A stretch of DNA of 64,000 bases from an uncultured Methylocystaceae bacterium. GTDB lineage: Bacteria; Pseudomonadota; Alphaproteobacteria; Rhizobiales; Beijerinckiaceae. The position numbers and the translations under genes were made by a program. The notes beneath the pieces were generated by a model. The model searched no databases. It saw nothing but the letters and a program-made list of their open reading frames with translations, and was not told where the DNA came from. Location: positions 1 to 64,000 of the forward strand of contig CAIQCB010000059.1 of the NCBI GenBank assembly GCA_903870245.1. The letters are read 5' to 3'. Positions 1-64,000 of the stretch are shown here, piece after piece. The first letter of the stretch is position 1, and each line of letters opens with the position of its first letter.

Positions 1-1199
<1,199 letters not shown>

Positions 1200-1370
1200 T
1201 TCCACCTCCCTATGGCGATGCAAACGGTTTCCGGAGCATCGCCAAACTGCAAGATCGCCTTTTCATGAGGACAGCCGTCCCCACCTTGCTGAAACTGTGT
1301 GAGCTACTAATGTAGGTCATGATGGCGTAATAGCCAATCAGTGACCATAATTCGCCAAAGTCAGGGGTTC

Positions 1371-2837
1371 ATGCAGAAGATCGTCATCGCCGGCCTGGAT
1401 GGCTGTCTGGGCTCGGCGTTTCTGGGTCTGACGGATATTCTGTCGCTAGCCCGTCGCGCCATATCCGCAGCCAACGCGCCGGTCGCCGCCTCATCAGGGG
1501 TGAACGAATTCTGTTTCGTCACGGCCAGCCCGAGCGGCGGCCCCGTCGTCGCGGCTGACGGCGTCCGGTTCGAAACAGAGACCTCCTTCGAGGAAATCGC
1601 TTCCTGCGATGCGATAATTGTGCCGAGTTTCGCTCCTGACGCGAATGGCAAAGCTCCAGATATGTCAATTTTTGCGTCGACCGCCGCCTGGCTGCGGCGG
1701 CACCATGCGCGCGGCGCCATGATTGGGGGGTGCGGCTCAGGCGTTTTTCTGCTCGGAGAAGCCGGACTACTGGACGGTCGGCGCTGCACGACGAGCTGGT
1801 GGCATCACGAGGATCTGCGTCAGCGCTATCCGCGCGCTGACGTTGCGCGCGGCGCGCGTATTATCGAAGATCGACGGGTCATCACCGGGGCAGGACCTCT
1901 GTCCTGGATCGACGTGGGTTTGCATATGATCCGGTCTCTTTGCGGCGTCGAAGCGGCCCGTATTGCGGCCGATTTCACGGTTGGCGAGCCGACGCCCCCG
2001 AAAAACGGAACGCGTGCTCCGACGTTTGGGGCAATCACATCCTCTACGGGAGTCGACGCTTTTCTGGCCGAGGCGGAGCGCGTTGTGCGTCAGTCCGACG
2101 CCAACTTCAACTCGCAAAACCTTGCCAGCGCGCTCTCGACATCCGAACGAACGTTGCACCGCAAACTTAAACAGGCATGCGGCGAGTCCCCCAAAACTTT
2201 CATTGATCGAATTCGTGTGGAAACCGCACGGATGCTGCTTGAAACCAGCGCCAAGCCGGTCAAGGAGCTGGCTGCGGCGGCTGGTTTTCTTGACGAGGCA
2301 AGCTTTCGACGGGCTTTTCGCCGTTTCGCCGGCATGGCGCCCAGCGCCTATCGAGTCTGGGCGCGCGCCAAGAGCCAGGATAAGGCGCAGATGTTCTCCC
2401 TTCGCAAGGAGAGCGAGATCATCCCAGAAATTCTGACGAAGATTCTTGATACCTGCGTGAACGGCGTAACCCTTACAGATCCCGATCTGGAAGATTCGCC
2501 GATTGTTTACGCGAACAAGCAGTTTCAGGAGATCACCGGCTACGCCAGCAATGAGATACTAGGCCGCAATTGTCGCTTTCTGCAGGGCAAGGATCGTGAC
2601 CAGGAAGGTCTGCGCCGGTTGCGCGAGGCGTTAAAAACGCGCCAACCGGTTGAGGTGACTTTGCGCAACTACCGTAAAAACGGCGATGTTTTTCAGAATA
2701 AATTGAACATCACCCCGCTTTTCGACGCTGAGGGCCGACTGATTTATTTTCTCGGAGTGCAGTTCGATGTGACGGAGCAATTGCGCGCCGAGAACGAAAT
2801 CGGCGACTTGCGAGCCAAGCTACAATCGATTGGATAA
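1371..2837 (+). CDS. GlxA-type regulator: DJ-1/PfpI domain + AraC HTH + C-terminal LOV photosensor
   Basis: Predicted DNA-binding regulator of 488 residues with three modules. The N-terminal DJ-1/PfpI-like domain (about 2-190) carries a nucleophile-elbow-like GGCGSG with Cys121. The AraC/XylS helix-turn-helix (about 238-330) contains TSERTLHRKLK and the second helix pair ending SFRRAFRRFAG. The C-terminal PAS/LOV domain (about 358-475) has the flavin signature GRNCRFLQG with the adduct-forming Cys401 (codon 2571-2573), the Asn motif NKLNITPL, and the terminal FLGVQFDVTE with the conserved Gln. LOV domains bind FMN and sense blue light, so I infer a light- (or redox-) responsive GlxA regulator. 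ATG 1371 is chosen because AGGGG lies six bases upstream; an in-frame GTG at 1341 would add ten residues. It diverges from ftsH. Target genes are unknown. Confidence 0.9.
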   Translation: MQKIVIAGLDGCLGSAFLGLTDILSLARRAISAANAPVAASSGVNEFCFVTASPSGGPVVAADGVRFETETSFEEIASCDAIIVPSFAPDANGKAPDMSIFASTAAWLRRHHARGAMIGGCGSGVFLLGEAGLLDGRRCTTSWWHHEDLRQRYPRADVARGARIIEDRRVITGAGPLSWIDVGLHMIRSLCGVEAARIAADFTVGEPTPPKNGTRAPTFGAITSSTGVDAFLAEAERVVRQSDANFNSQNLASALSTSERTLHRKLKQACGESPKTFIDRIRVETARMLLETSAKPVKELAAAAGFLDEASFRRAFRRFAGMAPSAYRVWARAKSQDKAQMFSLRKESEIIPEILTKILDTCVNGVTLTDPDLEDSPIVYANKQFQEITGYASNEILGRNCRFLQGKDRDQEGLRRLREALKTRQPVEVTLRNYRKNGDVFQNKLNITPLFDAEGRLIYFLGVQFDVTEQLRAENEIGDLRAKLQSIG

Positions 2838-3096
2838 GTAGAAAAACGACGCCATACGAATAATCGTCGCTGCGCTGCGCTGGTCCGATAGACGCCATAG
2901 GTTTGTTCGTTTTTTGTGGCTTCGTGGCTCAATTTAAGGTCCCCGGGCGACGGCTATCATGTGCAATGCAAAATGTTTTTCGATTGAAACTTGCCCGAAA
3001 TGACCGACCTTCAAGTTGTGTCCAGGAAGTTACCGGGTATCTGCCGCCTGAAAACCTGCTCCTGGAATTGATGAAAATACTTCGGGGAGAAAAATC

Positions 3097-3180
3097 ATGA
3101 ATGCGATCACCGCTATTCTCTCGATCTTCGCCGCTTCCGCAGCCATCACTTTGGCGATCACGGCGCTTGCAAACGCCTGA
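3097..3180 (+). CDS. 27-residue hydrophobic peptide
   Basis: Very short ORF beginning MNAITAILSIFAASAA. It has a good ribosome-binding site (GGGGAGA, seven bases before ATG) and its stop is followed within 50 bases by two hairpins, the second with nine T residues. The whole peptide is one hydrophobic helix ending in ANA, so it could be a single-span membrane peptide or a signal-like peptide. No family recognised. The SD plus terminator context is the main argument that it is a real transcription unit. The region is less GC-rich than its neighbours. Confidence 0.5.
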   Translation: MNAITAILSIFAASAAITLAITALANA

Positions 3181-3195
3181 CCCAATACAAGTTCT

Positions 3196-3255
3196 CCCGG
3201 GCATATTGGCCCGGGGCGCTTGAACGCGTGCTGACATCGGCGCGCGTTTTTTTTT
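3196..3255 (+). terminator. Tandem hairpins ending in a nine-T run
   Basis: First hairpin: CCCGGGC (3196-3202) pairs with GCCCGGG (3209-3215). Second hairpin: ACGCGTGC (3224-3231) pairs, with one G-U, with GCGCGCGT (3240-3247), followed by T at 3247-3255. The second is a classic intrinsic terminator for the 27-residue ORF upstream. Confidence 0.8.
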
Positions 3256-3573
3256 GCTTTTCGGACATGATCTAGCGTCGAATCCGCATCATGCGCCGAC
3301 ATACATTTCCAACCTTGCCGATTTGAAGGACAGAGACGAACAGGCCGACATTGCCAGGCCATTGGTCCTCCACGAGATGGTTCCGCGCTGGGCGGCTGGT
3401 GAAGGCGGAGCTCCGAAGGCGTTGACCCTTACCCGGCGGGAGCGTTTGGCAGCCTCCAGGGGGCGTATTTATCTATATGATTTATTTGAGTTATTAACCG
3501 AATGTAAATATTTGGTTTTTTTCTGGAACGAATTCGATGTCTTGTGCGTTATCGGGTCGTAGGGAGAACAATC
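3256..3573. other. Intergenic, no confident gene
   Basis: An open frame runs on the plus strand (3254-3562), but its product has no recognisable domain, no clear ribosome-binding site, and it starts inside the terminator T-run region. The stretch at 3470-3540 is AT-rich and may hold the promoter of the 66-residue gene at 3574. Confidence 0.4.
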
Positions 3574-3774
3574 ATGGCCTATTACGCAGACATCGCTTCA
3601 GACAAAATCAGCCTCCGCCGTCAGTTCAGGATGTCTGTGGGGCTTATCGCGGCGATGATGGTTGCAGCCTTCGTTCTAGGTTTTTCGATGCCCATCGATC
3701 GTGATTTTCAGGCACAGGCGGTTAGCGATCATCTTGACGGTTCCTTTGGCCGGTTAATCAATTTGGATCGGTAA
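3574..3774 (+). CDS. 66-residue hypothetical single-span membrane protein
   Basis: Starts at ATG 3574 with AGGGAGA nine bases upstream; the longer in-frame start at 3544 has no such site. The product begins MAYYADIASDKISLRRQF. It has a basic stretch followed by a hydrophobic segment (about residues 21-38, VGLIAAMMVAAFVLGFS) and a polar C-terminus ending LINLDR, so it looks like a small inner-membrane protein. No family recognised. It is followed by a perfect 12-bp terminator hairpin at 3821, which supports a monocistronic unit. Confidence 0.6.
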   Translation: MAYYADIASDKISLRRQFRMSVGLIAAMMVAAFVLGFSMPIDRDFQAQAVSDHLDGSFGRLINLDR

Positions 3775-3820
3775 AAGCCTCCAACTTTAGTTACAATAAC
3801 GCTATGTTTCGGTAGCGTTT

Positions 3821-3850
3821 AAGCTTCCGACTATTGAGTCGGAAGCTTTT
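3821..3850. terminator. Perfect 12-bp terminator hairpin
   Basis: AAGCTTCCGACT (3821-3832), loop ATTG, then AGTCGGAAGCTT (3837-3848) followed by TT. It lies between the plus-strand 66-residue gene and the minus-strand 71-residue gene and could serve both directions, because the minus side also ends in T residues. Confidence 0.8.
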
Positions 3851-3863
3851 ATTGCGAGATTGA

Positions 3864-4079
3864 CTAGATCTTATCCCCTTCTTCTCCGGGGGTTACGCAT
3901 CGCCATTTCATAACAGTCAGGTTTGGATGTTCCCCAGACCACTGAGCAATGTATGGCATTGCTTGCATAATGCAATTTCGTGTCGATCCAGAAGCGCTTT
4001 CAAGCATTAGTCTGCGTTCTTCGCAGGCTGCCGGTTGCGCTAGGGTGCAGACAGTGAGTATTAATTCGACGAAATTCAT
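3864..4079 (-). CDS. 71-residue Cys-containing hypothetical protein
   Basis: Starts at ATG 4079 directly behind a strong GGAGGGGGCG ribosome-binding site. The product begins MNFVELILTVCTLAQPAAC and ends CVTPGEEGDKI. It has a hydrophobic N-terminus that may be a short signal or membrane helix, four cysteines, and the segment WSGEHPNLTVMKWRC. This pattern (hydrophobic start, EHP...W.C) resembles small uncharacterised proteins common in Rhizobiales; I recall no function. The longer overlapping minus-strand frame is a shadow of fhcC. The gene lies 75 bases downstream of fhcC on the same strand, so it may be co-transcribed. Confidence 0.65.
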   Translation of the reverse strand: MNFVELILTVCTLAQPAACEERRLMLESASGSTRNCIMQAMPYIAQWSGEHPNLTVMKWRCVTPGEEGDKI

Positions 4080-4153
4080 CGCCCCCTCCATGCCAGCAGT
4101 CCAGCGTCGTCGCCACAATTTGAGTTGAGGCAACAGGGGGAAATTACGACAGT

Positions 4154-4963
4154 TTATTCGGGGGTCAATATCTCTCCCTTGCCATAGACCGCCGTATCGC
4201 CGCCATAGCGCCGAAGCTTGCACAAAAGTACCGCAGCTGCTCGCGGACTGTCTGACCTCAGGCTCCGGGCCAACAGACCAGCGTAGGTCAGGTTGTGCGA
4301 GCCGCAATCGATGTAGGTCGGACCGGGATCGCATGCTTTCGCCAGCACGATTGAGCCGCGCCTGTTGAGATAGCCGATGCGGCCTTTGACGGCGCCCAGC
4401 GCGACAACGCTTCCCGCTATCATGCGGGAGCCAAGGTTCTCACCGGCCTCGCCTTCAATCACAATCACGCCGCGCCGCAAACGGTCGCCGGCCCGCATGC
4501 CGGCATTACCGCGGACAATGACGCGTCCGCCAGACATGCCGCCAAGTTCTCCGGCCAGCGGCGCCGCCAGAAAGCTCCCGACATCACCGCCGATTTCGAT
4601 CAGCGCGCCGGCGTTTCCGGAGGCCGCATAGGCTCCGGCCGAACCGGTGACGGTAATGCGTCCGCCCTTCGCTAACCGGCCCAACTGGGCGCCGACGTCG
4701 CCTACCACATGAACCGAGTGATCCGGCAAGAGCCGCGAGCCGACAAGGTCGAATCGCGACGAACCGCCCTCGAAACGAACAACGCCGGGATCGCCCGTGT
4801 CGACCCTGAACACGTCGCCGACCCTGATGACGGTTTTGGTTGTCCCGATCTCGATTTTCTCGATCTCGGCCGCCGATCGGCCCGAGATACGGTCGGGGGC
4901 GAGCCCCGACAGATCGACACGATGCGCAGGCTCCTGACGAAGCGTGAATACGAAGGGCTTCAC
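4154..4963 (-). CDS. fhcC: Formyltransferase/hydrolase complex subunit C
   Basis: Structural subunit of the Fhc complex, which converts formyl-H4MPT to formate during formaldehyde oxidation in methylotrophs. It is related to formylmethanofuran dehydrogenase subunit C and to the C-terminal domain of glutamate synthase. The 269-residue product shows the Gly-rich beta-helix repeats of that fold (GDVGAQLGRLAKGGRITVTGSA; GGMSGGRVIVRGNAG; GVIVIEGEAGENLGSRMIAG). It begins MKPFVFTLRQEPAHRVDLSG, typical of the family. The ATG at 4963 overlaps the fhcD stop by four bases (ATGA), indicating translational coupling. It is the last gene of the fhcBADC operon. Confidence 0.97.
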   Translation of the reverse strand: MKPFVFTLRQEPAHRVDLSGLAPDRISGRSAAEIEKIEIGTTKTVIRVGDVFRVDTGDPGVVRFEGGSSRFDLVGSRLLPDHSVHVVGDVGAQLGRLAKGGRITVTGSAGAYAASGNAGALIEIGGDVGSFLAAPLAGELGGMSGGRVIVRGNAGMRAGDRLRRGVIVIEGEAGENLGSRMIAGSVVALGAVKGRIGYLNRRGSIVLAKACDPGPTYIDCGSHNLTYAGLLARSLRSDSPRAAAVLLCKLRRYGGDTAVYGKGEILTPE

Positions 4964-5868
4964 GGCAGCAAATCCTTCAAATGATAATGGAACGGACCAA
5001 GCTTGCCGCCGTAGTTTCCGGCGCCGATGCGTTTGGCGCCCTTTTCCGGCCCCATGTCGATAATCGCTTTGAGGCCAGCGCGCATGGCGGCGGAAACAGC
5101 GGCGTCGGTGAGGCCGTCAATGACGATCTCGAGAACGCAGCCGATATCCGCGTCGAGCGCGCTGTTGGTGACGCCGCGCAGCGTCGGGCAATAGGCGTCG
5201 TTGGTTGAAGCGCCCATGCCCTTGTATTGGGAGCCCACTTTCGAGCCCGAACGTACTATGCCGCCAGGAAAGGGCGCGATCGCATCCGGAACGTCGCGGA
5301 CAGCCGCGACGCCGGCTTCGGTGGCGCGCATGGTCGATTCCCAGTCGGCTCCCATCACCAGAAGATTGCCGCCGCCGACGGATTTCTTTGTTAGTCCGAC
5401 TCTCGCTTCACAGAAAAATTCGCCGTCCATCACCGGCACGCGCCAGAATCGGCGGCCGTCGACGACCTTCGACGTCTGCCATTTATCGCCGAACTGGCGC
5501 ACGGCGTCGCCGACCTTGATTTCGAACTCGCCTGGCACGGTCGAGTAGACCGCCGATCCCGGACAGGTGAGGACGCATTGGCCAAGACGATTGACGAGCT
5601 GTTTTTCAGCGTCTTTCGATGACATGGCAAAAAGAAGAACACGGACGCCCGGCCGTCCGTCCGGCGTTTCCTCCGGGGATAATTCGTAATCGATGCCGGC
5701 TTCGCAGCCGCAGCCGATAACCGAGGTAGCGAAGCCAGTCATGGTCTCGGCCGCCTGACGGGCCCATTTGGCGTTTGGTCCTGTGATGAGAATACCCGTC
5801 CCACTCATCGGGAAGGCTTCGGCGAAACTCTCGTCGATCCGAACGCCGTTGCGAACTATTTCCGACAT
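4960..5868 (-). CDS. fhcD: Formylmethanofuran:tetrahydromethanopterin formyltransferase
   Basis: Transfers the formyl group from formyl-H4MPT to the methanofuran-like carrier of the Fhc complex. The 302-residue product starts at ATG 5868 with GGAGG four bases upstream and ends LGPFHYHLKDLLP. Recognisable family segments are the N-terminal ESFAEAFPMSGTGILITGP, the CGCEAGID segment, GRPGVRVLLFAMS, and the central GGIVRSGSKVGSQYKGM. Length matches bacterial and archaeal Ftr (about 300). Its start overlaps the fhcA stop by 13 bases and its stop overlaps fhcC by four. It is part of the fhcBADC operon. Confidence 0.98.
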   Translation of the reverse strand: MSEIVRNGVRIDESFAEAFPMSGTGILITGPNAKWARQAAETMTGFATSVIGCGCEAGIDYELSPEETPDGRPGVRVLLFAMSSKDAEKQLVNRLGQCVLTCPGSAVYSTVPGEFEIKVGDAVRQFGDKWQTSKVVDGRRFWRVPVMDGEFFCEARVGLTKKSVGGGNLLVMGADWESTMRATEAGVAAVRDVPDAIAPFPGGIVRSGSKVGSQYKGMGASTNDAYCPTLRGVTNSALDADIGCVLEIVIDGLTDAAVSAAMRAGLKAIIDMGPEKGAKRIGAGNYGGKLGPFHYHLKDLLP

Positions 5869-7490
5869 GCGACCTCCGCAAAGGCGTCGTTATGGGGCAG
5901 CGCGGCGTCCGGCAGGTCGAAGATGCTGCGAGGCAGGCCGTACAGCTCGTCGTAGTAGGCGTCGAGCCTTGTTGTGATGTTTGAGTCGTAACGCGGACGA
6001 ATGTTCAACGTTCTGCCGCGTTTGTAGTGGGTCACGGCGCCGTCGCGCACGACCAGATCCCCGTCCTTGAAAACGAAGGCGGCGCGCCGGAACATGCCGG
6101 CTATGTCTTTGCCCGGCCTGTAGACCGCGATATCCGCGATGGCGCCGGGGGCGAGTTGGCCGCGATCGGTGAAACCGAACAGCTTCGCGGCGCCGGAGCG
6201 GCTCATCTGGGCGATTTCATACAGCGTGTATTCGCGCGTGATCGAGGGCAGGATTGTGTGTTCGAGCGCCTCCGCCGGCAAACGGGCCATGATCCGGGCG
6301 CGCAAATCCGCGCTCATCAGCAGCGCAAAGAGATCCGGGTAGGTTGTGAACGGGCCGCCATTGGGATGATCGGTGGTGAAATAGACCTGCTCGGGATTGT
6401 TGATGAGCAGGAAGAGCTCCAGACCCGCCGCCCATTGAATGGCGTTGTAGAAATTCGATATTTTGTAGGCGTAGGGCACGACTCCGCCGCCGTTGGCGTC
6501 ACCGTCAAAAATCGCGCCTTTCTTCGGCATCCCGCCAGGCAGGCTGTTGAATTGTTTCAGCACGTCGGAGGAGATCGTCACGGTGTCTGAGAACATGACC
6601 TGACCGACATCGACGCTGACATGAGGATTGGCGTTGATCTTTTCCGCAAAACGCGCGCCGGCGGAGGAAAATGCGTTCTTGCCTTCCTTCCCGTAGGCGT
6701 AAAACTGCACATGGGCGAGATGAAGCGGCAGGCCTTGCGCGGCGTCGATCGTGTCGATTGCAGTATCGATGTTGCCGGCGATGCCGAGATTGTTCATGTG
6801 CAGGTGAAGAGGATGATGAATCCCGACCGCCTGCGTCGATTTCTGGAGGGCCTGAAATATCTGACGCGAGGTGAGGCCGTAGAACGGCACCTCGTCATCA
6901 AGGCCGAAAACCCTCAAATTCTCCTTGAAAGCCTCGCAGCCTCCGGGATTGATGCATTTAAGTCCGAGGGAGCGCGTATTGCCCACCGTAAGGGCGACAT
7001 AATCATTGACGGCGCTCTCAGCCTCTCCCTTGCGCAACATGCGAAGAAGAAAATCGTCGTTGCCGAGAACGGTGAGCGCGCCCTTGTCGATGATCGGCAC
7101 GTCGTTAAGTTCAAGATGCGTTTGCAGCGACGCGTGAGGCGCCATCGCCGGCTCGACGACGGTCGTGAAGCCCATCTGTGCGTAAAGACGGCCTGTTTCG
7201 AAGGTCGACCATTTTGCCGTCGACAGCGGCGTGCCGGCAAGACGCGCCCGAATGGCGCGATGCAGTTCGGGCAGCAGCAGCCGCGCCGTATTCACATTGC
7301 CCCCGGCGATGTGGGAGTGAATATCGATGGCTCCCGCCATTACGACATGACCGGATACGTCGATCTCTTCATCCGCTTTGCCGCCGGGCGGCGGCGCAAC
7401 GATGTGTCCGTCCCTGAACCAAACGTCGCCGATGGCGTCCCGACCGTTCGCCGGGTCGACGACATGTCCTCCGCGCAAGACTGTTAGCAA
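5856..7490 (-). CDS. fhcA: Formyltransferase/hydrolase complex subunit A (amidohydrolase fold)
   Basis: Hydrolytic subunit that releases formate from the formylated methanofuran analogue; homologous to formylmethanofuran dehydrogenase subunit A. The 544-residue product has the amidohydrolase metal motif HSHIAGG (His58, His60), the segment GLTSRQIFQALQ, the later His-containing stretch HLHMNNLG, and the C-terminal AVYRPGKDIAGMFRRAAFVFKD. The start is TTG at 7490, supported by GGGGAG six to ten bases upstream and a seven-base overlap with the fhcB stop. Tight overlaps on both sides suggest coupled translation and a stoichiometric complex. Confidence 0.97.
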   Translation of the reverse strand: MLTVLRGGHVVDPANGRDAIGDVWFRDGHIVAPPPGGKADEEIDVSGHVVMAGAIDIHSHIAGGNVNTARLLLPELHRAIRARLAGTPLSTAKWSTFETGRLYAQMGFTTVVEPAMAPHASLQTHLELNDVPIIDKGALTVLGNDDFLLRMLRKGEAESAVNDYVALTVGNTRSLGLKCINPGGCEAFKENLRVFGLDDEVPFYGLTSRQIFQALQKSTQAVGIHHPLHLHMNNLGIAGNIDTAIDTIDAAQGLPLHLAHVQFYAYGKEGKNAFSSAGARFAEKINANPHVSVDVGQVMFSDTVTISSDVLKQFNSLPGGMPKKGAIFDGDANGGGVVPYAYKISNFYNAIQWAAGLELFLLINNPEQVYFTTDHPNGGPFTTYPDLFALLMSADLRARIMARLPAEALEHTILPSITREYTLYEIAQMSRSGAAKLFGFTDRGQLAPGAIADIAVYRPGKDIAGMFRRAAFVFKDGDLVVRDGAVTHYKRGRTLNIRPRYDSNITTRLDAYYDELYGLPRSIFDLPDAALPHNDAFAEVACRK

Positions 7491-8584
7491 GAGACTTCTC
7501 CCCGAAGTTCTGTTGCGATGGCGTCGATGATCTGCGCCACGCTTGGGGCGCCCGTCGGAGCATGCGACTTGCGCAGGGCGAGCGAGCCAATCTCCTGTGC
7601 AAATTCCACCGCATCGTGGGTCACGCCCGGTTTACCGACCTCAATGTAGAGCCCGCGACCGGGCTCCTTGCCCGCTGGGGACAGCGTGATCAGCGGCAGG
7701 TCATTGTTCGACCATGGCGGCGCCTCGCCGTCATAGGCGGATATCCACAACGCAGCGTCGGCCTCGCCGCTTTCGACCAGACGTTTCGCCTCGAAACGCC
7801 AGGGATCGTGTTCCGGGTAGCCGCGGCCAAAACCGGTGCGCGGCGGAAAGCCGGTCATCCAGCCCGCAGTTTGCGTGACGCCAGCGGCGCCGGCGCGGGC
7901 GCCGATTGGCACGCCGGTGCAGCGTGTCGTGACATTGAGATCGGCGACCATGGCTTGCAGCATTTCGATCGCCAATGGGTCGATTCCGCTTGAGGCCGAC
8001 CAGACCACAACGCCGAAATGAGCGTTTTTCAGCACGTCGGCGAGTTCGTCGATTCCCGTTCGCCGCGCGTCGTCGCCGGCCACCGGCCGGCCGCCGACCC
8101 GGGCGCGCAGCATGGCGAGCAATTCGGACAGCTCGTCGCACGAAGCGGGAATGACCGTCGCAGGGATATTCGCCGCTTCGTTGGCTTCCGGGCCGATCCA
8201 GAAAACCCGACGCGGATGACCGGCCTGCGCGCCATGACGCGGGGGCTGGCCAGGCGCCAGACGCTCGAGCATGCCGGGCCAGAGCGCGCTCAATCCCGGT
8301 CCTACGAACAGCAGGACATCGGCGCGCACGCGCGCCTCGTTCGGCGTGGTCGTGAACATGCTGAAGGAGCGCATGACATCAAGATCAGCGAGGATCTCGC
8401 GGGAGGCGAGATGATCGAAGGCGCCACGCAGCTGTTCCGCGAGCAGGATGGCCGCCCGCGCGCCCGCAACGTCCGCGCCCAGTCCTGCGATGACCGGAAA
8501 TGTTGCGCCGCCCAAGATACGGGCCGCCTCCCGGCAGGCGTCTTGAAGCGGTATCGCTTTGCCGTCTAACGTCGCCTTGCTCAT
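7484..8584 (-). CDS. fhcB: Formyltransferase/hydrolase complex subunit B
   Basis: First gene of the fhcBADC operon. Related to the molybdopterin/tungstopterin subunit FwdB/FmdB of formylmethanofuran dehydrogenase, but only 366 residues. In characterised methylotroph Fhc the subunit has lost the metal cofactor and the dehydrogenase activity, and the short length here is consistent with that. The product begins MSKATLDGKAIPLQDACREAA and contains GLGADVAGARAAILLAEQ, MRSFSMFTTTPNEARVRAD and VLLFVGPG. The ATG at 8584 is preceded by a 419-base gap shared with the divergent pqqA, which should hold both promoters. Confidence 0.95.
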   Translation of the reverse strand: MSKATLDGKAIPLQDACREAARILGGATFPVIAGLGADVAGARAAILLAEQLRGAFDHLASREILADLDVMRSFSMFTTTPNEARVRADVLLFVGPGLSALWPGMLERLAPGQPPRHGAQAGHPRRVFWIGPEANEAANIPATVIPASCDELSELLAMLRARVGGRPVAGDDARRTGIDELADVLKNAHFGVVVWSASSGIDPLAIEMLQAMVADLNVTTRCTGVPIGARAGAAGVTQTAGWMTGFPPRTGFGRGYPEHDPWRFEAKRLVESGEADAALWISAYDGEAPPWSNNDLPLITLSPAGKEPGRGLYIEVGKPGVTHDAVEFAQEIGSLALRKSHAPTGAPSVAQIIDAIATELRGEVSC

Positions 8585-9003
8585 GCTGTGATCGCGCCCC
8601 TTGCATTGCGCCGCAAAAACACTGCCGCAAAAACTCTATCTTCCTGTTTTGAGACGCTTCCGCCAAGCGCCGCGCCACAGAAACGCTTTTCCTGCCTAGC
8701 AGTCGCGACGGCGCGTGTCGAGACGCCCTCATGTCGCGATGATTCTCTCTCGTAATCTCAGCCGGCTCGCAATCAACCCGATCGTTATCGATCAGTCCCT
8801 TCCTTCGGGGGTCCTCAAATGAGGCGACAATGGTCGCCGGAACAAATGTTTGGGGAGGATGCGGGTTGAAGCCAGCAATTCCCCCGATCAATTTGCGTCG
8901 TTCCGGCGATCATGATAATTAGCTGCGCAGCTTAACCCTGCCGCGTCTTCTCGAAAGATAAGGAGCAGGACGCAGCTATGAAATTTAAAACGGAGGAAAA
9001 ACA
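8585..9003. promoter_or_regulatory. Divergent control region between fhcB and pqqA
   Basis: 419 bases with no convincing gene. The open minus-strand frame 8385-8891 is a shadow that runs out of fhcB. Both flanking genes are C1-metabolism genes transcribed outward, so two promoters are expected. A perfect 12-base palindrome AGCTGCGCAGCT lies at 8921-8932, about 70 bases before pqqA, and could be an operator. I could not assign -35/-10 boxes with confidence. Confidence 0.45.
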
Positions 9004-9081
9004 ATGGCTTGGACCGCACCTGTGATCGTCGAGGTCTGCGTCGGCATGGAAGTCACCGCTTACTCGTCCGCAGAGATCTGA
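9004..9081 (+). CDS. pqqA: PQQ precursor peptide PqqA
   Basis: A 25-residue peptide, MAWTAPVIVEVCVGMEVTAY plus five further residues ending in AEI. It matches the PqqA pattern: a W/P-containing start, EVCVGMEVTAY, and the ExxxY motif with Glu16 and Tyr20. Those two side chains are cross-linked and excised to build pyrroloquinoline quinone, the cofactor of methanol dehydrogenases. The ATG is preceded by GGAGG at an ideal distance. No pqqB, C, D or E follows; the next gene is a di-haem peroxidase 155 bases away, so this is an orphan or extra copy in terms of local context. A large hairpin follows the stop. Confidence 0.93.
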   Translation: MAWTAPVIVEVCVGMEVTAYSSAEI

Positions 9082-9125
9082 TCGATCCCGCTTCGGCATG
9101 GCCGGAGCTTCGAGGATTATCAACC

Positions 9126-9172
9126 GAGCCGCCAATCTCCGCCGCCATGCAAGGCGGTCCGAGTGGCGGCTC
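9126..9172 (+). promoter_or_regulatory. Nested hairpin after pqqA (possible attenuator)
   Basis: GAGCCGCC (9126-9133) pairs perfectly with GGCGGCTC (9165-9172). Inside it CCGCC (9142-9146) pairs with GGCGG (9153-9157). A short AT-rich stretch GATTTATTT follows. It sits between pqqA and the peroxidase gene and could end most pqqA transcripts, or protect their 3' end, keeping PqqA peptide in excess over downstream products. Confidence 0.55.
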
Positions 9173-9236
9173 GATTTATTTCAGGCGCCCTGAGTCGCCC
9201 GCAGGTGCAGCGTCTTCCGACTGTCTGGAGCCGTAG

Positions 9237-10295
9237 ATGAAATTCGTCCGCGTCGTCCTGATCCTTTTCACGGCAAGCGTATGGCCATGGGTCATGACGA
9301 CTCAGGCGCAGACCCGATCAGACACCCCTGACCCGGGCAGTCTGCGCGCCGACGCTGCGGCGATCTTCCTACCCATTGCGCCCCCCCTCGCGCCCCGGGA
9401 CGGCGCAAGCGCGCAACGCATCGATCTCGGTCGACGGCTGTTCTTCGAGAATCGCGTTTCGATGGACGGCAATATCAGCTGTGCTTTCTGTCATTCGCCA
9501 GAGAAGCAGGCGAGCGATGGGCTGCCGAAGTCCATTGGGGTATTCGGCAAGGAAAATCCGCGCAATGCGCCCTCCATTTTCAATGCGGCGCTGAATTTCA
9601 AACAGCACTGGCGCGGCGATCGCGAGTCTCTGGAGGAACAGGCGGAGAAATCCTTGCTCGGACCAGCCAGTTTCGGCAACCCTGACCTCGCGACGGCGAT
9701 CGCCAAGCTGAAAGCCATTCCCGCCTACGGCGAGGCGTTCAAAAACGCCTTTCCCAATGAGGCCGAGCCCATCAATTCTAAAAACTGGGCCCGAGCTATC
9801 GCCGCCTTTGAGCGCACCTTGCTGACGCCATCGGTCTTCGACGCCTTCCTCTCCGGCAATACGACGGCGCTGGCTCCCAGGGAGCAGGCGGGTTTGCGCA
9901 AATTCATCGATTTTGGTTGTGCGGGTTGTCATAATGGCGCGGGCGTCGGCGGCAGATCTTTCCAGAAATTCGGCGTTCAGACCGATTACTGGAAGGAAAC
10001 CGGCGTCGAGACGCCCGACAAGGGTCGCGCCGATGTGACAAAGGATGAGGCGGATCTCTACGTGTTTAAGGTTCCGGAATTGCGCAATGTCGCCAGGACC
10101 GCTCCTTATTTCCACGATGGCGCCGTCGACGATCTGACCAGAGCGGTGCGCATCATGGCGAAGACTCAACTCGGCAGGACACTCTCAGACGCAGACGCTG
10201 GCGAGATTGTTGCATTTCTCGGCGCGCTCACGGGCCAGGTTCCGACTAATTATTCGCCGCCTGATCCCTACCCGGACGCGCAGGAGCATAAATAA
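9237..10295 (+). CDS. Periplasmic di-haem cytochrome c peroxidase / MauG-like protein
   Basis: 352-residue exported protein of the CcpA/MauG superfamily. A signal peptide (about 1-25, ending TQAQ) is followed by two haem c attachment sites: CAFCH (Cys82, Cys85, His86) and CAGCH (Cys228, Cys231, His232). Family segments LGRRLFFENRVSMDGNISC, NAPSIFNAALN and the C-terminal VPELRNVARTAPYFHDGAV are all present. These enzymes reduce hydrogen peroxide or, in the MauG branch, modify protein-derived quinone cofactors; the sequence alone does not tell which. Its position between pqqA and the PQQ-linked transporter genes suggests a role in periplasmic quinoprotein metabolism. The stop TAA overlaps the proposed AUA start of the next gene. 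Confidence 0.9.
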   Translation: MKFVRVVLILFTASVWPWVMTTQAQTRSDTPDPGSLRADAAAIFLPIAPPLAPRDGASAQRIDLGRRLFFENRVSMDGNISCAFCHSPEKQASDGLPKSIGVFGKENPRNAPSIFNAALNFKQHWRGDRESLEEQAEKSLLGPASFGNPDLATAIAKLKAIPAYGEAFKNAFPNEAEPINSKNWARAIAAFERTLLTPSVFDAFLSGNTTALAPREQAGLRKFIDFGCAGCHNGAGVGGRSFQKFGVQTDYWKETGVETPDKGRADVTKDEADLYVFKVPELRNVARTAPYFHDGAVDDLTRAVRIMAKTQLGRTLSDADAGEIVAFLGALTGQVPTNYSPPDPYPDAQEHK

Positions 10296-11671
10296 CGACG
10301 ACGATTGAAAAACGCGCTGACCAGACGGCGAAACGTTCGGGCGTTCTTTCGCTGCGCGCGAGATTGTCGCTACTGTTGGTCCTGGCGCTATTGGCTGGGC
10401 TTACGGCAGGGCTTGGCGCCCTTGTGATGCACGCCGGCGGGCGGATCGGCGCGGAGTCTGACGCTGCGGTCCGGCTAGCGCGGGAACTGGTTGAAACCAA
10501 GGCCCCGCAACTCGCCAAGGCCCCCGATCCGCTGGCTGAGCTGGAAAGACTTTTCAAGGATGTGCGGAGACTGAGACATGTGCGGATCGCCCTGGCGGAC
10601 GCGCCGCAATCGGTTGTGTGCGATCCTGTGGCGCCGGAGTGGTTTTCTGCGCTGGTCATGCCGGCGCTGGCGCAAAGCCGCATCGTCACGCCGGTAGCGA
10701 CGATTGTCGTATCCGCCAATCCTCTGGATGAGATCGATGAGGTCTGGCAAGAGCTTGTCTGGCTCTCGATGGGCGCGCTGACGTTGGCGCTGGTGGCCCT
10801 GGCGCTGGGGTCTTTGGGGTTGACGCGCGCCTTGCGTCCGGTCGTCGCCGTCGCCGACAGTCTTTCGCGTTTGGAGGGCGGCGATTACGGGATACGTCTG
10901 GCGCCGGAAGGGCCGCCAGAATTTGTCGATATCGCCGAACGCATCAACGCGCTGGCCATTACCCTGCAACGTCTCGACGCTGACAATCGGGCTCTCGTGC
11001 AGCGTATGATTGGCGTGCAGGAACAAGAGCGTCGCGATATCGCCCGCGATCTGCACGATGAAATCGGACCCGTTCTGTTCACGGCGCGGGCGACCATCGG
11101 CGCCCTTGCGCGGATGGCGGCGACCCGCCGCGTCGAACCGGCGCAACTCGCCGCCGATTGTGGCCGCATCGATGCCCAGATCGCCGCCCTTCAGGAAATC
11201 AACCGCCGTATTCTTGGTCGGTTGCGTCCGCCGGCGCTGGAGGAGATGGGACTGGCGGACGCCCTGGACGCTTTGGCGCGCGGCTGGCGCAATGCGCATC
11301 CGGAAATTGCCCTTGATGTTTTGGGCGAGGCTGCGCCGGACGGGCTGGACGAGCGCGTTGCGCTCGCAGCCTATCGCGTCGTGCAGGAGGGGCTGACCAA
11401 CGCCTATCGTCACGCTGGCGCCAACCAGATCAAGGTGAGGATTGATCAGGCGGCCGGCGTCCTGCGCATCTGCGTGCAGGACAATGGAGCTGGCTTTGAT
11501 CCGACCACGGACGACGGCGTCGGGTCGGGCCTTGGTCTTGGGCTGCGCGGCATGAGGGAGCGTCTGGCTGCGCTGGGCGGCGCTCTGCGGATCGAACGAG
11601 CCGCCGGGGGCGGCGTCAGTCTTGTCGCAACCATTCCGACGCTCGCTGGCGCGACGCCGTCCTCGACTTGA
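10292..11671 (+). CDS. NarL/UhpB-type sensor histidine kinase, probable AUA start
   Basis: Membrane histidine kinase. A first membrane helix (LRARLSLLLVLALLAGLTAG), a periplasmic stretch of about 100 residues, a second helix (SMGALTLALVALALGSLG) and a HAMP-like segment precede the HisKA_3 box ERRDIARDLHDEIGP (His255 counted from 10292). The HATPase follows, with VVQEGLTNAYRHA, VQDNGAGFDP and GLGLRGMRERL. The frame has no ATG or GTG start: an upstream stop lies at 10289, and the first standard codon, TTG 10364, would delete the positive residues before the first helix. ATA at 10292 overlaps the previous stop (ATAA, in place of the usual ATGA) and sits five bases behind AGGAG at 10282-10286; ACG 10295 is eight bases behind it. 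The response regulator is not in the window. Confidence 0.85.
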   Translation: MTTTIEKRADQTAKRSGVLSLRARLSLLLVLALLAGLTAGLGALVMHAGGRIGAESDAAVRLARELVETKAPQLAKAPDPLAELERLFKDVRRLRHVRIALADAPQSVVCDPVAPEWFSALVMPALAQSRIVTPVATIVVSANPLDEIDEVWQELVWLSMGALTLALVALALGSLGLTRALRPVVAVADSLSRLEGGDYGIRLAPEGPPEFVDIAERINALAITLQRLDADNRALVQRMIGVQEQERRDIARDLHDEIGPVLFTARATIGALARMAATRRVEPAQLAADCGRIDAQIAALQEINRRILGRLRPPALEEMGLADALDALARGWRNAHPEIALDVLGEAAPDGLDERVALAAYRVVQEGLTNAYRHAGANQIKVRIDQAAGVLRICVQDNGAGFDPTTDDGVGSGLGLGLRGMRERLAALGGALRIERAAGGGVSLVATIPTLAGATPSST

Positions 11672-11703
11672 TCCGTTTCGCCAAAGCGGCCATTTAGGAT
11701 TGC

Positions 11704-12879
11704 ATGAAACGTCTCGCCATCGCGCTCGGTCTGTTTTTTTTCGCGCTTTCCGCCCGGGCTGAGCCAGTCGCCATCAAGGTGGGCGTGTTGCGTCAGGAAC
11801 ATTCTCGCGAGACGCTCTCCATTCTGGACATTCCTGCCGCAGATGACGCGCTCGCCGGCGCCTTGCTCGGCGCAATCGACAACAACACAACCGGCAAGTT
11901 CACCGGACAGGCGTTCGATGTCGTCGACGAAAAAATCGCTGGCGCCAACGACGCCAGAGCGGCTCTTGATCGGCTCACTGCCGCGGGCGTCGCGCTGATT
12001 ATCGCTGATCTGTCGGCGGATGCGTTGCTCGCGGCGAGCGACAATCTCAAAGAGACTGCGCTGCTGTTCAATATCTCCGCTCCAGACGAAGCTCTGCGCG
12101 AGGAGGACTGCCGCGCCAACATCATTCATGTCGCGCCGAGCCGCGCGATGCTGGCGGATGGGCTGGCGCAGTATCTTGTCTGGAAAAAATGGCCGCGCTG
12201 GTTGATGATCAAAGGGTCGCATCCCGAAGACGATTTGCTCGCTCAAGCCTATCGTCGCGCCGCCAGGAAATTTGGCGCCAGGATTGTCGAGGAGCGGATC
12301 TATGAGGATTTGGGCGCGGGACGACGCAGCGATTCCGGTCACATGCAAACCCAAAGGCAAATGCCAGCGTTTACGCAGAATGCGCCAGCCCATGACGTAT
12401 TGCTTGCTGTAGACGAAAACGATGTGTTTGGCGGTTATCTGCCCTACCGAACCTGGGAGCCGCGACCGGTGGCGGGTTCGGCGGGATTATTCCCGACCAA
12501 TTGGGACCCGGGCCACGAACAATGGGGCGCGCAACAGTTGCAAAACCGCTTTCGCCAGAATTATCGCCGTGGGATGAATGCGCGCGACAACGCCGCCTGG
12601 CTCGCGATGCGCATGATCGGCGAGGCGGCGACGCGAACCCGGTCCGGGGCGCCGGACAAGCTGCGGGATTTCATGCGCAGCGCCGAGTTCTCCATTGCCG
12701 CCTTCAAGGGCGTTCGTCTATCGTTGCGCGGCTGGAGCCAACAGTTGCGCCAGCCGATATTGCTCTCCGATGGCCGTATGACGGTCTCAGTCTCGCCACA
12801 GGAGGGGTTCCTGCATCAGGTGACGGAACTCGATACGCTGGGGCTGGATCAGCCGGAAACCAAATGCAGGTTGAAATGA
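11704..12879 (+). CDS. Periplasmic substrate-binding protein, PQQ-alcohol-dehydrogenase-associated ABC system
   Basis: 391-residue exported protein with signal peptide ending ALSARAEP. It resembles the branched-chain-amino-acid-type binding fold used in the family I know as TIGR03863 (ABC transporter substrate binding protein, PQQ-dependent alcohol dehydrogenase system). Characteristic segments are IKVGVLRQEHSRETLSIL, GAIDNNTTGKFTGQ, LLFNISAPDEALREEDC and the WDPGHEQWGAQQLQNRF stretch near the end. Together with the following propeller, ATPase and permease it forms a conserved module near PQQ-dependent dehydrogenases; the substrate is not known. It begins 32 bases after the kinase gene and overlaps the next gene by ATGA. 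Confidence 0.88.
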   Translation: MKRLAIALGLFFFALSARAEPVAIKVGVLRQEHSRETLSILDIPAADDALAGALLGAIDNNTTGKFTGQAFDVVDEKIAGANDARAALDRLTAAGVALIIADLSADALLAASDNLKETALLFNISAPDEALREEDCRANIIHVAPSRAMLADGLAQYLVWKKWPRWLMIKGSHPEDDLLAQAYRRAARKFGARIVEERIYEDLGAGRRSDSGHMQTQRQMPAFTQNAPAHDVLLAVDENDVFGGYLPYRTWEPRPVAGSAGLFPTNWDPGHEQWGAQQLQNRFRQNYRRGMNARDNAAWLAMRMIGEAATRTRSGAPDKLRDFMRSAEFSIAAFKGVRLSLRGWSQQLRQPILLSDGRMTVSVSPQEGFLHQVTELDTLGLDQPETKCRLK

Positions 12880-13844
12880 AGAAAATCGCTCTTGCTCTCG
12901 CGCTGCTTTCCCTTGACGGCGCGTCTCCGGTTTTCGCCTACCGCGCCTATGTCAGCAACGAAAAAGGAAATTCGATCACAGTGATCGACACCGACAGGCT
13001 TGAAGTGATTGAAACGGTGAAGGTTGGTCGTCGTCCCCGCGGCATTGCATTAACCAAGGATGGGTCCGAACTTTTCATCTGCGCAGGCGACGATGACGCG
13101 ATCCAGACGCTCGACGCCAAAACCCTGACCGTCACCGGCAAGCTGCCTTCGGGGCCAGACCCGGAATTACTCACCTTGAGCCCAGATGGCGGAACCATTT
13201 ACGTCTCGAACGAGAACGACAACCTTGTCACGCTGATTGATGTAAAACGCCGCGAGCAGATCGGAGACATTCCGGTTGGCGTTGAGCCGGAGGGCATGGC
13301 GATCAGTCCGGATGGCGGGATGCTGGTCAACACCTCCGAAACGACAAATATGGCGCATCTGATCGACACGAAAACAAAAGAGATCGTCGCCAATATTCTT
13401 GTCGATAGCCGTCCACGTTTCGCGGAATTCAAAAAGGACGGCTCCGAATTGTGGGTGTCGTCGGAAGTCGGCGGCACGATTTCCGTGATCGATCCCAAAA
13501 AACGCGAACTCAAGCAAAAGATCACCTTTGAAATTCCCGGTATGTCGAGAGAGGCGATCCAGCCGATTGGCGTTTCGATCACAAAAGACGGCAAGCGCGC
13601 CTTTGTCGCCCTGGGACCGGCGAACCGCGTCGCCGTGATCGACGCCGAAACCAAAAAGGTTGAGAAATATCTCCTTGTCGGCCAGCGAGTCTGGCACCTC
13701 GCCTTCACGCCGGACGAAAAATATCTACTGACCGCCAATGGCGTCTCCAACGACGTGTCGGTGATCGACGTCGCCGCGCTCAAGGCGATCAAGTCGATTC
13801 CCGTTGGCGCCTTTCCATGGGGCGTCGTGGTGGCGCCGCAATGA
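12876..13844 (+). CDS. PQQ-dependent catabolism-associated YVTN beta-propeller protein
   Basis: 322-residue exported propeller. The signal peptide MKKIALALALLSLDGASPVFA is followed by about seven YVTN-type repeats: AYVSNEKGNSITVIDTD, IYVSNENDNLVTLIDVK, LWVSSEVGGTISVIDPK, LLTANGVSNDVSVIDVA and others. It matches the family I know as TIGR03866. The start at 12876 is fixed by the ATGA overlap with the preceding stop; the far longer open frame beginning at 12501 is an unspecific extension through the upstream gene. Its role is unknown, possibly binding a quinoprotein or its cofactor in the periplasm. The stop overlaps the next start by ATGA. Confidence 0.92.
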   Translation: MKKIALALALLSLDGASPVFAYRAYVSNEKGNSITVIDTDRLEVIETVKVGRRPRGIALTKDGSELFICAGDDDAIQTLDAKTLTVTGKLPSGPDPELLTLSPDGGTIYVSNENDNLVTLIDVKRREQIGDIPVGVEPEGMAISPDGGMLVNTSETTNMAHLIDTKTKEIVANILVDSRPRFAEFKKDGSELWVSSEVGGTISVIDPKKRELKQKITFEIPGMSREAIQPIGVSITKDGKRAFVALGPANRVAVIDAETKKVEKYLLVGQRVWHLAFTPDEKYLLTANGVSNDVSVIDVAALKAIKSIPVGAFPWGVVVAPQ

Positions 13845-14599
13845 GCAAAACGGCGACGCCGGCGCTCGCCATTCGGGATGTCAGCCATTCCTATGGTGCG
13901 CGCAGGGCTCTCGATCATGTGAGTTTTGAGGTTCCGCCAGGCAGTTTTACCGTTCTGCTCGGTCTCAACGGTGCTGGCAAAAGCACGCTATTCTCGCTGG
14001 TGACGCGTCTTTATGCAGCGCGCGAGGGCGAGATCGACATCTTCGGCGCCAATATCATGCGTCAGCCTGGGGAGGCCTTGCGCCGTCTCGGCGTCGTGTT
14101 TCAGGCGCGCACGCTCGACCTTGAATTGAGCGTCATGCAAAATCTTGTTTATCATGCCGCGCTGCATGGTCTCGGTTCGTTTGAGGCGCGTCGACGCGGC
14201 GCAAGCGCGCTCGCGCGCGCAGGCCTTGCCGACCGCGCCAACGATAAGGCGCGGGCGCTTTCCGGTGGTCAAATGCGGCGCGTGGAAATCGCGCGCGCCC
14301 TATTGCATGCGCCGAGACTATTGTTGCTCGACGAACCGACCGTCGGTCTCGACATCAAGGCGCGCGCCGATCTCCTCGCCCATGTGCGACAGCTTGTGGA
14401 TACTGAAAAACTCGGCGTTTTGTGGACGACGCATTTGATCGACGAGGTCGCCGACAATGATCAGGTCGTTATCCTGCATCGTGGCAGAGTGCTTGAGACT
14501 GGACGTGCCGCCGACATCGTTGGGCATTATGGCGCAGCCGATATTGGCGATGCTTTCTCGCGCATCACTGGCGCTGACGAAGAGAAGTTTCCGGCATGA
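13841..14599 (+). CDS. ABC transporter ATP-binding protein, PQQ-alcohol-dehydrogenase-associated
   Basis: 252-residue ATPase starting at ATG 13841, which overlaps the preceding stop (ATGA). Walker A is LGLNGAGKST, the signature is ALSGGQMRRVEIARAL, Walker B is LLLLDEPTVGLD, and the switch His lies in LWTTHLIDEV. It belongs to the ABC-2/DrrA-like class and, by context, to the TIGR03864 group of PQQ-linked transporters. It pairs with the permease 10 bases downstream. Whether the system imports or exports is unresolved: a DrrA-like ATPase and ABC-2 permease suggest export, whereas the binding protein suggests import. Confidence 0.93.
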   Translation: MSKTATPALAIRDVSHSYGARRALDHVSFEVPPGSFTVLLGLNGAGKSTLFSLVTRLYAAREGEIDIFGANIMRQPGEALRRLGVVFQARTLDLELSVMQNLVYHAALHGLGSFEARRRGASALARAGLADRANDKARALSGGQMRRVEIARALLHAPRLLLLDEPTVGLDIKARADLLAHVRQLVDTEKLGVLWTTHLIDEVADNDQVVILHRGRVLETGRAADIVGHYGAADIGDAFSRITGADEEKFPA

Positions 14600-14609
14600 G
14601 TAATTTGGC

Positions 14610-15443
14610 ATGAGCAATATAGAAACGTCTCCGGAGGGCTTCAGTCTTCGCCAATACGCCATTTGCCTGTGGGGGGTGGTCTGGCGAGAGGGACTACGAT
14701 TTCTGCATCAACGCGAGCGATTCGTCTCGGCGCTGGTGCGGCCGCTGGTGTGGCTTTTCATTTTCGCCGCCGGCTTCCGCCAGGTGCTCGGCATATCGAT
14801 CATCCCGCCTTATGAAACCTACGTGCTCTACGAGGTTTATATCGCACCGGGTCTGATGGCGATGATCCAGCTCTTTAACGGCATGCAATCTTCCCTTTCG
14901 ATGGTTTACGATCGCGAAATGGGCAATATGCGCACCTTGCTGGTGTCGCCGTTTCCACGCTGGTTCCTGCTCAGCGCCAAGCTCCTGGCCGGCGTCGCGG
15001 TCTCGATCCTGCAGGTCTACGCTTTCCTGTTGATCGCCTGGTTTTGGGAGATCGAACCGCCGACACGGTGGGGCTATCTCACCGTATTGCCGGCGCTGGC
15101 GCTGAGCGGGCTGATGCTGGGCGCACTCGGGATGTTGCTGTCCTCGTTGATCAAACAGCTCGAAAATTTCGCCGGCGTGATGAACTTCGTCATCTTTCCG
15201 ATGTTCTTTGCCTCTTCGGCGCTTTATCCGCTATGGCGCGTGCAGGAGTCGAGCCCGTGGCTCTATCGGCTCTGTGCGATCAATCCCTTCACACACGCCG
15301 TGGAGCTGATCCGCTTCGCATATTATCAAAAGATTGAATGGACGTCGCTTGCGGCGGTCAGTGCCTATGCAAGCGTTTTTCTTGTTGCGGCGATCGTCGC
15401 TTACGATCCTGCGCGCGGCATGATCATTCGAAAGGGCGGGTGA
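14610..15443 (+). CDS. ABC-2 type permease of the PQQ-linked transporter
   Basis: 277-residue membrane protein with about six helices (around 50-70, 85-100, 128-150, 160-185, 195-215 and 240-262). It contains the ABC-2 family segments YEVYIAPGLMAMIQLFNGM and MVYDREMGNMRTLLVSPFPRW, and the late INPFTHAVELIRFA motif. It resembles the PedC-like permeases of alcohol-dehydrogenase-linked ABC systems. It is the last gene of the pqqA-to-permease run and is followed directly by a short GC stem and T run. The CXXCW-motif protein that often accompanies this set is not in the window. Confidence 0.92.
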   Translation: MSNIETSPEGFSLRQYAICLWGVVWREGLRFLHQRERFVSALVRPLVWLFIFAAGFRQVLGISIIPPYETYVLYEVYIAPGLMAMIQLFNGMQSSLSMVYDREMGNMRTLLVSPFPRWFLLSAKLLAGVAVSILQVYAFLLIAWFWEIEPPTRWGYLTVLPALALSGLMLGALGMLLSSLIKQLENFAGVMNFVIFPMFFASSALYPLWRVQESSPWLYRLCAINPFTHAVELIRFAYYQKIEWTSLAAVSAYASVFLVAAIVAYDPARGMIIRKGG

Positions 15444-15446
15444 GAC

Positions 15447-15463
15447 ACCCCTTAGGGGGTTTT
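15447..15463 (+). terminator. Short terminator after the PQQ-linked ABC operon
   Basis: ACCCC (15447-15451) pairs with GGGGT (15456-15460), followed by a short T run. It lies between convergent genes that are only 18 bases apart, and overlaps the stop codon of the minus-strand neighbour. Confidence 0.55.
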
Positions 15464-16460
15464 ACTTCTCCCCGGTTGCGGTGGGCGACGCGACAGGCGT
15501 GAATTTCTCTGTTGACGGGGGCGCGGCGGCTGTCGTCGGGGGTGGCGCAGATAACGCCGGACCAGGAGCCGCCGGCGACGGTTGCGCCGCTGCCGTCGGC
15601 GGGGAGGGCTTTTCCTCCGGTTGTTTGATTCCTGAGGCGAGTTGGGCGCCCAGTGAAATCACCCGCGCCTCGGTCAGTCGCAGGGCGCAATAACCGAAGT
15701 CCGATTCCCGGACGTAGGAACGACAGATCTCTTCTCGCCAGGAGGAGAAGCCCGCCTGCTCGCTCACAATGAACGCGCGAAGGGCCTTGTCGCCCTTGTA
15801 ACGATCATAGAGCGTGCGGAAATTGCTGCGCACGGTTCTTTCGACCTTGGCTCGCGCCCCGAGCATGTCGACCGCCGTCTTGGGGTCGAACTCGTTTTCG
15901 CCCATGCCCCACAAGCCTTCAGGATCGATACGGCAGTCGGCGGATTTAATTTCGCAAATCTTGCCGTCGTTTGTTGCGAGAATGGCGCCGTCGAGAATGT
16001 CGAAGGAGAAGGCGCAATCGGAAAATTCGACCTGATATCGTCGTAAACCTGCGCCGCTTTCCCTGGCGGAGAGCTTCAGGGGCGCGCCAGGCGCTTCGTA
16101 TCGGCATTTTTCGCCCGAACGAGATAAACGATCGCCAACGAAAACAAGCTTGCCGACCTGAAAATCTGTTCCGGCGCGCGTAATTTGGAGTTCGCTCCCG
16201 ACGCCGTCGAGCTTCAGGGTTTTGTCGATGAGAGCGTCTTCCGCCGGCGCTTTTGGCATGACGGCCTTGAGGCGCGCTTCCCCCATCCCTCCGCCGCTAC
16301 GGCTTTTCGGTTTGGCGGCTTTCGTCACGGTGCCGACCGGTGTTGGCGCGACGGCGCCCGGCAAGGAGATCTGCGCATCGACGTCGCGGGTCTGGATCAC
16401 GAGAAAGGCGAGGCAGGCGATTACGGCGACGCCAGAATTTTTGGAATATTGCCTTGCCAT
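15462..16460 (-). CDS. Exported hypothetical protein with Pro/Ala-rich tail
   Basis: 332 residues. The N-terminal signal-like segment is VAVIACLAFLVIQ. A low-complexity linker follows, then a globular region (about 75-270) with six cysteines, including GEKCRYEAPG, VEFSDCAFSFD, GKICEIKSADC and REEICRSYVRESDFGYC. The last of these loosely resembles LprI/DUF1311-type Cys motifs in lysozyme-inhibitor-like proteins, but I would not assign that function. The tail (about 275-332) is almost wholly Pro, Ala, Ser and Thr. It is likely a periplasmic or envelope protein. It lies downstream of infC on the same strand, 43 bases away. Confidence 0.75.
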   Translation of the reverse strand: MARQYSKNSGVAVIACLAFLVIQTRDVDAQISLPGAVAPTPVGTVTKAAKPKSRSGGGMGEARLKAVMPKAPAEDALIDKTLKLDGVGSELQITRAGTDFQVGKLVFVGDRLSRSGEKCRYEAPGAPLKLSARESGAGLRRYQVEFSDCAFSFDILDGAILATNDGKICEIKSADCRIDPEGLWGMGENEFDPKTAVDMLGARAKVERTVRSNFRTLYDRYKGDKALRAFIVSEQAGFSSWREEICRSYVRESDFGYCALRLTEARVISLGAQLASGIKQPEEKPSPPTAAAQPSPAAPGPALSAPPPTTAAAPPSTEKFTPVASPTATGEK

Positions 16461-16503
16461 GCGACTCTCCAGCGTCTTGGTCTTGGTAGTGGGCGCACGC
16501 GCC

Positions 16504-17043
16504 TTAACGCGGCGCGAGCACCATTACCATCTGCCGGCCTTCCATCGATGGCTCCAGCTCAACTTTAGCCACGCTGGCCGTCTCCGCCTTGACGCGGGTC
16601 AATAGTCTAAAACCGATGTCCTGGTGAGCGATCTCTCGTCCCCGGAAGCGAAGTGTGACCTTGACCTTGTCGCCCTCCTCGAAAAAGCGGAATACGGACT
16701 TCATTTTCACGCCGTAATCATGTTCATCGATGCCGGGACGAAGCTTGATTTCCTTGACTTCGACGACTTTCTGTTTCTTGCGGGCTTCCGCCGCCTTTTT
16801 TTGCTCGGCGAAGCGAAAACGTCCGTAATCAAGAATTTTGCAGACCGGGGGGATCGAATTCGGCGCAATCTCGACAAGGTCAAGTCCAGCCGCGTCGGCG
16901 ATTGCGAGCGCCTCCAGAAGTTGCACCGAGCCGTGGTTTTTTCCTTCGGCGTCGATCAGCTGCACCTCGCGTGCGCGAATGTCCCGATTAATGCGCGGCC
17001 CTTCCTTTTGCGGGGCCGCAGTGCTCTTCATTGGTCGGCGAAT
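16504..17043 (-). CDS. infC: Translation initiation factor IF-3, AUU start
   Basis: Binds the 30S subunit, prevents premature 50S joining and checks the start codon. The protein shows the IF-3 N-domain signature [41 protein letters not shown], then the Lys-rich linker and the C-domain [18 protein letters not shown] and [14 protein letters not shown] place the start at ATT 17043, not at the in-frame ATG 17031. AGGAG lies seven bases before the ATT, there is no ribosome-binding site before the ATG, and the next upstream codon block begins with a stop. This adds the family-typical IRRPM. An AUU start is the known basis of IF-3 autoregulation in E. coli. Product is 179 residues. Confidence 0.96.
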
Positions 17044-17307
17044 GGAACGTCTCCTTCAATAAACCAGGGCATAATTGGCGTCCCCGGCCGTCGGGACGCG
17101 CATTTCGCCTTAGCCCGGCCTCGTCCCGGGAGGGGATCGCTAGCTGGGTTAGTTAGGAGATTCACGCTCCTGCCGCCCAAGTCAACTGCGCCAGTCGCCC
17201 AAATCGGGTTTTTTCCTTCAGCGAACCCTGTTGTTGCCGGGGCCGCCGCATGAAAATCGCGCCTGTGGACAGTCGTGACGGACTCAATGGCTTGTCTCGT
17301 CTGGCTT

Positions 17308-17532
17308 CTAAAACTGACCGGCCATCGCCGGACATGACGCGCAGGGAGCCTCCCCCGCCATCGCCGGACAGGCCTCGCCCGTCTCGCCGCCCGCAGCTGG
17401 TTTGGCGATCCGTGCGAGTTGGCGAGTGGCGTGGGCGCCGCCACAGGTCGGGCAGGCCGGCGTCTCGTCTACTCGGCTAAGCGTCTCGAAACTGTGATCG
17501 CAATCTTTGCAATGATAGGCGAAAAGCGGCAT
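17308..17532 (-). CDS. FmdB-family zinc ribbon protein with extra C-terminal cysteines
   Basis: 74-residue protein beginning MPLFAYHCKDCDHSFETL. The N-terminal half is the FmdB/CxxC_CxxC_SSSS zinc ribbon, with CKDC at about 8-11 and CPTC at about 27-30. The second half is unusual: an imperfect duplication built around CPAMAG, giving ACPAMAGEAPCASCPAMAG near the end. The DNA there carries a matching repeat of about 14 bases (GCCATCGCCGGACA). FmdB proteins are proposed regulators in formamidase and other operons, but for most the function is unproven. It is upstream of infC on the same strand with a 264-base gap. Confidence 0.85.
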   Translation of the reverse strand: MPLFAYHCKDCDHSFETLSRVDETPACPTCGGAHATRQLARIAKPAAGGETGEACPAMAGEAPCASCPAMAGQF

Positions 17533-17856
17533 GTAGCTTGAGCTCGTCAGTTACGGTCAATCATTTGAGTTTACGCGCTGGAGGGGTCGACGAAAAGGGG
17601 GCGGTGCGCCGTCGCGCTTTGGCAGAATCCGGCGCTCAGGATTGAAGACCGGGACGGGGACCGACGTGGTGGCGTGTAGCGGAGGGCGTAAAATTAAGAA
17701 AATCAGATAACAGCCTGCCGCCTGGCGGGCTCTTTTGATGGAAATCGGTACGTCCACAATAAAGCGCATTTGAATGATGTAATTTTTTCTTGCTCGACGG
17801 CGCCGCCATCAAAAGTTTTTCAGGCGAGGCCGATAATCTTCGGGCTGGAGATCTTA
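17533..17856. other. Intergenic, promoters only
   Basis: 324 bases between the divergent FmdB-like and cytochrome b561 genes. Short open frames on both strands have no recognisable content. No RNA gene or repeat seen. The promoter of each flanking gene should lie here, but I could not place boxes. Confidence 0.4.
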
Positions 17857-18414
17857 ATGGCCGGCGCATCAACCCCGACTCGATACAGCTTCAATGCCCA
17901 GATTTATCATTGGTTGACCGTGATTCTCGTGGTCGGCGCCTGGACGCTCGGCATCGTTGGCGATGACTTGCCCAGGGGACCAATCCGCCACTACGGCGAG
18001 ACGATCCATGTTGCATGCGGCGAAGCCGTGTTGTTTCTGCTTGTGCTGCGGCTGGCTTTACGAGTTGTGCCCCCCGCGCCTGTCGCCGAAGCCTATCCTC
18101 ACTCATTGGCGATATACGCCGCGAAAATCGTTCATCTCTCGTTGTACGCTCTTCTTTTCGCCGTTCCTGCGGCAGGGATCCTGACATTATTTTATGGCGG
18201 GGAGCCGCTAGCCATCTTTGGAATGCATGACATCCCGTCGCCATGGCTCAAAAACCGTGAACTGAAACATTACGCACTGGAAATACATGAACTTTTTGCC
18301 AATCTCTTGCTCTTCCTGGCGGGATTGCATGCTGTCGCGGCCCTCATTCATCATTATGTGCTGAAAGACAGCGCTCTAAAGCGGATGCTTCCAGAGACTT
18401 GGATAAAAGATTAA
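17857..18414 (+). CDS. Cytochrome b561-type di-haem membrane protein
   Basis: 185-residue four-helix membrane protein of the bacterial cytochrome b561 (YodB/CybB) family, which moves electrons between quinol and periplasmic acceptors such as superoxide. Starts at ATG 17857 with GGAG seven bases upstream. It begins MAGASTPTRYSFNAQIYHWL; the His of QIYHWL, the His of ETIHVACGE, and the paired His residues of ELFANLLLFLAGLHAVAALIHH are probable haem ligands. The longer frame from 17770 has no ribosome-binding site. Monocistronic. Confidence 0.9.
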   Translation: MAGASTPTRYSFNAQIYHWLTVILVVGAWTLGIVGDDLPRGPIRHYGETIHVACGEAVLFLLVLRLALRVVPPAPVAEAYPHSLAIYAAKIVHLSLYALLFAVPAAGILTLFYGGEPLAIFGMHDIPSPWLKNRELKHYALEIHELFANLLLFLAGLHAVAALIHHYVLKDSALKRMLPETWIKD

Positions 18415-18997
18415 TGGACTTCGACCCCTCCGCTGTCGGATTAACGCCGCGCATCTGATCCAGAAAAGAATGCAAGCAATCCATCTGTTGCATGGTCATT
18501 GCCCCATTAACGCAAAAATTCGCGGGGATGGACCAATCTAACTTAACGGATGTGATCAGCTGCAAGGATATGCGCGCAAGGGACACCGTCAACCTTGAGG
18601 CGCAACTTGATTCTCCGCCACGCCTCATGCAAAGCGGCTGTCGATTCATGGATCGACGCCATCCGAAAAGAAGAGAATACGCGCGCTCTTCCGGCAACCA
18701 ATCGGCGGCTTAAATCGATAAATAGGAGAACGCCCGCTTTGTCGGGCACGATTTCCGCATAAAGGGGCTTGCAGCCAAAGAGGCTTATGAGCGCCTCCTG
18801 CGTTTTAAGTTTTTTTGTTTTCTGCGCCCGTAGCGCGCACCATCTCGCCAAAACTCCTTCGCGCGGGAATGGTTTGTTAAAATGACGTAATATTTTCAAG
18901 CGCTCTCACAACAGGCGTAAATGCCCAAGAGGTATAGATTTTGATCGCCGAAGCATCGTAGACATGCTGTTTAAGTTATCATCTGGACCCATGAACC
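18415..18997. other. 583-base gap with one doubtful ORF
   Basis: A minus-strand frame (18543-18899, 118 residues, TTG start) could encode a basic protein beginning MKILRHFNKPFPREG. It has no recognisable domain and a weak start. A 73-codon plus-strand frame overlaps it. I see no RNA gene or repeat. The last 100 bases before 18998 should carry the acyl-CoA dehydrogenase promoter. Confidence 0.4.
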
Positions 18998-20737
18998 ATG
19001 ACATACCGCGCGCAGACCGATGACATTCTGTTCCAGCTACGCTGTGCGGCCGGACCAGACGCTTTCGACGCCGGCGGGATTCTTGACGCGCTCGGCGAGA
19101 GCGCGCTGGAGCATACAGTCTCGCAAGCGGCCCGGTTTGCGGAGTCGACGCTGGCGCCGCTCAATCGGATCGGCGATCGAGTCGGCGTCAGTTTCATCAA
19201 TGGAGATGTTGCGACGGCGACAGGCTGGCGCGAAGCCTATGCGAGTTGGCGCGATGGCGGCTGGAACGCCCTTGCCGCCCATCCAGACGATGGCGGTCTC
19301 GGACTGCCCGCCCTGCTCAACGCAGCCTGCACGGAAATCTGGAACGGCGCCAATATGGCTTTCGCGCTCTGTCCTTTGCTGTCGCAGGGCGCGATTGATG
19401 CGCTTGGCGCTCACGCCAGCCCCGAAATTAAAGAGCTCTATCTACGTCGGATCGTTAGCGGCGAATGGACGGCGACGATGAATCTTACCGAGCCGCAGGC
19501 CGGCACCGATCTCTCGTTGCTGCGGACGCGCGCCGAGCCTGCAAGGGATGGCGCCTGGCGGATCTTCGGACAGAAAATTTATATTACCTACGGCGAGCAT
19601 GACCTGGCCCAGAACATTGTGCATCTCGTTCTGGCGCGATTGCCCGATGCGCCGTCCGGCACAAAGGGCATTTCTTTATTTCTTGTTCCAAAATTTCTGC
19701 CCGACGACACCGGCGGGTTCACGCGGCGCAACGATGTGAAATGCGCCGGGATAGAACACAAACTTGGCGTCCATGGTTCGCCGACCTGCATCATGTCCTA
19801 TGGAGAAGCTGGTGGCGCGACGGGTTTTTTGATTGGAGAAGCGAATCAGGGCCTTGCTTGCATGTTCACGATGATGAACAACGCCCGTCTCGCCGTAGGC
19901 CTTCAGGGCGTGGGACTTGCCGCCGCAGCCACCAGACACGCGTTTGCCTATGCGAGCGAGCGCAAGCAGGGTCGGGCTCCGGGCGCAGCGTCCCTCAGTC
20001 CAATAATCGATCACCCGGACGTTATGCGGATGTTGCTGACAATGTCGAGCCTGACTGCGGCGGCGCGCGCTATATGCTATGAGACTGCGGCTTCGATTGA
20101 TCGCGCCAGAACTGCGGTTAATCGCAAGGCGGCGAGTATGGCCCATGCGCGGGCCAGTCTTCTCACTCCAGTGGCGAAGGCGTTTTCGACCGATATAGCA
20201 AACAGCGTCGCTTCATTGGGCGTGCAGGTTTTCGGCGGCATGGGCTATGTCGAGGAGGCCGGCGCTGCGCAGTTTTTGCGTGATGCGCGTATTGGCGCGA
20301 TTTACGAAGGAACGAACGGCGTGCAGGCGATGGATCTTGTCACGCGCAAGCTTCCGTTGCTGGAGGGCGCTGCGTTCCGACAAGAGCTGAACGATATGCG
20401 CGCGCATGCGCAGGCAAGCTCTTGTTCGAGCATCGGCGCGGCGGTCGAAGCCTGTGCGACGACGGGCGCATTTCTTGTGGAAGCGCTGCAAAGCGATCCC
20501 GCCGTGGCTCTTGCCGGAGCGACGCCCTTTTTGCGACTTTTTGCGTTGGCGCGCGGCGCGACCCTGCTCAACAATGCTGCGCGCATGGCCGCCGACATCG
20601 GCCAAAGTTCTCCCGGTCGATACGCCGCATTGGCGCGGTTCTTCGCCCTCAATGTCGCGGTCGAGGCGCCGGGGCTTGCGCAACAGGTTCTTTCCGGTGG
20701 CGAGGCGGTGACGCAGGGCCGCGCCGGGGTCGGGTAG
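18998..20737 (+). CDS. Acyl-CoA dehydrogenase, DmdC-like
   Basis: 579-residue flavoprotein of the longer acyl-CoA dehydrogenase class that includes 3-methylmercaptopropionyl-CoA dehydrogenase (DmdC). It begins MTYRAQTDDILFQLRCAAG, with the family segments GWNALAAHPDDGGLGLP, MNLTEPQAGTDLSLLRTRA (substrate/FAD contact region), FGGMGYVEEAGAAQFLRDARI and IYEGTNGVQAMDLVTRKLP. The C-terminal extra domain typical of DmdC-type enzymes is present. Natural substrate cannot be deduced; short- or medium-chain acyl-CoA oxidation is likely. It is followed by a strong terminator and transcribed alone. Confidence 0.93.
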   Translation: MTYRAQTDDILFQLRCAAGPDAFDAGGILDALGESALEHTVSQAARFAESTLAPLNRIGDRVGVSFINGDVATATGWREAYASWRDGGWNALAAHPDDGGLGLPALLNAACTEIWNGANMAFALCPLLSQGAIDALGAHASPEIKELYLRRIVSGEWTATMNLTEPQAGTDLSLLRTRAEPARDGAWRIFGQKIYITYGEHDLAQNIVHLVLARLPDAPSGTKGISLFLVPKFLPDDTGGFTRRNDVKCAGIEHKLGVHGSPTCIMSYGEAGGATGFLIGEANQGLACMFTMMNNARLAVGLQGVGLAAAATRHAFAYASERKQGRAPGAASLSPIIDHPDVMRMLLTMSSLTAAARAICYETAASIDRARTAVNRKAASMAHARASLLTPVAKAFSTDIANSVASLGVQVFGGMGYVEEAGAAQFLRDARIGAIYEGTNGVQAMDLVTRKLPLLEGAAFRQELNDMRAHAQASSCSSIGAAVEACATTGAFLVEALQSDPAVALAGATPFLRLFALARGATLLNNAARMAADIGQSSPGRYAALARFFALNVAVEAPGLAQQVLSGGEAVTQGRAGVG

Positions 20738-20793
20738 TCGCCACGCGCGTTACGTCCGGCGCAAGGCGCGAAATCTCTGCGATAAAAAACAAG

Positions 20794-20817
20794 AACCCGG
20801 CCATTGCTGGCCGGGTT
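20794..20817. terminator. Bidirectional terminator hairpin
   Basis: AACCCGGCC (20794-20802), loop ATTGCT, GGCCGGGTT (20809-20817), with T residues after and A residues before. It lies between the convergent acyl-CoA dehydrogenase and Omp31-like genes and can serve both. Confidence 0.85.
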
Positions 20818-20852
20818 TGATGTTTTCAGTTCTGCGGCAGTGCCGCAAAAAA

Positions 20853-21641
20853 TCAGTATTTCGCGACGATCGGCGCAGCGCCCCAGTTGAAGTGGTAATT
20901 CAGGCCGGCGCGCACCGTGTTCCAGCGGGTGTGGTTGTTCACGTTGTTGATGTTCGTGCCCCAGTTGCCGCCCCAAGTGTTGCTGTTGCCGCCGGAGATG
21001 TCTGAATAAAGATACTCCACCTTGGTCGACCAGTTCGGCAGGAACATCCACTCGACGCCGCCGCCGGCGGTCCAGCCGGTTTGCGTGTTCGAGCCATTGT
21101 TGGCCCAGCCAAGAACGCCGCCGACGCGGCTGACGTTGCCGTAAACGAAGCCGCCCGTGCCATAGATCAGCAGGGTGGGCATAGCCAGAATGCCGACGCG
21201 GCCGCGGACCGTGCCAAACCAGTTGAGGCTGGTCGAGGCTCTCGGGCCCCAGCCATTGCCGAAGAAGTAGTTGCTCTGCGGCGTGGGATTGCCCAACGAG
21301 GTGCCCTGGAAGTCGGTTTCCGCGCCGATCAGGAAGCCTGAACCGAGACCGCCCAGTCCCGCGCCACCGATCTGGTAGTTATAGCCGACCTGGCCGCCGC
21401 CGATGACGCCGCCCGACAGATTGTTGGTCACGCCGCCGTTTTGTCCCAGCAGGTTCCAGGCGTTGCCGTTGCCGTTGCCGGCATCCCAGCCGCCGCCGAC
21501 GTTCAGACCGCCGTAAAAGCCGGTCCACATGGGCGGCGGCGGCGGGATGTAGGCGGGCTCTTTGCGCGTGGGCAGATCGGCGGCGATGGCTGAGCCGGTC
21601 AACACGGCCAGCGAAACGGCCGAGAGAAGAAATTTTTTCAT
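20853..21641 (-). CDS. Omp31/Omp25-like outer membrane beta-barrel protein
   Basis: 262 residues. The signal peptide MKKFLLSAVSLAVLTGSAIA is followed by ADLPTRKEP and a Pro run, the hallmark of the rhizobial/Brucella Omp31-type surface barrel family. The segments MWTGFYGGLNVGGGW and GGVIGGGQVGYNYQIG are typical, as is the C-terminal run NTVRAGLNYHFNWG. It predicts an eight-strand barrel in the outer membrane. A paralogue with the same ADLPTRKEP start lies at 27520 on the opposite strand. Strong translation is likely. Confidence 0.93.
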   Translation of the reverse strand: MKKFLLSAVSLAVLTGSAIAADLPTRKEPAYIPPPPPMWTGFYGGLNVGGGWDAGNGNGNAWNLLGQNGGVTNNLSGGVIGGGQVGYNYQIGGAGLGGLGSGFLIGAETDFQGTSLGNPTPQSNYFFGNGWGPRASTSLNWFGTVRGRVGILAMPTLLIYGTGGFVYGNVSRVGGVLGWANNGSNTQTGWTAGGGVEWMFLPNWSTKVEYLYSDISGGNSNTWGGNWGTNINNVNNHTRWNTVRAGLNYHFNWGAAPIVAKY

Positions 21642-21889
21642 GGATGTCCAGTCCTTGTGTCACGAGTTGATTGTTTGGAGCGACTCGTCGCCCGTGATGC
21701 GAGTAAGCCGTTTTCCGGTGCGGATAGCAATCGCCTGAAGCTCTCGTGAGGTCGTTTTACCCACGGTGTGCCAAATTGGTCACAGATGCGCGCTGACAAT
21801 CATCTGATGCGCCGACAATCTGATGCGCCAACGCGGTTGAGCGGACATCGCCGCAATAGAAGAGTCCTTTCTTCGTGCCGATCTGAGCT

Positions 21890-23146
21890 TCACGCCGCCC
21901 TGAGCAGGGTGGTCTCAAGAGCCGAGAGATCAATCAGTGGACCGCGCTCGACACTCTTCGGAGGCTCGCGCGGCGAGAGAATCATGTTCACCCTTACATT
22001 TTCTTCGAGATGACGGATTTCCTCACGCGCGTCCTCGAGCGCCGCCTCGAGTTCGAAACGGCGCAGCAAGGCGACAAGACGATCGAGTTCGCCATCATTG
22101 AGATCGTCGCAGACTGCGAGAACATTTTCGATCATCACAAGTGACAGCCGCGGCCCGTCATACGCCTGCGCGGACTTCTGACGATGACGACGTTCGGCGT
22201 CGAGCGCGGCCCGAAACGCCGGAAGATATTTTTCAGGCAGTCCCGCGCGCGCGAACAGGGCGGCGAAACCGGCGCCATTTGGGCGACGCAACAGACCTGC
22301 GACCTTTGAGGCTTTGACGCCAGAGAGTTCGATCAAAGCCGCTTCGAAAAGCGGGCGATGGCCGGAAAGAAGAGCGCGAAGCGCGAGACTGGCCGTCAGT
22401 TGCTGTGAGCGGCGCAGATGAGCCACAAGATCGCCAAGCCCGGGCCCGGCCTCCTCTGCGGCGTCGCTGGCGAGCAAGACATTAGCGCGGTCGCGCGCTT
22501 CCCTCAGCGCCAGCGATGCGCGTGTTTCGCCGAGCCAGCCACGTTCTACGACGAGCGATTGCAGGCAGTTCGCCGTCGCCGCGATCAGTTCGCTGCGCAC
22601 AATCGCAGGCAAGTTACTGCGCGCCAGCAGCGCCTCACGCAGCTCTGGGAGATCGCCCAGTCGCGACACCAGCCGGCGCAGGGAGAACTCCGGAATATCA
22701 GCGCCCGGGTTCGCCGCCAGGGCGATGACAGCTGTTGTTGCGCCAATTTCCGCCAGCGCCGCGCAGACGCCCGAGGAAAGGACGCCGCGCTGTGCGATCA
22801 TTTCCTGCGCTCGGTCGTCGCCTGTCGTTGCTAGGTCGATCAACTCGGCGTCGGTCAGCAGCGGAGAGCAGGCCAGCACCGGCGCTGCGATATCGGATTG
22901 ATCGCAGGCGAGCGCAGAGACGAGCGCGCGGGGCGCCCGAGTCTCTGCTGCGAAATATTCGGCCAGACGCCGGCGAACCGGGGGAGAAGGGTCGTCGAGC
23001 AGCGCCATCATCGCCCGTTCGGCGTCGCGCCGCTCCTGCTCCGTCAGGCCGCCTGACTGCCAGGCTCGGGCCAGAGCCTCCGCCGCCCCGGCGCGTTTCG
23101 ACGCAGAAGCCGTTTGCGCCCAGGGCAAGAATTGCCGCAAGATCAT
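21890..23146 (-). CDS. DUF2336 (HEAT-like) protein
   Basis: 418 residues, mainly alpha-helical, with HEAT-like repeats: AERAMMALLDDPSPPVRRRLAE, LAANPGADIPEFSLRRLVSRL and similar. This matches DUF2336, common in alphaproteobacteria and of unknown molecular function, although some members are linked to general stress and cell-envelope genes. It begins MILRQFLPWAQTASASKR at ATG 23146 and ends SALETTLLRAA. It diverges from the next gene with 108 bases between. Confidence 0.85.
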   Translation of the reverse strand: MILRQFLPWAQTASASKRAGAAEALARAWQSGGLTEQERRDAERAMMALLDDPSPPVRRRLAEYFAAETRAPRALVSALACDQSDIAAPVLACSPLLTDAELIDLATTGDDRAQEMIAQRGVLSSGVCAALAEIGATTAVIALAANPGADIPEFSLRRLVSRLGDLPELREALLARSNLPAIVRSELIAATANCLQSLVVERGWLGETRASLALREARDRANVLLASDAAEEAGPGLGDLVAHLRRSQQLTASLALRALLSGHRPLFEAALIELSGVKASKVAGLLRRPNGAGFAALFARAGLPEKYLPAFRAALDAERRHRQKSAQAYDGPRLSLVMIENVLAVCDDLNDGELDRLVALLRRFELEAALEDAREEIRHLEENVRVNMILSPREPPKSVERGPLIDLSALETTLLRAA

Positions 23147-23260
23147 TCTCTTTAGTCCAGTTGCGCATCATGAGACTGCTTTAAGCGCGTAAACTATAAC
23201 TTCGATGGTAAACATAATCTTAAACTTGAGCATTCAGTCGAGCGCCGCACAAGGATGCTG

Positions 23261-23935
23261 ATGCGTTTCATTCATGAGGCTTCCAGCCCAGAGGCCATAG
23301 AGGCCGCTGACGATTGCAGCGCCTCCGCCCTGTTGTTGCCGACGGTCGCCGCGGCAAGCGGGCTGCGCGGCCTGGCGCGCGCGCGCGGAATGCGCGCTGC
23401 GATTTTTGTCGCCGTTTCTCCCACCGATAGCGGCGCGCTGGAGGCCGAACTCGATGCGCTGGGAGCGGATTTGCCGGACGGCGTCTTGCTCGCCGATTGT
23501 CGTGGACGCGCCGATCTTCAAAGACTGTCCGCAAAGCTCGCCGTGCGCGAGGCGCGAGCGAATCGGCCTGAAGGGGCCGTCGGGATTCTTGCTATGGCGG
23601 GGCAGTCGGCGGCCGGCGTGCTGGCGCTGCCCGATTTTTCCGGCGGCGCCCGCCGGCTCCAGGGGCTTGCTCATGACCCCTATGCGCTGGCGCAGGCGAT
23701 CGGGGCCGATCCTGCGGCGTCGACGTCGGACACGGCGATGTCCCTTGCGGCGTTCGCCGCCGCTGCCGCGAATGTTCCGGCTTATCTCGCCCTGTCGCCC
23801 GACCAGGACCCAGCGACCCTGATCCGCCGATGCGCTCAGATCCGCGGCGCCGGCTTCGCCGGAGCGATCCTGAGAACGCCGGCGCAATTTCTCGCCGTCC
23901 GAGAGGATCACGGCATGATCGACAAAAGGCCATGA
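23261..23935 (+). CDS. Uncharacterised protein, weakly aldolase/citrate-lyase-like
   Basis: 224 residues beginning MRFIHEASSPEAIEAADDC. AAGGA lies five bases before ATG 23261; an in-frame ATG at 23255 would add two residues. Ala/Gly/Asp-rich alpha/beta pattern with successive segments such as GLRGLARARGMRAAIFVAV and GAVGILAMAGQSAAGVL. The spacing of hydrophobic strands suggests a TIM-barrel-like protein, but I do not see a complete active site and would not name a reaction. It is 19 bases upstream of the next gene and probably co-transcribed with it. Confidence 0.65.
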   Translation: MRFIHEASSPEAIEAADDCSASALLLPTVAAASGLRGLARARGMRAAIFVAVSPTDSGALEAELDALGADLPDGVLLADCRGRADLQRLSAKLAVREARANRPEGAVGILAMAGQSAAGVLALPDFSGGARRLQGLAHDPYALAQAIGADPAASTSDTAMSLAAFAAAAANVPAYLALSPDQDPATLIRRCAQIRGAGFAGAILRTPAQFLAVREDHGMIDKRP

Positions 23936-23954
23936 TCCGGGCCATAGATCGACC

Positions 23955-24971
23955 GTGATGATCGCATCGAACCGTCTAGCCGCAACCGCTCTCGCGCTTA
24001 TCCTGATCGCGCCGGGCTATGGCGTCGCAGCTCCGCCGACGCCGCATCATGGTCAGGCCGCTCACAAATCCGACGACTCGCCGTCGGAGGAAGCGCCTGC
24101 CTCGCAGGTGCGGCTGAGCGCTATCCTTGCTGCTCAGGAGGCCCAGCCGGTGAAGTCCGGACTGGTCTGGCGCGTATTCGAGGAATTTGCGCAAACCGAC
24201 GGGTCGCATCGGCTCGTCGCGCAATCTGAAGACCCGACGCCGACCCTGCGTCTGCCGAACGGCGCCTATATCGCTCATGCCGGCTACGGTCTCGCCAGCG
24301 CGACTCGCCGCATCGTTGTTGAAGATCGCGCGCTGACCGAACGGGTAGTGCTCAATGCCGGGGGGCTGAAACTCGTCGATATGCTGGGCGAAACGAAAAT
24401 ACCGCCGCAGCGTTTGTCTATATCGATTTATGTTCCCGAGCGCGGGAACTCGGAAGCCCGGCTCATTCTGGCCAATGCCCCGGCCGGCGAAGTCATTGGT
24501 TTGCCGGAGGGGGCCTACCATATCGTCTCAACCCTTCTCGACACCTCACAGGGCGCGCAGGGGGCCAATAATTCGACCAACTCCGTCGTTACCGCCGATC
24601 TCAAGGTTCCGGCAGGCAAGCTGATTGAGGCTACGCTGCGTCATCGCGCCGCGACAATCACCCTCAAGCTTGTCAAGACGCCGGGCGGCGAAGCGTTGGC
24701 CAACACCAATTTTTCCGTTCTCACGCCTGGCGGGGACGTGATCCGCGAGTTGATCGGCGCCTTTCCGTCGCTAGTGCTCGCCGAGGGCGAATATGTCGCC
24801 ATCGCGCGTCACGACGGTAAAACTTTTCAAAACGTCTTCAGGGTCACTTCAACGCGCGACGCCGATGTCGAGATCGAGATGAAGGGGCTTGAGCCGGCGC
24901 CGGAGCCGACTCAAGAGCAGATTCCCGAGATGCCGGCGGAGCCGCCCGGCGAGCCCGAGCGGGCGCAATAA
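23955..24971 (+). CDS. Exported beta-sandwich-like hypothetical protein
   Basis: 338 residues. The signal peptide (about 1-26, ending YGVAA) is followed by a His/Asp/Ser linker and then two to three repeated beta-rich modules. Each has a pattern like RLPNGAYIAHAGYGLASA, GLPEGAYHIVSTLLD and LAEGEYVAIARHDGKTF, which recalls carboxypeptidase-regulatory or carbohydrate-binding sandwich repeats. The tail is Pro/Glu-rich (EPAPEPTQEQIPEMPAEPP). The protein is probably periplasmic. No function assigned. It probably forms an operon with the preceding gene and ends at a strong terminator. Confidence 0.7.
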   Translation: MMIASNRLAATALALILIAPGYGVAAPPTPHHGQAAHKSDDSPSEEAPASQVRLSAILAAQEAQPVKSGLVWRVFEEFAQTDGSHRLVAQSEDPTPTLRLPNGAYIAHAGYGLASATRRIVVEDRALTERVVLNAGGLKLVDMLGETKIPPQRLSISIYVPERGNSEARLILANAPAGEVIGLPEGAYHIVSTLLDTSQGAQGANNSTNSVVTADLKVPAGKLIEATLRHRAATITLKLVKTPGGEALANTNFSVLTPGGDVIRELIGAFPSLVLAEGEYVAIARHDGKTFQNVFRVTSTRDADVEIEMKGLEPAPEPTQEQIPEMPAEPPGEPERAQ

Positions 24972-24993
24972 AACACCTTGCCGACAAAAACAT

Positions 24994-25020
24994 AACGCCG
25001 CCCGTTTCCGGGCGGCGTTT
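24994..25020. terminator. Bidirectional terminator, 11-bp stem
   Basis: AACGCCGCCCG (24994-25004), loop TTTC, CGGGCGGCGTT (25009-25019) then T. It lies between two convergent genes. Confidence 0.88.
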
Positions 25021-25042
25021 CTTGATTGAAGAGACCTTCGGC

Positions 25043-26794
25043 TCAGAGCAGCGAGAAGGGCAGAATGATGTCCATGTTGAACATGCCCTGCGATGAACTC
25101 ATGCCATTCTTGCTGAAGAAGGGCGCCGTTCCATTCACCGCCTGATCCCAGCGAAGCTCCGGACGGATCATCAGTCCCGTCAGGTAGGGGATGTTGTCGG
25201 GCAGTTTCGGCGTGATGGTCGTGCCAACCGTCAGCGCCAGATAGCTCGTGCCGGTATAGGCCGTGCCGCCCTGCGTTGACGAACCAAACGGGCTGAAGCC
25301 AGGCAGCGTCGTGTAGGTCCGGTTGATGCAGGACGGGCACCAGAACCCATGCTGCAGGTTCGACGCATCGAAGTAGCCCGGGAAGGCGCTCACGAAGAAG
25401 TTGTTCGAGTCGCGGAAGTATTCGAGACGCGCCTTGAGCAACCAGACATCGTCATACTTATACGAGACGTTCTGGGCGATACCATAGGCGGTGACGCCCA
25501 TTGGCCGCGCCGCGACGACGCCCAGGGGCAGGGGAGTGCCGCCCGCCGCGCCGATCAGGCCATTGGTGACGCCCCAGTTCCTTTGAGGCACGCCGAAGGA
25601 GCTCGGGTTCCAGCCGGATTCCATCATGAAGCTGATGTCTGTGATTGTTGTCAGGCGGTCAGTCGCTTTCCAGGTCGTGGTCAGGTTGTTCCATGAGCGG
25701 ATCGCGTTGTTGACGTCGCAGGCGCATTGCCCCGGAACGCCCCATGCGCTCATGTTGGAGGTGAAAGGCATGCCGTTGACGTCAGGTCCGACCGGATAGG
25801 GCCACGCCGCGCCGACGCCGCCGGCGGCTGCGCCATTGGCGAAAAAGCCTGTTGGCCAGCCAGTTCCAAATCTGTCCGTCTGCTTCGGATTTTCCGGACC
25901 TGTCGTGGTGATCGCCATGATCACGAGATTGCCGTCAAGAAGGTTGAAGCCGAAACCGCCATGGAAGGAAACGGCGTGGTTGTTGTCGCCCGGCCAGCCA
26001 ATCGACATGTTGTTGCCGGTGATCACGCCCGTGTAAATGTCGAGCCAGCTTTTCGAATGCGTCGTCACCATCACGCCGGTGTCGACGAAGGGGCCGAAGT
26101 TGAACATATAGGCGTGGCTGTAGAACAGGTTGTCCTTGGCGGTGATCAGTTCCGCGCCGTTCATCGTGACGAACTGTCCAATTTTTACGTCCACGCCGCC
26201 TTCTGTGATCGGGGTACGGATCGGGAAATGCATCAATCCATGCGCCTCGATCGGACCGATCTGCGTGCGCGAGGGGATCGCATAATCCAGTTCGCCCATA
26301 TAATGGTTGTAACGCATATCCTCGCCGACCATGCCCTGAACCTTGAAGCCGTAATCGAAGCCCTCGGCTTTTGGATCGAGCGGACGCTGAACGGTGAGCA
26401 CGCCGGAGTTGAAAATCGGCGTGTTGGCGCGATCGGTGTAGAGATGACCCCAGTTAAGACCGTTAAAGGGCTGGTTCGGGTTCACCGCGATACCGCCCTC
26501 GACGAAGCCATCGACGGTGAGCGTGTCTGTCCATTTCGCGGGAGGGGCCGGAGGCGCCTCGGCCTCAGCCCTCTTCTCTCCCTTTTTCTTCTTGCCTGAT
26601 TTGGCGGGCTGCGCGGCTGAGGAGGCCGACTGGCCTTGTTCAATCGCCTTCTCTTCTGCGGAACGCTGTTCGAAAGTCGGATCGGTGATCTCAAATTTCT
26701 CGTCAAAGACCTGCGCCTGGACGGCGCCGGTCATACAGGTGACGAGGCAGGCGGCCGCCGCCGAAGCCAGATAGAACTTTTTGGTCGGGTTCAT
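25043..26794 (-). CDS. Outer membrane porin of the OmpL-like beta-barrel (BBP2) type
   Basis: 583 residues. The start at ATG 26794 has AGGAG eight bases upstream and gives a clean signal peptide (MNPTKKFYLASAAAACLVTC, cleaved near AVQA); the longer frame to 27073 is an extension into the non-coding leader. A charged Lys/Glu/Pro linker (GKKKKGEKRAEAE) precedes a barrel of about 480 residues rich in aromatic and Gly residues, including DGFVEGGIAVNPNQP, WLDIYTGVITGNN and MIRPELRWD. It matches the putative beta-barrel porin-2 family, often abundant in methylotroph outer membranes. Substrate unknown. Confidence 0.85.
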   Translation of the reverse strand: MNPTKKFYLASAAAACLVTCMTGAVQAQVFDEKFEITDPTFEQRSAEEKAIEQGQSASSAAQPAKSGKKKKGEKRAEAEAPPAPPAKWTDTLTVDGFVEGGIAVNPNQPFNGLNWGHLYTDRANTPIFNSGVLTVQRPLDPKAEGFDYGFKVQGMVGEDMRYNHYMGELDYAIPSRTQIGPIEAHGLMHFPIRTPITEGGVDVKIGQFVTMNGAELITAKDNLFYSHAYMFNFGPFVDTGVMVTTHSKSWLDIYTGVITGNNMSIGWPGDNNHAVSFHGGFGFNLLDGNLVIMAITTTGPENPKQTDRFGTGWPTGFFANGAAAGGVGAAWPYPVGPDVNGMPFTSNMSAWGVPGQCACDVNNAIRSWNNLTTTWKATDRLTTITDISFMMESGWNPSSFGVPQRNWGVTNGLIGAAGGTPLPLGVVAARPMGVTAYGIAQNVSYKYDDVWLLKARLEYFRDSNNFFVSAFPGYFDASNLQHGFWCPSCINRTYTTLPGFSPFGSSTQGGTAYTGTSYLALTVGTTITPKLPDNIPYLTGLMIRPELRWDQAVNGTAPFFSKNGMSSSQGMFNMDIILPFSLL

Positions 26795-27519
26795 CGGAGT
26801 ATCTCCTGGGGGAGGTAGGAATTCGATGACGCAATGACATTCGAGACCCGACGAGCATTCAAGGTTATCAAATAGGCAATTGCCATTATGTGCAGCAAAT
26901 CGGCACAAGTTGAAGGAAGTTTCAAAGCGTTGTGACATATGAGCAACATTTTTTTTCGGTTCCAAACTTGCAATGTTGCATAATTGCAACAGAAAAGGGC
27001 GTCGATGCGCTCGCACAAGAGTACGATGGCAATCTGTCAGACCGACGCGAATCATCGCGCCGGGACGAAACAAACCTCGAATTCGAGCAGGCTTTTAAGG
27101 ATCTCTTGAGCGACCGATCGCCGTCGTAAGAGACCTGCGTGCAGCACACGCATTAATGTTGTGTTTGTAAGAGCGTCTTTCCGATCAATCGGCCCTTGAG
27201 TCGAATCGCATCTCAATTTCAAAAAATGTTTGTTTCCCTGCGAACACGAACCGCAAGCTCATTTGCATTTCTGGATTCTCAACCAAGGCAAGCCATGCGC
27301 GCATCATGAATTTGAGCGCAAAACAAACAGCATGAGTAATTAATAGGCGATTTGTCCTCAAATAAATCAAGCATTTGTTGTAATTATCTCACACCTCATA
27401 ACATTTCATGTCGTTATTGTTTTTCCATGTTGAATTCATTTCGTGACAGGCTCAATTTTCGCGAGCGTCAACGACACACCAATCAATCCCGCCATATATT
27501 TGCACAAGAGGACCACATC
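26795..27519. promoter_or_regulatory. 725-base AT-rich divergent control region between two outer membrane protein genes
   Basis: No confident gene; a 65-codon plus-strand frame (26932-27129) has no recognisable content. The region is far richer in A+T than its surroundings. An inverted repeat GTTGCATAATTGCAAC (26975-26990; six-base arms GTTGCA/TGCAAC) lies about 185 bases from the porin start. Both neighbours encode outer membrane proteins transcribed outward, so this region probably integrates their control, and could leave long 5' leaders. Confidence 0.5.
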
Positions 27520-28353
27520 ATGAATAAGAAGCTCGCGCTCGTTGCCATGACGACGCTATCATTCGCAGGGACCTCATTTGCCGCCGATCTTCCTACGCGC
27601 AAGGAGCCGGTTCTTGCGCCACCGCCGGCGTTGACCTGGAACGGTCTCTATGTTGGCGCGAACATCGGTGGCGCCTGGTCCGGCAGTAACTCCGGCTCAC
27701 TGCAAGTCTATGGCGGAGCGCCTGCGCTCAGCGCCGTGCCGCTTGGAAGCAACGCGTTCAATAACTACGGCGGTCTGATCGGCGGCGGCCAGGTTGGTTA
27801 CAACTATCAGATGTCGAGCTTCCTTATCGGCGCCGAAGCGGATATCCAGGGATTGGCGGCCAGCAATGGCGGCGTCAACTACCTGGGCGCTTCTTCCGGC
27901 GGCGGAGTCAACTATACGACCTTCGGCAAGGCGGTGAGCAATCTGCAATATATCGGTACGGTGCGCGGTCGCGTCGGTTATCTCGTGACGCCGAGCCTGC
28001 TGGCGTATGGCACGGCCGGCTTCGCCTATGGCGGCGTGTCTTCGACTGTTTATCTGGCGACCAGTGGTTCGGATGGCACGGGCGGCGGCGGCGCCCTCTC
28101 CTACGCCAACACGCAAACCGGCTGGACGGCTGGCGGCGGCCTTGAATGGATGTTCGCGCCGAACTGGTCGGCGAAGGCCGAGTATCTCTACTACAGCCTG
28201 TCTAACAGCTATGCGAGCACAACCATCGTCGACGCCGGCAATGCCTGGGCCTATGGCGTTGGCGCATCGCGTAGCTATAACGGCAACATCGTTCGCGCGG
28301 GCGTGAACTATCACGTCAACTGGAGCCCGGCTCCGGTCGTTGCGAAATATTGA
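27520..28353 (+). CDS. Omp31/Omp25-like outer membrane beta-barrel protein, second copy
   Basis: 277 residues from ATG 27520. The signal peptide MNKKLALVAMTTLSFAGTSF is cleaved before ADLPTRKEP, the same mature start as the copy at 20853. Shared family segments are TWNGLYVGANIGGAW, YGGLIGGGQVGYNYQMSS, TVRGRVGYL and the end RAGVNYHVNWSPAPVVAKY, which nearly matches the C-terminus of the other copy. It is an eight-strand barrel. The long frame from 27352 is an unspecific N-terminal extension. A strong terminator follows. Confidence 0.93.
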   Translation: MNKKLALVAMTTLSFAGTSFAADLPTRKEPVLAPPPALTWNGLYVGANIGGAWSGSNSGSLQVYGGAPALSAVPLGSNAFNNYGGLIGGGQVGYNYQMSSFLIGAEADIQGLAASNGGVNYLGASSGGGVNYTTFGKAVSNLQYIGTVRGRVGYLVTPSLLAYGTAGFAYGGVSSTVYLATSGSDGTGGGGALSYANTQTGWTAGGGLEWMFAPNWSAKAEYLYYSLSNSYASTTIVDAGNAWAYGVGASRSYNGNIVRAGVNYHVNWSPAPVVAKY

Positions 28354-28401
28354 GGCGACGCATCATCCGGCACGGGTGATGTCTCCAGGAAATATTTTTG
28401 A

Positions 28402-28429
28402 AGCCCGGCCCTGCGGCCGGGCTTTTTTT
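28402..28429 (+). terminator. Strong intrinsic terminator
   Basis: AGCCCGGCC (28402-28410), loop CTGC, GGCCGGGCT (28415-28423), then a seven-T run. It ends the Omp31-like gene. Confidence 0.92.
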
Positions 28430-28599
28430 ACCGCCACGGACAGCGAAAACGCCCCGCCATCCCGGCGGCCTCATGTCTGGCGCTTGCCCTTTGCTCAAAA
28501 ACGCTCATTCTGGAGACGACCGCCCCGGATGTGCGGAAATGCCTGCGCATCAGCAGGCGCGCGCAATCCATTACGGCGCGTCAGAAGCGGGAGGCGATC

Positions 28600-30132
28600 A
28601 TGGCGGATCAGCAGGTTATATCCGGCCCAAATTTCGCGCTGGGGGTCGCCATGAATGATCTTCCCGATGGCGCCGTGGTCTCGGGCCATGTCGCGGGCAA
28701 GGAGGCGATCATGGTGCGCCGGGGGCCGCAGGTCTTCGTCCTGGGAGCCTATTGCAGCCATTATCATGCGCCGCTTGCCGATGGATTGGTCGTTGGAGAC
28801 GAGATCCGATGTCCATGGCATCACGCTTGTTTCAGTCTCAAAACAGGCGCCGCGACGCGCGCTCCGGCATTCGACGCTTTGCGCGCCTGGCGCGTCGAAC
28901 GCGTCGGAGACGTCTATTTCGCCCGCGAGCCCCTTAAGCCAGAACCGCCCAACGCCGTGGTCCTTCCCGACCCGCCCAAACGCATCGTTATTGTCGGCGG
29001 CGGGGCCGCCGGCTTCGCCGCCGCCTACACTCTCCGCGCGGAGGGTTGGGACGGCTTGCTCGAACTCGTCTCCGCCGACCAGACCGCCCCCTACGACCGG
29101 CCGAATCTCTCCAAGGATTACCTCGCCGGCTCCGCCAGTCCCGACTGGCTGCCGTTGCGCGCTTCGGACTGGTATCGCGATCATGGCGTTCAGCTTCGTC
29201 TCGGGCGTCGGGCGCTGGCGCTGGACGCTCGCGCCCGACGTTTGTCGCTCGACGACGGCGCCGAGATCGCCTTTGATCGGTTGCTGATCGCCACCGGCGC
29301 CGACCCCGTGCGCTTGACGACGCCCGGCGCCGATCTGCCGCATGTGCATTACTTGCGCTCGCTGGCCGATAGCGATCGCCTGATTGCCGCTTGCGCCGGC
29401 GTCAAAACCGTGGCGATCATCGGGGCCAGCTTCATCGGTCTCGAAGTCGCCGCGGCCCTGCGTGCGCGAGGGTTAGAGGTGCGCGTTGTCGCGCCGGAAG
29501 CCATACCGATGGCGCGCATACTGGGTCCGGAGCTCGGCGCGCATGTCCGAAAGCTGCATGAAGACCACGGCGTGATATTTCACCTCGGGGATATTGCGAC
29601 GCAGATCGCTGACCGGCGCCTCACATTGCGCAGCGGGGCCGTCGTCGATGCCGATCTCGTTGTTGTTGGCGTCGGCGTCCGCCCTAATCTCGCGCTCGCC
29701 GAGCAGGCCGGCCTCGCCGTCGACAAGGGTGTGCTGGTCGATGAGTTTCTGGCGACCAGCGCGTCTGATATCTACGCAGCCGGAGATATCGCCAGTTGGC
29801 CAGACAGGGCGTCGGGCGGTCGTCTACGGGTGGAGCACTGGGTGGTGGCGGAGCGCCAGGGGCGGACCGCGGCCCGGAATATGCTCGGCTATCGAGAAAA
29901 ATTCGACGCGACGCCCTTTTTCTGGAGCCAGCATTACGACCAGACCATCTCCTATGTCGGTCATGCGGCGGCCTGGGATCGAATTGAAATTACCGGCGCG
30001 CCGGAAAGCGGAGACTGCATCGTGGCCTATTACGAAGGCGATATTCGCCGTGCTGTCGCCACTCTCGGCCGCGACCAGGACAGCCTGCGGGCGGAAGTTG
30101 ATTTCGAAAACGCCATCGTCGCGGCTTCCTGA
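28600..30132 (+). CDS. Rieske-FAD oxidoreductase (AIFL/ferredoxin-reductase type)
   Basis: 510 residues from ATG 28600 (GGGAGG upstream; the frame from 28531 is an extension). The N-terminal Rieske domain binds a 2Fe-2S centre through Cys52, His54, Cys71 and His74 (YCSHYHAP...CPWHHACF). It is followed by a two-dinucleotide-fold FAD/NAD(P)H reductase with VIVGGGAAGFAAA, the second GxGxxG-like AIIGASFIGLEVAAAL, and the FAD motif IYAAGDIASWP. The architecture is that of apoptosis-inducing-factor-like reductases and dioxygenase ferredoxin reductases with a built-in Rieske ferredoxin. The electron acceptor is unknown: no oxygenase gene is adjacent. It converges on the gene at 30165. Confidence 0.93.
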   Translation: MADQQVISGPNFALGVAMNDLPDGAVVSGHVAGKEAIMVRRGPQVFVLGAYCSHYHAPLADGLVVGDEIRCPWHHACFSLKTGAATRAPAFDALRAWRVERVGDVYFAREPLKPEPPNAVVLPDPPKRIVIVGGGAAGFAAAYTLRAEGWDGLLELVSADQTAPYDRPNLSKDYLAGSASPDWLPLRASDWYRDHGVQLRLGRRALALDARARRLSLDDGAEIAFDRLLIATGADPVRLTTPGADLPHVHYLRSLADSDRLIAACAGVKTVAIIGASFIGLEVAAALRARGLEVRVVAPEAIPMARILGPELGAHVRKLHEDHGVIFHLGDIATQIADRRLTLRSGAVVDADLVVVGVGVRPNLALAEQAGLAVDKGVLVDEFLATSASDIYAAGDIASWPDRASGGRLRVEHWVVAERQGRTAARNMLGYREKFDATPFFWSQHYDQTISYVGHAAAWDRIEITGAPESGDCIVAYYEGDIRRAVATLGRDQDSLRAEVDFENAIVAAS

Positions 30133-30164
30133 CCCGCGACGACGACTGTAGAGCCGCTAAAGCC

Positions 30165-33100
30165 TCAGTCGAGTCGACCGGTGGCGTGGCCGAGCATGGT
30201 GTAAACCTTGCCGGTGACGCCAGTGAGCAACGACAGTGTCCTTGAGCCGTCCAGATCGCCTCGGCTTGTCTCGACCAGTAACTCCTCAAAATTGCGGATA
30301 TATTGATCGATGGTGGCATGCAGTTCCGGGTCGATCCGGTAACGTCGGCCGATCTCCAGAAAAGTCTGTCGTCCCTGGGCCGTGTAGAGCCGCCGACCGA
30401 AGAGCCCGCCTTTCTCGCCGCTTTGATAGCGGCGCCATACGTCTTCGACTTCACGATCATCGACCATGCTGGCGATATCGAGAGAAAGATTGGCAAGTCC
30501 TTTGGCAACCTCAGGTTGCGCCGGCGCCGGCTCGGGCGCCAATGGCGTGGGCTCGGGGGCCAATAATGGCGCCGGCGGCGGCGCGCCCCGTTCGACGCGA
30601 TCCTTCAGACTGCTGAGCCAGCCGCCTTCCGGGACAGCCGGGCGAGCAGGCGGGGGCGGATCGAAGTCAGGCAAAGTTCCGGGCGCCGGAGCAGGCGCCG
30701 CCGGACGCTCGACCGGCGCAAACTGGCGGGGCGGCGGGGGCGGATTGAAGTCAGGCGAAGCCTCGGGCAGTGGAGCAGACGCCGCCGGACGCTCGACCGG
30801 CGCAAGCTGGCGGGGCGGCTGCGGATTGAAGTCAGGCGAAGGCTCGGGCAACGGGGCGGGCGCAGCCGGTCGCTCGATCGACTCAAGCCGGCGGGGCGGC
30901 GGCGCAAAAGCGCTCGGCGCGTCGGCGGGCGGCGGCGCGGAGATGTCGAACTCCTGTCCTGACCGGGTGACAAAATTTGTCAGTTCTTTGAGGGCCTTGA
31001 CCTGATCGATGACAACTCGGCGCAGAGCGGTTGCCTGCGCCGTCGTCTCGCGCGGTAATTCTTCGGCTCCCTTGCGAACTTCGGCGCGCGTTTCCTCGAT
31101 TTCTGAGCGGATTTTACCGGAGAGGTCGCGGATTTCTCCTGCCGCTGTTTCGAAACTGCTGCGCGCGTCGCGGAATAGCCTCGACATTTCCGCATTCGCC
31201 TCGGCCAACGCCACGCGCATCTCCTCGGCGACGAGAAGGCTCTCGTCCTTCGCAGCCGCGCGGGCCTGCGCGAAACGGTTCTCGATCAAATCGGCAGTCC
31301 GACCTGTGGCGTCCTCAAGCGCAGTCCCGACGTTCTGCGAACGCTCTTCGATGGTCTGGAGGGCCTTCTCCATCGTCGCCGACAGTCCGTCCATCGAGAC
31401 CTCGAAGGCGGCGCGCTTTTCTTCGAGCTGGGCGACATGGCGCGCCAGCGCCGCGTGACGTTCGTCGAAAGCGGTGTCCAGCGTTTGCTGACTCTGCGTG
31501 AGCTGTTGCGCGCTGTCGATAAGCAAAGAGTGTCTCTGCTCAAGAGAGCCGACGAAAGCCTCTGCGCCCTGCATCGTATCCCTGGAGACGGCGCCAAGCT
31601 GGTTTACCTGAGCCGAGATATTGCCGACGACCTCTCGGAATTCGACCAGACGTTTGCCAATCTCCGCCTCCAGTCCGGTAAGATTGCCGCCGGTCTTGTC
31701 GAGGATATTGGAGAGGGAGACATTGGTTTCATCGAGCTTTGCGACGACTGCCGGCAAGTCGGCGCGGATACGATCATTCATTTCCATCAGCGCCGTGATC
31801 GATGCGTTCGCTCCTTCCTCGATGGCCCGTGCGAGTGAGCTCTGGGACTGATCGAGAGTGCGCACCAGTTCGTCGCGTCTTTCAGCGAGATGGCGAGCGA
31901 TGGCCGAACCTCGGCTCTCAATGGCGTTGGCGACGAGTTCGCCAACATTGGCGAGTTCGCGCGTCACGACGCCGCCCTTTTCCCCGAGGGCGGTTTCGAC
32001 GCCATCCAGTCCCTGGTCAAGCGTCGACTGTAATTGTCCCAGTCGGCTCTCCAGCGATGCGCTGATCTCCCCGATCCGGGCCGCCAGCGTCGCACCGAGA
32101 TCGCCCGTGCGGGCGTGCAAGGTCGTGTCGAGTTCGCGTCGCGCCTCCGACAGGATCTGATTGATGTCCTCCAGCCGCGCGCCGACAGCATCGACGATCG
32201 CGCGACTGCGTTCGCCCAGTTCGGCCGACGCCAGTCCGAGACGTTCGACGACATTTTTTTCGAGACGTTCGATCCGGCCATCCAGCGCTTGCGAGATTTC
32301 ATCGGCGTTTTTGCCGAAGACATTATCAATTCGTTGTGCGCCTGACTCCAGCACCTGCGAGAGTTCGCCGCCGCGAGCGGAGAGCTTCTCCTCAAGCTGC
32401 TTCAGTCTGTCGTCGAGCGCGGCGGACATCGTGCGGCCGCCTTCTCCCATAGCGCGGGCGATTTCCAGCGCATGGGTGGCGAGCGATGTTTCAAGTCGTT
32501 TTCCGCCGGCGCTGAGACCTGCGTCCATCTTCTGCGCCAGCGCTTCAACACGTTCGGTCGCCTCTTTAGCGCGCGCAACGCCGATGTCCTCGAAAGCGCC
32601 AATTGATTGGTTCAACGAGGCTGCGAGTTCCTGAGATTGTTCGCCGATTTTTTCGACGACTGCGCCGCCCTTTTCCGAGAATGCGCGATTAAGCTCCTCG
32701 ATCCGTGCATCGAAGGCCTCCAGAAGCTTGGAACCGCGCACGTCAATCGCTTGATCGAGCAGGCCAAGGCGCTGATCGATTTCATGCGAGAAATGCCGGG
32801 AGTTGTCGCCAATTCTGGAAGCGAGATGGTCCGTCTGAGCGACAATTCTGTCGACCAGCGCGCCGCCATGCTGTGCAAGAGTTTGATCGATGGCCTGTAT
32901 CCGGTTGTCCACCGCCTCGACCAATGTGCTGGCGCGCTCTCCCAGTCGCGCATCGGCGTCTGCCGTCTGCTCGGAAAGACGTTGAACCAGCGCGTCTCCC
33001 TTATCGCCGATAATCTTCTCGATGGCGTCGAGACGTTGGGCCACGTCCTCGGAAAGACGCGTGGCGTGGCCGCCAATGCGCTCTGCGAGTTCGCCGCCGT

Positions 33101-36065
33101 CTCGGACGAGATTTTCTTCGTAACGACCCAATTGGTCGGATAGGGTCGAAATGACCTGGTGGCCTTGCGAGAGCATCGACGTTTCGAGCGTCTTGAGGCG
33201 ATCTCCGAGTTGTTCGGCCATTCTTTCGCCCTGGGTGGCGATGGCGAGCACGGCGTCGCCGGCGGTCGTCGTCAGACGCTCATGCAATGCCCCGGCGTTG
33301 TCGGACAGGGCCGCAACGACGACGGAGGTTGTGTGGTCGAGGTTTTGGCGCAGCGTTTCGCCCGCCTCGGTCATGACCGCGACCCTTGCGCCAAGCAGAT
33401 CGTCGACGCGAAGGGTCTGTTCGGCGATGATGTCCTGGACGCCTTCCGAGCGCCGCAGCACGGTCTCCTCGAAGGCTTCGAGACGAGCGGTGAGCTCCGC
33501 ACTGGCAGTCTCCGAATGCGTGGCCAGTTTCTGACCGATTTCGGCGGCCCGCTCGATGATGCGCTCCTCGAAATCGGCGACGCCTTGCGACAGCGCGGCG
33601 CCGAGGTCCTCGCTTTTCGCCAGGAGATTGGCGGTCGCTGTCTTGCTTTCCATGCCGAGAGTTTCGGCCATGGAGCGCACGCTCTCGCCGAGTTTGGCGC
33701 TGGCCTGCTCACTTCGTTCGATGACCTCTGCGCTTTGACGCGTCACGGCCTCCTCGAAGGCCTCCAGGCGTTCTGTGAGAGTCGTATGCGCCCTTTCTCC
33801 TGCCTCGGCGATCCGAGCGGTGGCGTCTTCGCTTCGCTGCAAAACGTTTTGCAAAGTCTCGACGCTTTCACCGATTGTCGAAGCCACGGCGTCGCCGCTC
33901 TGGGAAATCCGGGCCAGCGCGTCTTCGCTCTGGCGGAGCAGGGTGTCTTCGAAATGCGCAACGCCTTCCGAGATTTTGGCGGCGACTTGTTCGCTATGGG
34001 CGACAGCGCGCGCCGCAAGATCCTCGCTGTGTCGCGTCAGGCTGTTGTCGAGAGCGGCGATCTGGAGCGAGGACTCGCGCGTCATGCGCTCGCCCTGTTC
34101 GGAAAGGCGAGCGATCGTCGCAGCGCTGGCCGACGCCAGCGTAGAGTCGAGGGCGCCAAATTGTCCGGCGAGAATTTCGTTGGCGCGTTTGGCGTTTTCG
34201 GCGATACGGTTGGCCGCTTCTTCACCCTGACGCGTGAGCGATTCCTCGAATTCGCCAAGGCCATCGGTGAAAGCCGCGCTGATGCGATCGCCATGTTCAG
34301 CGATGCGGGTTGCGGCTTCTGAACTGCTGCGCAGAACGACTTCCTCGAAGGCCGCCAGACGCTCAACAAGCGTCTTTTCGAGCGTTTGTCCATGCAAACC
34401 GACACGGTCGACGATTTCGCCGCCGCGCCCGATCGCCACATCCTCGAAGCGCCGCAAGCGATCGGCGAGCGTCTCGGTCACGCGATCGCCATGCGCGCCG
34501 ATGGCGGAAACCGCCTCATTGGCGACCGCAATAAAACGCTCCTGGAGCGAGTCGACCTGTTCGGCGAGCGCGCTTGCGCTTTGCGCGAGAGTTTGCGCCA
34601 GCGTGTCCTGCATCGATTGCGCGCGCCGGTCGATCTCTTCCTTCGTTCTGTCCTGCGCATGATCCATCAAGGCGCCCAAACGCGTCTCGGCGCCGTCGAA
34701 AGCGGATTTGGCCAGGGTGATCTGCTCGGCGACGCGCGTGACAAGTCGCTCGGAAGTGTCGGCCAGAGAGCGGTCGAGCGCCCCGCCATGATTGGCGATT
34801 GTCTCGTGGATAGACGCGCCGGTTTCTGACAGACGACCGACAATCCTGTCGCCCTGTTCGCTGATCGACTGATTGAATCCTTGTCCAAAAGCGTCGAGTT
34901 TTTCGACAAAGCCTGCGCCGCGCGCAGACAGGTCCTCGCCCAGGGCGTCGCTTTTCGCCTGCAAGCGTCGTCCGGCGTCCTCGACGCCGTCGTTGAGCCC
35001 GCGGGTCATGGTTTCGCTGGCGTCGATGATTTTTTGGGTGACGTCGTCGCCAGCCCGCGCAAGCACGCTGACGACTTTGTCGCCATGCGAGGAGAGGGTC
35101 GTTTCGAAGCCGTCGCCAGCTTTTTCGAGAGCGAGTTTGATCTCCTCGCTTTTGGTGCCAAGCGAGGCTGTCACGCGGGCGCCAGCGGCGCTGACCGCTT
35201 CGGCGAGATGCGCGGAGGTTGCGGCAAGCTCCTGGGAAAGCGCATCGCGCGCGCCGAATAATGACGTGCGCGCATTGTCGGCGTTGACGAGGATCGCTTC
35301 GCGCTCTCGCGTGAGTTCGTCAATTAACTGGCGGATGCGACGCTCGTTTTCGGCGTAGGAGCGTTCGAGATTGGTGACTTCGGTGCGGACGATGACTTCG
35401 AGTTCGCCGGCGCGGGCCAGGGCGCGCTCGATGCCGTCGCCCATTGAGGCGGCCTCGCGACGGATCGCCTGGGACAGAGACACAACCTGCTCCGTGGCGA
35501 CGCTTTCAGGTTCGATCAGGCGGATCGCGACTTCAGTCATAGAGTTCGCGACATGGCGCATGTCGTGGGCGCGTCGCGCCATCAGACCAGTGATAAACAG
35601 AAACGCGACAGGCCCGACCAGTGCGGCAAGGCTGAGAAGGGCGCCGGGCGACATGAGCGGCCCGCCGTCGCCAAGAATCTCTCCCTTATGAAAGTAGACA
35701 TAAAGGGTCCAGGCGAGCGTCCATAGCGCCATGGAGCCGAAGGTCGCCGCCATGATTGTGCGATCCTGCGGCAGTTGCAGGGCCTGGCGCAATTCACCGA
35801 TGGTTCTGCGATCGTCATTGGCGGGCGTCTCGGCGGGCGATACGACGGACGGCTTCTGCAACGCCGGGGGGCGCGCGCTCATCGGGTCGTTGTTCGCTCT
35901 TGTGTCCCGGGCGTCGATTGCGTCGCCCCTGTCGGTCCTGATCTCGGAAGGGACCTCCCCAGCGCTTTCCGCCGGCTCTGGCAGGGCGTTCAGATCAAGC
36001 GCCTCCTCGATTGCCGACAAGGCGGCGCTCGCCGCGTCCTGGATTTTTCCCGAGTTCGACATCAT
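30165..36065 (-). CDS. Giant membrane coiled-coil protein, GPR/RgsE-like polar growth factor
   Basis: 1966 residues from ATG 36065 (GGAG upstream). The N-terminal acidic region is followed by two membrane segments (about 115-170: MAATFGSMALWTLAWTLYVY and LLSLAALVGPVAFLFITGL). About 1500 residues of apolipoprotein-like amphipathic repeats come next, each roughly 50-60 residues long and built around patterns like EQGDRI, LEAFEE and VTRQSEE. A Pro-rich section contains three near-identical repeats (VERPAAPAPLPEPSPDFNP). The conserved C-terminal domain contains EVEDVWRRYQSGE and RQTFLEIGRRYRIDPELH. Size, apolipoprotein-like repeats and membrane anchoring match Growth Pole Ring protein of Agrobacterium and RgsE of Sinorhizobium, which form a ring at the growing pole. 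The assignment is by architecture. Confidence 0.82.
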   Translation of the reverse strand: MMSNSGKIQDAASAALSAIEEALDLNALPEPAESAGEVPSEIRTDRGDAIDARDTRANNDPMSARPPALQKPSVVSPAETPANDDRRTIGELRQALQLPQDRTIMAATFGSMALWTLAWTLYVYFHKGEILGDGGPLMSPGALLSLAALVGPVAFLFITGLMARRAHDMRHVANSMTEVAIRLIEPESVATEQVVSLSQAIRREAASMGDGIERALARAGELEVIVRTEVTNLERSYAENERRIRQLIDELTREREAILVNADNARTSLFGARDALSQELAATSAHLAEAVSAAGARVTASLGTKSEEIKLALEKAGDGFETTLSSHGDKVVSVLARAGDDVTQKIIDASETMTRGLNDGVEDAGRRLQAKSDALGEDLSARGAGFVEKLDAFGQGFNQSISEQGDRIVGRLSETGASIHETIANHGGALDRSLADTSERLVTRVAEQITLAKSAFDGAETRLGALMDHAQDRTKEEIDRRAQSMQDTLAQTLAQSASALAEQVDSLQERFIAVANEAVSAIGAHGDRVTETLADRLRRFEDVAIGRGGEIVDRVGLHGQTLEKTLVERLAAFEEVVLRSSSEAATRIAEHGDRISAAFTDGLGEFEESLTRQGEEAANRIAENAKRANEILAGQFGALDSTLASASAATIARLSEQGERMTRESSLQIAALDNSLTRHSEDLAARAVAHSEQVAAKISEGVAHFEDTLLRQSEDALARISQSGDAVASTIGESVETLQNVLQRSEDATARIAEAGERAHTTLTERLEAFEEAVTRQSAEVIERSEQASAKLGESVRSMAETLGMESKTATANLLAKSEDLGAALSQGVADFEERIIERAAEIGQKLATHSETASAELTARLEAFEETVLRRSEGVQDIIAEQTLRVDDLLGARVAVMTEAGETLRQNLDHTTSVVVAALSDNAGALHERLTTTAGDAVLAIATQGERMAEQLGDRLKTLETSMLSQGHQVISTLSDQLGRYEENLVRDGGELAERIGGHATRLSEDVAQRLDAIEKIIGDKGDALVQRLSEQTADADARLGERASTLVEAVDNRIQAIDQTLAQHGGALVDRIVAQTDHLASRIGDNSRHFSHEIDQRLGLLDQAIDVRGSKLLEAFDARIEELNRAFSEKGGAVVEKIGEQSQELAASLNQSIGAFEDIGVARAKEATERVEALAQKMDAGLSAGGKRLETSLATHALEIARAMGEGGRTMSAALDDRLKQLEEKLSARGGELSQVLESGAQRIDNVFGKNADEISQALDGRIERLEKNVVERLGLASAELGERSRAIVDAVGARLEDINQILSEARRELDTTLHARTGDLGATLAARIGEISASLESRLGQLQSTLDQGLDGVETALGEKGGVVTRELANVGELVANAIESRGSAIARHLAERRDELVRTLDQSQSSLARAIEEGANASITALMEMNDRIRADLPAVVAKLDETNVSLSNILDKTGGNLTGLEAEIGKRLVEFREVVGNISAQVNQLGAVSRDTMQGAEAFVGSLEQRHSLLIDSAQQLTQSQQTLDTAFDERHAALARHVAQLEEKRAAFEVSMDGLSATMEKALQTIEERSQNVGTALEDATGRTADLIENRFAQARAAAKDESLLVAEEMRVALAEANAEMSRLFRDARSSFETAAGEIRDLSGKIRSEIEETRAEVRKGAEELPRETTAQATALRRVVIDQVKALKELTNFVTRSGQEFDISAPPPADAPSAFAPPPRRLESIERPAAPAPLPEPSPDFNPQPPRQLAPVERPAASAPLPEASPDFNPPPPPRQFAPVERPAAPAPAPGTLPDFDPPPPARPAVPEGGWLSSLKDRVERGAPPPAPLLAPEPTPLAPEPAPAQPEVAKGLANLSLDIASMVDDREVEDVWRRYQSGEKGGLFGRRLYTAQGRQTFLEIGRRYRIDPELHATIDQYIRNFEELLVETSRGDLDGSRTLSLLTGVTGKVYTMLGHATGRLD
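30660..30905. repeat. Three tandem imperfect repeats (75-90 bp) coding a Pro-rich linker
   Basis: Three consecutive copies inside the GPR-like gene share the blocks GAAGTCAGGC, GCCGGACGCTCGACCGGCG and CTGGCGGGGCGGC. They encode the VERPAAPAPLPEPSPDFNP-type repeats that separate the coiled coil from the C-terminal domain. Confidence 0.8.
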
Positions 36066-36364
36066 GGATTCTCCGGGCGACCAGGGCGGTCGCCGCATGC
36101 ACAAAAATGCTGGCCGGGCGATACATCGTCATGACGACGATCGCCCAACCACGCTCCGGGCCGACCTGACCCGCGCCAATTATTAACTAATTCTTACCCT
36201 CTCATCGATCTAATTGAAATATGCGGCTCTCCCCATGTGGAAATGTCGTTAACAGAACTTCCATATTTTATTGACAAGCTCTAGCATTCAGAGCGCGATC
36301 TTTGGGGCAAGCCAGCTTGAGCGTCGATTTATATCATTTCAAAACAGACATATAGGCGAATTTC

Positions 36365-36823
36365 ATGGAACGGGTCTGGCGCAAGGGCGCATCAATGTTG
36401 GCGGGGGTCGTGGAAGCTGGCGCGCGTCGTCGACCGGCGTCCACTCGGGGCGGCGAGCAGTCGATGGGCGCGTCGGGTTGCCTGGATCTGGATATCGAGC
36501 ATCTCTCGCGACAGACTTTTGGCGACCCGGGACTGGAGGACGAACTGCTGTCCCTGTTCGATGAACAGGCGGCGCAAATTCTGGCGCGACTGGCGGCGCC
36601 CTTTCCGGGAGGCGATCCGGCGCGGCGCGCCGATGCGGCGCACGCGCTGAAGGGATCGGCGCTGGCCATCGGGGCCGCCGCCACGGCATGGGCGGCGGAC
36701 AATTACGAAACCGCCCTACGCAGACATTCCGCCGACGCCGAAACCCATCGGCTGGTCCTGGCGCGAACGATCGAAGCCGCGCGGCGGGCAGTCGCCGCGC
36801 GTCGACGGGCGCTGCGGCAATAG
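36365..36823 (+). CDS. Hpt-domain phosphotransfer protein
   Basis: 152 residues with a C-terminal histidine phosphotransfer domain: DPGLEDELLSLFDEQAAQIL then AHALKGSALAIGA, in which His93 (codon 36641) is the phospho-accepting residue. The N-terminal 35 residues are basic and probably not part of the domain, so a later start (ATG 36395 or 36464) is possible. Hpt proteins relay phosphate between hybrid kinases and response regulators; no kinase is adjacent. It diverges from the GPR-like gene across a 299-base gap and converges with the solute-binding protein gene. Confidence 0.85.
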   Translation: MERVWRKGASMLAGVVEAGARRRPASTRGGEQSMGASGCLDLDIEHLSRQTFGDPGLEDELLSLFDEQAAQILARLAAPFPGGDPARRADAAHALKGSALAIGAAATAWAADNYETALRRHSADAETHRLVLARTIEAARRAVAARRRALRQ

Positions 36824-36860
36824 GCAGGCGTTGGACGGCGTTTACGACAATCAGGGTCGC

Positions 36861-37748
36861 TCAGAAGGGACCGACCGGGAAATATTTAAGGTACATTTCT
36901 CCGAACACGCCGCGACGGGCGAGACGGGCGAGGGCGTAATCCAGCGCTCGCCGCAGAGGGAGGTTGCCCTTTTTGACGGCGACGCCAAGTCCGTCGCCGA
37001 AAAAACGCGGATCGACGAAGGCCCCGCCCCTGAATTCGCAGCAGTCGCCGGCTTCGGAGCCATTAAGCCAGTAGGATAGCGTTGTCGCGTCGCCGAAATG
37101 CGCCTGTACGCGGCCGGCTTTCAGCGCGGTCCGGGCCAGAGCCGGCGTCTCGAACGCCACGCGCGTCACCCTGGGATAAAAGGCGGCCAGAAAAGCTTCA
37201 TGACGTGACCCCGCGACCACCGACACCGAGCGGTCGCCCAGCTTGTTGGGGGCAATGTCCTTCAGCAGCGAGTCCCGACGCAGGACAAAGCGTCCGGGAG
37301 TCAGGAAGTAAGGCGCAGTGAAATCGACCTGTGAGCGGGTTTCGTCGTTGATCGCCATCGCTGCGATGACAGCGTCGCCGCTGTTGTCGGCGAGCGAGGG
37401 AAGCAGAAGATCCCAGCCGCGGCGCTGGATCGTGCAGGTCGCTGCAAGCTCGGCGCAAATGGCGCGCGCAAGCTCGACGTCGAAACCGCCTAGCTGGCCG
37501 TCCGGCGTCTGGAAATTGAAGGGCGGATAATCGTCCTCGGTCAGAAAACGAATTTGCCGGGCTGCGGAGAGATCCGGCTTCTCCGGCATCCGGTTTGGGT
37601 CCCAGAACGAGGGAGGCGATTGACCAGCGGGCGATCCGGCGCGCGCCGCCCCGCTGGCGATCGCGGCCGCCAGCATCAGCGCCCCCAGCGCAAATGCCGC
37701 CGGGCGCCGCCGATTGCCAGCGCTCCAATACTGGATGATAGTCAACAC
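36861..37748 (-). CDS. Periplasmic solute-binding protein, family 3 (amino-acid type)
   Basis: 295 residues. Signal peptide (about 10-38, ALGALMLAAAIASGAARAG), then the SBP_bac_3 pattern: IRFLTEDDYPPFNFQTPDG, GGFDVELARAICAELA, AVIAAMAINDETRSQVDFT and PYFLTPGRFVLRRD, followed by the substrate-Arg region. The end GEMYLKYFPVGPF is typical. No permease or ATPase genes are nearby, so it may be an orphan binding protein or a sensor partner. The start is GTG at 37748; alternatives are possible because no strong ribosome-binding site is seen. Confidence 0.88.
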   Translation of the reverse strand: MLTIIQYWSAGNRRRPAAFALGALMLAAAIASGAARAGSPAGQSPPSFWDPNRMPEKPDLSAARQIRFLTEDDYPPFNFQTPDGQLGGFDVELARAICAELAATCTIQRRGWDLLLPSLADNSGDAVIAAMAINDETRSQVDFTAPYFLTPGRFVLRRDSLLKDIAPNKLGDRSVSVVAGSRHEAFLAAFYPRVTRVAFETPALARTALKAGRVQAHFGDATTLSYWLNGSEAGDCCEFRGGAFVDPRFFGDGLGVAVKKGNLPLRRALDYALARLARRGVFGEMYLKYFPVGPF

Positions 37749-37780
37749 GGTCTCTGATCCATCTCAGCGGTGTGTAGGGC

Positions 37781-39655
37781 ATGAGCAGGCCTTTGGTCGA
37801 CAGTTTTTCGTCCGTGACGCCGGGTTCGAAGGCGTTTCCGGTTGAGATCGATTTTCTTCGGCGCCACGGGGTCTCCAGGGCGCGGCTTGCCAGGGCTTCT
37901 GTCCTTGCCCGTCGGCAAGGCGTCTCCGCCGACCGGGCGTTGCTGGCGGAAGGGATCGTCACCGAAAGCTGTTTTTACCGCGCGCTGGCGTCGCAGCTTG
38001 GCGTTCCCTTTTTGGAGGATCAGGCGGAAGTCGCGCCGGAAGGAATGATGACCATTATGGACGGCTATGCGCGGCTGCATCGGCCGATTGACGGCGCGCA
38101 TTGGCTGTTTGCCCCGACCGGGCCTGCGATCCTGCGGTTGATGAGCCTGTCACGGGTCGATGGCGAACTCCCGTTCTTTGTTATCACCACGCCCATGCTG
38201 CTGACGGCGGCCGTGCGCCGCGCCGCTTCAGCGCAGGCGGCGCAGCAGGCGGCTTTCAGCGCTGAGCGGATTGATGGCGAACTCTCCGCGCGCGCCTCTT
38301 TGCGCGCCCGTAGGCCGCTTCTGGTCGCCACATTTTTGCTCATGGCGCTGCTCGCCGGCTTGTGCGCGCCCCTGGCGCCCATCGCACGCGGCAGCGGCAT
38401 GCTGCTGGGTCTGGCTTTTCTGGCGTCGATCGCGCTGCGACTGTTGGCCTGCGCCGCCAGTTTTTCGCCCGCGCCGCGCGGACAAAACCTCGATAACGCA
38501 ACCTTGCCCGTCTACACTATTGTCATCGCGCTCTATCGCGAGGCTAATGTTGTGCAACAATTGGCCCGCGCTATCGATCGGCTCGATTACCCGCGCGCCA
38601 AGCTCGATGTGAAATTTGTCGTCGAAATCGACGATGAGGCCACGGCTCAAGCCTTGCGCGCGCATTCCCCCAAAGCGCCCAGTGAAATTGTCGTTGCGCC
38701 CAGAGGCGCGCCACGCACCAAGCCGCGCGCCCTCAACGTCGCCATGCCGCTGGCGAGGGGGTCGCTGGTGGCGGTTTACGACGCCGAGGATGTGCCGGAG
38801 CCGGCTCAGTTACGGCGCGCGGCTGCGTTATTCGCCTCTTTGCCGAAGGAGGTCGCCTGTTTGCAAGCCAGCCTTGCGATCGACAATGCGTCACAGAACT
38901 GGATGACGGCCCTCTTCGCCATGGATTATGCGGCGCTCTTCGATGTCTATAACCGAGGTCTCGCTGCGCTCGATCTGCCGTTGTTTCTCGGCGGGACCTC
39001 CAATCACTTTCGCATCGAGGCCCTTCGCGAAATCGGTTTCTGGGACGCTTTTAACGTCACCGAGGACGCTGATCTCGGCCTGCGTTTGGTCCGCGCGGGC
39101 TACGCTGTGCGCACTTTCGACTCCGAAACCTGGGAGGAAGCGCCGGGAGACTTCGTCGCCCTGGCGCGCCAGCGCACCCGCTGGCTCAAGGGATGGATGC
39201 AAACGGCGCTGGCGCATTGTCGTCACCCGGCGAGATTGTTTGGAGAGTTGGGGTGGCGTCGGGCTGCGGCGGTGATCGCTATGTTTGTCGGAGGCGTCCT
39301 TGGACCGCTGTTCGGGCCATTTTTCGCGGCGCGTTTCCTTCATGATGTGATCTATGATGATTTGTTAAGACCGCAGGGCGGCGTCGAAACGGCCCTCGCG
39401 TTTCTTTGGTGCGGCGTCGCCGCGCTGGGTGTGGTCTCGCTGCTCTGGCCCCTCTGGATGGGCGTCCGGCGTAGAAAGCTTGTGCGTCATTGGCGAATGC
39501 TTTTATTTCTGCCGGTGTGGCTCGCCATGCTAACCTTCGCCGCCTGGCGGGCGTTTTCTGAATTATGGTTGCGGCCGTTTCATTGGGAAAAGACCGAGCA
39601 TGGTTTCGCCCATCGCGAAACTCCCGAACCGATCAGGCAAAAAGCCACTGTTTGA
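37781..39655 (+). CDS. Membrane glycosyltransferase family 2 with T2SSE_N (MshEN-like) N-terminal domain
   Basis: 624 residues. The N-terminal 140 residues match the type II secretion ATPase N-terminal fold (FLRRHGVSRARLARASVLA, LAEGIVTESCFYRALASQLG). Then come two membrane helices (about 185-225), a GT2 catalytic domain with YTIVIALYREANVV, the nucleotide-binding YDAEDVPEP, the acceptor motif TEDADLGLRL and RQRTRWLKGW, and at least three C-terminal helices. This is a processive-type polysaccharide synthase layout, probably building an exopolysaccharide or cell-surface glucan. It diverges from the SBP gene by 32 bases and its 3' end overlaps the convergent DGQHR gene by 23 bases. Confidence 0.9.
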   Translation: MSRPLVDSFSSVTPGSKAFPVEIDFLRRHGVSRARLARASVLARRQGVSADRALLAEGIVTESCFYRALASQLGVPFLEDQAEVAPEGMMTIMDGYARLHRPIDGAHWLFAPTGPAILRLMSLSRVDGELPFFVITTPMLLTAAVRRAASAQAAQQAAFSAERIDGELSARASLRARRPLLVATFLLMALLAGLCAPLAPIARGSGMLLGLAFLASIALRLLACAASFSPAPRGQNLDNATLPVYTIVIALYREANVVQQLARAIDRLDYPRAKLDVKFVVEIDDEATAQALRAHSPKAPSEIVVAPRGAPRTKPRALNVAMPLARGSLVAVYDAEDVPEPAQLRRAAALFASLPKEVACLQASLAIDNASQNWMTALFAMDYAALFDVYNRGLAALDLPLFLGGTSNHFRIEALREIGFWDAFNVTEDADLGLRLVRAGYAVRTFDSETWEEAPGDFVALARQRTRWLKGWMQTALAHCRHPARLFGELGWRRAAAVIAMFVGGVLGPLFGPFFAARFLHDVIYDDLLRPQGGVETALAFLWCGVAALGVVSLLWPLWMGVRRRKLVRHWRMLLFLPVWLAMLTFAAWRAFSELWLRPFHWEKTEHGFAHRETPEPIRQKATV

Positions 39656-40706
39656 TGAGAAATCCCGAAGACAAAGCCTTAGCGAAATATTCATGCAGCG
39701 CGGCGGTGGTGAGGCCGGCGCGCGGCAGTTCGGATTTCTTGAGCCGCCGGAAGAAGGGGATCAACACTTCCTCGAAATTCGCCACGGTGTAGTGTCCGCC
39801 ATGACGGTCGGCGACGCGTTCCGCAACATTAACGAAGAGCTGCGTCAGCGCTTTGAATAAAACCGGATTGGCGAGTTGCGCGTCGAGATCGTGCAGCCCC
39901 AGCCCTCGACGGCAGGCGAGCAGATAGGGGTTAAGCACGTCGTAGACGTCGGCGGCTGGGGCGCCTTCGAAGGCTTTGCGGATCGACCGCAGCGCCGCAT
40001 TGAAAGTGACGCGCGAGATCATGCCCTTGCGTTTTTCCGCCGGACTGAGAAGCCCGTTCAGCGCGCTGTCCTCGCGCTGGAAAAACAGATCGAACACGTC
40101 GTGCAGCAGAGCGTCGGTTTTCGATTCCACCTCGGAAAGACGGCGAATATCGAGCAGCAATTCGCCCGGCACCGGTTTCTGCTTGGTGTTGATGTCCATG
40201 AACAGCCGGCATTCCTGCGCGCGCGTTAAACGGTTGTAAATCACCACAGGAGCGCTGACCGTCTTTTTCGCAAGCCGAAAGCCGAAGACGCGATGCTGGC
40301 CGTCGATGATCAGGAAGGCGCGCGGATCGGCGCGAAACGTGAGGTCGCCGCTGTCCCGGTCATACCGCAGATGCGCGCGGGTTTGCGCCGAGAGCACGAT
40401 GGCTCCCGGCACTGTCCCGAATCCCGTGTCGATGTATTTCGCGATGGCGCGGGCGCGGCGTTCGTCGAGGAGACGCTGGAAGCCGTCGATAGGGTTCTCG
40501 TTGCGCGGTTCAACAACGCATGCCTGAGCGAGCACGTCGCTGGGGAGAACGGTGGAGAAGAAACGGTGGCGGCCCTGTTCGACGAGCAGCGCGCGGCCTT
40601 TGAATTTCTCGCCTTCGGCGGCGAGATCATGATGACCTGAATGCGCATCGCTCAGGCTTTGAAGCGAAGGGGACTCGTCCGTGACGGGGGCGGGGTCGCG
40701 ATCCAT
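39633..40706 (-). CDS. DGQHR-domain (DndB-like) protein
   Basis: 357 residues from ATG 40706, which has GAGGA upstream; the frame to 40769 adds 21 unspecific residues. The signature FLIIDGQHRVFGF places DGQHR at residues 135-139, followed by VVIYNRLTRAQECRLFMDIN and NTKQKPVPGELLLDIRRL. The DGQHR family includes DndB, the repressor and specificity factor of DNA phosphorothioation, and proteins found in other DNA-modification and defence loci. No dndACDE, dpd or other modification genes are in the window, so this copy is solitary. The function here is open. Confidence 0.9.
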   Translation of the reverse strand: MDRDPAPVTDESPSLQSLSDAHSGHHDLAAEGEKFKGRALLVEQGRHRFFSTVLPSDVLAQACVVEPRNENPIDGFQRLLDERRARAIAKYIDTGFGTVPGAIVLSAQTRAHLRYDRDSGDLTFRADPRAFLIIDGQHRVFGFRLAKKTVSAPVVIYNRLTRAQECRLFMDINTKQKPVPGELLLDIRRLSEVESKTDALLHDVFDLFFQREDSALNGLLSPAEKRKGMISRVTFNAALRSIRKAFEGAPAADVYDVLNPYLLACRRGLGLHDLDAQLANPVLFKALTQLFVNVAERVADRHGGHYTVANFEEVLIPFFRRLKKSELPRAGLTTAALHEYFAKALSSGFLIKQWLFA

Positions 40707-40962
40707 GGTCCCAGATTCCTCGAAGCGCGAAGCGTGACAGCCTCCGCGAGAGCCGACTCGACGAATCAAAACGAACGCTTTCCAGCGAAGGCTAGGCGCG
40801 AAAGACAGGGCTCACAAGCCTGTTTTTGCGATCTGTGTTTTCAGTGCTGGCTTGGGCGGCCAGGCGCCCGGGGCCTCCTGGCCCGTCCAGCATGCTGGCC
40901 TTGGTCGTGTTTTCGCCGCATCGGACGTTCAAACATGCGTCATTAACATCAAAGGAGCCATC

Positions 40963-41271
40963 ATGATCCTGCGCACCACCCTCATTCTCTCGGCGCTGGC
41001 GATCGGCGTCTCGGGCGCTTCTGCAAAAGTCGCTTCTACAAAAGGTTCTTCTGCAAAAGCCGTATCCGAGAAAGGCGCATCCGGGAAAGTCGAATCCGCG
41101 CAAGTTCCCCACTTCACCCATTCAGGCGGACGCCATTCCGACAGTCACCGCCACTTACAGCGCTGGAACAATATGTATCCCGGAGCCGCCAGACATTCCG
41201 GGGCGAACGATAGTCGGGGCTATGTCCGCAATTCCGGACCGCGCTTTCACGGGCCGCATCGGGACTGGTGA
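40963..41271 (+). CDS. Small exported His-rich protein with SAK/KG repeats
   Basis: 102 residues from ATG 40963 (AAAGGAG upstream); the frame from 40852 is an unspecific extension. The signal peptide MILRTTLILSALAIGVSGAS is followed by four imperfect seven- to eight-residue repeats (ASTKGSSAKAVSEKGASGK) and a His/Arg/Gly/Tyr-rich tail (HFTHSGGRHSDSHRH ... PRFHGPHRDW). Basic and probably unstructured; it could bind metal or surface polymers. No family recognised. Converges with the flippase-like gene. Confidence 0.65.
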   Translation: MILRTTLILSALAIGVSGASAKVASTKGSSAKAVSEKGASGKVESAQVPHFTHSGGRHSDSHRHLQRWNNMYPGAARHSGANDSRGYVRNSGPRFHGPHRDW

Positions 41272-41281
41272 GCGTTACAGG

Positions 41282-42256
41282 TCATTGCGCCTTCGACGCG
41301 AGCCTGCGGTATAACTCGCGGGCCAGAAAGGCGAGAGCGATGCAGCTATGCGGCGTCGTGATGGCGAAATGATAAGCCAGCGCCGTCGAGAGCGCCTCCT
41401 CCTTGCTCGCGCCGTTGAAGGCGACGAGATAGGACATGATCCCCGCCTCGACGACGCCCAGGCCGGCAGGGCTGGTCGGCACCGCGATCGCCAGCGCCAC
41501 GATCAAAAGTAATGTCATGGCGCCCAGAACTCCCGGACCGGCGCCATGTAAAAAAGCGTTGAAGGCGAATGTCGCAAGAAGCACATTCGTCGCCCAGATC
41601 GCCGCAGTGAACGCCGCCGCCCGGCCAATCGGATGATCAATCGCCTTCAGGTCGGCGCGCGCGCGTTCCGTATCCAGTCCCAGGGATTTAAGGATTGGCC
41701 AGTCGCCGACATGCGCGACAATATTTTCCGCATTCGCCCGGATCGCATAGAGGCCGGCGACCCCCAGCGCCCCGATCGCACATAGCGGCGCCAGCACGCC
41801 GAGATCGACGACGCCCGTCCCGGCGCCCAGCACGACGAGAAGCGCTACAATGATGAGCGCCGCCAGATCGTACAGTTTTTCAATAACGACAGACACTCCG
41901 AGCGCGCCGACCGGGTAATCGAAAATTGTATGGCCAATATATATCTTGGCTCCCTCGCCGAGCCGGAAAGGCAACAGACTGTTGAGTGTGAAGCCGACCG
42001 TCGTGATGATCAGGGAGGGGTAGAACCTTCCACCCAGGATCGTTGCGAAACGCGATGAATAAAAAGTCAGATCGATAAGGTTGATCGCCATCGACGCAAC
42101 AATCGCCGTTGGCGGGATGTTGCCCAGTGCGAGCATCAGTTGCGTGAAATCGATGTTGTTCCTCAGCCACCAGGCGAGGTAGGCGAAAAAGCAGAGATTG
42201 AGGAGGATCAACGCCTCCTTTTGCCGTTTCGCGACGGCTTTCAGTCGTCTCTTCAT
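41282..42256 (-). CDS. Flippase-like (LPG synthase TM region) integral membrane protein
   Basis: 324 residues with about eight membrane helices. It has the lysylphosphatidylglycerol-synthase transmembrane region pattern: LNSLLPFRLGEGAKIYIG, VVIEKLYDLAAL and the late PTSPAGLGVVEAGIM motif. Proteins of this family move or bind lipids; some are linked to hopanoid (HpnL) or polysaccharide-lipid transport. It lies 18 bases downstream of ccmB in the same operon. No catalytic (transferase) domain is attached. Substrate unknown. Confidence 0.88.
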   Translation of the reverse strand: MKRRLKAVAKRQKEALILLNLCFFAYLAWWLRNNIDFTQLMLALGNIPPTAIVASMAINLIDLTFYSSRFATILGGRFYPSLIITTVGFTLNSLLPFRLGEGAKIYIGHTIFDYPVGALGVSVVIEKLYDLAALIIVALLVVLGAGTGVVDLGVLAPLCAIGALGVAGLYAIRANAENIVAHVGDWPILKSLGLDTERARADLKAIDHPIGRAAAFTAAIWATNVLLATFAFNAFLHGAGPGVLGAMTLLLIVALAIAVPTSPAGLGVVEAGIMSYLVAFNGASKEEALSTALAYHFAITTPHSCIALAFLARELYRRLASKAQ

Positions 42257-42274
42257 GATGCGGCGGTCCGGGTC

Positions 42275-42946
42275 CTATTCGCCGAGATGGCGTAAAGCCG
42301 CCGCCGCCGCGAAGGGACACAGCGCGACGGCGACCAGGGTAATCGCGCACAAGATTGCGAAAGGAGAAAGAAAGGGCACGGGGCCGCCCGCCGCGGCCTC
42401 TGCCGCAGAGACGCCAAAGATCAGCACAGGGATCGTCAGCGGCAACACCAGTAACGCCATGAGCAGGCCGCCGCGCCGCACCGTCACGGTGGCGGCGGCG
42501 CCGATCGCGCCGATCAGGGTTAGCGCCGGCGTGCCGACCAGCAGGGTGGCGACGACGCCGAGCAGCGCCATCCGCTCCTGTTGCAGCATCAGTCCCAGAA
42601 ACGGCGCGGCGAAAATCAGGGGTAGGCCGGTGGCCATCCAGTGCGCCGCGCATTTGACCAGCACGGCCACTTCGAGGGGCGTTTCGCCCATGTGCAGCAA
42701 ATCGAGCGAGCCGTCCTCTGCGTCGGCCTGAAACAGGCGGTCGAAAGCGAGCAGGCTCGCGAGCAATGCGGCGATCCACAAGACGGCGGGGCCGATCCGC
42801 GCCAGCAGATTGGGATCGGGCCCGACGGCGAAAGGCACGATCACCACAAGGGTTAGAAAAAACACCACGCCCATCGCGCCGGAGCCGCCGATGCGACGGG
42901 CGATTCTCCACTCGCGCAAAAACAGGGCGAAGACCGCCGAGGTCAT
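42275..42946 (-). CDS. ccmB: Haem exporter permease CcmB
   Basis: 223 residues from ATG 42946, which overlaps the ccmA stop by ATGA; the longer frame to 43033 runs through ccmA. About six membrane helices. The start MTSAVFALFLREWRIARR and segments DRLFQADAEDGSLDLLHM, LIFAAPFLGLMLQQE and RRGGLLMALLVLPLTIPVLIFG are characteristic of CcmB. With CcmA it forms the ABC module of system I cytochrome c maturation, which supplies and releases haem at the periplasmic side. The usual next gene, ccmC, is absent here; a flippase-like gene follows. Confidence 0.95.
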   Translation of the reverse strand: MTSAVFALFLREWRIARRIGGSGAMGVVFFLTLVVIVPFAVGPDPNLLARIGPAVLWIAALLASLLAFDRLFQADAEDGSLDLLHMGETPLEVAVLVKCAAHWMATGLPLIFAAPFLGLMLQQERMALLGVVATLLVGTPALTLIGAIGAAATVTVRRGGLLMALLVLPLTIPVLIFGVSAAEAAAGGPVPFLSPFAILCAITLVAVALCPFAAAAALRHLGE

Positions 42947-43629
42947 GCCGGCGCCCCCAGCGCCAGCTCGGCGACGCCGTCGAGCCCGAGCGATTCGTGG
43001 GTCGCCGCGACGATCAGGCCGCCGAGGGAACAATGCGCTTGCATCATTTGCGCGATTTTTTCCCGCGACGCGCGGTCGAGCGCCGTTAGCGGTTCGTCGA
43101 GAAGCCAGAGCGGCCGCCAGACGACCAGAAGCCTTGCCAGCGCCGCGCGTCGTTTTTGGCCGGCTGAGAGCGCGCCGAAGGGGGCATGGAGGGCGTGGGA
43201 GAGGCCGACGGCCGCCAGCGCCTCGGCCGGGGGACGGCTGCGCCGGTCACGCCCGCCGCCAAGATAAGCGGCCCAGAAATCAAGGTTTTCGCCGACGCTC
43301 AAGGCCGCTTTCATGCCGTCGGCATGGGCGAGATAATGCGAAAGTCGGATGACATCGGCGTCCGGCGCCCCGCCTTCCAGCGCAATGGTCCCGGCGGCGA
43401 GCGGCAAAAGCCCGGCGAGGGCGCGCAGCAGGGTCGATTTGCCGACGCCGTTGCGGCCGGTGACCACCAGCGCGCCGCCGCCGGCCAGACGAAAATCGAC
43501 ATTGTCCAGAACCCGCCGCCCGCCGCGCGCAACGCAAACCCCCGCGACCCTTAGCCGCAAAATCGGGGGGGCATCCGCCGGCTGACGGAACGTGGGAGGT
43601 CTTCCGGGGAGGGCGCCGGGCTCAGTCAT
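42943..43629 (-). CDS. ccmA: Haem exporter ATP-binding protein CcmA
   Basis: 228 residues from ATG 43629. Walker A is TGRNGVGKSTLLRALAG, the signature is ALSAGQKRRAALARLL, Walker B is LWLLDEPLTALD, and the switch His is in VAATHES. The family-specific GLSHALHAPFGALSAGQ stretch supports CcmA rather than another ATPase. It drives release of holo-CcmE in cytochrome c maturation, which fits a window rich in c-type and quinoprotein enzymes. Upstream in-frame starts extend to 43932, but no ribosome-binding site favours them. It diverges from the sphingolipid-type operon by 176 bases. Confidence 0.95.
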   Translation of the reverse strand: MTEPGALPGRPPTFRQPADAPPILRLRVAGVCVARGGRRVLDNVDFRLAGGGALVVTGRNGVGKSTLLRALAGLLPLAAGTIALEGGAPDADVIRLSHYLAHADGMKAALSVGENLDFWAAYLGGGRDRRSRPPAEALAAVGLSHALHAPFGALSAGQKRRAALARLLVVWRPLWLLDEPLTALDRASREKIAQMMQAHCSLGGLIVAATHESLGLDGVAELALGAPA

Positions 43630-43805
43630 CGAGAAATCAATAAAGAAAGCGCTCGCGCTGCGCCAGAGCCGTGAGACTGGCGTCAGGGCCGCCGTGGTGA
43701 TAATCAACGCGTTCATCCCCGGGGCGCCGCACTGATTTGCGCCCCGATGTCGCGGCGCGCCGGGCGCCCCGCCAGGACTGGGACATCGACCTACGTGAGA
43801 CCTAC

Positions 43806-45092
43806 GTGAGCAAGCACAAAAGCCTTTCGGATTTCGCCGCGCGGAGATTCCGTCTCGCCGGCAGCGCGCTTCTGGAGTTGAACGATCCGTTTTTTGCCCA
43901 GCTTGACAAGCTGCGCGCCGAACGCGCCGCAAAAGGCAAGAATTTCGTCAGCTTCGCAAATTACGATTATCTCGGTCTCGCCGGCCATCCGCAGATCAAG
44001 GCCGAGGCGAAGCGAGAGATCGACGACCTGGGCATCGGCGCGCTGGCGTCGCGTCTGGTCGGCGGCGAACGCTCGACCCACAAGCTGTTCGAGGCGGAAA
44101 TCGCCAAATTCATCGGTATGGAAAGCGCTTTGACGCTGGTGTCCGGTTATCTCGCCAACGTCACCACCATCGCCTGGTTGATGAACGGCAAGCGCGACGC
44201 GATTTTTATCGATGAACTGGCGCATAACAGCATCGTTTCCGGCACGGACGGCGCGGTAGCGGAGGTCATCAAGTTCCGCCACAATGATCTGGATCATCTC
44301 GAACATTTGCTTCAGCGCAAACGCGAGGAGTATCGCAATGTGCTGATCGTCGTCGAAGGCGTCTACAGCATGGACGGCGATACCGCCGATCTGCCGCGCC
44401 TACTCGATATTCGCGATCGTCACGGGGTCTGGCTGCTGGTTGACGAAGCGCACTCGCTCGGCGTTCTCGGCAAGACCGGGCGCGGGCTCGCCGAACATCA
44501 GGGCGTCGACGCCTCGCGCATCGATCTTGTGGTCGGCACGCTGTCGAAATCGCTCGCAACATGTGGCGGCTACGTCTGCGCCAAAAAGGGCGTGATCGAC
44601 TGGTTCCGCTTCACTCTGCCGGGATTCGTCTACAGCGTCGGTCTTTCGCCGGTAATTCTGACGGCGGCGCGCACGGCTCTGCATCTGATGCAGGAGGAGA
44701 CCTGGCGGATCGACAAGCTCGCCGCCAACGCCGAATTGTTCCGACAGGTGGCGCATGAGAATGGCTTCTCGACCGGCCCGGCGATCGGCCGCGGCGTCGT
44801 GCCCATTCTTTTCGACAGCGACATCGAGACCATGTGGGCGGCCCAGCATTTGCTGGAAGAGGGGTATTATGTGCCTCCGGTGGTCCGCATTGGCGTGCCA
44901 AAGGACGGCCCGCGGCTTCGCTTCTTCTTTTCGACCAATCATACAGAGGAGGAAATCCGCGGAGTGATCGCCTGTCTCAAGCGCATCCCGCCGGTGAGCG
45001 AGGAGGCGCAGAGAATTGTCGCCGAAGCCATGTCTGGCGTGACCAGCCGCCGCGCGCCCGCCGCCCTGGAGAGCTCGGCCGCGTCATCATGA
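43806..45092 (+). CDS. Alpha-oxoamine synthase, probable serine palmitoyltransferase
   Basis: 428-residue PLP enzyme from GTG 43806; the frame from TTG 43737 adds unspecific residues. It has the fold of serine palmitoyltransferase and KAPA synthase: FVSFANYDYLGLAGHP, LGIGALASRLVGGERSTH, VLIVVEGVYSMDGD, LLVDEAHSLGVLGKTGRG, and the PLP lysine in GTLSKSLATCGG (Lys248, codon 44547). These enzymes condense an amino acid with acyl-CoA. The TLSKS context and the downstream ceramide-type genes point to serine and a long acyl chain, giving 3-ketosphinganine. It is the first gene of a four-gene operon with gaps of 39, -4 and 4 bases. KAPA synthase is less likely: no bio genes nearby. Confidence 0.88.
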   Translation: MSKHKSLSDFAARRFRLAGSALLELNDPFFAQLDKLRAERAAKGKNFVSFANYDYLGLAGHPQIKAEAKREIDDLGIGALASRLVGGERSTHKLFEAEIAKFIGMESALTLVSGYLANVTTIAWLMNGKRDAIFIDELAHNSIVSGTDGAVAEVIKFRHNDLDHLEHLLQRKREEYRNVLIVVEGVYSMDGDTADLPRLLDIRDRHGVWLLVDEAHSLGVLGKTGRGLAEHQGVDASRIDLVVGTLSKSLATCGGYVCAKKGVIDWFRFTLPGFVYSVGLSPVILTAARTALHLMQEETWRIDKLAANAELFRQVAHENGFSTGPAIGRGVVPILFDSDIETMWAAQHLLEEGYYVPPVVRIGVPKDGPRLRFFFSTNHTEEEIRGVIACLKRIPPVSEEAQRIVAEAMSGVTSRRAPAALESSAASS

Positions 45093-45131
45093 CGCTTTCG
45101 CTCGCGAAGCACGATCTTTAGGACTGACACC

Positions 45132-46343
45132 ATGGCGCAGATCGAGATTGTGCCCGTCGAGGGCCTCTTCCGCTTTACGACCTTCTGCAAACTGCCCCGG
45201 CAATTGTATCGGGGCATGAGCGGTTACGTGCCGCCGCTCGATCTCGAGCGCTGGACTCTGTTCGCTCATCGCCTGAATCCACATTACCGGCTGGTGGAAG
45301 AGCAGAAATTCCTGGCTCGTCGCAATGGCGAATGGGTCGGCAGGATCGCCGCGCAAATCTACAAGGATATAATCCCGGTCGGCGCCAGCGCCGCGCAATT
45401 TGGCGCCCTCGACGCCATTGATGACATCGAAGTCGTGCGCGCCCTTCTCGCTGCGGCGGAGGGCTGGTTGCGAGCCCGGGGCGCCGAACGAATGAGCGGC
45501 CCTTTTTCTCCCTCGGTCAACTCCGAATGCGGCCTGCTGGTCCAGGGCCAGGAGGCGACGCCGATGTTCCTGATGCCCTGGCATCCGGCCTATCTCGCCG
45601 CTCATCTCGATGCGCTGGGCTACGCCAAGGCGCGCGATCTGATCTCCTACCGGTGGGACGAGAGCGACAGGAGGCCCGAAGAAAAAGCGCGTTTTTCGCT
45701 GCGCAAGGAGTGGGCCGAGCGGCTCAGGGTGCGAACGCTTGACATGTCGCGCCTCAAGACTGTCGAGACTTCGGTCATGACGGACCTCTTCAATGACGCC
45801 TGGAGCGGCAACTGGGGCTATGTGCCCTTCACCAAAGAAGAATTTGACTCCACCGCCGATGGATTGAAATTCATCATGCCGCCGGATTACGGGCTCGTCG
45901 TCGAACTCGACGGGAAGCCGCAATCATTCGTCGTCGCCTTGCCCAATTTTTGCGAGATTATCGCCGATCTCGACGGCCGGCTGTTGCCCTTCGGCTGGGC
46001 GCGGCTGTGGTCGCGGATGCGCAATCACAAGTTTATCTCGGTGCGGATCGCCTTGCTCGGCACACGCAAGGCCCTGCAAAACAGCGCCACCGGCGGGTTG
46101 ATCCTGATGACGATTGTCGAGGAGGCCCGCCGCCGCGGCGCGAGCACGCCCGGTCAGCACCTCGAGGCCGGCTGGGTGCTGGAGGACAATATCCCGATGC
46201 GCCGGCCGATTGAAATGTTCGGCGGCAAGGTCGATAAAATTCACAGGATCTATGAAAAGCGTCTGAAGACGCCAGATAACGTCTCGTTGCGTGAAGGCGA
46301 ACGCGTCGACGAGACTGCGGCACGACAGGATTCAGGCACATGA
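45132..46343 (+). CDS. GNAT-like acyltransferase, candidate bacterial ceramide synthase
   Basis: 403 residues beginning MAQIEIVPVEGLFRFTTF. The segments LPRQLYRGMSGYVPPLDLER, NPHYRLVEEQKFLARRNGEW and VGRIAAQI place it in the long GNAT-like family often annotated as hypothetical or dATP-pyrophosphohydrolase-like; the C-terminal half again shows GNAT-like content (KFISVRIALLGTRKALQNSA). The ceramide synthase characterised in Caulobacter (bCerS) belongs to the GNAT superfamily. Given its place between a serine-palmitoyltransferase-like gene and a dihydroceramide-type desaturase, I infer N-acylation of the long-chain base. That is inference from context; the sequence alone shows only the fold. 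The stop overlaps the next start by four bases. Confidence 0.78.
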   Translation: MAQIEIVPVEGLFRFTTFCKLPRQLYRGMSGYVPPLDLERWTLFAHRLNPHYRLVEEQKFLARRNGEWVGRIAAQIYKDIIPVGASAAQFGALDAIDDIEVVRALLAAAEGWLRARGAERMSGPFSPSVNSECGLLVQGQEATPMFLMPWHPAYLAAHLDALGYAKARDLISYRWDESDRRPEEKARFSLRKEWAERLRVRTLDMSRLKTVETSVMTDLFNDAWSGNWGYVPFTKEEFDSTADGLKFIMPPDYGLVVELDGKPQSFVVALPNFCEIIADLDGRLLPFGWARLWSRMRNHKFISVRIALLGTRKALQNSATGGLILMTIVEEARRRGASTPGQHLEAGWVLEDNIPMRRPIEMFGGKVDKIHRIYEKRLKTPDNVSLREGERVDETAARQDSGT

Positions 46344-47335
46344 ACGGCATTTCGGTCACATCCACTGGCGCCGACCGCTCGCATGTCGAGCGCCGCCGGC
46401 TGATACTCGAAAAATATCCGCAGGTCCGCGAATTATTCGGCGCTGACCCGGTGACCTTCAGGATCACAGCCGGCATCTTTGTCGGCCAGTTCCTGATCGC
46501 CGCTCTGATGGGCTCTCTCGGCCTCTCGTACTGGTGGTTATCCCTTATTCTGGGGATCTGCGTCGGCGCTTTCGCCAATCACGCCAATTTCGTCATCATC
46601 CACGACGCTATTCATAATTGCGTCTTCGACAATCCGCTGGCCAACAAATGGACCGCCATTCTCGCCGATCTGCCCAACGGCTTCCCGACCGCGATGGGTT
46701 TTCGCTGCTATCACATCAAGCATCATTCCCATCTCTCCGCCTATGATTACGACGCCGATATTCCCAGCCGCTGGGAGGTCGAGTGGGTTGGCAACAGCAC
46801 ATGGCGCAAGGCGGCATGGCTCTTCGCTTTCCCCGCGATCCAGCTCGCGCGACTAAATCGCCTGAAAGGAACGGTGCCCATCTGGGGCAAATGGACCTAC
46901 ATCAATGTCGCCGTCATTGTCGCCTTCGATCTCTTCATGGTGCTCGCTTTCGGTCCAAACGCGCTGCTCTATCTGTTTTTCTCCTTCTGGTTTTCGGTGG
47001 GCGGACTGCATCCCCTCAGCGCGCGCTGGCTCCAGGAGCATTTCGGCTTCGCGCCCGATCAGGGCACCTTCGATTATTACGGTCCGCTCAATACGCTGGC
47101 GCTGAATATCGGTTACCACAACGAACATCATGATTTTCATGAGATACCGTGGACGCGCTTGCCGCAACTCACCGAAATGGCGCCCGAGTTCTACAAAACC
47201 CTGCGCTGCCATAAATCATGGTTTGCGCTGCTGGTGACCTTTATTTTCGATCCCGACTACTCGCTCGGCACGCGTTCGGAGAATGTCGTGCAGGCGGCCC
47301 ACCGCGACGCGCCCGTCGCAGCGGCGGCGGAGTAA
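46340..47335 (+). CDS. Sphingolipid delta-4 desaturase-like membrane desaturase (DEGS1-type)
   Basis: 331-residue membrane di-iron desaturase. Three His boxes are complete: HDAIHN (His88, His92), HIKHHSH (125-131) and HNEHHD (His260, His263, His264). Beyond the boxes it follows the animal dihydroceramide delta-4 desaturase pattern closely: ILEKYPQVRELFGADP at the start, GLHPLSARWLQEHFGF, FDYYGPLNTLALNIGYHNEH, then DFHEIPWTRLPQLTEMAPEF and a final SW...FIFDPDYSLGTRS. This similarity is far more specific than to ordinary acyl-lipid desaturases. Predicted reaction: insertion of a 4,5-trans double bond in a dihydroceramide or long-chain base. The start overlaps the preceding stop (ATGA), indicating coupling. 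Confidence 0.9.
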   Translation: MNGISVTSTGADRSHVERRRLILEKYPQVRELFGADPVTFRITAGIFVGQFLIAALMGSLGLSYWWLSLILGICVGAFANHANFVIIHDAIHNCVFDNPLANKWTAILADLPNGFPTAMGFRCYHIKHHSHLSAYDYDADIPSRWEVEWVGNSTWRKAAWLFAFPAIQLARLNRLKGTVPIWGKWTYINVAVIVAFDLFMVLAFGPNALLYLFFSFWFSVGGLHPLSARWLQEHFGFAPDQGTFDYYGPLNTLALNIGYHNEHHDFHEIPWTRLPQLTEMAPEFYKTLRCHKSWFALLVTFIFDPDYSLGTRSENVVQAAHRDAPVAAAAE

Positions 47336-47339
47336 ACCC

Positions 47340-48005
47340 ATGACCGATAATTCAAATGCTTCCAATGCCTCCTCGAACGAGGCGCTCGACGCTTCACCTC
47401 GTTTGTTCGAGAATAATCTCCTCGACAAGATGTCGCGCGTGCATCATCTCACGCCGGTAATCGTCTACACGCCGATCTTTCTTGGTCTTGTGTTCTACTC
47501 GCTGACCCTCAATAGCGCCGGCGTCGTTGTGTTTGGATTGCTGCTTGGCTATCTGGGCTGGACGCTGACGGAATATTTCGGCCACCGCTTTCTGTTTCAC
47601 ACCGTCTTTCCCTTGCCCTTCGGTCTGGGGCCGCGGTTCCAGTTTCTGATCCATGGCGTGCATCACGTCTATCCCAGCGATCCGCTGCGCCTCGTTATGC
47701 CGCCGTTGCTCTCGGCGCCAATCATGCTGATCGCGCTCGGGGTCATTCGTCTGTTGTTCAGCGATGTTTTCTGCTGGCCGGTGCTGGCGGGCTTCATCGC
47801 CGGCTATGTGATCTACGATTGCGTGCATTACTGGACGCATCATGGCCAGCCGACCTCCGAATTCGGCAAGCTGGTGAAGCGTCTACACATGCTGCATCAT
47901 TTTCGCGACGCCGAAAAAGGCTTCGGCGTTCATGCTATCTGGTGGGATTATGTTTTCGGCACGGCCTATCGCAAGGACGAAACCCCGGGGGCGCGCGCGG
48001 TCTGA
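47340..48005 (+). CDS. Fatty acid 2-hydroxylase (FA2H/Scs7)-like membrane hydroxylase
   Basis: 221 residues from ATG 47340, four bases after the desaturase stop. Membrane di-iron hydroxylase with the His motifs HRFLFH (82-87), HGVHH (105-109), HYWTHH and HMLHHF. The order and spacing closely follow the catalytic part of eukaryotic fatty acid 2-hydroxylase: TEYFGHRFLFH, then FLIHGVHHVYPSDPLRLVMP, then GYVIYDCVHYWTHHG, ending KGFGVHAIWWDYVFGT. The cytochrome b5 domain of the eukaryotic enzyme is absent. Predicted reaction: 2-hydroxylation of the N-acyl chain of ceramide; hydroxylation of the long-chain base is the main alternative. Last gene of the operon; converges with ligA 15 bases away. Confidence 0.9.
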   Translation: MTDNSNASNASSNEALDASPRLFENNLLDKMSRVHHLTPVIVYTPIFLGLVFYSLTLNSAGVVVFGLLLGYLGWTLTEYFGHRFLFHTVFPLPFGLGPRFQFLIHGVHHVYPSDPLRLVMPPLLSAPIMLIALGVIRLLFSDVFCWPVLAGFIAGYVIYDCVHYWTHHGQPTSEFGKLVKRLHMLHHFRDAEKGFGVHAIWWDYVFGTAYRKDETPGARAV

Positions 48006-48020
48006 ATTTTTGGTCCGGCC

Positions 48021-50123
<2,103 letters not shown>

Positions 50124-53000
50124 TTACGCCGCTTCGGGCGCGGCCCCGACAAGGCGGCGAGCCTCCAGCGAACTGATCGGCCGGCCGAAGGCCGAGCCCT
50201 CCGCGAAACCGCAGCCGAGCTGATACAGTTCGATCGCATCGGACTCGGTCTCGGCGCCTTCGGCGACGACATCCATGCCGAGTTCCTTGGCGAGGGTAAT
50301 GACAGACCGCAGAATGACCGGACGCGCGGCGTTGTCGTTCTGTTTGACCATCGTGCGGTTGATCTTGACGGTATCGAAGGGGAAACGTTGCAGAAAGGCC
50401 AGCGACGAATAGCCGACGCCGAATTCGTCGAGCACCAGACCGGCTCCCAGCTCCTTGAGCCGAGTGAGCATCTGCGCCGCGAACTCGGGATTCTCCATTA
50501 CCAGGGCTTCGGTCATCGTGAGTTTGAGGCTGCCGGGGATCGTGGCGTTGCGCATCAACACGCTTTTCACGTCGCGTAGCAGATCGTGACGCAGGAGCTG
50601 GCGTGACGAAACGCCAACGGTTGCGAAAATCGGCGGATCGACGGCAAGCGCGCGCTGCCAGGCGGAAAGTTCGCGGGCGGTGCGCTCCAGCGCCATCAAT
50701 CCGAGATCGACGACGAGGCCGGTTTCCTCGGCCAAAGGCATGAATTGCGATGGTTCGAGGCGACCAAGGCGCGGATGATCCCAGCGCAACATCGCCCCGA
50801 AGCCGGCGATGGTGCGATCCTCCAGACGAACGACCGGCTGGAAGAACACTTTTATCTCGTTGCGCTCCAGCGCGCGGCGAAGGTCGGACTCCATCGTCGT
50901 GCGGTCGGCGCGCTGGGCGCGCATCGCCGGACGGAACGCCTCAATACGATTGCCGCCGCCGCGTTTGGCGTGACGCACAGCGATCTCCGCGTCGTCGAGC
51001 ATGTCTTCGGCGCCGGGATGGACTTGCTGATCGTACAGGGCCACGCCGATCGAGGCGAATAGCGCGATGTCGCGATCCGAGAAGCGCACCGGGGTCGATA
51101 GCGCGCGCCGCACGGAGTCGGCGATGGCGATGATGTGATCGGGATGGTTTTCCGACACAAGGATGATCGCGAAAACATCGCCGCGCAGGCGGGCCAGCGT
51201 ATCTTGCGGCTGCAGAATACGCGTTAAACGGTGCGCAATGGTCAGCAGGATGCTGTCGCCCATGGCGACGCCGGTTTGCTCGTTGATCTGCTTGAAACGG
51301 TCGATGTCGATGACGAGCACGCTCGGCCGAAGATTCTGATCCATCCGCGCAAAGACCAGCGCCGACTCGAGCCGGTCAAAAAACAACTCGCGGTTGGGCA
51401 GGCCGGTAAGATTGTCTCGCACAGAGTCGTGCAGCAGTCGTTCCCTGGCGTTGCGGTCGTCGGTGACGTCGGTCAGCGTTCCCACGACGCGCACGACTTC
51501 GCCGTCCGGTCCGACCACCGGCCGGGCGCGCAGGCGATAGCATAGATAATGGCCATCGGCGCCGCGCAGGCGAAACTCCTGATTGATACGTCCGCGCCGT
51601 TGCTCCAGCAGCGTGTCGAGACAGGCGCGATAGCGATCCTGCTCCATCGGATGCAGCAGCTCCAGCCAGGAGGCGGCGGCGCCTTCCAGGCCGCCGCGAT
51701 CCAGCCCAAGCGCCGCTTCGACCTCGGGGCTGACATAAATATGATCCGACGGCACGTCCCAGTCGAAGACAATTTCATTGGCGCCGGTCATGGCAAGCGC
51801 CTTGCGCTCGACGTCGCCAATGGCCCCATGAGAGAATCCGCCTGTGGCGAATGCGTTTTGCATGACGGTGAAGCCGATCAGCATCACGATCAGCACAAGT
51901 CCGCCCACCAGCGCCGGAGACACAAGATCGTTGCTGATGTAGCCGGTCACCGCCAGTCCGGCGGTCGCGACCCAGAGCACCAGCAGGAACCATGTCGGAA
52001 TCAGCATGATGGCGCGGTCGAAACCATGCGAGGCGAGATACAGGACCATCAACAGGCCAACGACCGAGATGACCGCCAGCGAAAGGCGCGCCACGCCGGC
52101 GGCGACCGGCGCGTCGAACATCGACAGACCAACGAGATCAACAAGAATGAAAAGCCACAGCGCCGCAATATGCCAGGCGCGCATGCGCCAGCGGTTAAGG
52201 TTGAGATAGGCGAAGAGAAATACGACCAGCGTCGCTGACAGCACGGTCTCGGAGCCGGCGCGCCAGATGCGGTCGGCGTTGACGTCGACGCCGAAGATCT
52301 TGTCCCAGAAACCGAAGTCTACGCAGACATAGGCCAGCACCGCCCAGGCCAGCGCCGCCGCCGCCGGGAAGATGATCGCGCCCTTGACCACGAAGACGAT
52401 CGTCAGGAACAAGGCCAGCAAGCCGGCGATGCCGATGACGATACCGCGATAGAGCGTCAGGCTCGTCACCTTGTCCTTGTAGGCGTCTGGCTCCCACAGA
52501 TAGAGTTGCGGCAGATTCGGCGCGCGCAATTCGGCGACGTAGGTGACGGTCGTGCCAGGATCGAGCGTAAGGCGAAAGACGTCGGCGTCGGCGCTCTCCT
52601 CGGCCTCGGGCGGAAAGCCCTGGCTGGCGGTGATCGCCGAGATGCGCGTTGCCCCCAGATCGGGCCAGATCACGCCGGAGCCCTGAAGCCGGAAATGCGG
52701 AGCGACCAGAAGACGCTCAACCTGTTCGTCGGTGTCGTTGGTGAGCGCGAAAACGATCCAGTTGGGACGGCTGCCCGCCTCGCGCGCGCCGACCTCGATC
52801 CGACGGACAATGCCGTCGGCGCCGGGAGCGGTGGAAACCTGAAGCCGGTCGCCTTCCGAGGAATGTTGTTCGACGGCGTGGGTCAGATCAATGGCCCGGG
52901 CGCCCTGCGGAACCCGCACGGACTCCATCGCCAGGGCGTTGACCGCCGAAACGAGAAGTAAAATCAGGGCGATCAGTAAATTCCGGAAACGCAAGTTCAC
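50124..53000 (-). CDS. 7TM-PAS-GGDEF-EAL protein with both catalytic motifs degenerate (RgsP-like)
   Basis: 958 residues. Signal/anchor (about 1-25), a periplasmic beta domain, seven membrane helices (about 180-400, 7TMR-DISM layout), a PAS domain (around 420-525), then GGDEF and EAL. The GGDEF signature is RGDVF (606-610). The EAL signature is GAM (735-737, in GFGAMLRW), and the later metal residues are changed (VLDEFGVGYSSL; KINRT in place of KID). I infer loss of diguanylate cyclase activity and probably of phosphodiesterase activity, leaving a c-di-GMP sensor or scaffold. The architecture matches RgsP, a polar-growth protein of Sinorhizobium. A GPR/RgsE-like gene is in the same window, which strengthens the link. 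Confidence 0.85.
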   Translation of the reverse strand: MNLRFRNLLIALILLLVSAVNALAMESVRVPQGARAIDLTHAVEQHSSEGDRLQVSTAPGADGIVRRIEVGAREAGSRPNWIVFALTNDTDEQVERLLVAPHFRLQGSGVIWPDLGATRISAITASQGFPPEAEESADADVFRLTLDPGTTVTYVAELRAPNLPQLYLWEPDAYKDKVTSLTLYRGIVIGIAGLLALFLTIVFVVKGAIIFPAAAALAWAVLAYVCVDFGFWDKIFGVDVNADRIWRAGSETVLSATLVVFLFAYLNLNRWRMRAWHIAALWLFILVDLVGLSMFDAPVAAGVARLSLAVISVVGLLMVLYLASHGFDRAIMLIPTWFLLVLWVATAGLAVTGYISNDLVSPALVGGLVLIVMLIGFTVMQNAFATGGFSHGAIGDVERKALAMTGANEIVFDWDVPSDHIYVSPEVEAALGLDRGGLEGAAASWLELLHPMEQDRYRACLDTLLEQRRGRINQEFRLRGADGHYLCYRLRARPVVGPDGEVVRVVGTLTDVTDDRNARERLLHDSVRDNLTGLPNRELFFDRLESALVFARMDQNLRPSVLVIDIDRFKQINEQTGVAMGDSILLTIAHRLTRILQPQDTLARLRGDVFAIILVSENHPDHIIAIADSVRRALSTPVRFSDRDIALFASIGVALYDQQVHPGAEDMLDDAEIAVRHAKRGGGNRIEAFRPAMRAQRADRTTMESDLRRALERNEIKVFFQPVVRLEDRTIAGFGAMLRWDHPRLGRLEPSQFMPLAEETGLVVDLGLMALERTARELSAWQRALAVDPPIFATVGVSSRQLLRHDLLRDVKSVLMRNATIPGSLKLTMTEALVMENPEFAAQMLTRLKELGAGLVLDEFGVGYSSLAFLQRFPFDTVKINRTMVKQNDNAARPVILRSVITLAKELGMDVVAEGAETESDAIELYQLGCGFAEGSAFGRPISSLEARRLVGAAPEAA

Positions 53001-53583
53001 TTCTCGATAACGATCCGCGCCAAAGTCGATACGATAAATTCCGTATTAACGGCGCAAGGCCGTGTCACGGACGCCAGATTTCCTGCCTGATCGCAGCGTC
53101 GCGTCTTTTTTTGACCGGCAAAGATCGAGAACGCCACGCGTAAACTATTTCTCACTAAAGCTTTCGACCCCGATCCGCAAGCTGGCGACCCGCCAGCGAT
53201 CCGCCACTTGCCTGCCTGCGACCCGCCAGCGGCCGGGTAGGTCCGAAGCTTGCTTGCAACCTCGCAAGGCTTGCGCGGTCCCTAGGGGGTCAATATAGGC
53301 TTGAGCGGCTTCCGGACGGAATACGCCTCGCTCTTGAAGCCAGGGACGCCTGATGGCTGAACTGGCTCAGGAGTATCGATTTCCGGAGTCCGGGAAAGTA
53401 GACAGGGTTAACGACAGCGTCATTTCCCGGCGCCGGATTCCAGCGATCAGCGGTTTTCAGACGGCCGGAGATCGGACTAGAATTGCGCAGTCGTGCGGCG
53501 GCGGCTCCGGGAGAACGCAGGCGAGCAGCCTATTTTCGCGACGGTTCCGCCACCGGCTGCGGCATGGGAACGGGACGGAACAC
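53001..53583. other. 583-base gap with a direct repeat and hairpin
   Basis: No confident gene; small open frames are shadows. GCGACCCGCCAGCG occurs twice (53185-53198 and 53218-53231, 33 bases apart). The first copy lies within a perfect hairpin GCTGGCG-ACC-CGCCAGC (53181-53197). The last 230 bases form an open extension upstream of ptsP that lacks PtsP-family content. Divergent promoters for the two neighbours are expected here. Confidence 0.45.
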
Positions 53584-55848
53584 ATGCGGAGCGCACTTGG
53601 CGGACCTCGCCTGCTGCTACGCCGGCTGCGCGAAATCAGCGCGGAGTCGGTCAGCGCACAGGCGCGTCTCGACAAGATCGTGGTGCAGATCGCGGCCAAC
53701 ATGGTCGCCGAAGTCTGTTCGGTCTACGTCCTGCGCGGCGACCAGCGCCTCGAACTCTACGCGACAGAGGGCCTCAATCGCGAGGCGGTGCATCAAACGA
53801 CCATGCACACCGGCGAGGGCCTTGTCGGCCTGATCGCCAAAAGCGCCGAGCCGCTCGCCCTCTCGGAGGCGCAGGATCATCCGGCCTTTTCTTACAAGCC
53901 GGAGACTGGAGAGGAGGCCTATCATTCTTTCCTCGGCGTGCCGATCCTGCGCGGCGGCGCGACGCTGGGCGTTCTTGTCGTCCAGAACCGGGTCCGTCGC
54001 GTATACTCCGAAGAGGAGATCGAGGCGCTACAGACGACGGCGATGCTGCTCGCCGAACTCATCGCCTCGGGAGAGTTGCAGGCCATTGAGGACCCGGGCG
54101 CTCTCGCGCTCTATCGTCCAACCTCACTGAGAGGCGCGCCCGTCGTCGAGGGCGTCGGGTTGGGCTATGCGCTGCTCCACGAGCCCCGCGTCATCGTTAA
54201 ACAGCTTGTCGCCGAGGATATCTCCGGTGAGTTGAAGCGTCTCGAACAGGCCATCGACGCCATGCAGGCCGCCATCGACGAACTTGTGGCGCATGGCGAC
54301 CGCATGGGCGCCGGGGAGCATCGCGAGGTGCTTGAGACCGTGCGTATGGTCGCCAATGATCGCGGCTGGGTGCGACGCTTGCGCGAGGCGGTGCTGTCGG
54401 GGCTCACCGCCGAGGCCGCTGTTGAGCGCGTCCAGAATGATGCGCGCGCGCGGATGCAGCGCCAGACCGATCCCTACCTGCGCGACCGTCTGCACGATCT
54501 CGACGACATCGCCAATCGTCTTCTGCATCAGTTAACGGGCCAGAGTTACGTCGCCGACCGCAACAGCATGCCGGAAAACGCCATTATTGTCGCCCGCACG
54601 ATGGGGCCGGCTGCGCTGCTCGATTACGATCCCAAGCGTCTGCGCGGCGTCGTGCTGGAAGAGGGCGGCGCAACAAGCCATGTCGCAATCGTCGCGCGCG
54701 CGCTTGGAATTCCCATGGTCGGGCTGGTGCAGGGCGTCATCGACGTCGTCGAGACCGGCGATCCGGTCATCATCGACGGCGCGACCGGAGACGTGCATCT
54801 TCGTCCGGCGAACGACGTGCAAAGCGCCTACGCGGAAAAGGCTCGGTTGCGCGCCCGCCGCCAGGAACAATATGCGCGCCTGCGCGACGTGCCGACAGTC
54901 ACCAGGGACGGCGTGCCGATCGGCCTGCACATGAACGCCGGTCTGACCATCGACATGCCCCATCTCGACGAGACCGGCGCCGCCTCCATCGGGCTGTTTC
55001 GCACCGAGTTGCAATTCATGCTGGCGCCGCGCTTTCCGCGCATGGACGAGCAATATCATTTCTACAAAAACGTGCTTGACGCCGCCGGCGACCGGCCCGT
55101 CACCTTCCGCACCCTTGACATCGGCTCTGACAAGATCCTGCCCTACATGGCGAAGATCGAGGAAGAGAACCCGGCGCTCGGATGGCGCGCCATTCGTATC
55201 GGCCTCGATCGCCCGGGTTTATTGCGCATGCAATTGCGCGCCATGCTCAAGGCGGGCGGCCACCGCGACCTGCGCATCATGTTTCCGATGATCGCCAATG
55301 TTGCGGAATACGACGCGGCGCGCGGCATCGCGCTGCGGGAACTCGAACACATCCGCCGTTTCGACTATCCGGCGCCGCGCTCGTTAAAGCTCGGCGCGAT
55401 GGTGGAGGTGCCGTCGCTGTTGTGGGAGATCGATCTGATCGCGCAACGCGCCGACTTTCTGTCCGTCGGCTCCAATGATCTTGTCCAGTACATGTATGCT
55501 GTGGACCGGGACAACACTCGCGTCGCCAAACGATACGACACGCTCTCGCCGCCGGTGTTGCGCGCGCTGGAGCGCATCGTCGACGCCGGCAGGCGCGCCA
55601 ACACGCCGGTGACGCTCTGCGGCGAAATGGGTGGACGCCCGCTTGAGGCGCTGGCGCTGCTGGCTCTTGGCTATCGCTCGCTGTCGATGTCGCCTTCCGC
55701 TATCGGACCGGTGAAATCGATGATCCTCAGCCTCGATATCGACGAGGCGCAGGTTTTTCTCGCGAGCCTTCTTGCCGCCGATGACGGAAACCCGTCGGTG
55801 CGGGCCAGGCTGCGCGACTATGCCGTGTCGCGCGCTATCGCGCTGTAG
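53584..55848 (+). CDS. ptsP: Phosphoenolpyruvate-protein phosphotransferase PtsP (enzyme I-Ntr)
   Basis: 754 residues from ATG 53584, the usual length in Rhizobiales; the frame from 53353 adds an unspecific 77 residues. The N-terminal GAF domain (about 18-165, which senses glutamine or other ligands in relatives) is followed by the PEP-utilising N domain and the phospho-His swivel domain with GGATSHVAIVAR (His366, codon 54679). The PEP-binding barrel follows, with LFRTELQFM, RTLDIGSDK, GSNDLVQYMYAVDRD and the Cys-containing TLCGEMGG. First step of the nitrogen phosphotransferase relay to NPr and PtsN. It lies 45 bases upstream of prfA, a conserved pairing. Upstream lysC is not adjacent. Confidence 0.97.
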   Translation: MRSALGGPRLLLRRLREISAESVSAQARLDKIVVQIAANMVAEVCSVYVLRGDQRLELYATEGLNREAVHQTTMHTGEGLVGLIAKSAEPLALSEAQDHPAFSYKPETGEEAYHSFLGVPILRGGATLGVLVVQNRVRRVYSEEEIEALQTTAMLLAELIASGELQAIEDPGALALYRPTSLRGAPVVEGVGLGYALLHEPRVIVKQLVAEDISGELKRLEQAIDAMQAAIDELVAHGDRMGAGEHREVLETVRMVANDRGWVRRLREAVLSGLTAEAAVERVQNDARARMQRQTDPYLRDRLHDLDDIANRLLHQLTGQSYVADRNSMPENAIIVARTMGPAALLDYDPKRLRGVVLEEGGATSHVAIVARALGIPMVGLVQGVIDVVETGDPVIIDGATGDVHLRPANDVQSAYAEKARLRARRQEQYARLRDVPTVTRDGVPIGLHMNAGLTIDMPHLDETGAASIGLFRTELQFMLAPRFPRMDEQYHFYKNVLDAAGDRPVTFRTLDIGSDKILPYMAKIEEENPALGWRAIRIGLDRPGLLRMQLRAMLKAGGHRDLRIMFPMIANVAEYDAARGIALRELEHIRRFDYPAPRSLKLGAMVEVPSLLWEIDLIAQRADFLSVGSNDLVQYMYAVDRDNTRVAKRYDTLSPPVLRALERIVDAGRRANTPVTLCGEMGGRPLEALALLALGYRSLSMSPSAIGPVKSMILSLDIDEAQVFLASLLAADDGNPSVRARLRDYAVSRAIAL

Positions 55849-55893
55849 CGAGCTGCGAGCACACGTCCCTACGTCACTAACTTCCGGCCAGAA

Positions 55894-56964
55894 ATGTTCG
55901 CACAAGACAAGCTCGATCTGATTTTACGTCGCTACGACGAACTCGGCGAAAAACTCTCGACGGGCGCCGACGGACAGACTTTTGTCGCCCTGTCGCGCGA
56001 GCGCGCCGCGCTTGACGATGTCGTCGCAGCGATCCTCGCCTGGCGCGACGCGCAACGGGAGGTCGAGGATCTTGCAGGCATGGGCGCGGATTCGTCGCTC
56101 GACGCCGATATGCGCGCCCTTGCCGAGGCGGAGTCCGGTCCGGCGCAGGAAAAATGCGCGGCCGCCGAACAGGCGTTGAGGCTGGCGTTGTTGCCGAAAG
56201 ACGAGGCCGACGAAAAGGGAGTCATTCTTGAAGTGCGCGCCGGCACCGGCGGCGACGAGGCTTCGCTCTTCGCCGGCGATTTGTTCCGCGCCTATCAGAA
56301 ATACGCCGCATTGCAGGGCTGGCGCGTCGAGCTCGTTTCGGAAAGTCCGGGCGCCCTTGGAGGCTTCAAGGAAGTCGTCGCCGAAATCATCGGGCGCGGC
56401 GTCTATGGCAAGTTGAAATTCGAGTCCGGCGTGCATCGCGTGCAGCGCGTGCCGGCGACCGAAACGCAGGGTCGTATTCACACCTCCGCCGCCACCGTCG
56501 CCGTGCTGCCGCAGGCCGAAGACGTCGATATCGATATTGACGATAAGGATTTGCAAATCGAAACCATGCGCGCCGGCGGCGCCGGCGGTCAGCATGTCAA
56601 CAAAACCGAGTCGGCGATCCGCATCACCCACATCCCGACCGGCATCGTCGTGATGATGCAGGAGGAGCGTTCGCAGCATCGCAATCGCGCCAAGGCGATG
56701 GGCGTGCTGCGCTCGCGTCTCTACGACGCCGAACGCCAGCGGCTCGACCGAGAACGCTCCGACGACCGCAAGCAACAAGTTGGCTCAGGCGACCGCTCCG
56801 AACGCATCCGCACCTATAATTTTCCGCAGGGCCGCGTCACAGACCATCGCATCAATCTGACGCTCTACAAGCTCGATCGCGTGATGGAAGGCGAGATGGA
56901 CGAACTCATCGACGCGCTGATCACTGATCATCAGCAGAAGCTGCTGGCGCTGGGCGAGGGGTGA
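55894..56964 (+). CDS. prfA: Peptide chain release factor 1
   Basis: 356 residues, normal length. Recognises UAA and UAG and triggers peptide release. GGQ is at 231-233 ([20 protein letters not shown]), and the stop-codon-reading PxT motif is PAT in [19 protein letters not shown]. Begins [17 protein letters not shown]. It follows ptsP closely and probably shares its transcript. The usual next gene, prmC, which methylates the GGQ glutamine, is not here; a minus-strand esterase gene follows instead. Confidence 0.98.
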
Positions 56965-57046
56965 GCAGGCGGCGTATGCGCCATCTCCCCCTGCCGCTCC
57001 GATGGTCGCAATGCCTCGCCCTGGGAAACATCATTGTGAGAACAGT

Positions 57047-58216
57047 CTATTGAGGACACGGCTCCTGCGACGTCATGCAATGAGCGCAGCTCTTGTTTTC
57101 CGGCAGATCTTTGTTCAGCAGCGCATCAAGCCATTCGGCGAAGGGCTCCCCTCCTGTCTGCTCGGCGTAGAAGAGGGGTGAGCGCAGGATTGTGTGCGTT
57201 TTGCCGAGCGCCAGATAGGAACGGAAATTGGAGGTCGCCTGACGGCGTGCGAGTTCGCTTGTCATCTTTTTGGTCCAGGCCTCGCAGGTCCGATCCCCGC
57301 CCATTTGCGCATAAAAAGCCCGTTGTGTCGCATCATGATTGGTGGTGAATTGTGCAAAACGATCACGTTGAAAATGCCCGGCGAGCCGCGTGACAACCTC
57401 CGGGTCGGGCGTGTGCTGGGCGTTTCGACCAAAGACCGATGCCGGAAGCTGATAATTCCAGTTGAGGTTACGGGTCTTTTCAAAATCCGGGGTCGATACG
57501 CCCTGACCGGAATCGCCCAGGAAGACGGATCGGGCTCGTGGATACAACTTGCGCAATGCTGCATAATGCGTGGCGGCGCCGTATGCGCCGGCGCTTGAAC
57601 CGCTCACGAGCAGACGCGAAGGTTCCGGCACATTCGCGCGCATCCAGCTCAGAATCGCTTGCATATTATCCCACCCGCGATGCTGGATCGTGAAAGGCTT
57701 GCCCGTATCGGGGTAATGATAATGCGCAGTATTGGAGCCCGAGTGCACGTCGCCGGTGCAATATGGCACGAAGAGGATACTCCAATCGCGCACCGGATTG
57801 CGTGGATTGGAGCGATCAAATATCCCGCTCATGTGCGCAGGACCATCGCCGGGCAAGAGTTCGGCCTTGTATACGCTTTCAGCATTTTCTGCGTCCTTGC
57901 CCGTGAACGTCGCCCGGTCACCCTCCAGCCGCGGTTTGGAGCAGGTCTCGTCATTCCAGCATGCGCCGCCGCCATTGAAAAAGATCGCCAGGCCGTCGCT
58001 TGCGCCCTTGTAAAACCAGTAGGAATAGGTTGGGTCCGAGCCGGGCGCTTGCGAACAGGTAGGCGTGTAGAGTCGGCCATTGACACGCACTGGCTTGGCT
58101 TCAATCTGCATCCATTCCCCTGCCTCATGCCCGGATGTCGCAGGCTCATGCGCGTTCTGTTGCGCCACAGCGATGGAAGGGAGCAGCAAAGCCGCCGCGA
58201 TCAGTCCGTTTTTCAT
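57047..58216 (-). CDS. Pectinacetylesterase/Notum-family secreted hydrolase
   Basis: 389 residues with signal peptide MKNGLIAAALLLPSIAVAQ. Family landmarks are YWFYKGASDGLAIFFNGGGA, then CWNDETC, the nucleophile loop VSGSSAGAYGA, GDSGQGV, and the late catalytic-region His in ALGKTHTILRSP. Members remove acetyl (or, in animal Notum, palmitoleoyl) groups; plant-type members act on pectin. Twelve or so cysteines suggest disulphides and a secreted location. In this context, between prfA and purH with a secreted Cys-rich neighbour on the same strand, it may act on plant cell-wall material or on an O-acetylated bacterial polymer. Substrate uncertain. Confidence 0.85.
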   Translation of the reverse strand: MKNGLIAAALLLPSIAVAQQNAHEPATSGHEAGEWMQIEAKPVRVNGRLYTPTCSQAPGSDPTYSYWFYKGASDGLAIFFNGGGACWNDETCSKPRLEGDRATFTGKDAENAESVYKAELLPGDGPAHMSGIFDRSNPRNPVRDWSILFVPYCTGDVHSGSNTAHYHYPDTGKPFTIQHRGWDNMQAILSWMRANVPEPSRLLVSGSSAGAYGAATHYAALRKLYPRARSVFLGDSGQGVSTPDFEKTRNLNWNYQLPASVFGRNAQHTPDPEVVTRLAGHFQRDRFAQFTTNHDATQRAFYAQMGGDRTCEAWTKKMTSELARRQATSNFRSYLALGKTHTILRSPLFYAEQTGGEPFAEWLDALLNKDLPENKSCAHCMTSQEPCPQ

Positions 58217-58506
58217 TCTCGTCCCAATCTTTCCGGTTCGATTGACCCTTCCCGAGGCAGCATTCTGTTAATGATCGTCAACGACTTGAATTCCGATGTC
58301 GTCTTGCCCGGGATCAAGGGACGATCTCGCCCAATATTTCGATTTGATTTCATCCCTGCGGCGCTCATCCTCCGGAGAGGATTTTTTTTCGTAACCGCCC
58401 GGTATTTTTGGTCAAGTCGTTCTGGCGTTTCGTCCAGGTTTATATTGCCAGCCGCAGGTTGTGGGGCCGATACGCCAAATCGACGCGCTTACAGGATCGG
58501 CAGTAG

Positions 58507-59001
58507 CTACTGCGCCGGAGCCTGACTGGCTGTGCAGGCGACATATCCCCCTTGCAAGCCGTCATTTTCGTACGACGCTTCCGTCATCGCGCCTTGCCAC
58601 GAGGTCGCGCCGCCGGATGCAACAATTTGAGCCGTAGGGTTCTGGGAAGTCACGACCGGATTTGTCGAGCTGTAACCAGGACTGTAGGCAAGCGGATTTG
58701 GCGGGGTCAATAAATTTAACGCGCTGGTGCTCGCCAGTGGCGCTGTGCACCAGAGAGGAGTGCTGGGGTTAGACGAGTCGCTACCGTAGCCAACCGAGAC
58801 AGGATAGTTTTCGTTGCAACCTTTTGACGTAGGATTGCACGATCCGGTTTGCCCCGGCTGGAGAGTGGCATGGTAACAGGTATTGCAATCACCGAACCAG
58901 ATCGATACTTGCACGCCGGTGTTGTTAGTGATTGTAAAAGCCATGGCGCTCTGGGCTACGCTGATCGCTGTCGCCGTGTAAATCAGAAGCTTTTTCAGCA
59001 T
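58507..59001 (-). CDS. Secreted Cys-rich hypothetical protein
   Basis: 164 residues from ATG 59001; the frame to 59037 adds unspecific residues. The signal peptide MLKKLLIYTATAISVAQSAM is cleaved near AFT. The mature part begins TITNNTGVQVSIWFGDCNTC and goes on with GQTGSCNPTSKGC and GYGSDSSNPSTPLWCTAPL, then a Thr/Asn/Ser-rich half and an end with YVACTASQAPAQ. The ITNNTG start recalls beta-sandwich proteins such as thaumatin/PR5-like or bacterial surface lectin folds, but this is only a resemblance. GC is a little lower than the surroundings. No function assigned. Confidence 0.6.
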   Translation of the reverse strand: MLKKLLIYTATAISVAQSAMAFTITNNTGVQVSIWFGDCNTCYHATLQPGQTGSCNPTSKGCNENYPVSVGYGSDSSNPSTPLWCTAPLASTSALNLLTPPNPLAYSPGYSSTNPVVTSQNPTAQIVASGGATSWQGAMTEASYENDGLQGGYVACTASQAPAQ

Positions 59002-59424
59002 CGTTTCGATCCTTTCCCTTATATCATGGATACTCAAATTATTGACGGATCAATCTCACGCCGTATCGGCGAGACACACTTACAAGAGCAAGTTTTTTTT
59101 CCTGCGTCCAGTGGGCTTTCACGTCCCCCTTGAATGCTCTGACGCCGACGCGTCGGTTGACCATCACAGTTTGTAAATCATGTCTCCCTTGCGTCAGTTC
59201 TTATACGAAAAACGATTTGAAACGGCTGTTAATGCGCCTGTTGTAAATTTCCGGGAGAAGCCGCCGTCCGGGAAAAGCCGACGTCAGGCGGATTACGGTT
59301 GACGCAGATAGTTGCCTATAGCGTCGGGCGCAAGAATGTCTCTCTCCGGCGCTTTCGCAACTGCGTTCATTTCCTTGCGAAAATCACGGAGCGCGAGAAT
59401 TCCACAATCCTGCTCTTGCAGGTC
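59002..59424. other. Intergenic, no confident gene
   Basis: 423 bases between two minus-strand genes. The plus-strand frame 59299-59955 is a shadow of purH. Runs such as eight T residues (59095 region) and an AT-rich patch near 59200 fit the promoter of the gene at 59001. No terminator hairpin for purH could be placed with confidence. Confidence 0.4.
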
Positions 59425-61029
59425 TCAATGACGGAAGTGTCGCAATCCGGTAAACACCATCGCAAGTCCCTGAGCGTCTGCGGCGGCGATAACCTCGGCG
59501 TCCTTCACCGAGCCGCCCGGCTGGATCACCGCCGTCGCGCCGGCCGCGGCGGCGGCGAGCAGACCGTCGGCGAAGGGGAAAAACGCGTCGGAGGCGACTA
59601 CCGAGCCCTTTGCGAGGCTCTCCGTCAGCCCGGCCATCTGCGCGGACTCCTGCGCCTTGTGGGCGGCGGTCCGCGAACTGTCGATGCGCGACATTTGTCC
59701 GGCGCCGACGCCGACTGTCGCGCCGTCCTTCGCATAGACGATGGCGTTGGATTTCACATGCTTGACCACGCGCCAGGCGAATTTCAGATCGGCAAGTTCG
59801 TGCGCGTCGGGCGCGCGCCGCGTGACGACGGTCAGATTGAGATCGTCGATTACGGCGTTGTCACGCGATTGCGCGAGAAAGCCGCCGGCGACGCTGCGGA
59901 AGGCGAGGCCTGGCGCGCGTGGATCAGGCAGTCCATCAGCAAGCAGCAATCGTAAATTCTTTTTGTCGGCGATGATCTCGATGGCGTCCGGATCGGCGTC
60001 GGGCGCGATGATCACCTCGGTGAAAATTTTCACGATCTCACGCGCGGCCGCCGCATCGAGCCTGCGGTTGAGCGCAACGATCCCGCCAAAGGCGGATACA
60101 GGATCGCAGCGCAACGCCTTCGTGTAGGCCTCGGCGAGCGTCGGCGCTTCCGCCACGCCGCAGGGGTTGGCGTGTTTGACGATAACGACCGCCGCCGTGC
60201 GCGCCGGATCGAATTCCCCCACGCACTCATAGGCCGCATCCGTGTCGTTGATGTTGTTGTAGGAGAGCTGTTTGCCCTGCATCTGCCTTGCGGTGGCGAC
60301 TCCTGGGCGATTGTCGCCGGTGCGATAAAAGCCGGCCATTTGATGCGGGTTCTCGCCATAGCGCATATCGCTGGCGAGTCGTCCGCCGATAGCGCGCAGC
60401 GGTGGCGTTACGACGTCGATCTGCGTCGCCAGCCAGTTGGAGATCGCGGCGTCGTAGGTCGCCGTGCGCGCGAATGCCTTTTGCGCCAATCGCCGTCGCG
60501 TTGTCAGCCGCGTTGCGCCATTGGTTTCGGTCATCTCGGCCGTCAGGGCGGCGTAATCCTCCGGATCGACGACCACAGCGACATCGTCATGATTTTTCGA
60601 CGCTGCGCGGATCATCGCCGGCCCGCCGATATCAATGTTTTCGACACATTCCTCGTAGGGCCTGCCCTTCGCCAGCGTCGCCTCGAAGGGATAGAGATTC
60701 ACCACCAGCAGATCGATGGGACGAATATCATGGGCCAGCATCGCCGCTTCATGTTCGGGGTTCTCACGGATCGCGAGCAGGCCGCCATGAACCTTGGGAT
60801 GCAGCGTCTTGAGCCGGCCGTCCATCATTTCGGGAAACTGGGTGAGATCGGAGATGTCGCGCACCGGCAGGCCGGCGTCGGCGAGCGCTTTGCGCGTGCC
60901 GCCGGTCGAGATCAGTTCGACGCCATGGGCGACCAAAGCGCCGGCGAAATCGATCAGCCCGGTCTTGTCCGAGACGGAGAGAAGCGCGCGCGTGATTTTT
61001 CGCTGGTCGACCGGCATCGGAGCATCCAT
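59425..61029 (-). CDS. purH: Bifunctional AICAR transformylase / IMP cyclohydrolase
   Basis: 534 residues from ATG 61029 ([11 protein letters not shown]), typical length; the frame to 61254 overlaps the upstream gene. N-terminal IMP cyclohydrolase: [56 protein letters not shown]-terminal formyltransferase: [46 protein letters not shown], and the end [18 protein letters not shown]. Performs the last two steps of purine synthesis. Heparinase-like gene lies 28 bases upstream on the same strand; the two genes are probably co-transcribed. Confidence 0.98.
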
Positions 61030-61057
61030 TCTGTGGTGACGGAAACCGAGGCGGCTA

Positions 61058-62743
61058 TCACAGATTTTGGCCCGGCGGAACCACGCCTGGCGAAGGCAGG
61101 GGCGCGAAGGACCATCGGATATCGACGCCCGGAGCCGCCTTGCCGGATAGCGCGATCTGGCGGGCAGGCCGGGCGCCGGCGGGGCTGGCGTAAAATACGC
61201 TGTCCACGACGCGGGCTTCGGCGCCGTTCGCCGAGAACAGCAATCGTTCGCCATTGCCGAGGGTCAGCGCCACGCCGTCGTCGACAATCGTCGCGCTGAC
61301 CTGCGGGTGAAGATGAAAGCGCAAGGCGAATTCGGTCGGGTTGTCGGGGCCGCCGCCGCTTGCGGCGAGGAGGCGGTCACGCCCCGAAAATGTCCGCCCG
61401 TCTTGTGCGAGGGTCAGTTCGCGGGCGTGCACAAGGCCAAACGCGGCTGCGTAGCCGTCATGCGAGAGGATCAGTGTGGTCTCCTGGTCGTGCGCCCGGC
61501 GTTCGACCGTCACCTTGTTCGGCCCGGCCACCGCACGGCCGGGACTTTTGCGGGCGGGCTCCAAGAAGCGGGCCGAGGATGTCTCGCCAAGAGTCAGCGT
61601 TGAATGGGCGGCTGTTTTTCGCGCGGTTTCGCGGGCTTCGGCGTTGTGCGGACCGGGCGCGCCACAGTTAACCACAACCCGCTCTGTCCCGCGGGAGTAT
61701 TCGAACGACAAACAACCGGCGTGGGCGTCGCTGGCGAATTCGGCGGGCGGGGCGCCGCCGGCGTCGACCAGCACTAGTGCCGGGAAGGCCTCCATCCTTT
61801 GATAGCCGGTCGCCTGGGCCTGCAAGGGGACCGGACCGCGCGTCTCCTCATGCGTGAGCGCCGTGGCGAGACGGTCGCGAGCGGTCATCCCGGCGCCGTT
61901 AAACAGAGCCAGCGATCCGTCGCCATGCTGCATCATCCGCAACATCGGCAAGGCGCGGTCAATAACCCGCTTGATGGTTTCCGGAGTTTTCAGGCCGCGC
62001 GCGGCGAAAACCTGGCGCAGCGCCAGAAGATCAAGCAGCAGATCGAGCGGCGTCTGGGGGTTGCGGCCGATATGGCCGCCATCGGCGAGAATTTGCCGCT
62101 GCAGCTCCCTGATCAACAGTCGCATCGCCTCGGTCGCAATGGCGGCGCCGGAATCAGCGCAGACAGTGAATTCTGCAAGGGCGACAGCGCAGATCAATCG
62201 CTCGGAGCCCCGTGTTTTACCTTCGCCCAACGCCAGCCAGAGCAGCCGGGCATATTCGGCCAGCGCCAGCATGAACCGTTCGTAAAATTCCGAATCGGCC
62301 TCGCCCAGCAAAAGGGGGGAATGTGCGAGAAACGACAGCAGACGTCGCGCGACGATTGCGGGCTCCTGCGCCGGATCGTCCCGGGTGGGCGGGATCGACA
62401 GGAAGGTTTCCACCAGTCGTCGGGCCGTCGAACGGTCTTCCTCGCCAAGATGGCGTAACCAGGAAAAGCCGGTGAGGGCCCGGCGCCAGCCTGTAGAGGG
62501 GACGAAACAGGCAAAGGGAGCCTCGCCTTCGGCGACATGGACCGATTTGCCCTCAAAAGAGAAGTAGCCGGCGCGGATTTCGTCAGCGACAGTCGAGTCG
62601 GCGGTGCGAATGTCAGGCGGCGCAATCCACAGCCGGGTCGGCTGCTTGATCGACAGCGACCGGATCAGCCGATAGGGCGTCGTCGCCTGGCGAGCCAACA
62701 CACGGGCTGCCCGGGCGCCGAAACCGCTCAGGCGTTCGCGCAT
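61058..62743 (-). CDS. Heparinase II/III-family protein
   Basis: 561 residues beginning [19 protein letters not shown]. An N-terminal alpha/alpha toroid region contains [20 protein letters not shown] and [21 protein letters not shown]. The C-terminal beta-sandwich contains [20 protein letters not shown], the conserved NCGAPG and [17 protein letters not shown]. This matches the bacterial heparinase II/III family found next to purH in many alphaproteobacteria. The true substrate in these organisms is not heparin and is not known; an acidic surface polysaccharide is likely. No signal peptide is obvious. Confidence 0.9.
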
Positions 62744-63031
62744 GTCGTCGCGCCGATCTTCGCCCTTCAGTGGCCCTACTCCAGATTCCCCTGGCTACGA
62801 ACCAACGGTGCGCCGACGGTCCTGCCGGGCCTTGGTCTAGCGGTTCGCCGTCCCCCCGACAAGATTGGATGACTTGAGGCATGGGCTTAGACATGGATTG
62901 CCGCGCATGGCTTGAAGTGCATGGGTTTGGCGTGCGTTGCAAGGCTCGGATAGCATGATCGGAGGGCGCTCTACTTTGCCGCGTCGTCCGGATCGGTTAT
63001 GTCGCGCCATCCACAAAGAGGAGATCGCTCC

Positions 63032-63565
63032 ATGCCGCTTTACACACTTGACGGCGTCGCCCCGCGCCTGCCGGACCCGGGCCGTTATTTTGTGGCCCCC
63101 GGCGCGCATCTCGTGGGTAGAGTCGAGCTTCGGGAAGACGCCAATGTCTGGTTCAATTGCGTGCTGCGCGGCGATAATGAGTGGATTACTATCGGCGAAC
63201 GCACAAACATTCAGGACAATAGCGTTTTGCATACGGATATGGGGTTCCCGCTGACCATCGGCGCCGATTGCACAATTGGTCATAATGTCATCCTGCATGG
63301 TTGCACGATTGGTCATACGACGCTGATCGGCATGGGGGCGACGATCCTCAACGGCGCGAAGATCGGAAATCATTGTCTGGTCGGCGCCAATGCGCTGATC
63401 ACCGAGGGCAAGGAGTTTCCCGATTATTCGCTGATCGTCGGCGCGCCGGCGAAAATCGCCCGCACGCTTGACGACGCCTCGCGCAGGAAATTTCTCGAAT
63501 CCGCGCAACACTATGTCGAAAATGGCCGGCGTTATATGGCAGGGCTGAAATTGATGGAGGACTAA
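63032..63565 (+). CDS. Gamma-class carbonic anhydrase-like hexapeptide protein
   Basis: 177 residues from ATG 63032 with GAGGAG eight bases upstream; the frame from 62999 is an extension. Left-handed beta-helix hexapeptide repeats with RGDNEWITIGERTNIQDNSV, HTDMGFPLTIG, TIGHNVILHGCTIG and GMGATILNGAKIG. The three zinc-ligand histidines of the gamma-carbonic-anhydrase family are His67, His84 and His89. The C-terminal helix (LDDASRRKFLESAQHYVE) is typical. Many family members have only weak or undetected CO2 hydration activity, so the role is uncertain. Monocistronic. Confidence 0.93.
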   Translation: MPLYTLDGVAPRLPDPGRYFVAPGAHLVGRVELREDANVWFNCVLRGDNEWITIGERTNIQDNSVLHTDMGFPLTIGADCTIGHNVILHGCTIGHTTLIGMGATILNGAKIGNHCLVGANALITEGKEFPDYSLIVGAPAKIARTLDDASRRKFLESAQHYVENGRRYMAGLKLMED

Positions 63566-63896
63566 AAAGGCGATCAGCTTGAGCTATGCTAGGCTGTCCT
63601 CCCAGCAAAATCGATTGGAAACGAAAGGGCCTCAACCGAAATCGCCGGCGCATATAATTTACATGTAAAGACAAGCTTAACCTTGGGGCGCCAAACGCTC
63701 CCTCACGGGCTCCTCCATCGCGATTATCCGATAACTCTCCCTGCGCAGGAGCATGTCCAGAGATCCTTGATTCTATCGGGAGCCGCCGCCCGCGCGTTGT
63801 CGCCAATCCCTTGTCAAAATTATAAATCGGGGCAATTATTTGGGGCAGTTAAATTTTAAACGGTAAAATCCCGTTCGAATGTTTTGGAGGAAAACA
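63566..63896. other. Intergenic, leader of the right-edge gene
   Basis: 331 bases without a convincing gene; the open frame 63399-63806 (minus) is a shadow of the hexapeptide gene. The last 100 bases are AT-rich and end in a strong GGAGG ribosome-binding site, so the promoter of the gene at 63897 should lie here. Confidence 0.45.
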
Positions 63897-64000
63897 ATGA
63901 TCAAGAAGCTTTGTTTGGCGACAGCGGCGATCGGCGTTGCTTGCGCCGTTTATGCTAGCGGCCCGGTTATGGCTCAAAAAGCCGACGACTCGAAAGAGCG
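63897..64000 (+). CDS. Exported protein, N-terminal fragment (cut by window edge)
   Basis: ATG 63897 follows GGAGG at seven bases. The first 34 codons give a signal peptide MIKKLCLATAAIGVACAVYA with a likely cleavage after VMA, then QKADDSKER. The gene runs off the window, so no family can be named. Strong translation signal and AT-rich leader suggest a well-expressed periplasmic protein. Confidence 0.75.
   Translation, partial: MIKKLCLATAAIGVACAVYASGPVMAQKADDSKE

Follow-up and report, generated by a model that had tools for sequence, protein, structure and literature searches.

Ceramides that combine a sphingosine-type base with a 2-hydroxy acyl chain are generally regarded as eukaryotic lipids. 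We were interested in whether a bacterium could assemble such lipids from four adjacent genes that an initial annotation had described as a 'eukaryote-like' ceramide operon. The genes lie in a stretch of 64,000 nucleotides from an uncultured Methylocystaceae bacterium, referred to here as the window. Examination of the open reading frames bore out the proposed layout, in which the four genes occupy positions 43806-48005 of the plus strand with intergenic gaps of 39, -4 and 4 bases. Gene by gene, the domains, motifs and homology, together with conservation of the set, support the claim of a ceramide-type operon, whereas the 'eukaryote-like' label applies to genes 3 and 4 only and not to genes 1 and 2. 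On the grounds of gene homology, set conservation and co-occurrence, a predicted ceramide operon in this Methylocystis-like methanotroph is well supported. A scan for promoters and terminators gave counts near the shuffled level (2 versus 1.1 and 5 versus 4.8, respectively). A plasmid or viral source for the operon was considered and rejected, as there was no plasmid match and no viral relative.

An SPT-like synthase and a GNAT-type N-acyltransferase

Gene 1 (43806..45092, plus strand; 428 aa, GTG start) encodes an SPT-like, PLP-dependent alpha-oxoamine synthase predicted to carry out the first step, formation of the long-chain base. It matches PF00155 in Pfam (157.9 bits) and 54 distinct solved sequences, including KBL, SPT, BioF and ALAS, and it contains the motifs DEAHS, LAHNS and TLSKS, the last providing the PLP lysine in its T-x-S-K-S context. 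The annotation of this gene as serine palmitoyltransferase (SPT) stood in part: membership of the alpha-oxoamine synthase family and the TLSKS motif agree with it, but the protein falls below all three curated NCBIfam SPT cut-offs (NF047599, NF047600 and NF047603; 292.8, 274 and 221.4 bits versus 500, 640 and 670) and in a tree it sits with neither canonical SPTs nor BioF. Because the curated cut-offs were missed, we name it SPT-like and do not file it as an SPT. Phylogenetic reconstruction placed gene 1 in a clade of its own (support 100/99), with the X40 clade as sister; it lay weakly (87/78) nearest to two unlabelled paralogues from its own genome and was not joined to canonical SPTs, BioF or KBL, in a tree whose deepest forks had support of 65/48. 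Assignment as a plain BioF was rejected, since its 332.1 bits fall short of the BioF cut-off (426.45) and another paralogue from the same genome (L008) groups with E. coli BioF instead. Two genomes of the X40 clade that were tested (G304 and G189) contained no bCerS, so the gene 1 lineage is not everywhere tied to ceramide. Since gene 1 misses the SPT cut-offs and joins neither SPTs nor BioF, we go no further than to infer serine as its amino acid substrate.

Gene 2 (45132..46343, plus strand; 403 aa, ATG start) had been annotated as a GNAT-type homologue of the bacterial ceramide synthase bCerS, and this assignment held. The protein is 36% identical over its full length (381 columns, E 2e-80) to E. 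coli BL21 YghO, which is the product of aca according to PMC9386255. No Pfam or NCBIfam model and, at E 1, no PDB sequence matched gene 2, yet its predicted structure (pLDDT 87.6) has tandem GNATs as its best PDB structural matches, and a verrucomicrobial homologue in locus L118 passes PF00583. Homologues of gene 2 were present in 26 of 190 genomes of the class, its own included.

Two predicted tailoring enzymes

Gene 3 (46340..47335, plus strand; 331 aa, ATG start) encodes a putative DEGS1-type sphingolipid desaturase with His boxes HDAIH, HIKHH and HNEHH. Pfam detected FA_desaturase and Lipid_DES, at 88.9 and 36.6 bits against cut-offs of 29.7 and 23, respectively, and both also exceeded their cut-offs in 8/8 homologues of one scan and 2/2 of another, scans made up of DES homologues. 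Alignment with an analyst-supplied human DEGS1 sequence gave 164 bits (35% identity over 310 columns), and none of six other proteins of the desaturase family exceeded 41 bits. Those six, which served as outgroups, were taken from 11 matches, after leaving out four that are themselves DES and one fragment (L188); the 252-aa L187 open reading frame, selected for its histidine motifs, is possibly not complete. In the resulting tree the DEGS1 sequence, on a long branch and in an unsure position, fell among DES sequences of Bacteroidetes, and three of the six other desaturases shared one unresolved fork with the DES sequences. The DEGS1-type assignment of the initial annotation is thus favoured by domain content and score, while the tree gives the bacterial DES sequences no supported separation from those three. 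An ordinary acyl-lipid or carotenoid desaturase was rejected on scores, with NCBIfam CrtW/CrtR at about 27 bits versus cut-offs of 350 and 475 and the six other desaturases at no more than 41 bits; the tree was not decisive on this point. A PDB sequence search with gene 3 found nothing at E 0.001, and comparison of its modelled fold pointed no further than the membrane desaturase/AlkB superfamily in general; viral matches at E 0.001 were absent.

Gene 4 (47340..48005, plus strand; 221 aa, ATG start) corresponds to the catalytic domain of an FA2H/Scs7-type fatty acid (ceramide) 2-hydroxylase. This identification, also made at the outset, was upheld by the FA_hydroxylase domain (PF04116, 57.8 bits, cut-off 31), by two yeast Scs7 structures that were its sole PDB sequence matches at E 0.1 (E 7e-23 and 1e-22), and by eleven clustered histidines that do not vary in 13 homologues, in which RLVMPP is mostly kept. 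PF04116 was the only Pfam domain found, with no cytochrome b5 domain. Yeast and mammalian FA2H enzymes carry a fused N-terminal cytochrome b5; plant enzymes lack it, and the domain is therefore not strictly defining for FA2H. Members of the FA_hydroxylase superfamily also neighbour bcerS in other alphaproteobacteria (14/24 loci), but we rejected them as true FA2H orthologues, since they share 22-38% identity and score no higher than 52 bits, the exception being L030 (33%, 108 bits).

Conservation of the gene set

We surveyed the loci of the best 80 of 499 desaturase relatives, counting a gene as near if it lay on the same strand and no more than 8 kb away; many of these loci are cut by contig ends. 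Methylocystis and Methylosinus have the set too, as do, in a different order, Verrucomicrobia and one acidobacterium, and its conservation in related genera shows that the arrangement is not due to chance. Within these 80, alphaproteobacterial loci of the Beijerinckiaceae/Methylocystaceae type had SPT near the desaturase in 32/35 cases, bCerS in 32/35 and all four genes in 18/35; where at least 6 kb was available on both sides, SPT and bCerS accompanied it in 23/23 and the complete set in 14/23. The hydroxylase was not near in 16 of the 35, and at L089 it lies 1.3 kb from the desaturase on the opposite strand. In the same sample all four genes were found together in 16/26 verrucomicrobial or acidobacterial loci, and in 17/17 Bacteroidetes loci neither SPT nor bCerS was near. 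The one verrucomicrobial locus that was examined (L118) has a CDP-alcohol phosphotransferase between SPT and bCerS. Phreatobacter-type genomes with an unlinked desaturase encoded bCerS elsewhere (9/9), and bCerS occurred in none of three genomes tested from the same family that lack the desaturase.

A candidate ketoreductase outside the operon

The initial annotation had noted no cerR-like ketoreductase in the window, and this proved correct. The genome's sole match to E. coli CerR was weak (46 bits) and on another contig, so cerR is not in the window; an alphaproteobacterial CerR query reached at best 79 bits in this genome. Positive controls for these searches gave 175-204 bits, and no CerR orthologue was found in the genome. 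An AasR orthologue was likewise not found there (best 37 bits versus 475 in the control), and AcpR was not found in the fetched loci. One congener (G425) has an AasR-like match of 302 bits, with no other pathway gene recognised in its 20 kb (L072).

The leading candidate for the reductase is a short-chain dehydrogenase (SDR) at G000:C43:28279-29052, on a contig other than the operon's, in a cluster with an acyl carrier protein (ACP), a ketoacyl synthase (KAS), a MaoC-type dehydratase and two glycosyltransferases. SPT matches at E 1e-80 were present in 35 of 99 genomes of the family; under analyst-set cut-offs we kept the 23 at 56% identity or above as having the SPT type of gene 1 and omitted 12 (G538 at 50%, the others at 38-43%). 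The SDR was found in 20 of the 99 genomes, and all 20 are among those 23 (hypergeometric 4e-18 by genome and 3e-7 by genus, values that depend on the analyst-set cut-offs and ignore kinship). At the analyst-set cut-off, three of the 23 (G490, G502 and G526) lack it.

Alternative readings

It is possible, although we consider it the less probable case, that the SDR is the ketoacyl-ACP reductase of the ACP-KAS-dehydratase module that it adjoins, and that ceramide reduction falls to a different one of the many dehydrogenases in this genome. The SDR does lie in the same gene run as the ACP, KAS and dehydratase, and the genome holds 10 matches to it at E 1e-10 and 19 to PF01370, so that other reductase candidates exist. 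G490 bears on both sides, since it retains the SPT operon without the SDR but also retains the C43-type cluster with its KAS module (L175) without the SDR. Relatives that join the SDR clade at 99/97 adjoin SPT and bCerS in L151 and L176, where the fetched sequence (21 kb for L151, a 9-kb contig for L176) showed no KAS module; this argues for the SDR as the ceramide reductase.

The chemistry of the operon may also differ from that proposed: gene 3 could be a dihydroceramide C4-hydroxylase yielding phytoceramide, or of mixed function, and gene 1 could use alanine or glycine and lead to 1-deoxy-type ceramides. Against this, among characterised proteins gene 3 is most closely related to the DEGS family, which chiefly catalyses Delta4 desaturation, and we judge such chemistry rather unlikely. 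In its favour are the position of gene 1 below the curated SPT cut-offs and in its own clade, the description of DEGS2 as a bifunctional desaturase/hydroxylase (PMC10140171) and the record of bacterial 1-deoxysphingolipids in PMC11334938. More distant still is the prospect that the operon yields some aminolipid other than a ceramide, for instance a hopanoid partner or a signal of the N-acylated amino-ketone or hydroxyamine type. In line with this, gene 1 does not count as an SPT by the curated models, and one C43 glycosyltransferase, a GT21 gene, is weakly HpnI-like, although we rejected it as HpnI (TIGR03472, 168.7 bits versus a cut-off of 310). Such a product seems improbable given that one operon unites a bCerS homologue with members of two independent families of sphingolipid tailoring (Lipid_DES and Scs7-type), an association repeated in Verrucomicrobia.

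Discussion

We propose that the four genes form one ceramide synthesis and tailoring operon, a reading that we hold to be likely over its full five-step course. The SPT-like enzyme would condense an acyl thioester and an amino acid (most likely serine) into a 3-keto long-chain base. The bCerS/YghO-type GNAT enzyme would N-acylate this base and a reductase encoded elsewhere, most likely the C43 SDR, would reduce the 3-keto group, these two steps perhaps taking place in the reverse order. The DEGS1-type desaturase would then introduce the 4,5 double bond, and the FA2H/Scs7-type enzyme the 2-hydroxyl on the N-acyl chain. The C43 ACP, KAS and dehydratase, with the glycosyltransferases, might supply acyl-ACP and a sugar head group.

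More tentatively, and with slightly less than even confidence, we suggest that Beijerinckiaceae-type methanotrophs possess a complete alternative ceramide pathway without AcpR, AasR or CerR, in which a separate alpha-oxoamine synthase lineage, bCerS, the SDR and a dedicated ACP/KAS module would produce 4-unsaturated, 2-hydroxylated and probably glycosylated ceramides. Verrucomicrobia would have a phosphoalcohol-headed counterpart, and the bacterial DES relatives would be broad enough to be the source of animal DES. The analysis suggests that some bacteria make ceramides resembling human ones via a partly undescribed route. We found no described bacterial operon with both a Delta4-desaturase and a 2-hydroxylase, and no report of sphingolipids in Methylocystis, in the open-licence PubMed Central literature. 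If the proposal is true, the presence of the genes for both features in one bacterial operon, in methane oxidisers as well as Udaeobacter-type soil Verrucomicrobia, would change the reading of such lipids in soil, provide tractable bacterial DES and FA2H enzymes for structural work and allow movement of DEGS-type desaturases between domains to be tested. The SDR would be a candidate bacterial ceramide reductase distinct from CerR, an enzyme whose position in the periplasm leaves the origin of its electrons unexplained (PMC11087976).

Among known systems, the two tailoring enzymes resemble eukaryotic proteins. Gene 3 resembles animal DEGS1 in its Lipid_DES N-terminal domain, its His boxes and its 35% identity over 310 columns, but is a predicted desaturase whose gene shares its bacterial operon with SPT-like and bCerS genes. 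Gene 4 shares clustered histidines and the H-G-x-H-H and RLVMPP motifs with yeast Scs7 and mammalian FA2H (E 7e-23 to an Scs7 structure), without their fused cytochrome b5 domain as far as Pfam detects. Myxobacterial FA2H homologues have been tied to sphingolipid formation (Ring et al. 2009, via PMC10002949) and thus also link a bacterial FA2H homologue to sphingolipids; they come from a different phylum, and the relevant part of PMC10002949 mentions no Delta4-desaturase operon. Caulobacter CC_0202 reportedly adds a hydroxyl to the amide-linked acyl chain of a bacterial sphingolipid but, unlike gene 4, belongs to the DesA desaturase/hydroxylase family and not to the FA2H family, and its gene lies away from spt (PMC11324152). 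A close bacterial parallel is the rhodobacterial ceramide pathway of Caulobacter crescentus and E. coli BL21, comprising spt, acpR, aasR, cerR and bcerS (aca/yghO) (PMC9386255, PMC11087976). Our locus shares with it an SPT-family enzyme and a YghO/bCerS-type N-acyltransferase (36% identical over the full length); it differs in that the genome yielded no orthologue of AasR or CerR and the fetched loci no AcpR, and in the addition of two tailoring enzymes.

Gene content of the operon

The four plus-strand genes at 43806-48005 are closely packed, and the ORF coordinates agree with the initial annotation on where each gene begins and ends and on the gaps between them (39, -4 and 4 nucleotides). 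Upstream lie ccmA and ccmB on the opposite strand, and downstream lies convergent ligA; the window is contig C59 of a 3.2 Mb assembly. Past ccmAB, a LPG_synthase_TM/flippase-like membrane protein (41282-42256, minus strand) may have a putative link to lipid export, and a minus-strand ORF (39633-40769) carries a DGQHR motif.

Gene 1 carries the TLSKS lysine and matches PF00155 in a Pfam profile search as well as solved KBL, SPT and BioF sequences in the PDB; judged by its sequence, it is an alpha-oxoamine synthase. It scored below all three curated SPT cut-offs (292.8 versus 500, 274 versus 640 and 221.4 versus 670) and below the curated BioF cut-off (332.1 versus 426.45). In a 36-row tree, gene 1 and the other operon copies formed one clade (branch supports 100/99) separate from canonical SPTs, BioF and KBL, with the deepest forks of the tree unresolved (65/48). 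Its sister is the X40 clade, after which the nearest rows are two of its own unlabelled paralogues, placed weakly (87/78). Sister-clade synthases occur in other genomes of the same family (loci L169, L170, L171 and L172); a distant ketoacyl synthase lies close by in three of these four loci, a related SDR is also near that of L169, and the two such genomes that were tested yielded no bCerS.

Gene 2 had no match in Pfam or NCBIfam. It aligns with E. coli BL21 YghO at 36% identity over 381 columns; YghO is described as 'aca', the N-acyltransferase of rhodobacterial ceramide synthesis (PMC9386255). The best structural matches of its predicted structure (pLDDT 87.6) were tandem GNAT structures.

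Gene 3 exceeds the Pfam cut-offs for FA_desaturase and the sphingolipid Delta4-desaturase domain, as do its bacterial homologues (8/8 in one set, 2/2 in another). A provisional human DEGS1 sequence aligned with gene 3 at 35% identity over 310 columns; its score of 164 bits compares with 41 bits or less for six other desaturases, three of which hang from the same unresolved fork as the Delta4-desaturase family rows in the desaturase tree. The closest named relatives, among the best 80 of 499, were from Methylocystis and related Methylocystaceae, which points to a Methylocystis-like methanotroph as the probable source. For gene 4, the yeast ceramide hydroxylase Scs7 was the sole match among solved sequences at E 0.1; eleven clustered histidines are invariant across 13 homologues, which mostly retain an RLVMPP motif.

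The operon would likely yield a ceramide whose long-chain base is 4,5-unsaturated and whose acyl chain is 2-hydroxylated, and which may be glycosylated. All chemical steps of this scheme are drawn from homology, the weakest being the choice of amino acid by gene 1 and desaturation versus hydroxylation at C4 by gene 3.

Conservation of the gene set

G425, of the same genus, and G442, of the same family, share the gene order SPT-bCerS-desaturase-hydroxylase, which is repeated on Methylocystis and Methylosinus contigs. A survey of the 80 best of 499 relatives of the desaturase from named genomes counted same-strand genes no further than 8 kb away. Among 35 alphaproteobacterial loci of Beijerinckiaceae/Methylocystaceae type, SPT and bCerS were each near in 32 and the hydroxylase in 19, with all four genes together in 18. 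The 26 verrucomicrobial and acidobacterial loci had SPT in 22, bCerS in 17, the hydroxylase in 24 and all four in 16, and the 17 Bacteroidetes loci had none of the three partners; bCerS was near in one of the two remaining loci.

Gene order differs in Verrucomicrobia (desaturase-hydroxylase-SPT-...-bCerS). Sixteen such loci (L108, L110, L112, L114, L115, L116, L118, L120, L123, L125, L127, L129, L132, L137, L140 and L143) belong to Verrucomicrobia, Udaeobacter type included, and to one acidobacterium (L132). L118, the one verrucomicrobial locus examined, places a CDP-alcohol phosphotransferase between SPT and bCerS, and its bCerS exceeds the GNAT domain cut-off. Two CDP-alcohol phosphotransferase genes occur in L118 and its flank, which suggests a phospho-alcohol-headed ceramide.

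In the order sample, 12/297 genomes carried the desaturase (E 1e-20), nine of them from one Phreatobacter-type genus. All nine have bCerS, either on a separate contig or at least about 2 Mb from the desaturase; none was found in three same-family genomes lacking the desaturase (G304, G189 and G070). Elsewhere in the alphaproteobacteria, bcerS has a distantly related member of the FA_hydroxylase superfamily close by in 14 of 24 loci (L010-L033). L056 (G035:C88) has SPT-like, FA2H-like (33%) and bCerS genes together, with AcpR and CerR not detected within the 14 kb fetched.

A candidate reductase outside the window

The initial annotation had reported no cerR-like gene in the window; genome-wide, the best scores were 46 bits with an E. 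coli CerR query (control 182.9) and 79 bits with an alphaproteobacterial one (controls 175-204), and AasR reached 37 bits (control 475). Because these scores are low against their controls, this genome appears to lack orthologues of CerR and AasR. AcpR was not found in the fetched loci. Counting against a clean absence of AasR from the genus, the congener G425 encodes an AasR-like fatty acyl-AMP ligase (C6:3963187-3964749, L072; 35%, 302 bits, inside a 986-aa frame), which was not seen in the window's genome; the 20 kb surrounding it yielded no further recognisable pathway gene.

One type of SDR is found no more than 8 kb from the desaturase in 12/35 Beijerinckiaceae/Methylocystaceae-type loci (best 80 of 499). 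It belongs to a convergent cluster that has a GT2, also a ketoacyl synthase where the stretch is long enough, and in 3/12 a GT21. In loci checked, the cluster adds a MaoC dehydratase, a small protein and an ACP, or part of these where the contig ends. The window's genome has the same cluster, GT21 included, on contig C43 (ACP-KAS-small protein-MaoC dehydratase-SDR-GT21-GT2; L068 7317-12898, C43 about 25816-31397), and its homologues adjoin the ceramide operon in several relatives.

Among 99 family genomes, the SDR (E <=1e-60) occurs in 20, all within the 23 that carry an operon-type SPT (identity at least 56%), a hypergeometric overlap, kinship ignored, of 4e-18 by genome and 3e-7 by genus. 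Relatives of the SDR adjoin SPT and bCerS in L151 (Afipia) and L176 (G502) and fall in its clade (99/97); an otherwise dissimilar, long-branched dehydrogenase of the window's own genome (L070) was also placed there, perhaps as an artefact. Against an SDR role, three of the 23 SPT genomes lack it at E 1e-60, among them G502 with its more distant relative, and G490 retains the remaining cluster without it. On balance we favour the C43 SDR (28279-29052) as a candidate 3-ketosphinganine or 3-ketoceramide reductase.

Comparison with known ceramide pathways

Homologues of Spt, bCerS and CerR are widespread according to PMC11334938, whose main text does not contain the word 'desaturase'. FA2H homologues tied to sphingolipids are known from myxobacteria (PMC10002949), and Caulobacter is reported to have a DesA-type acyl hydroxylase (PMC11324152). 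Titles and abstract openings of the open-licence papers retrieved, weak evidence of absence, reported neither a bacterial Delta4-desaturase operon nor Methylocystis ceramides. We therefore take the operon to be a new variant form of bacterial ceramide synthesis.
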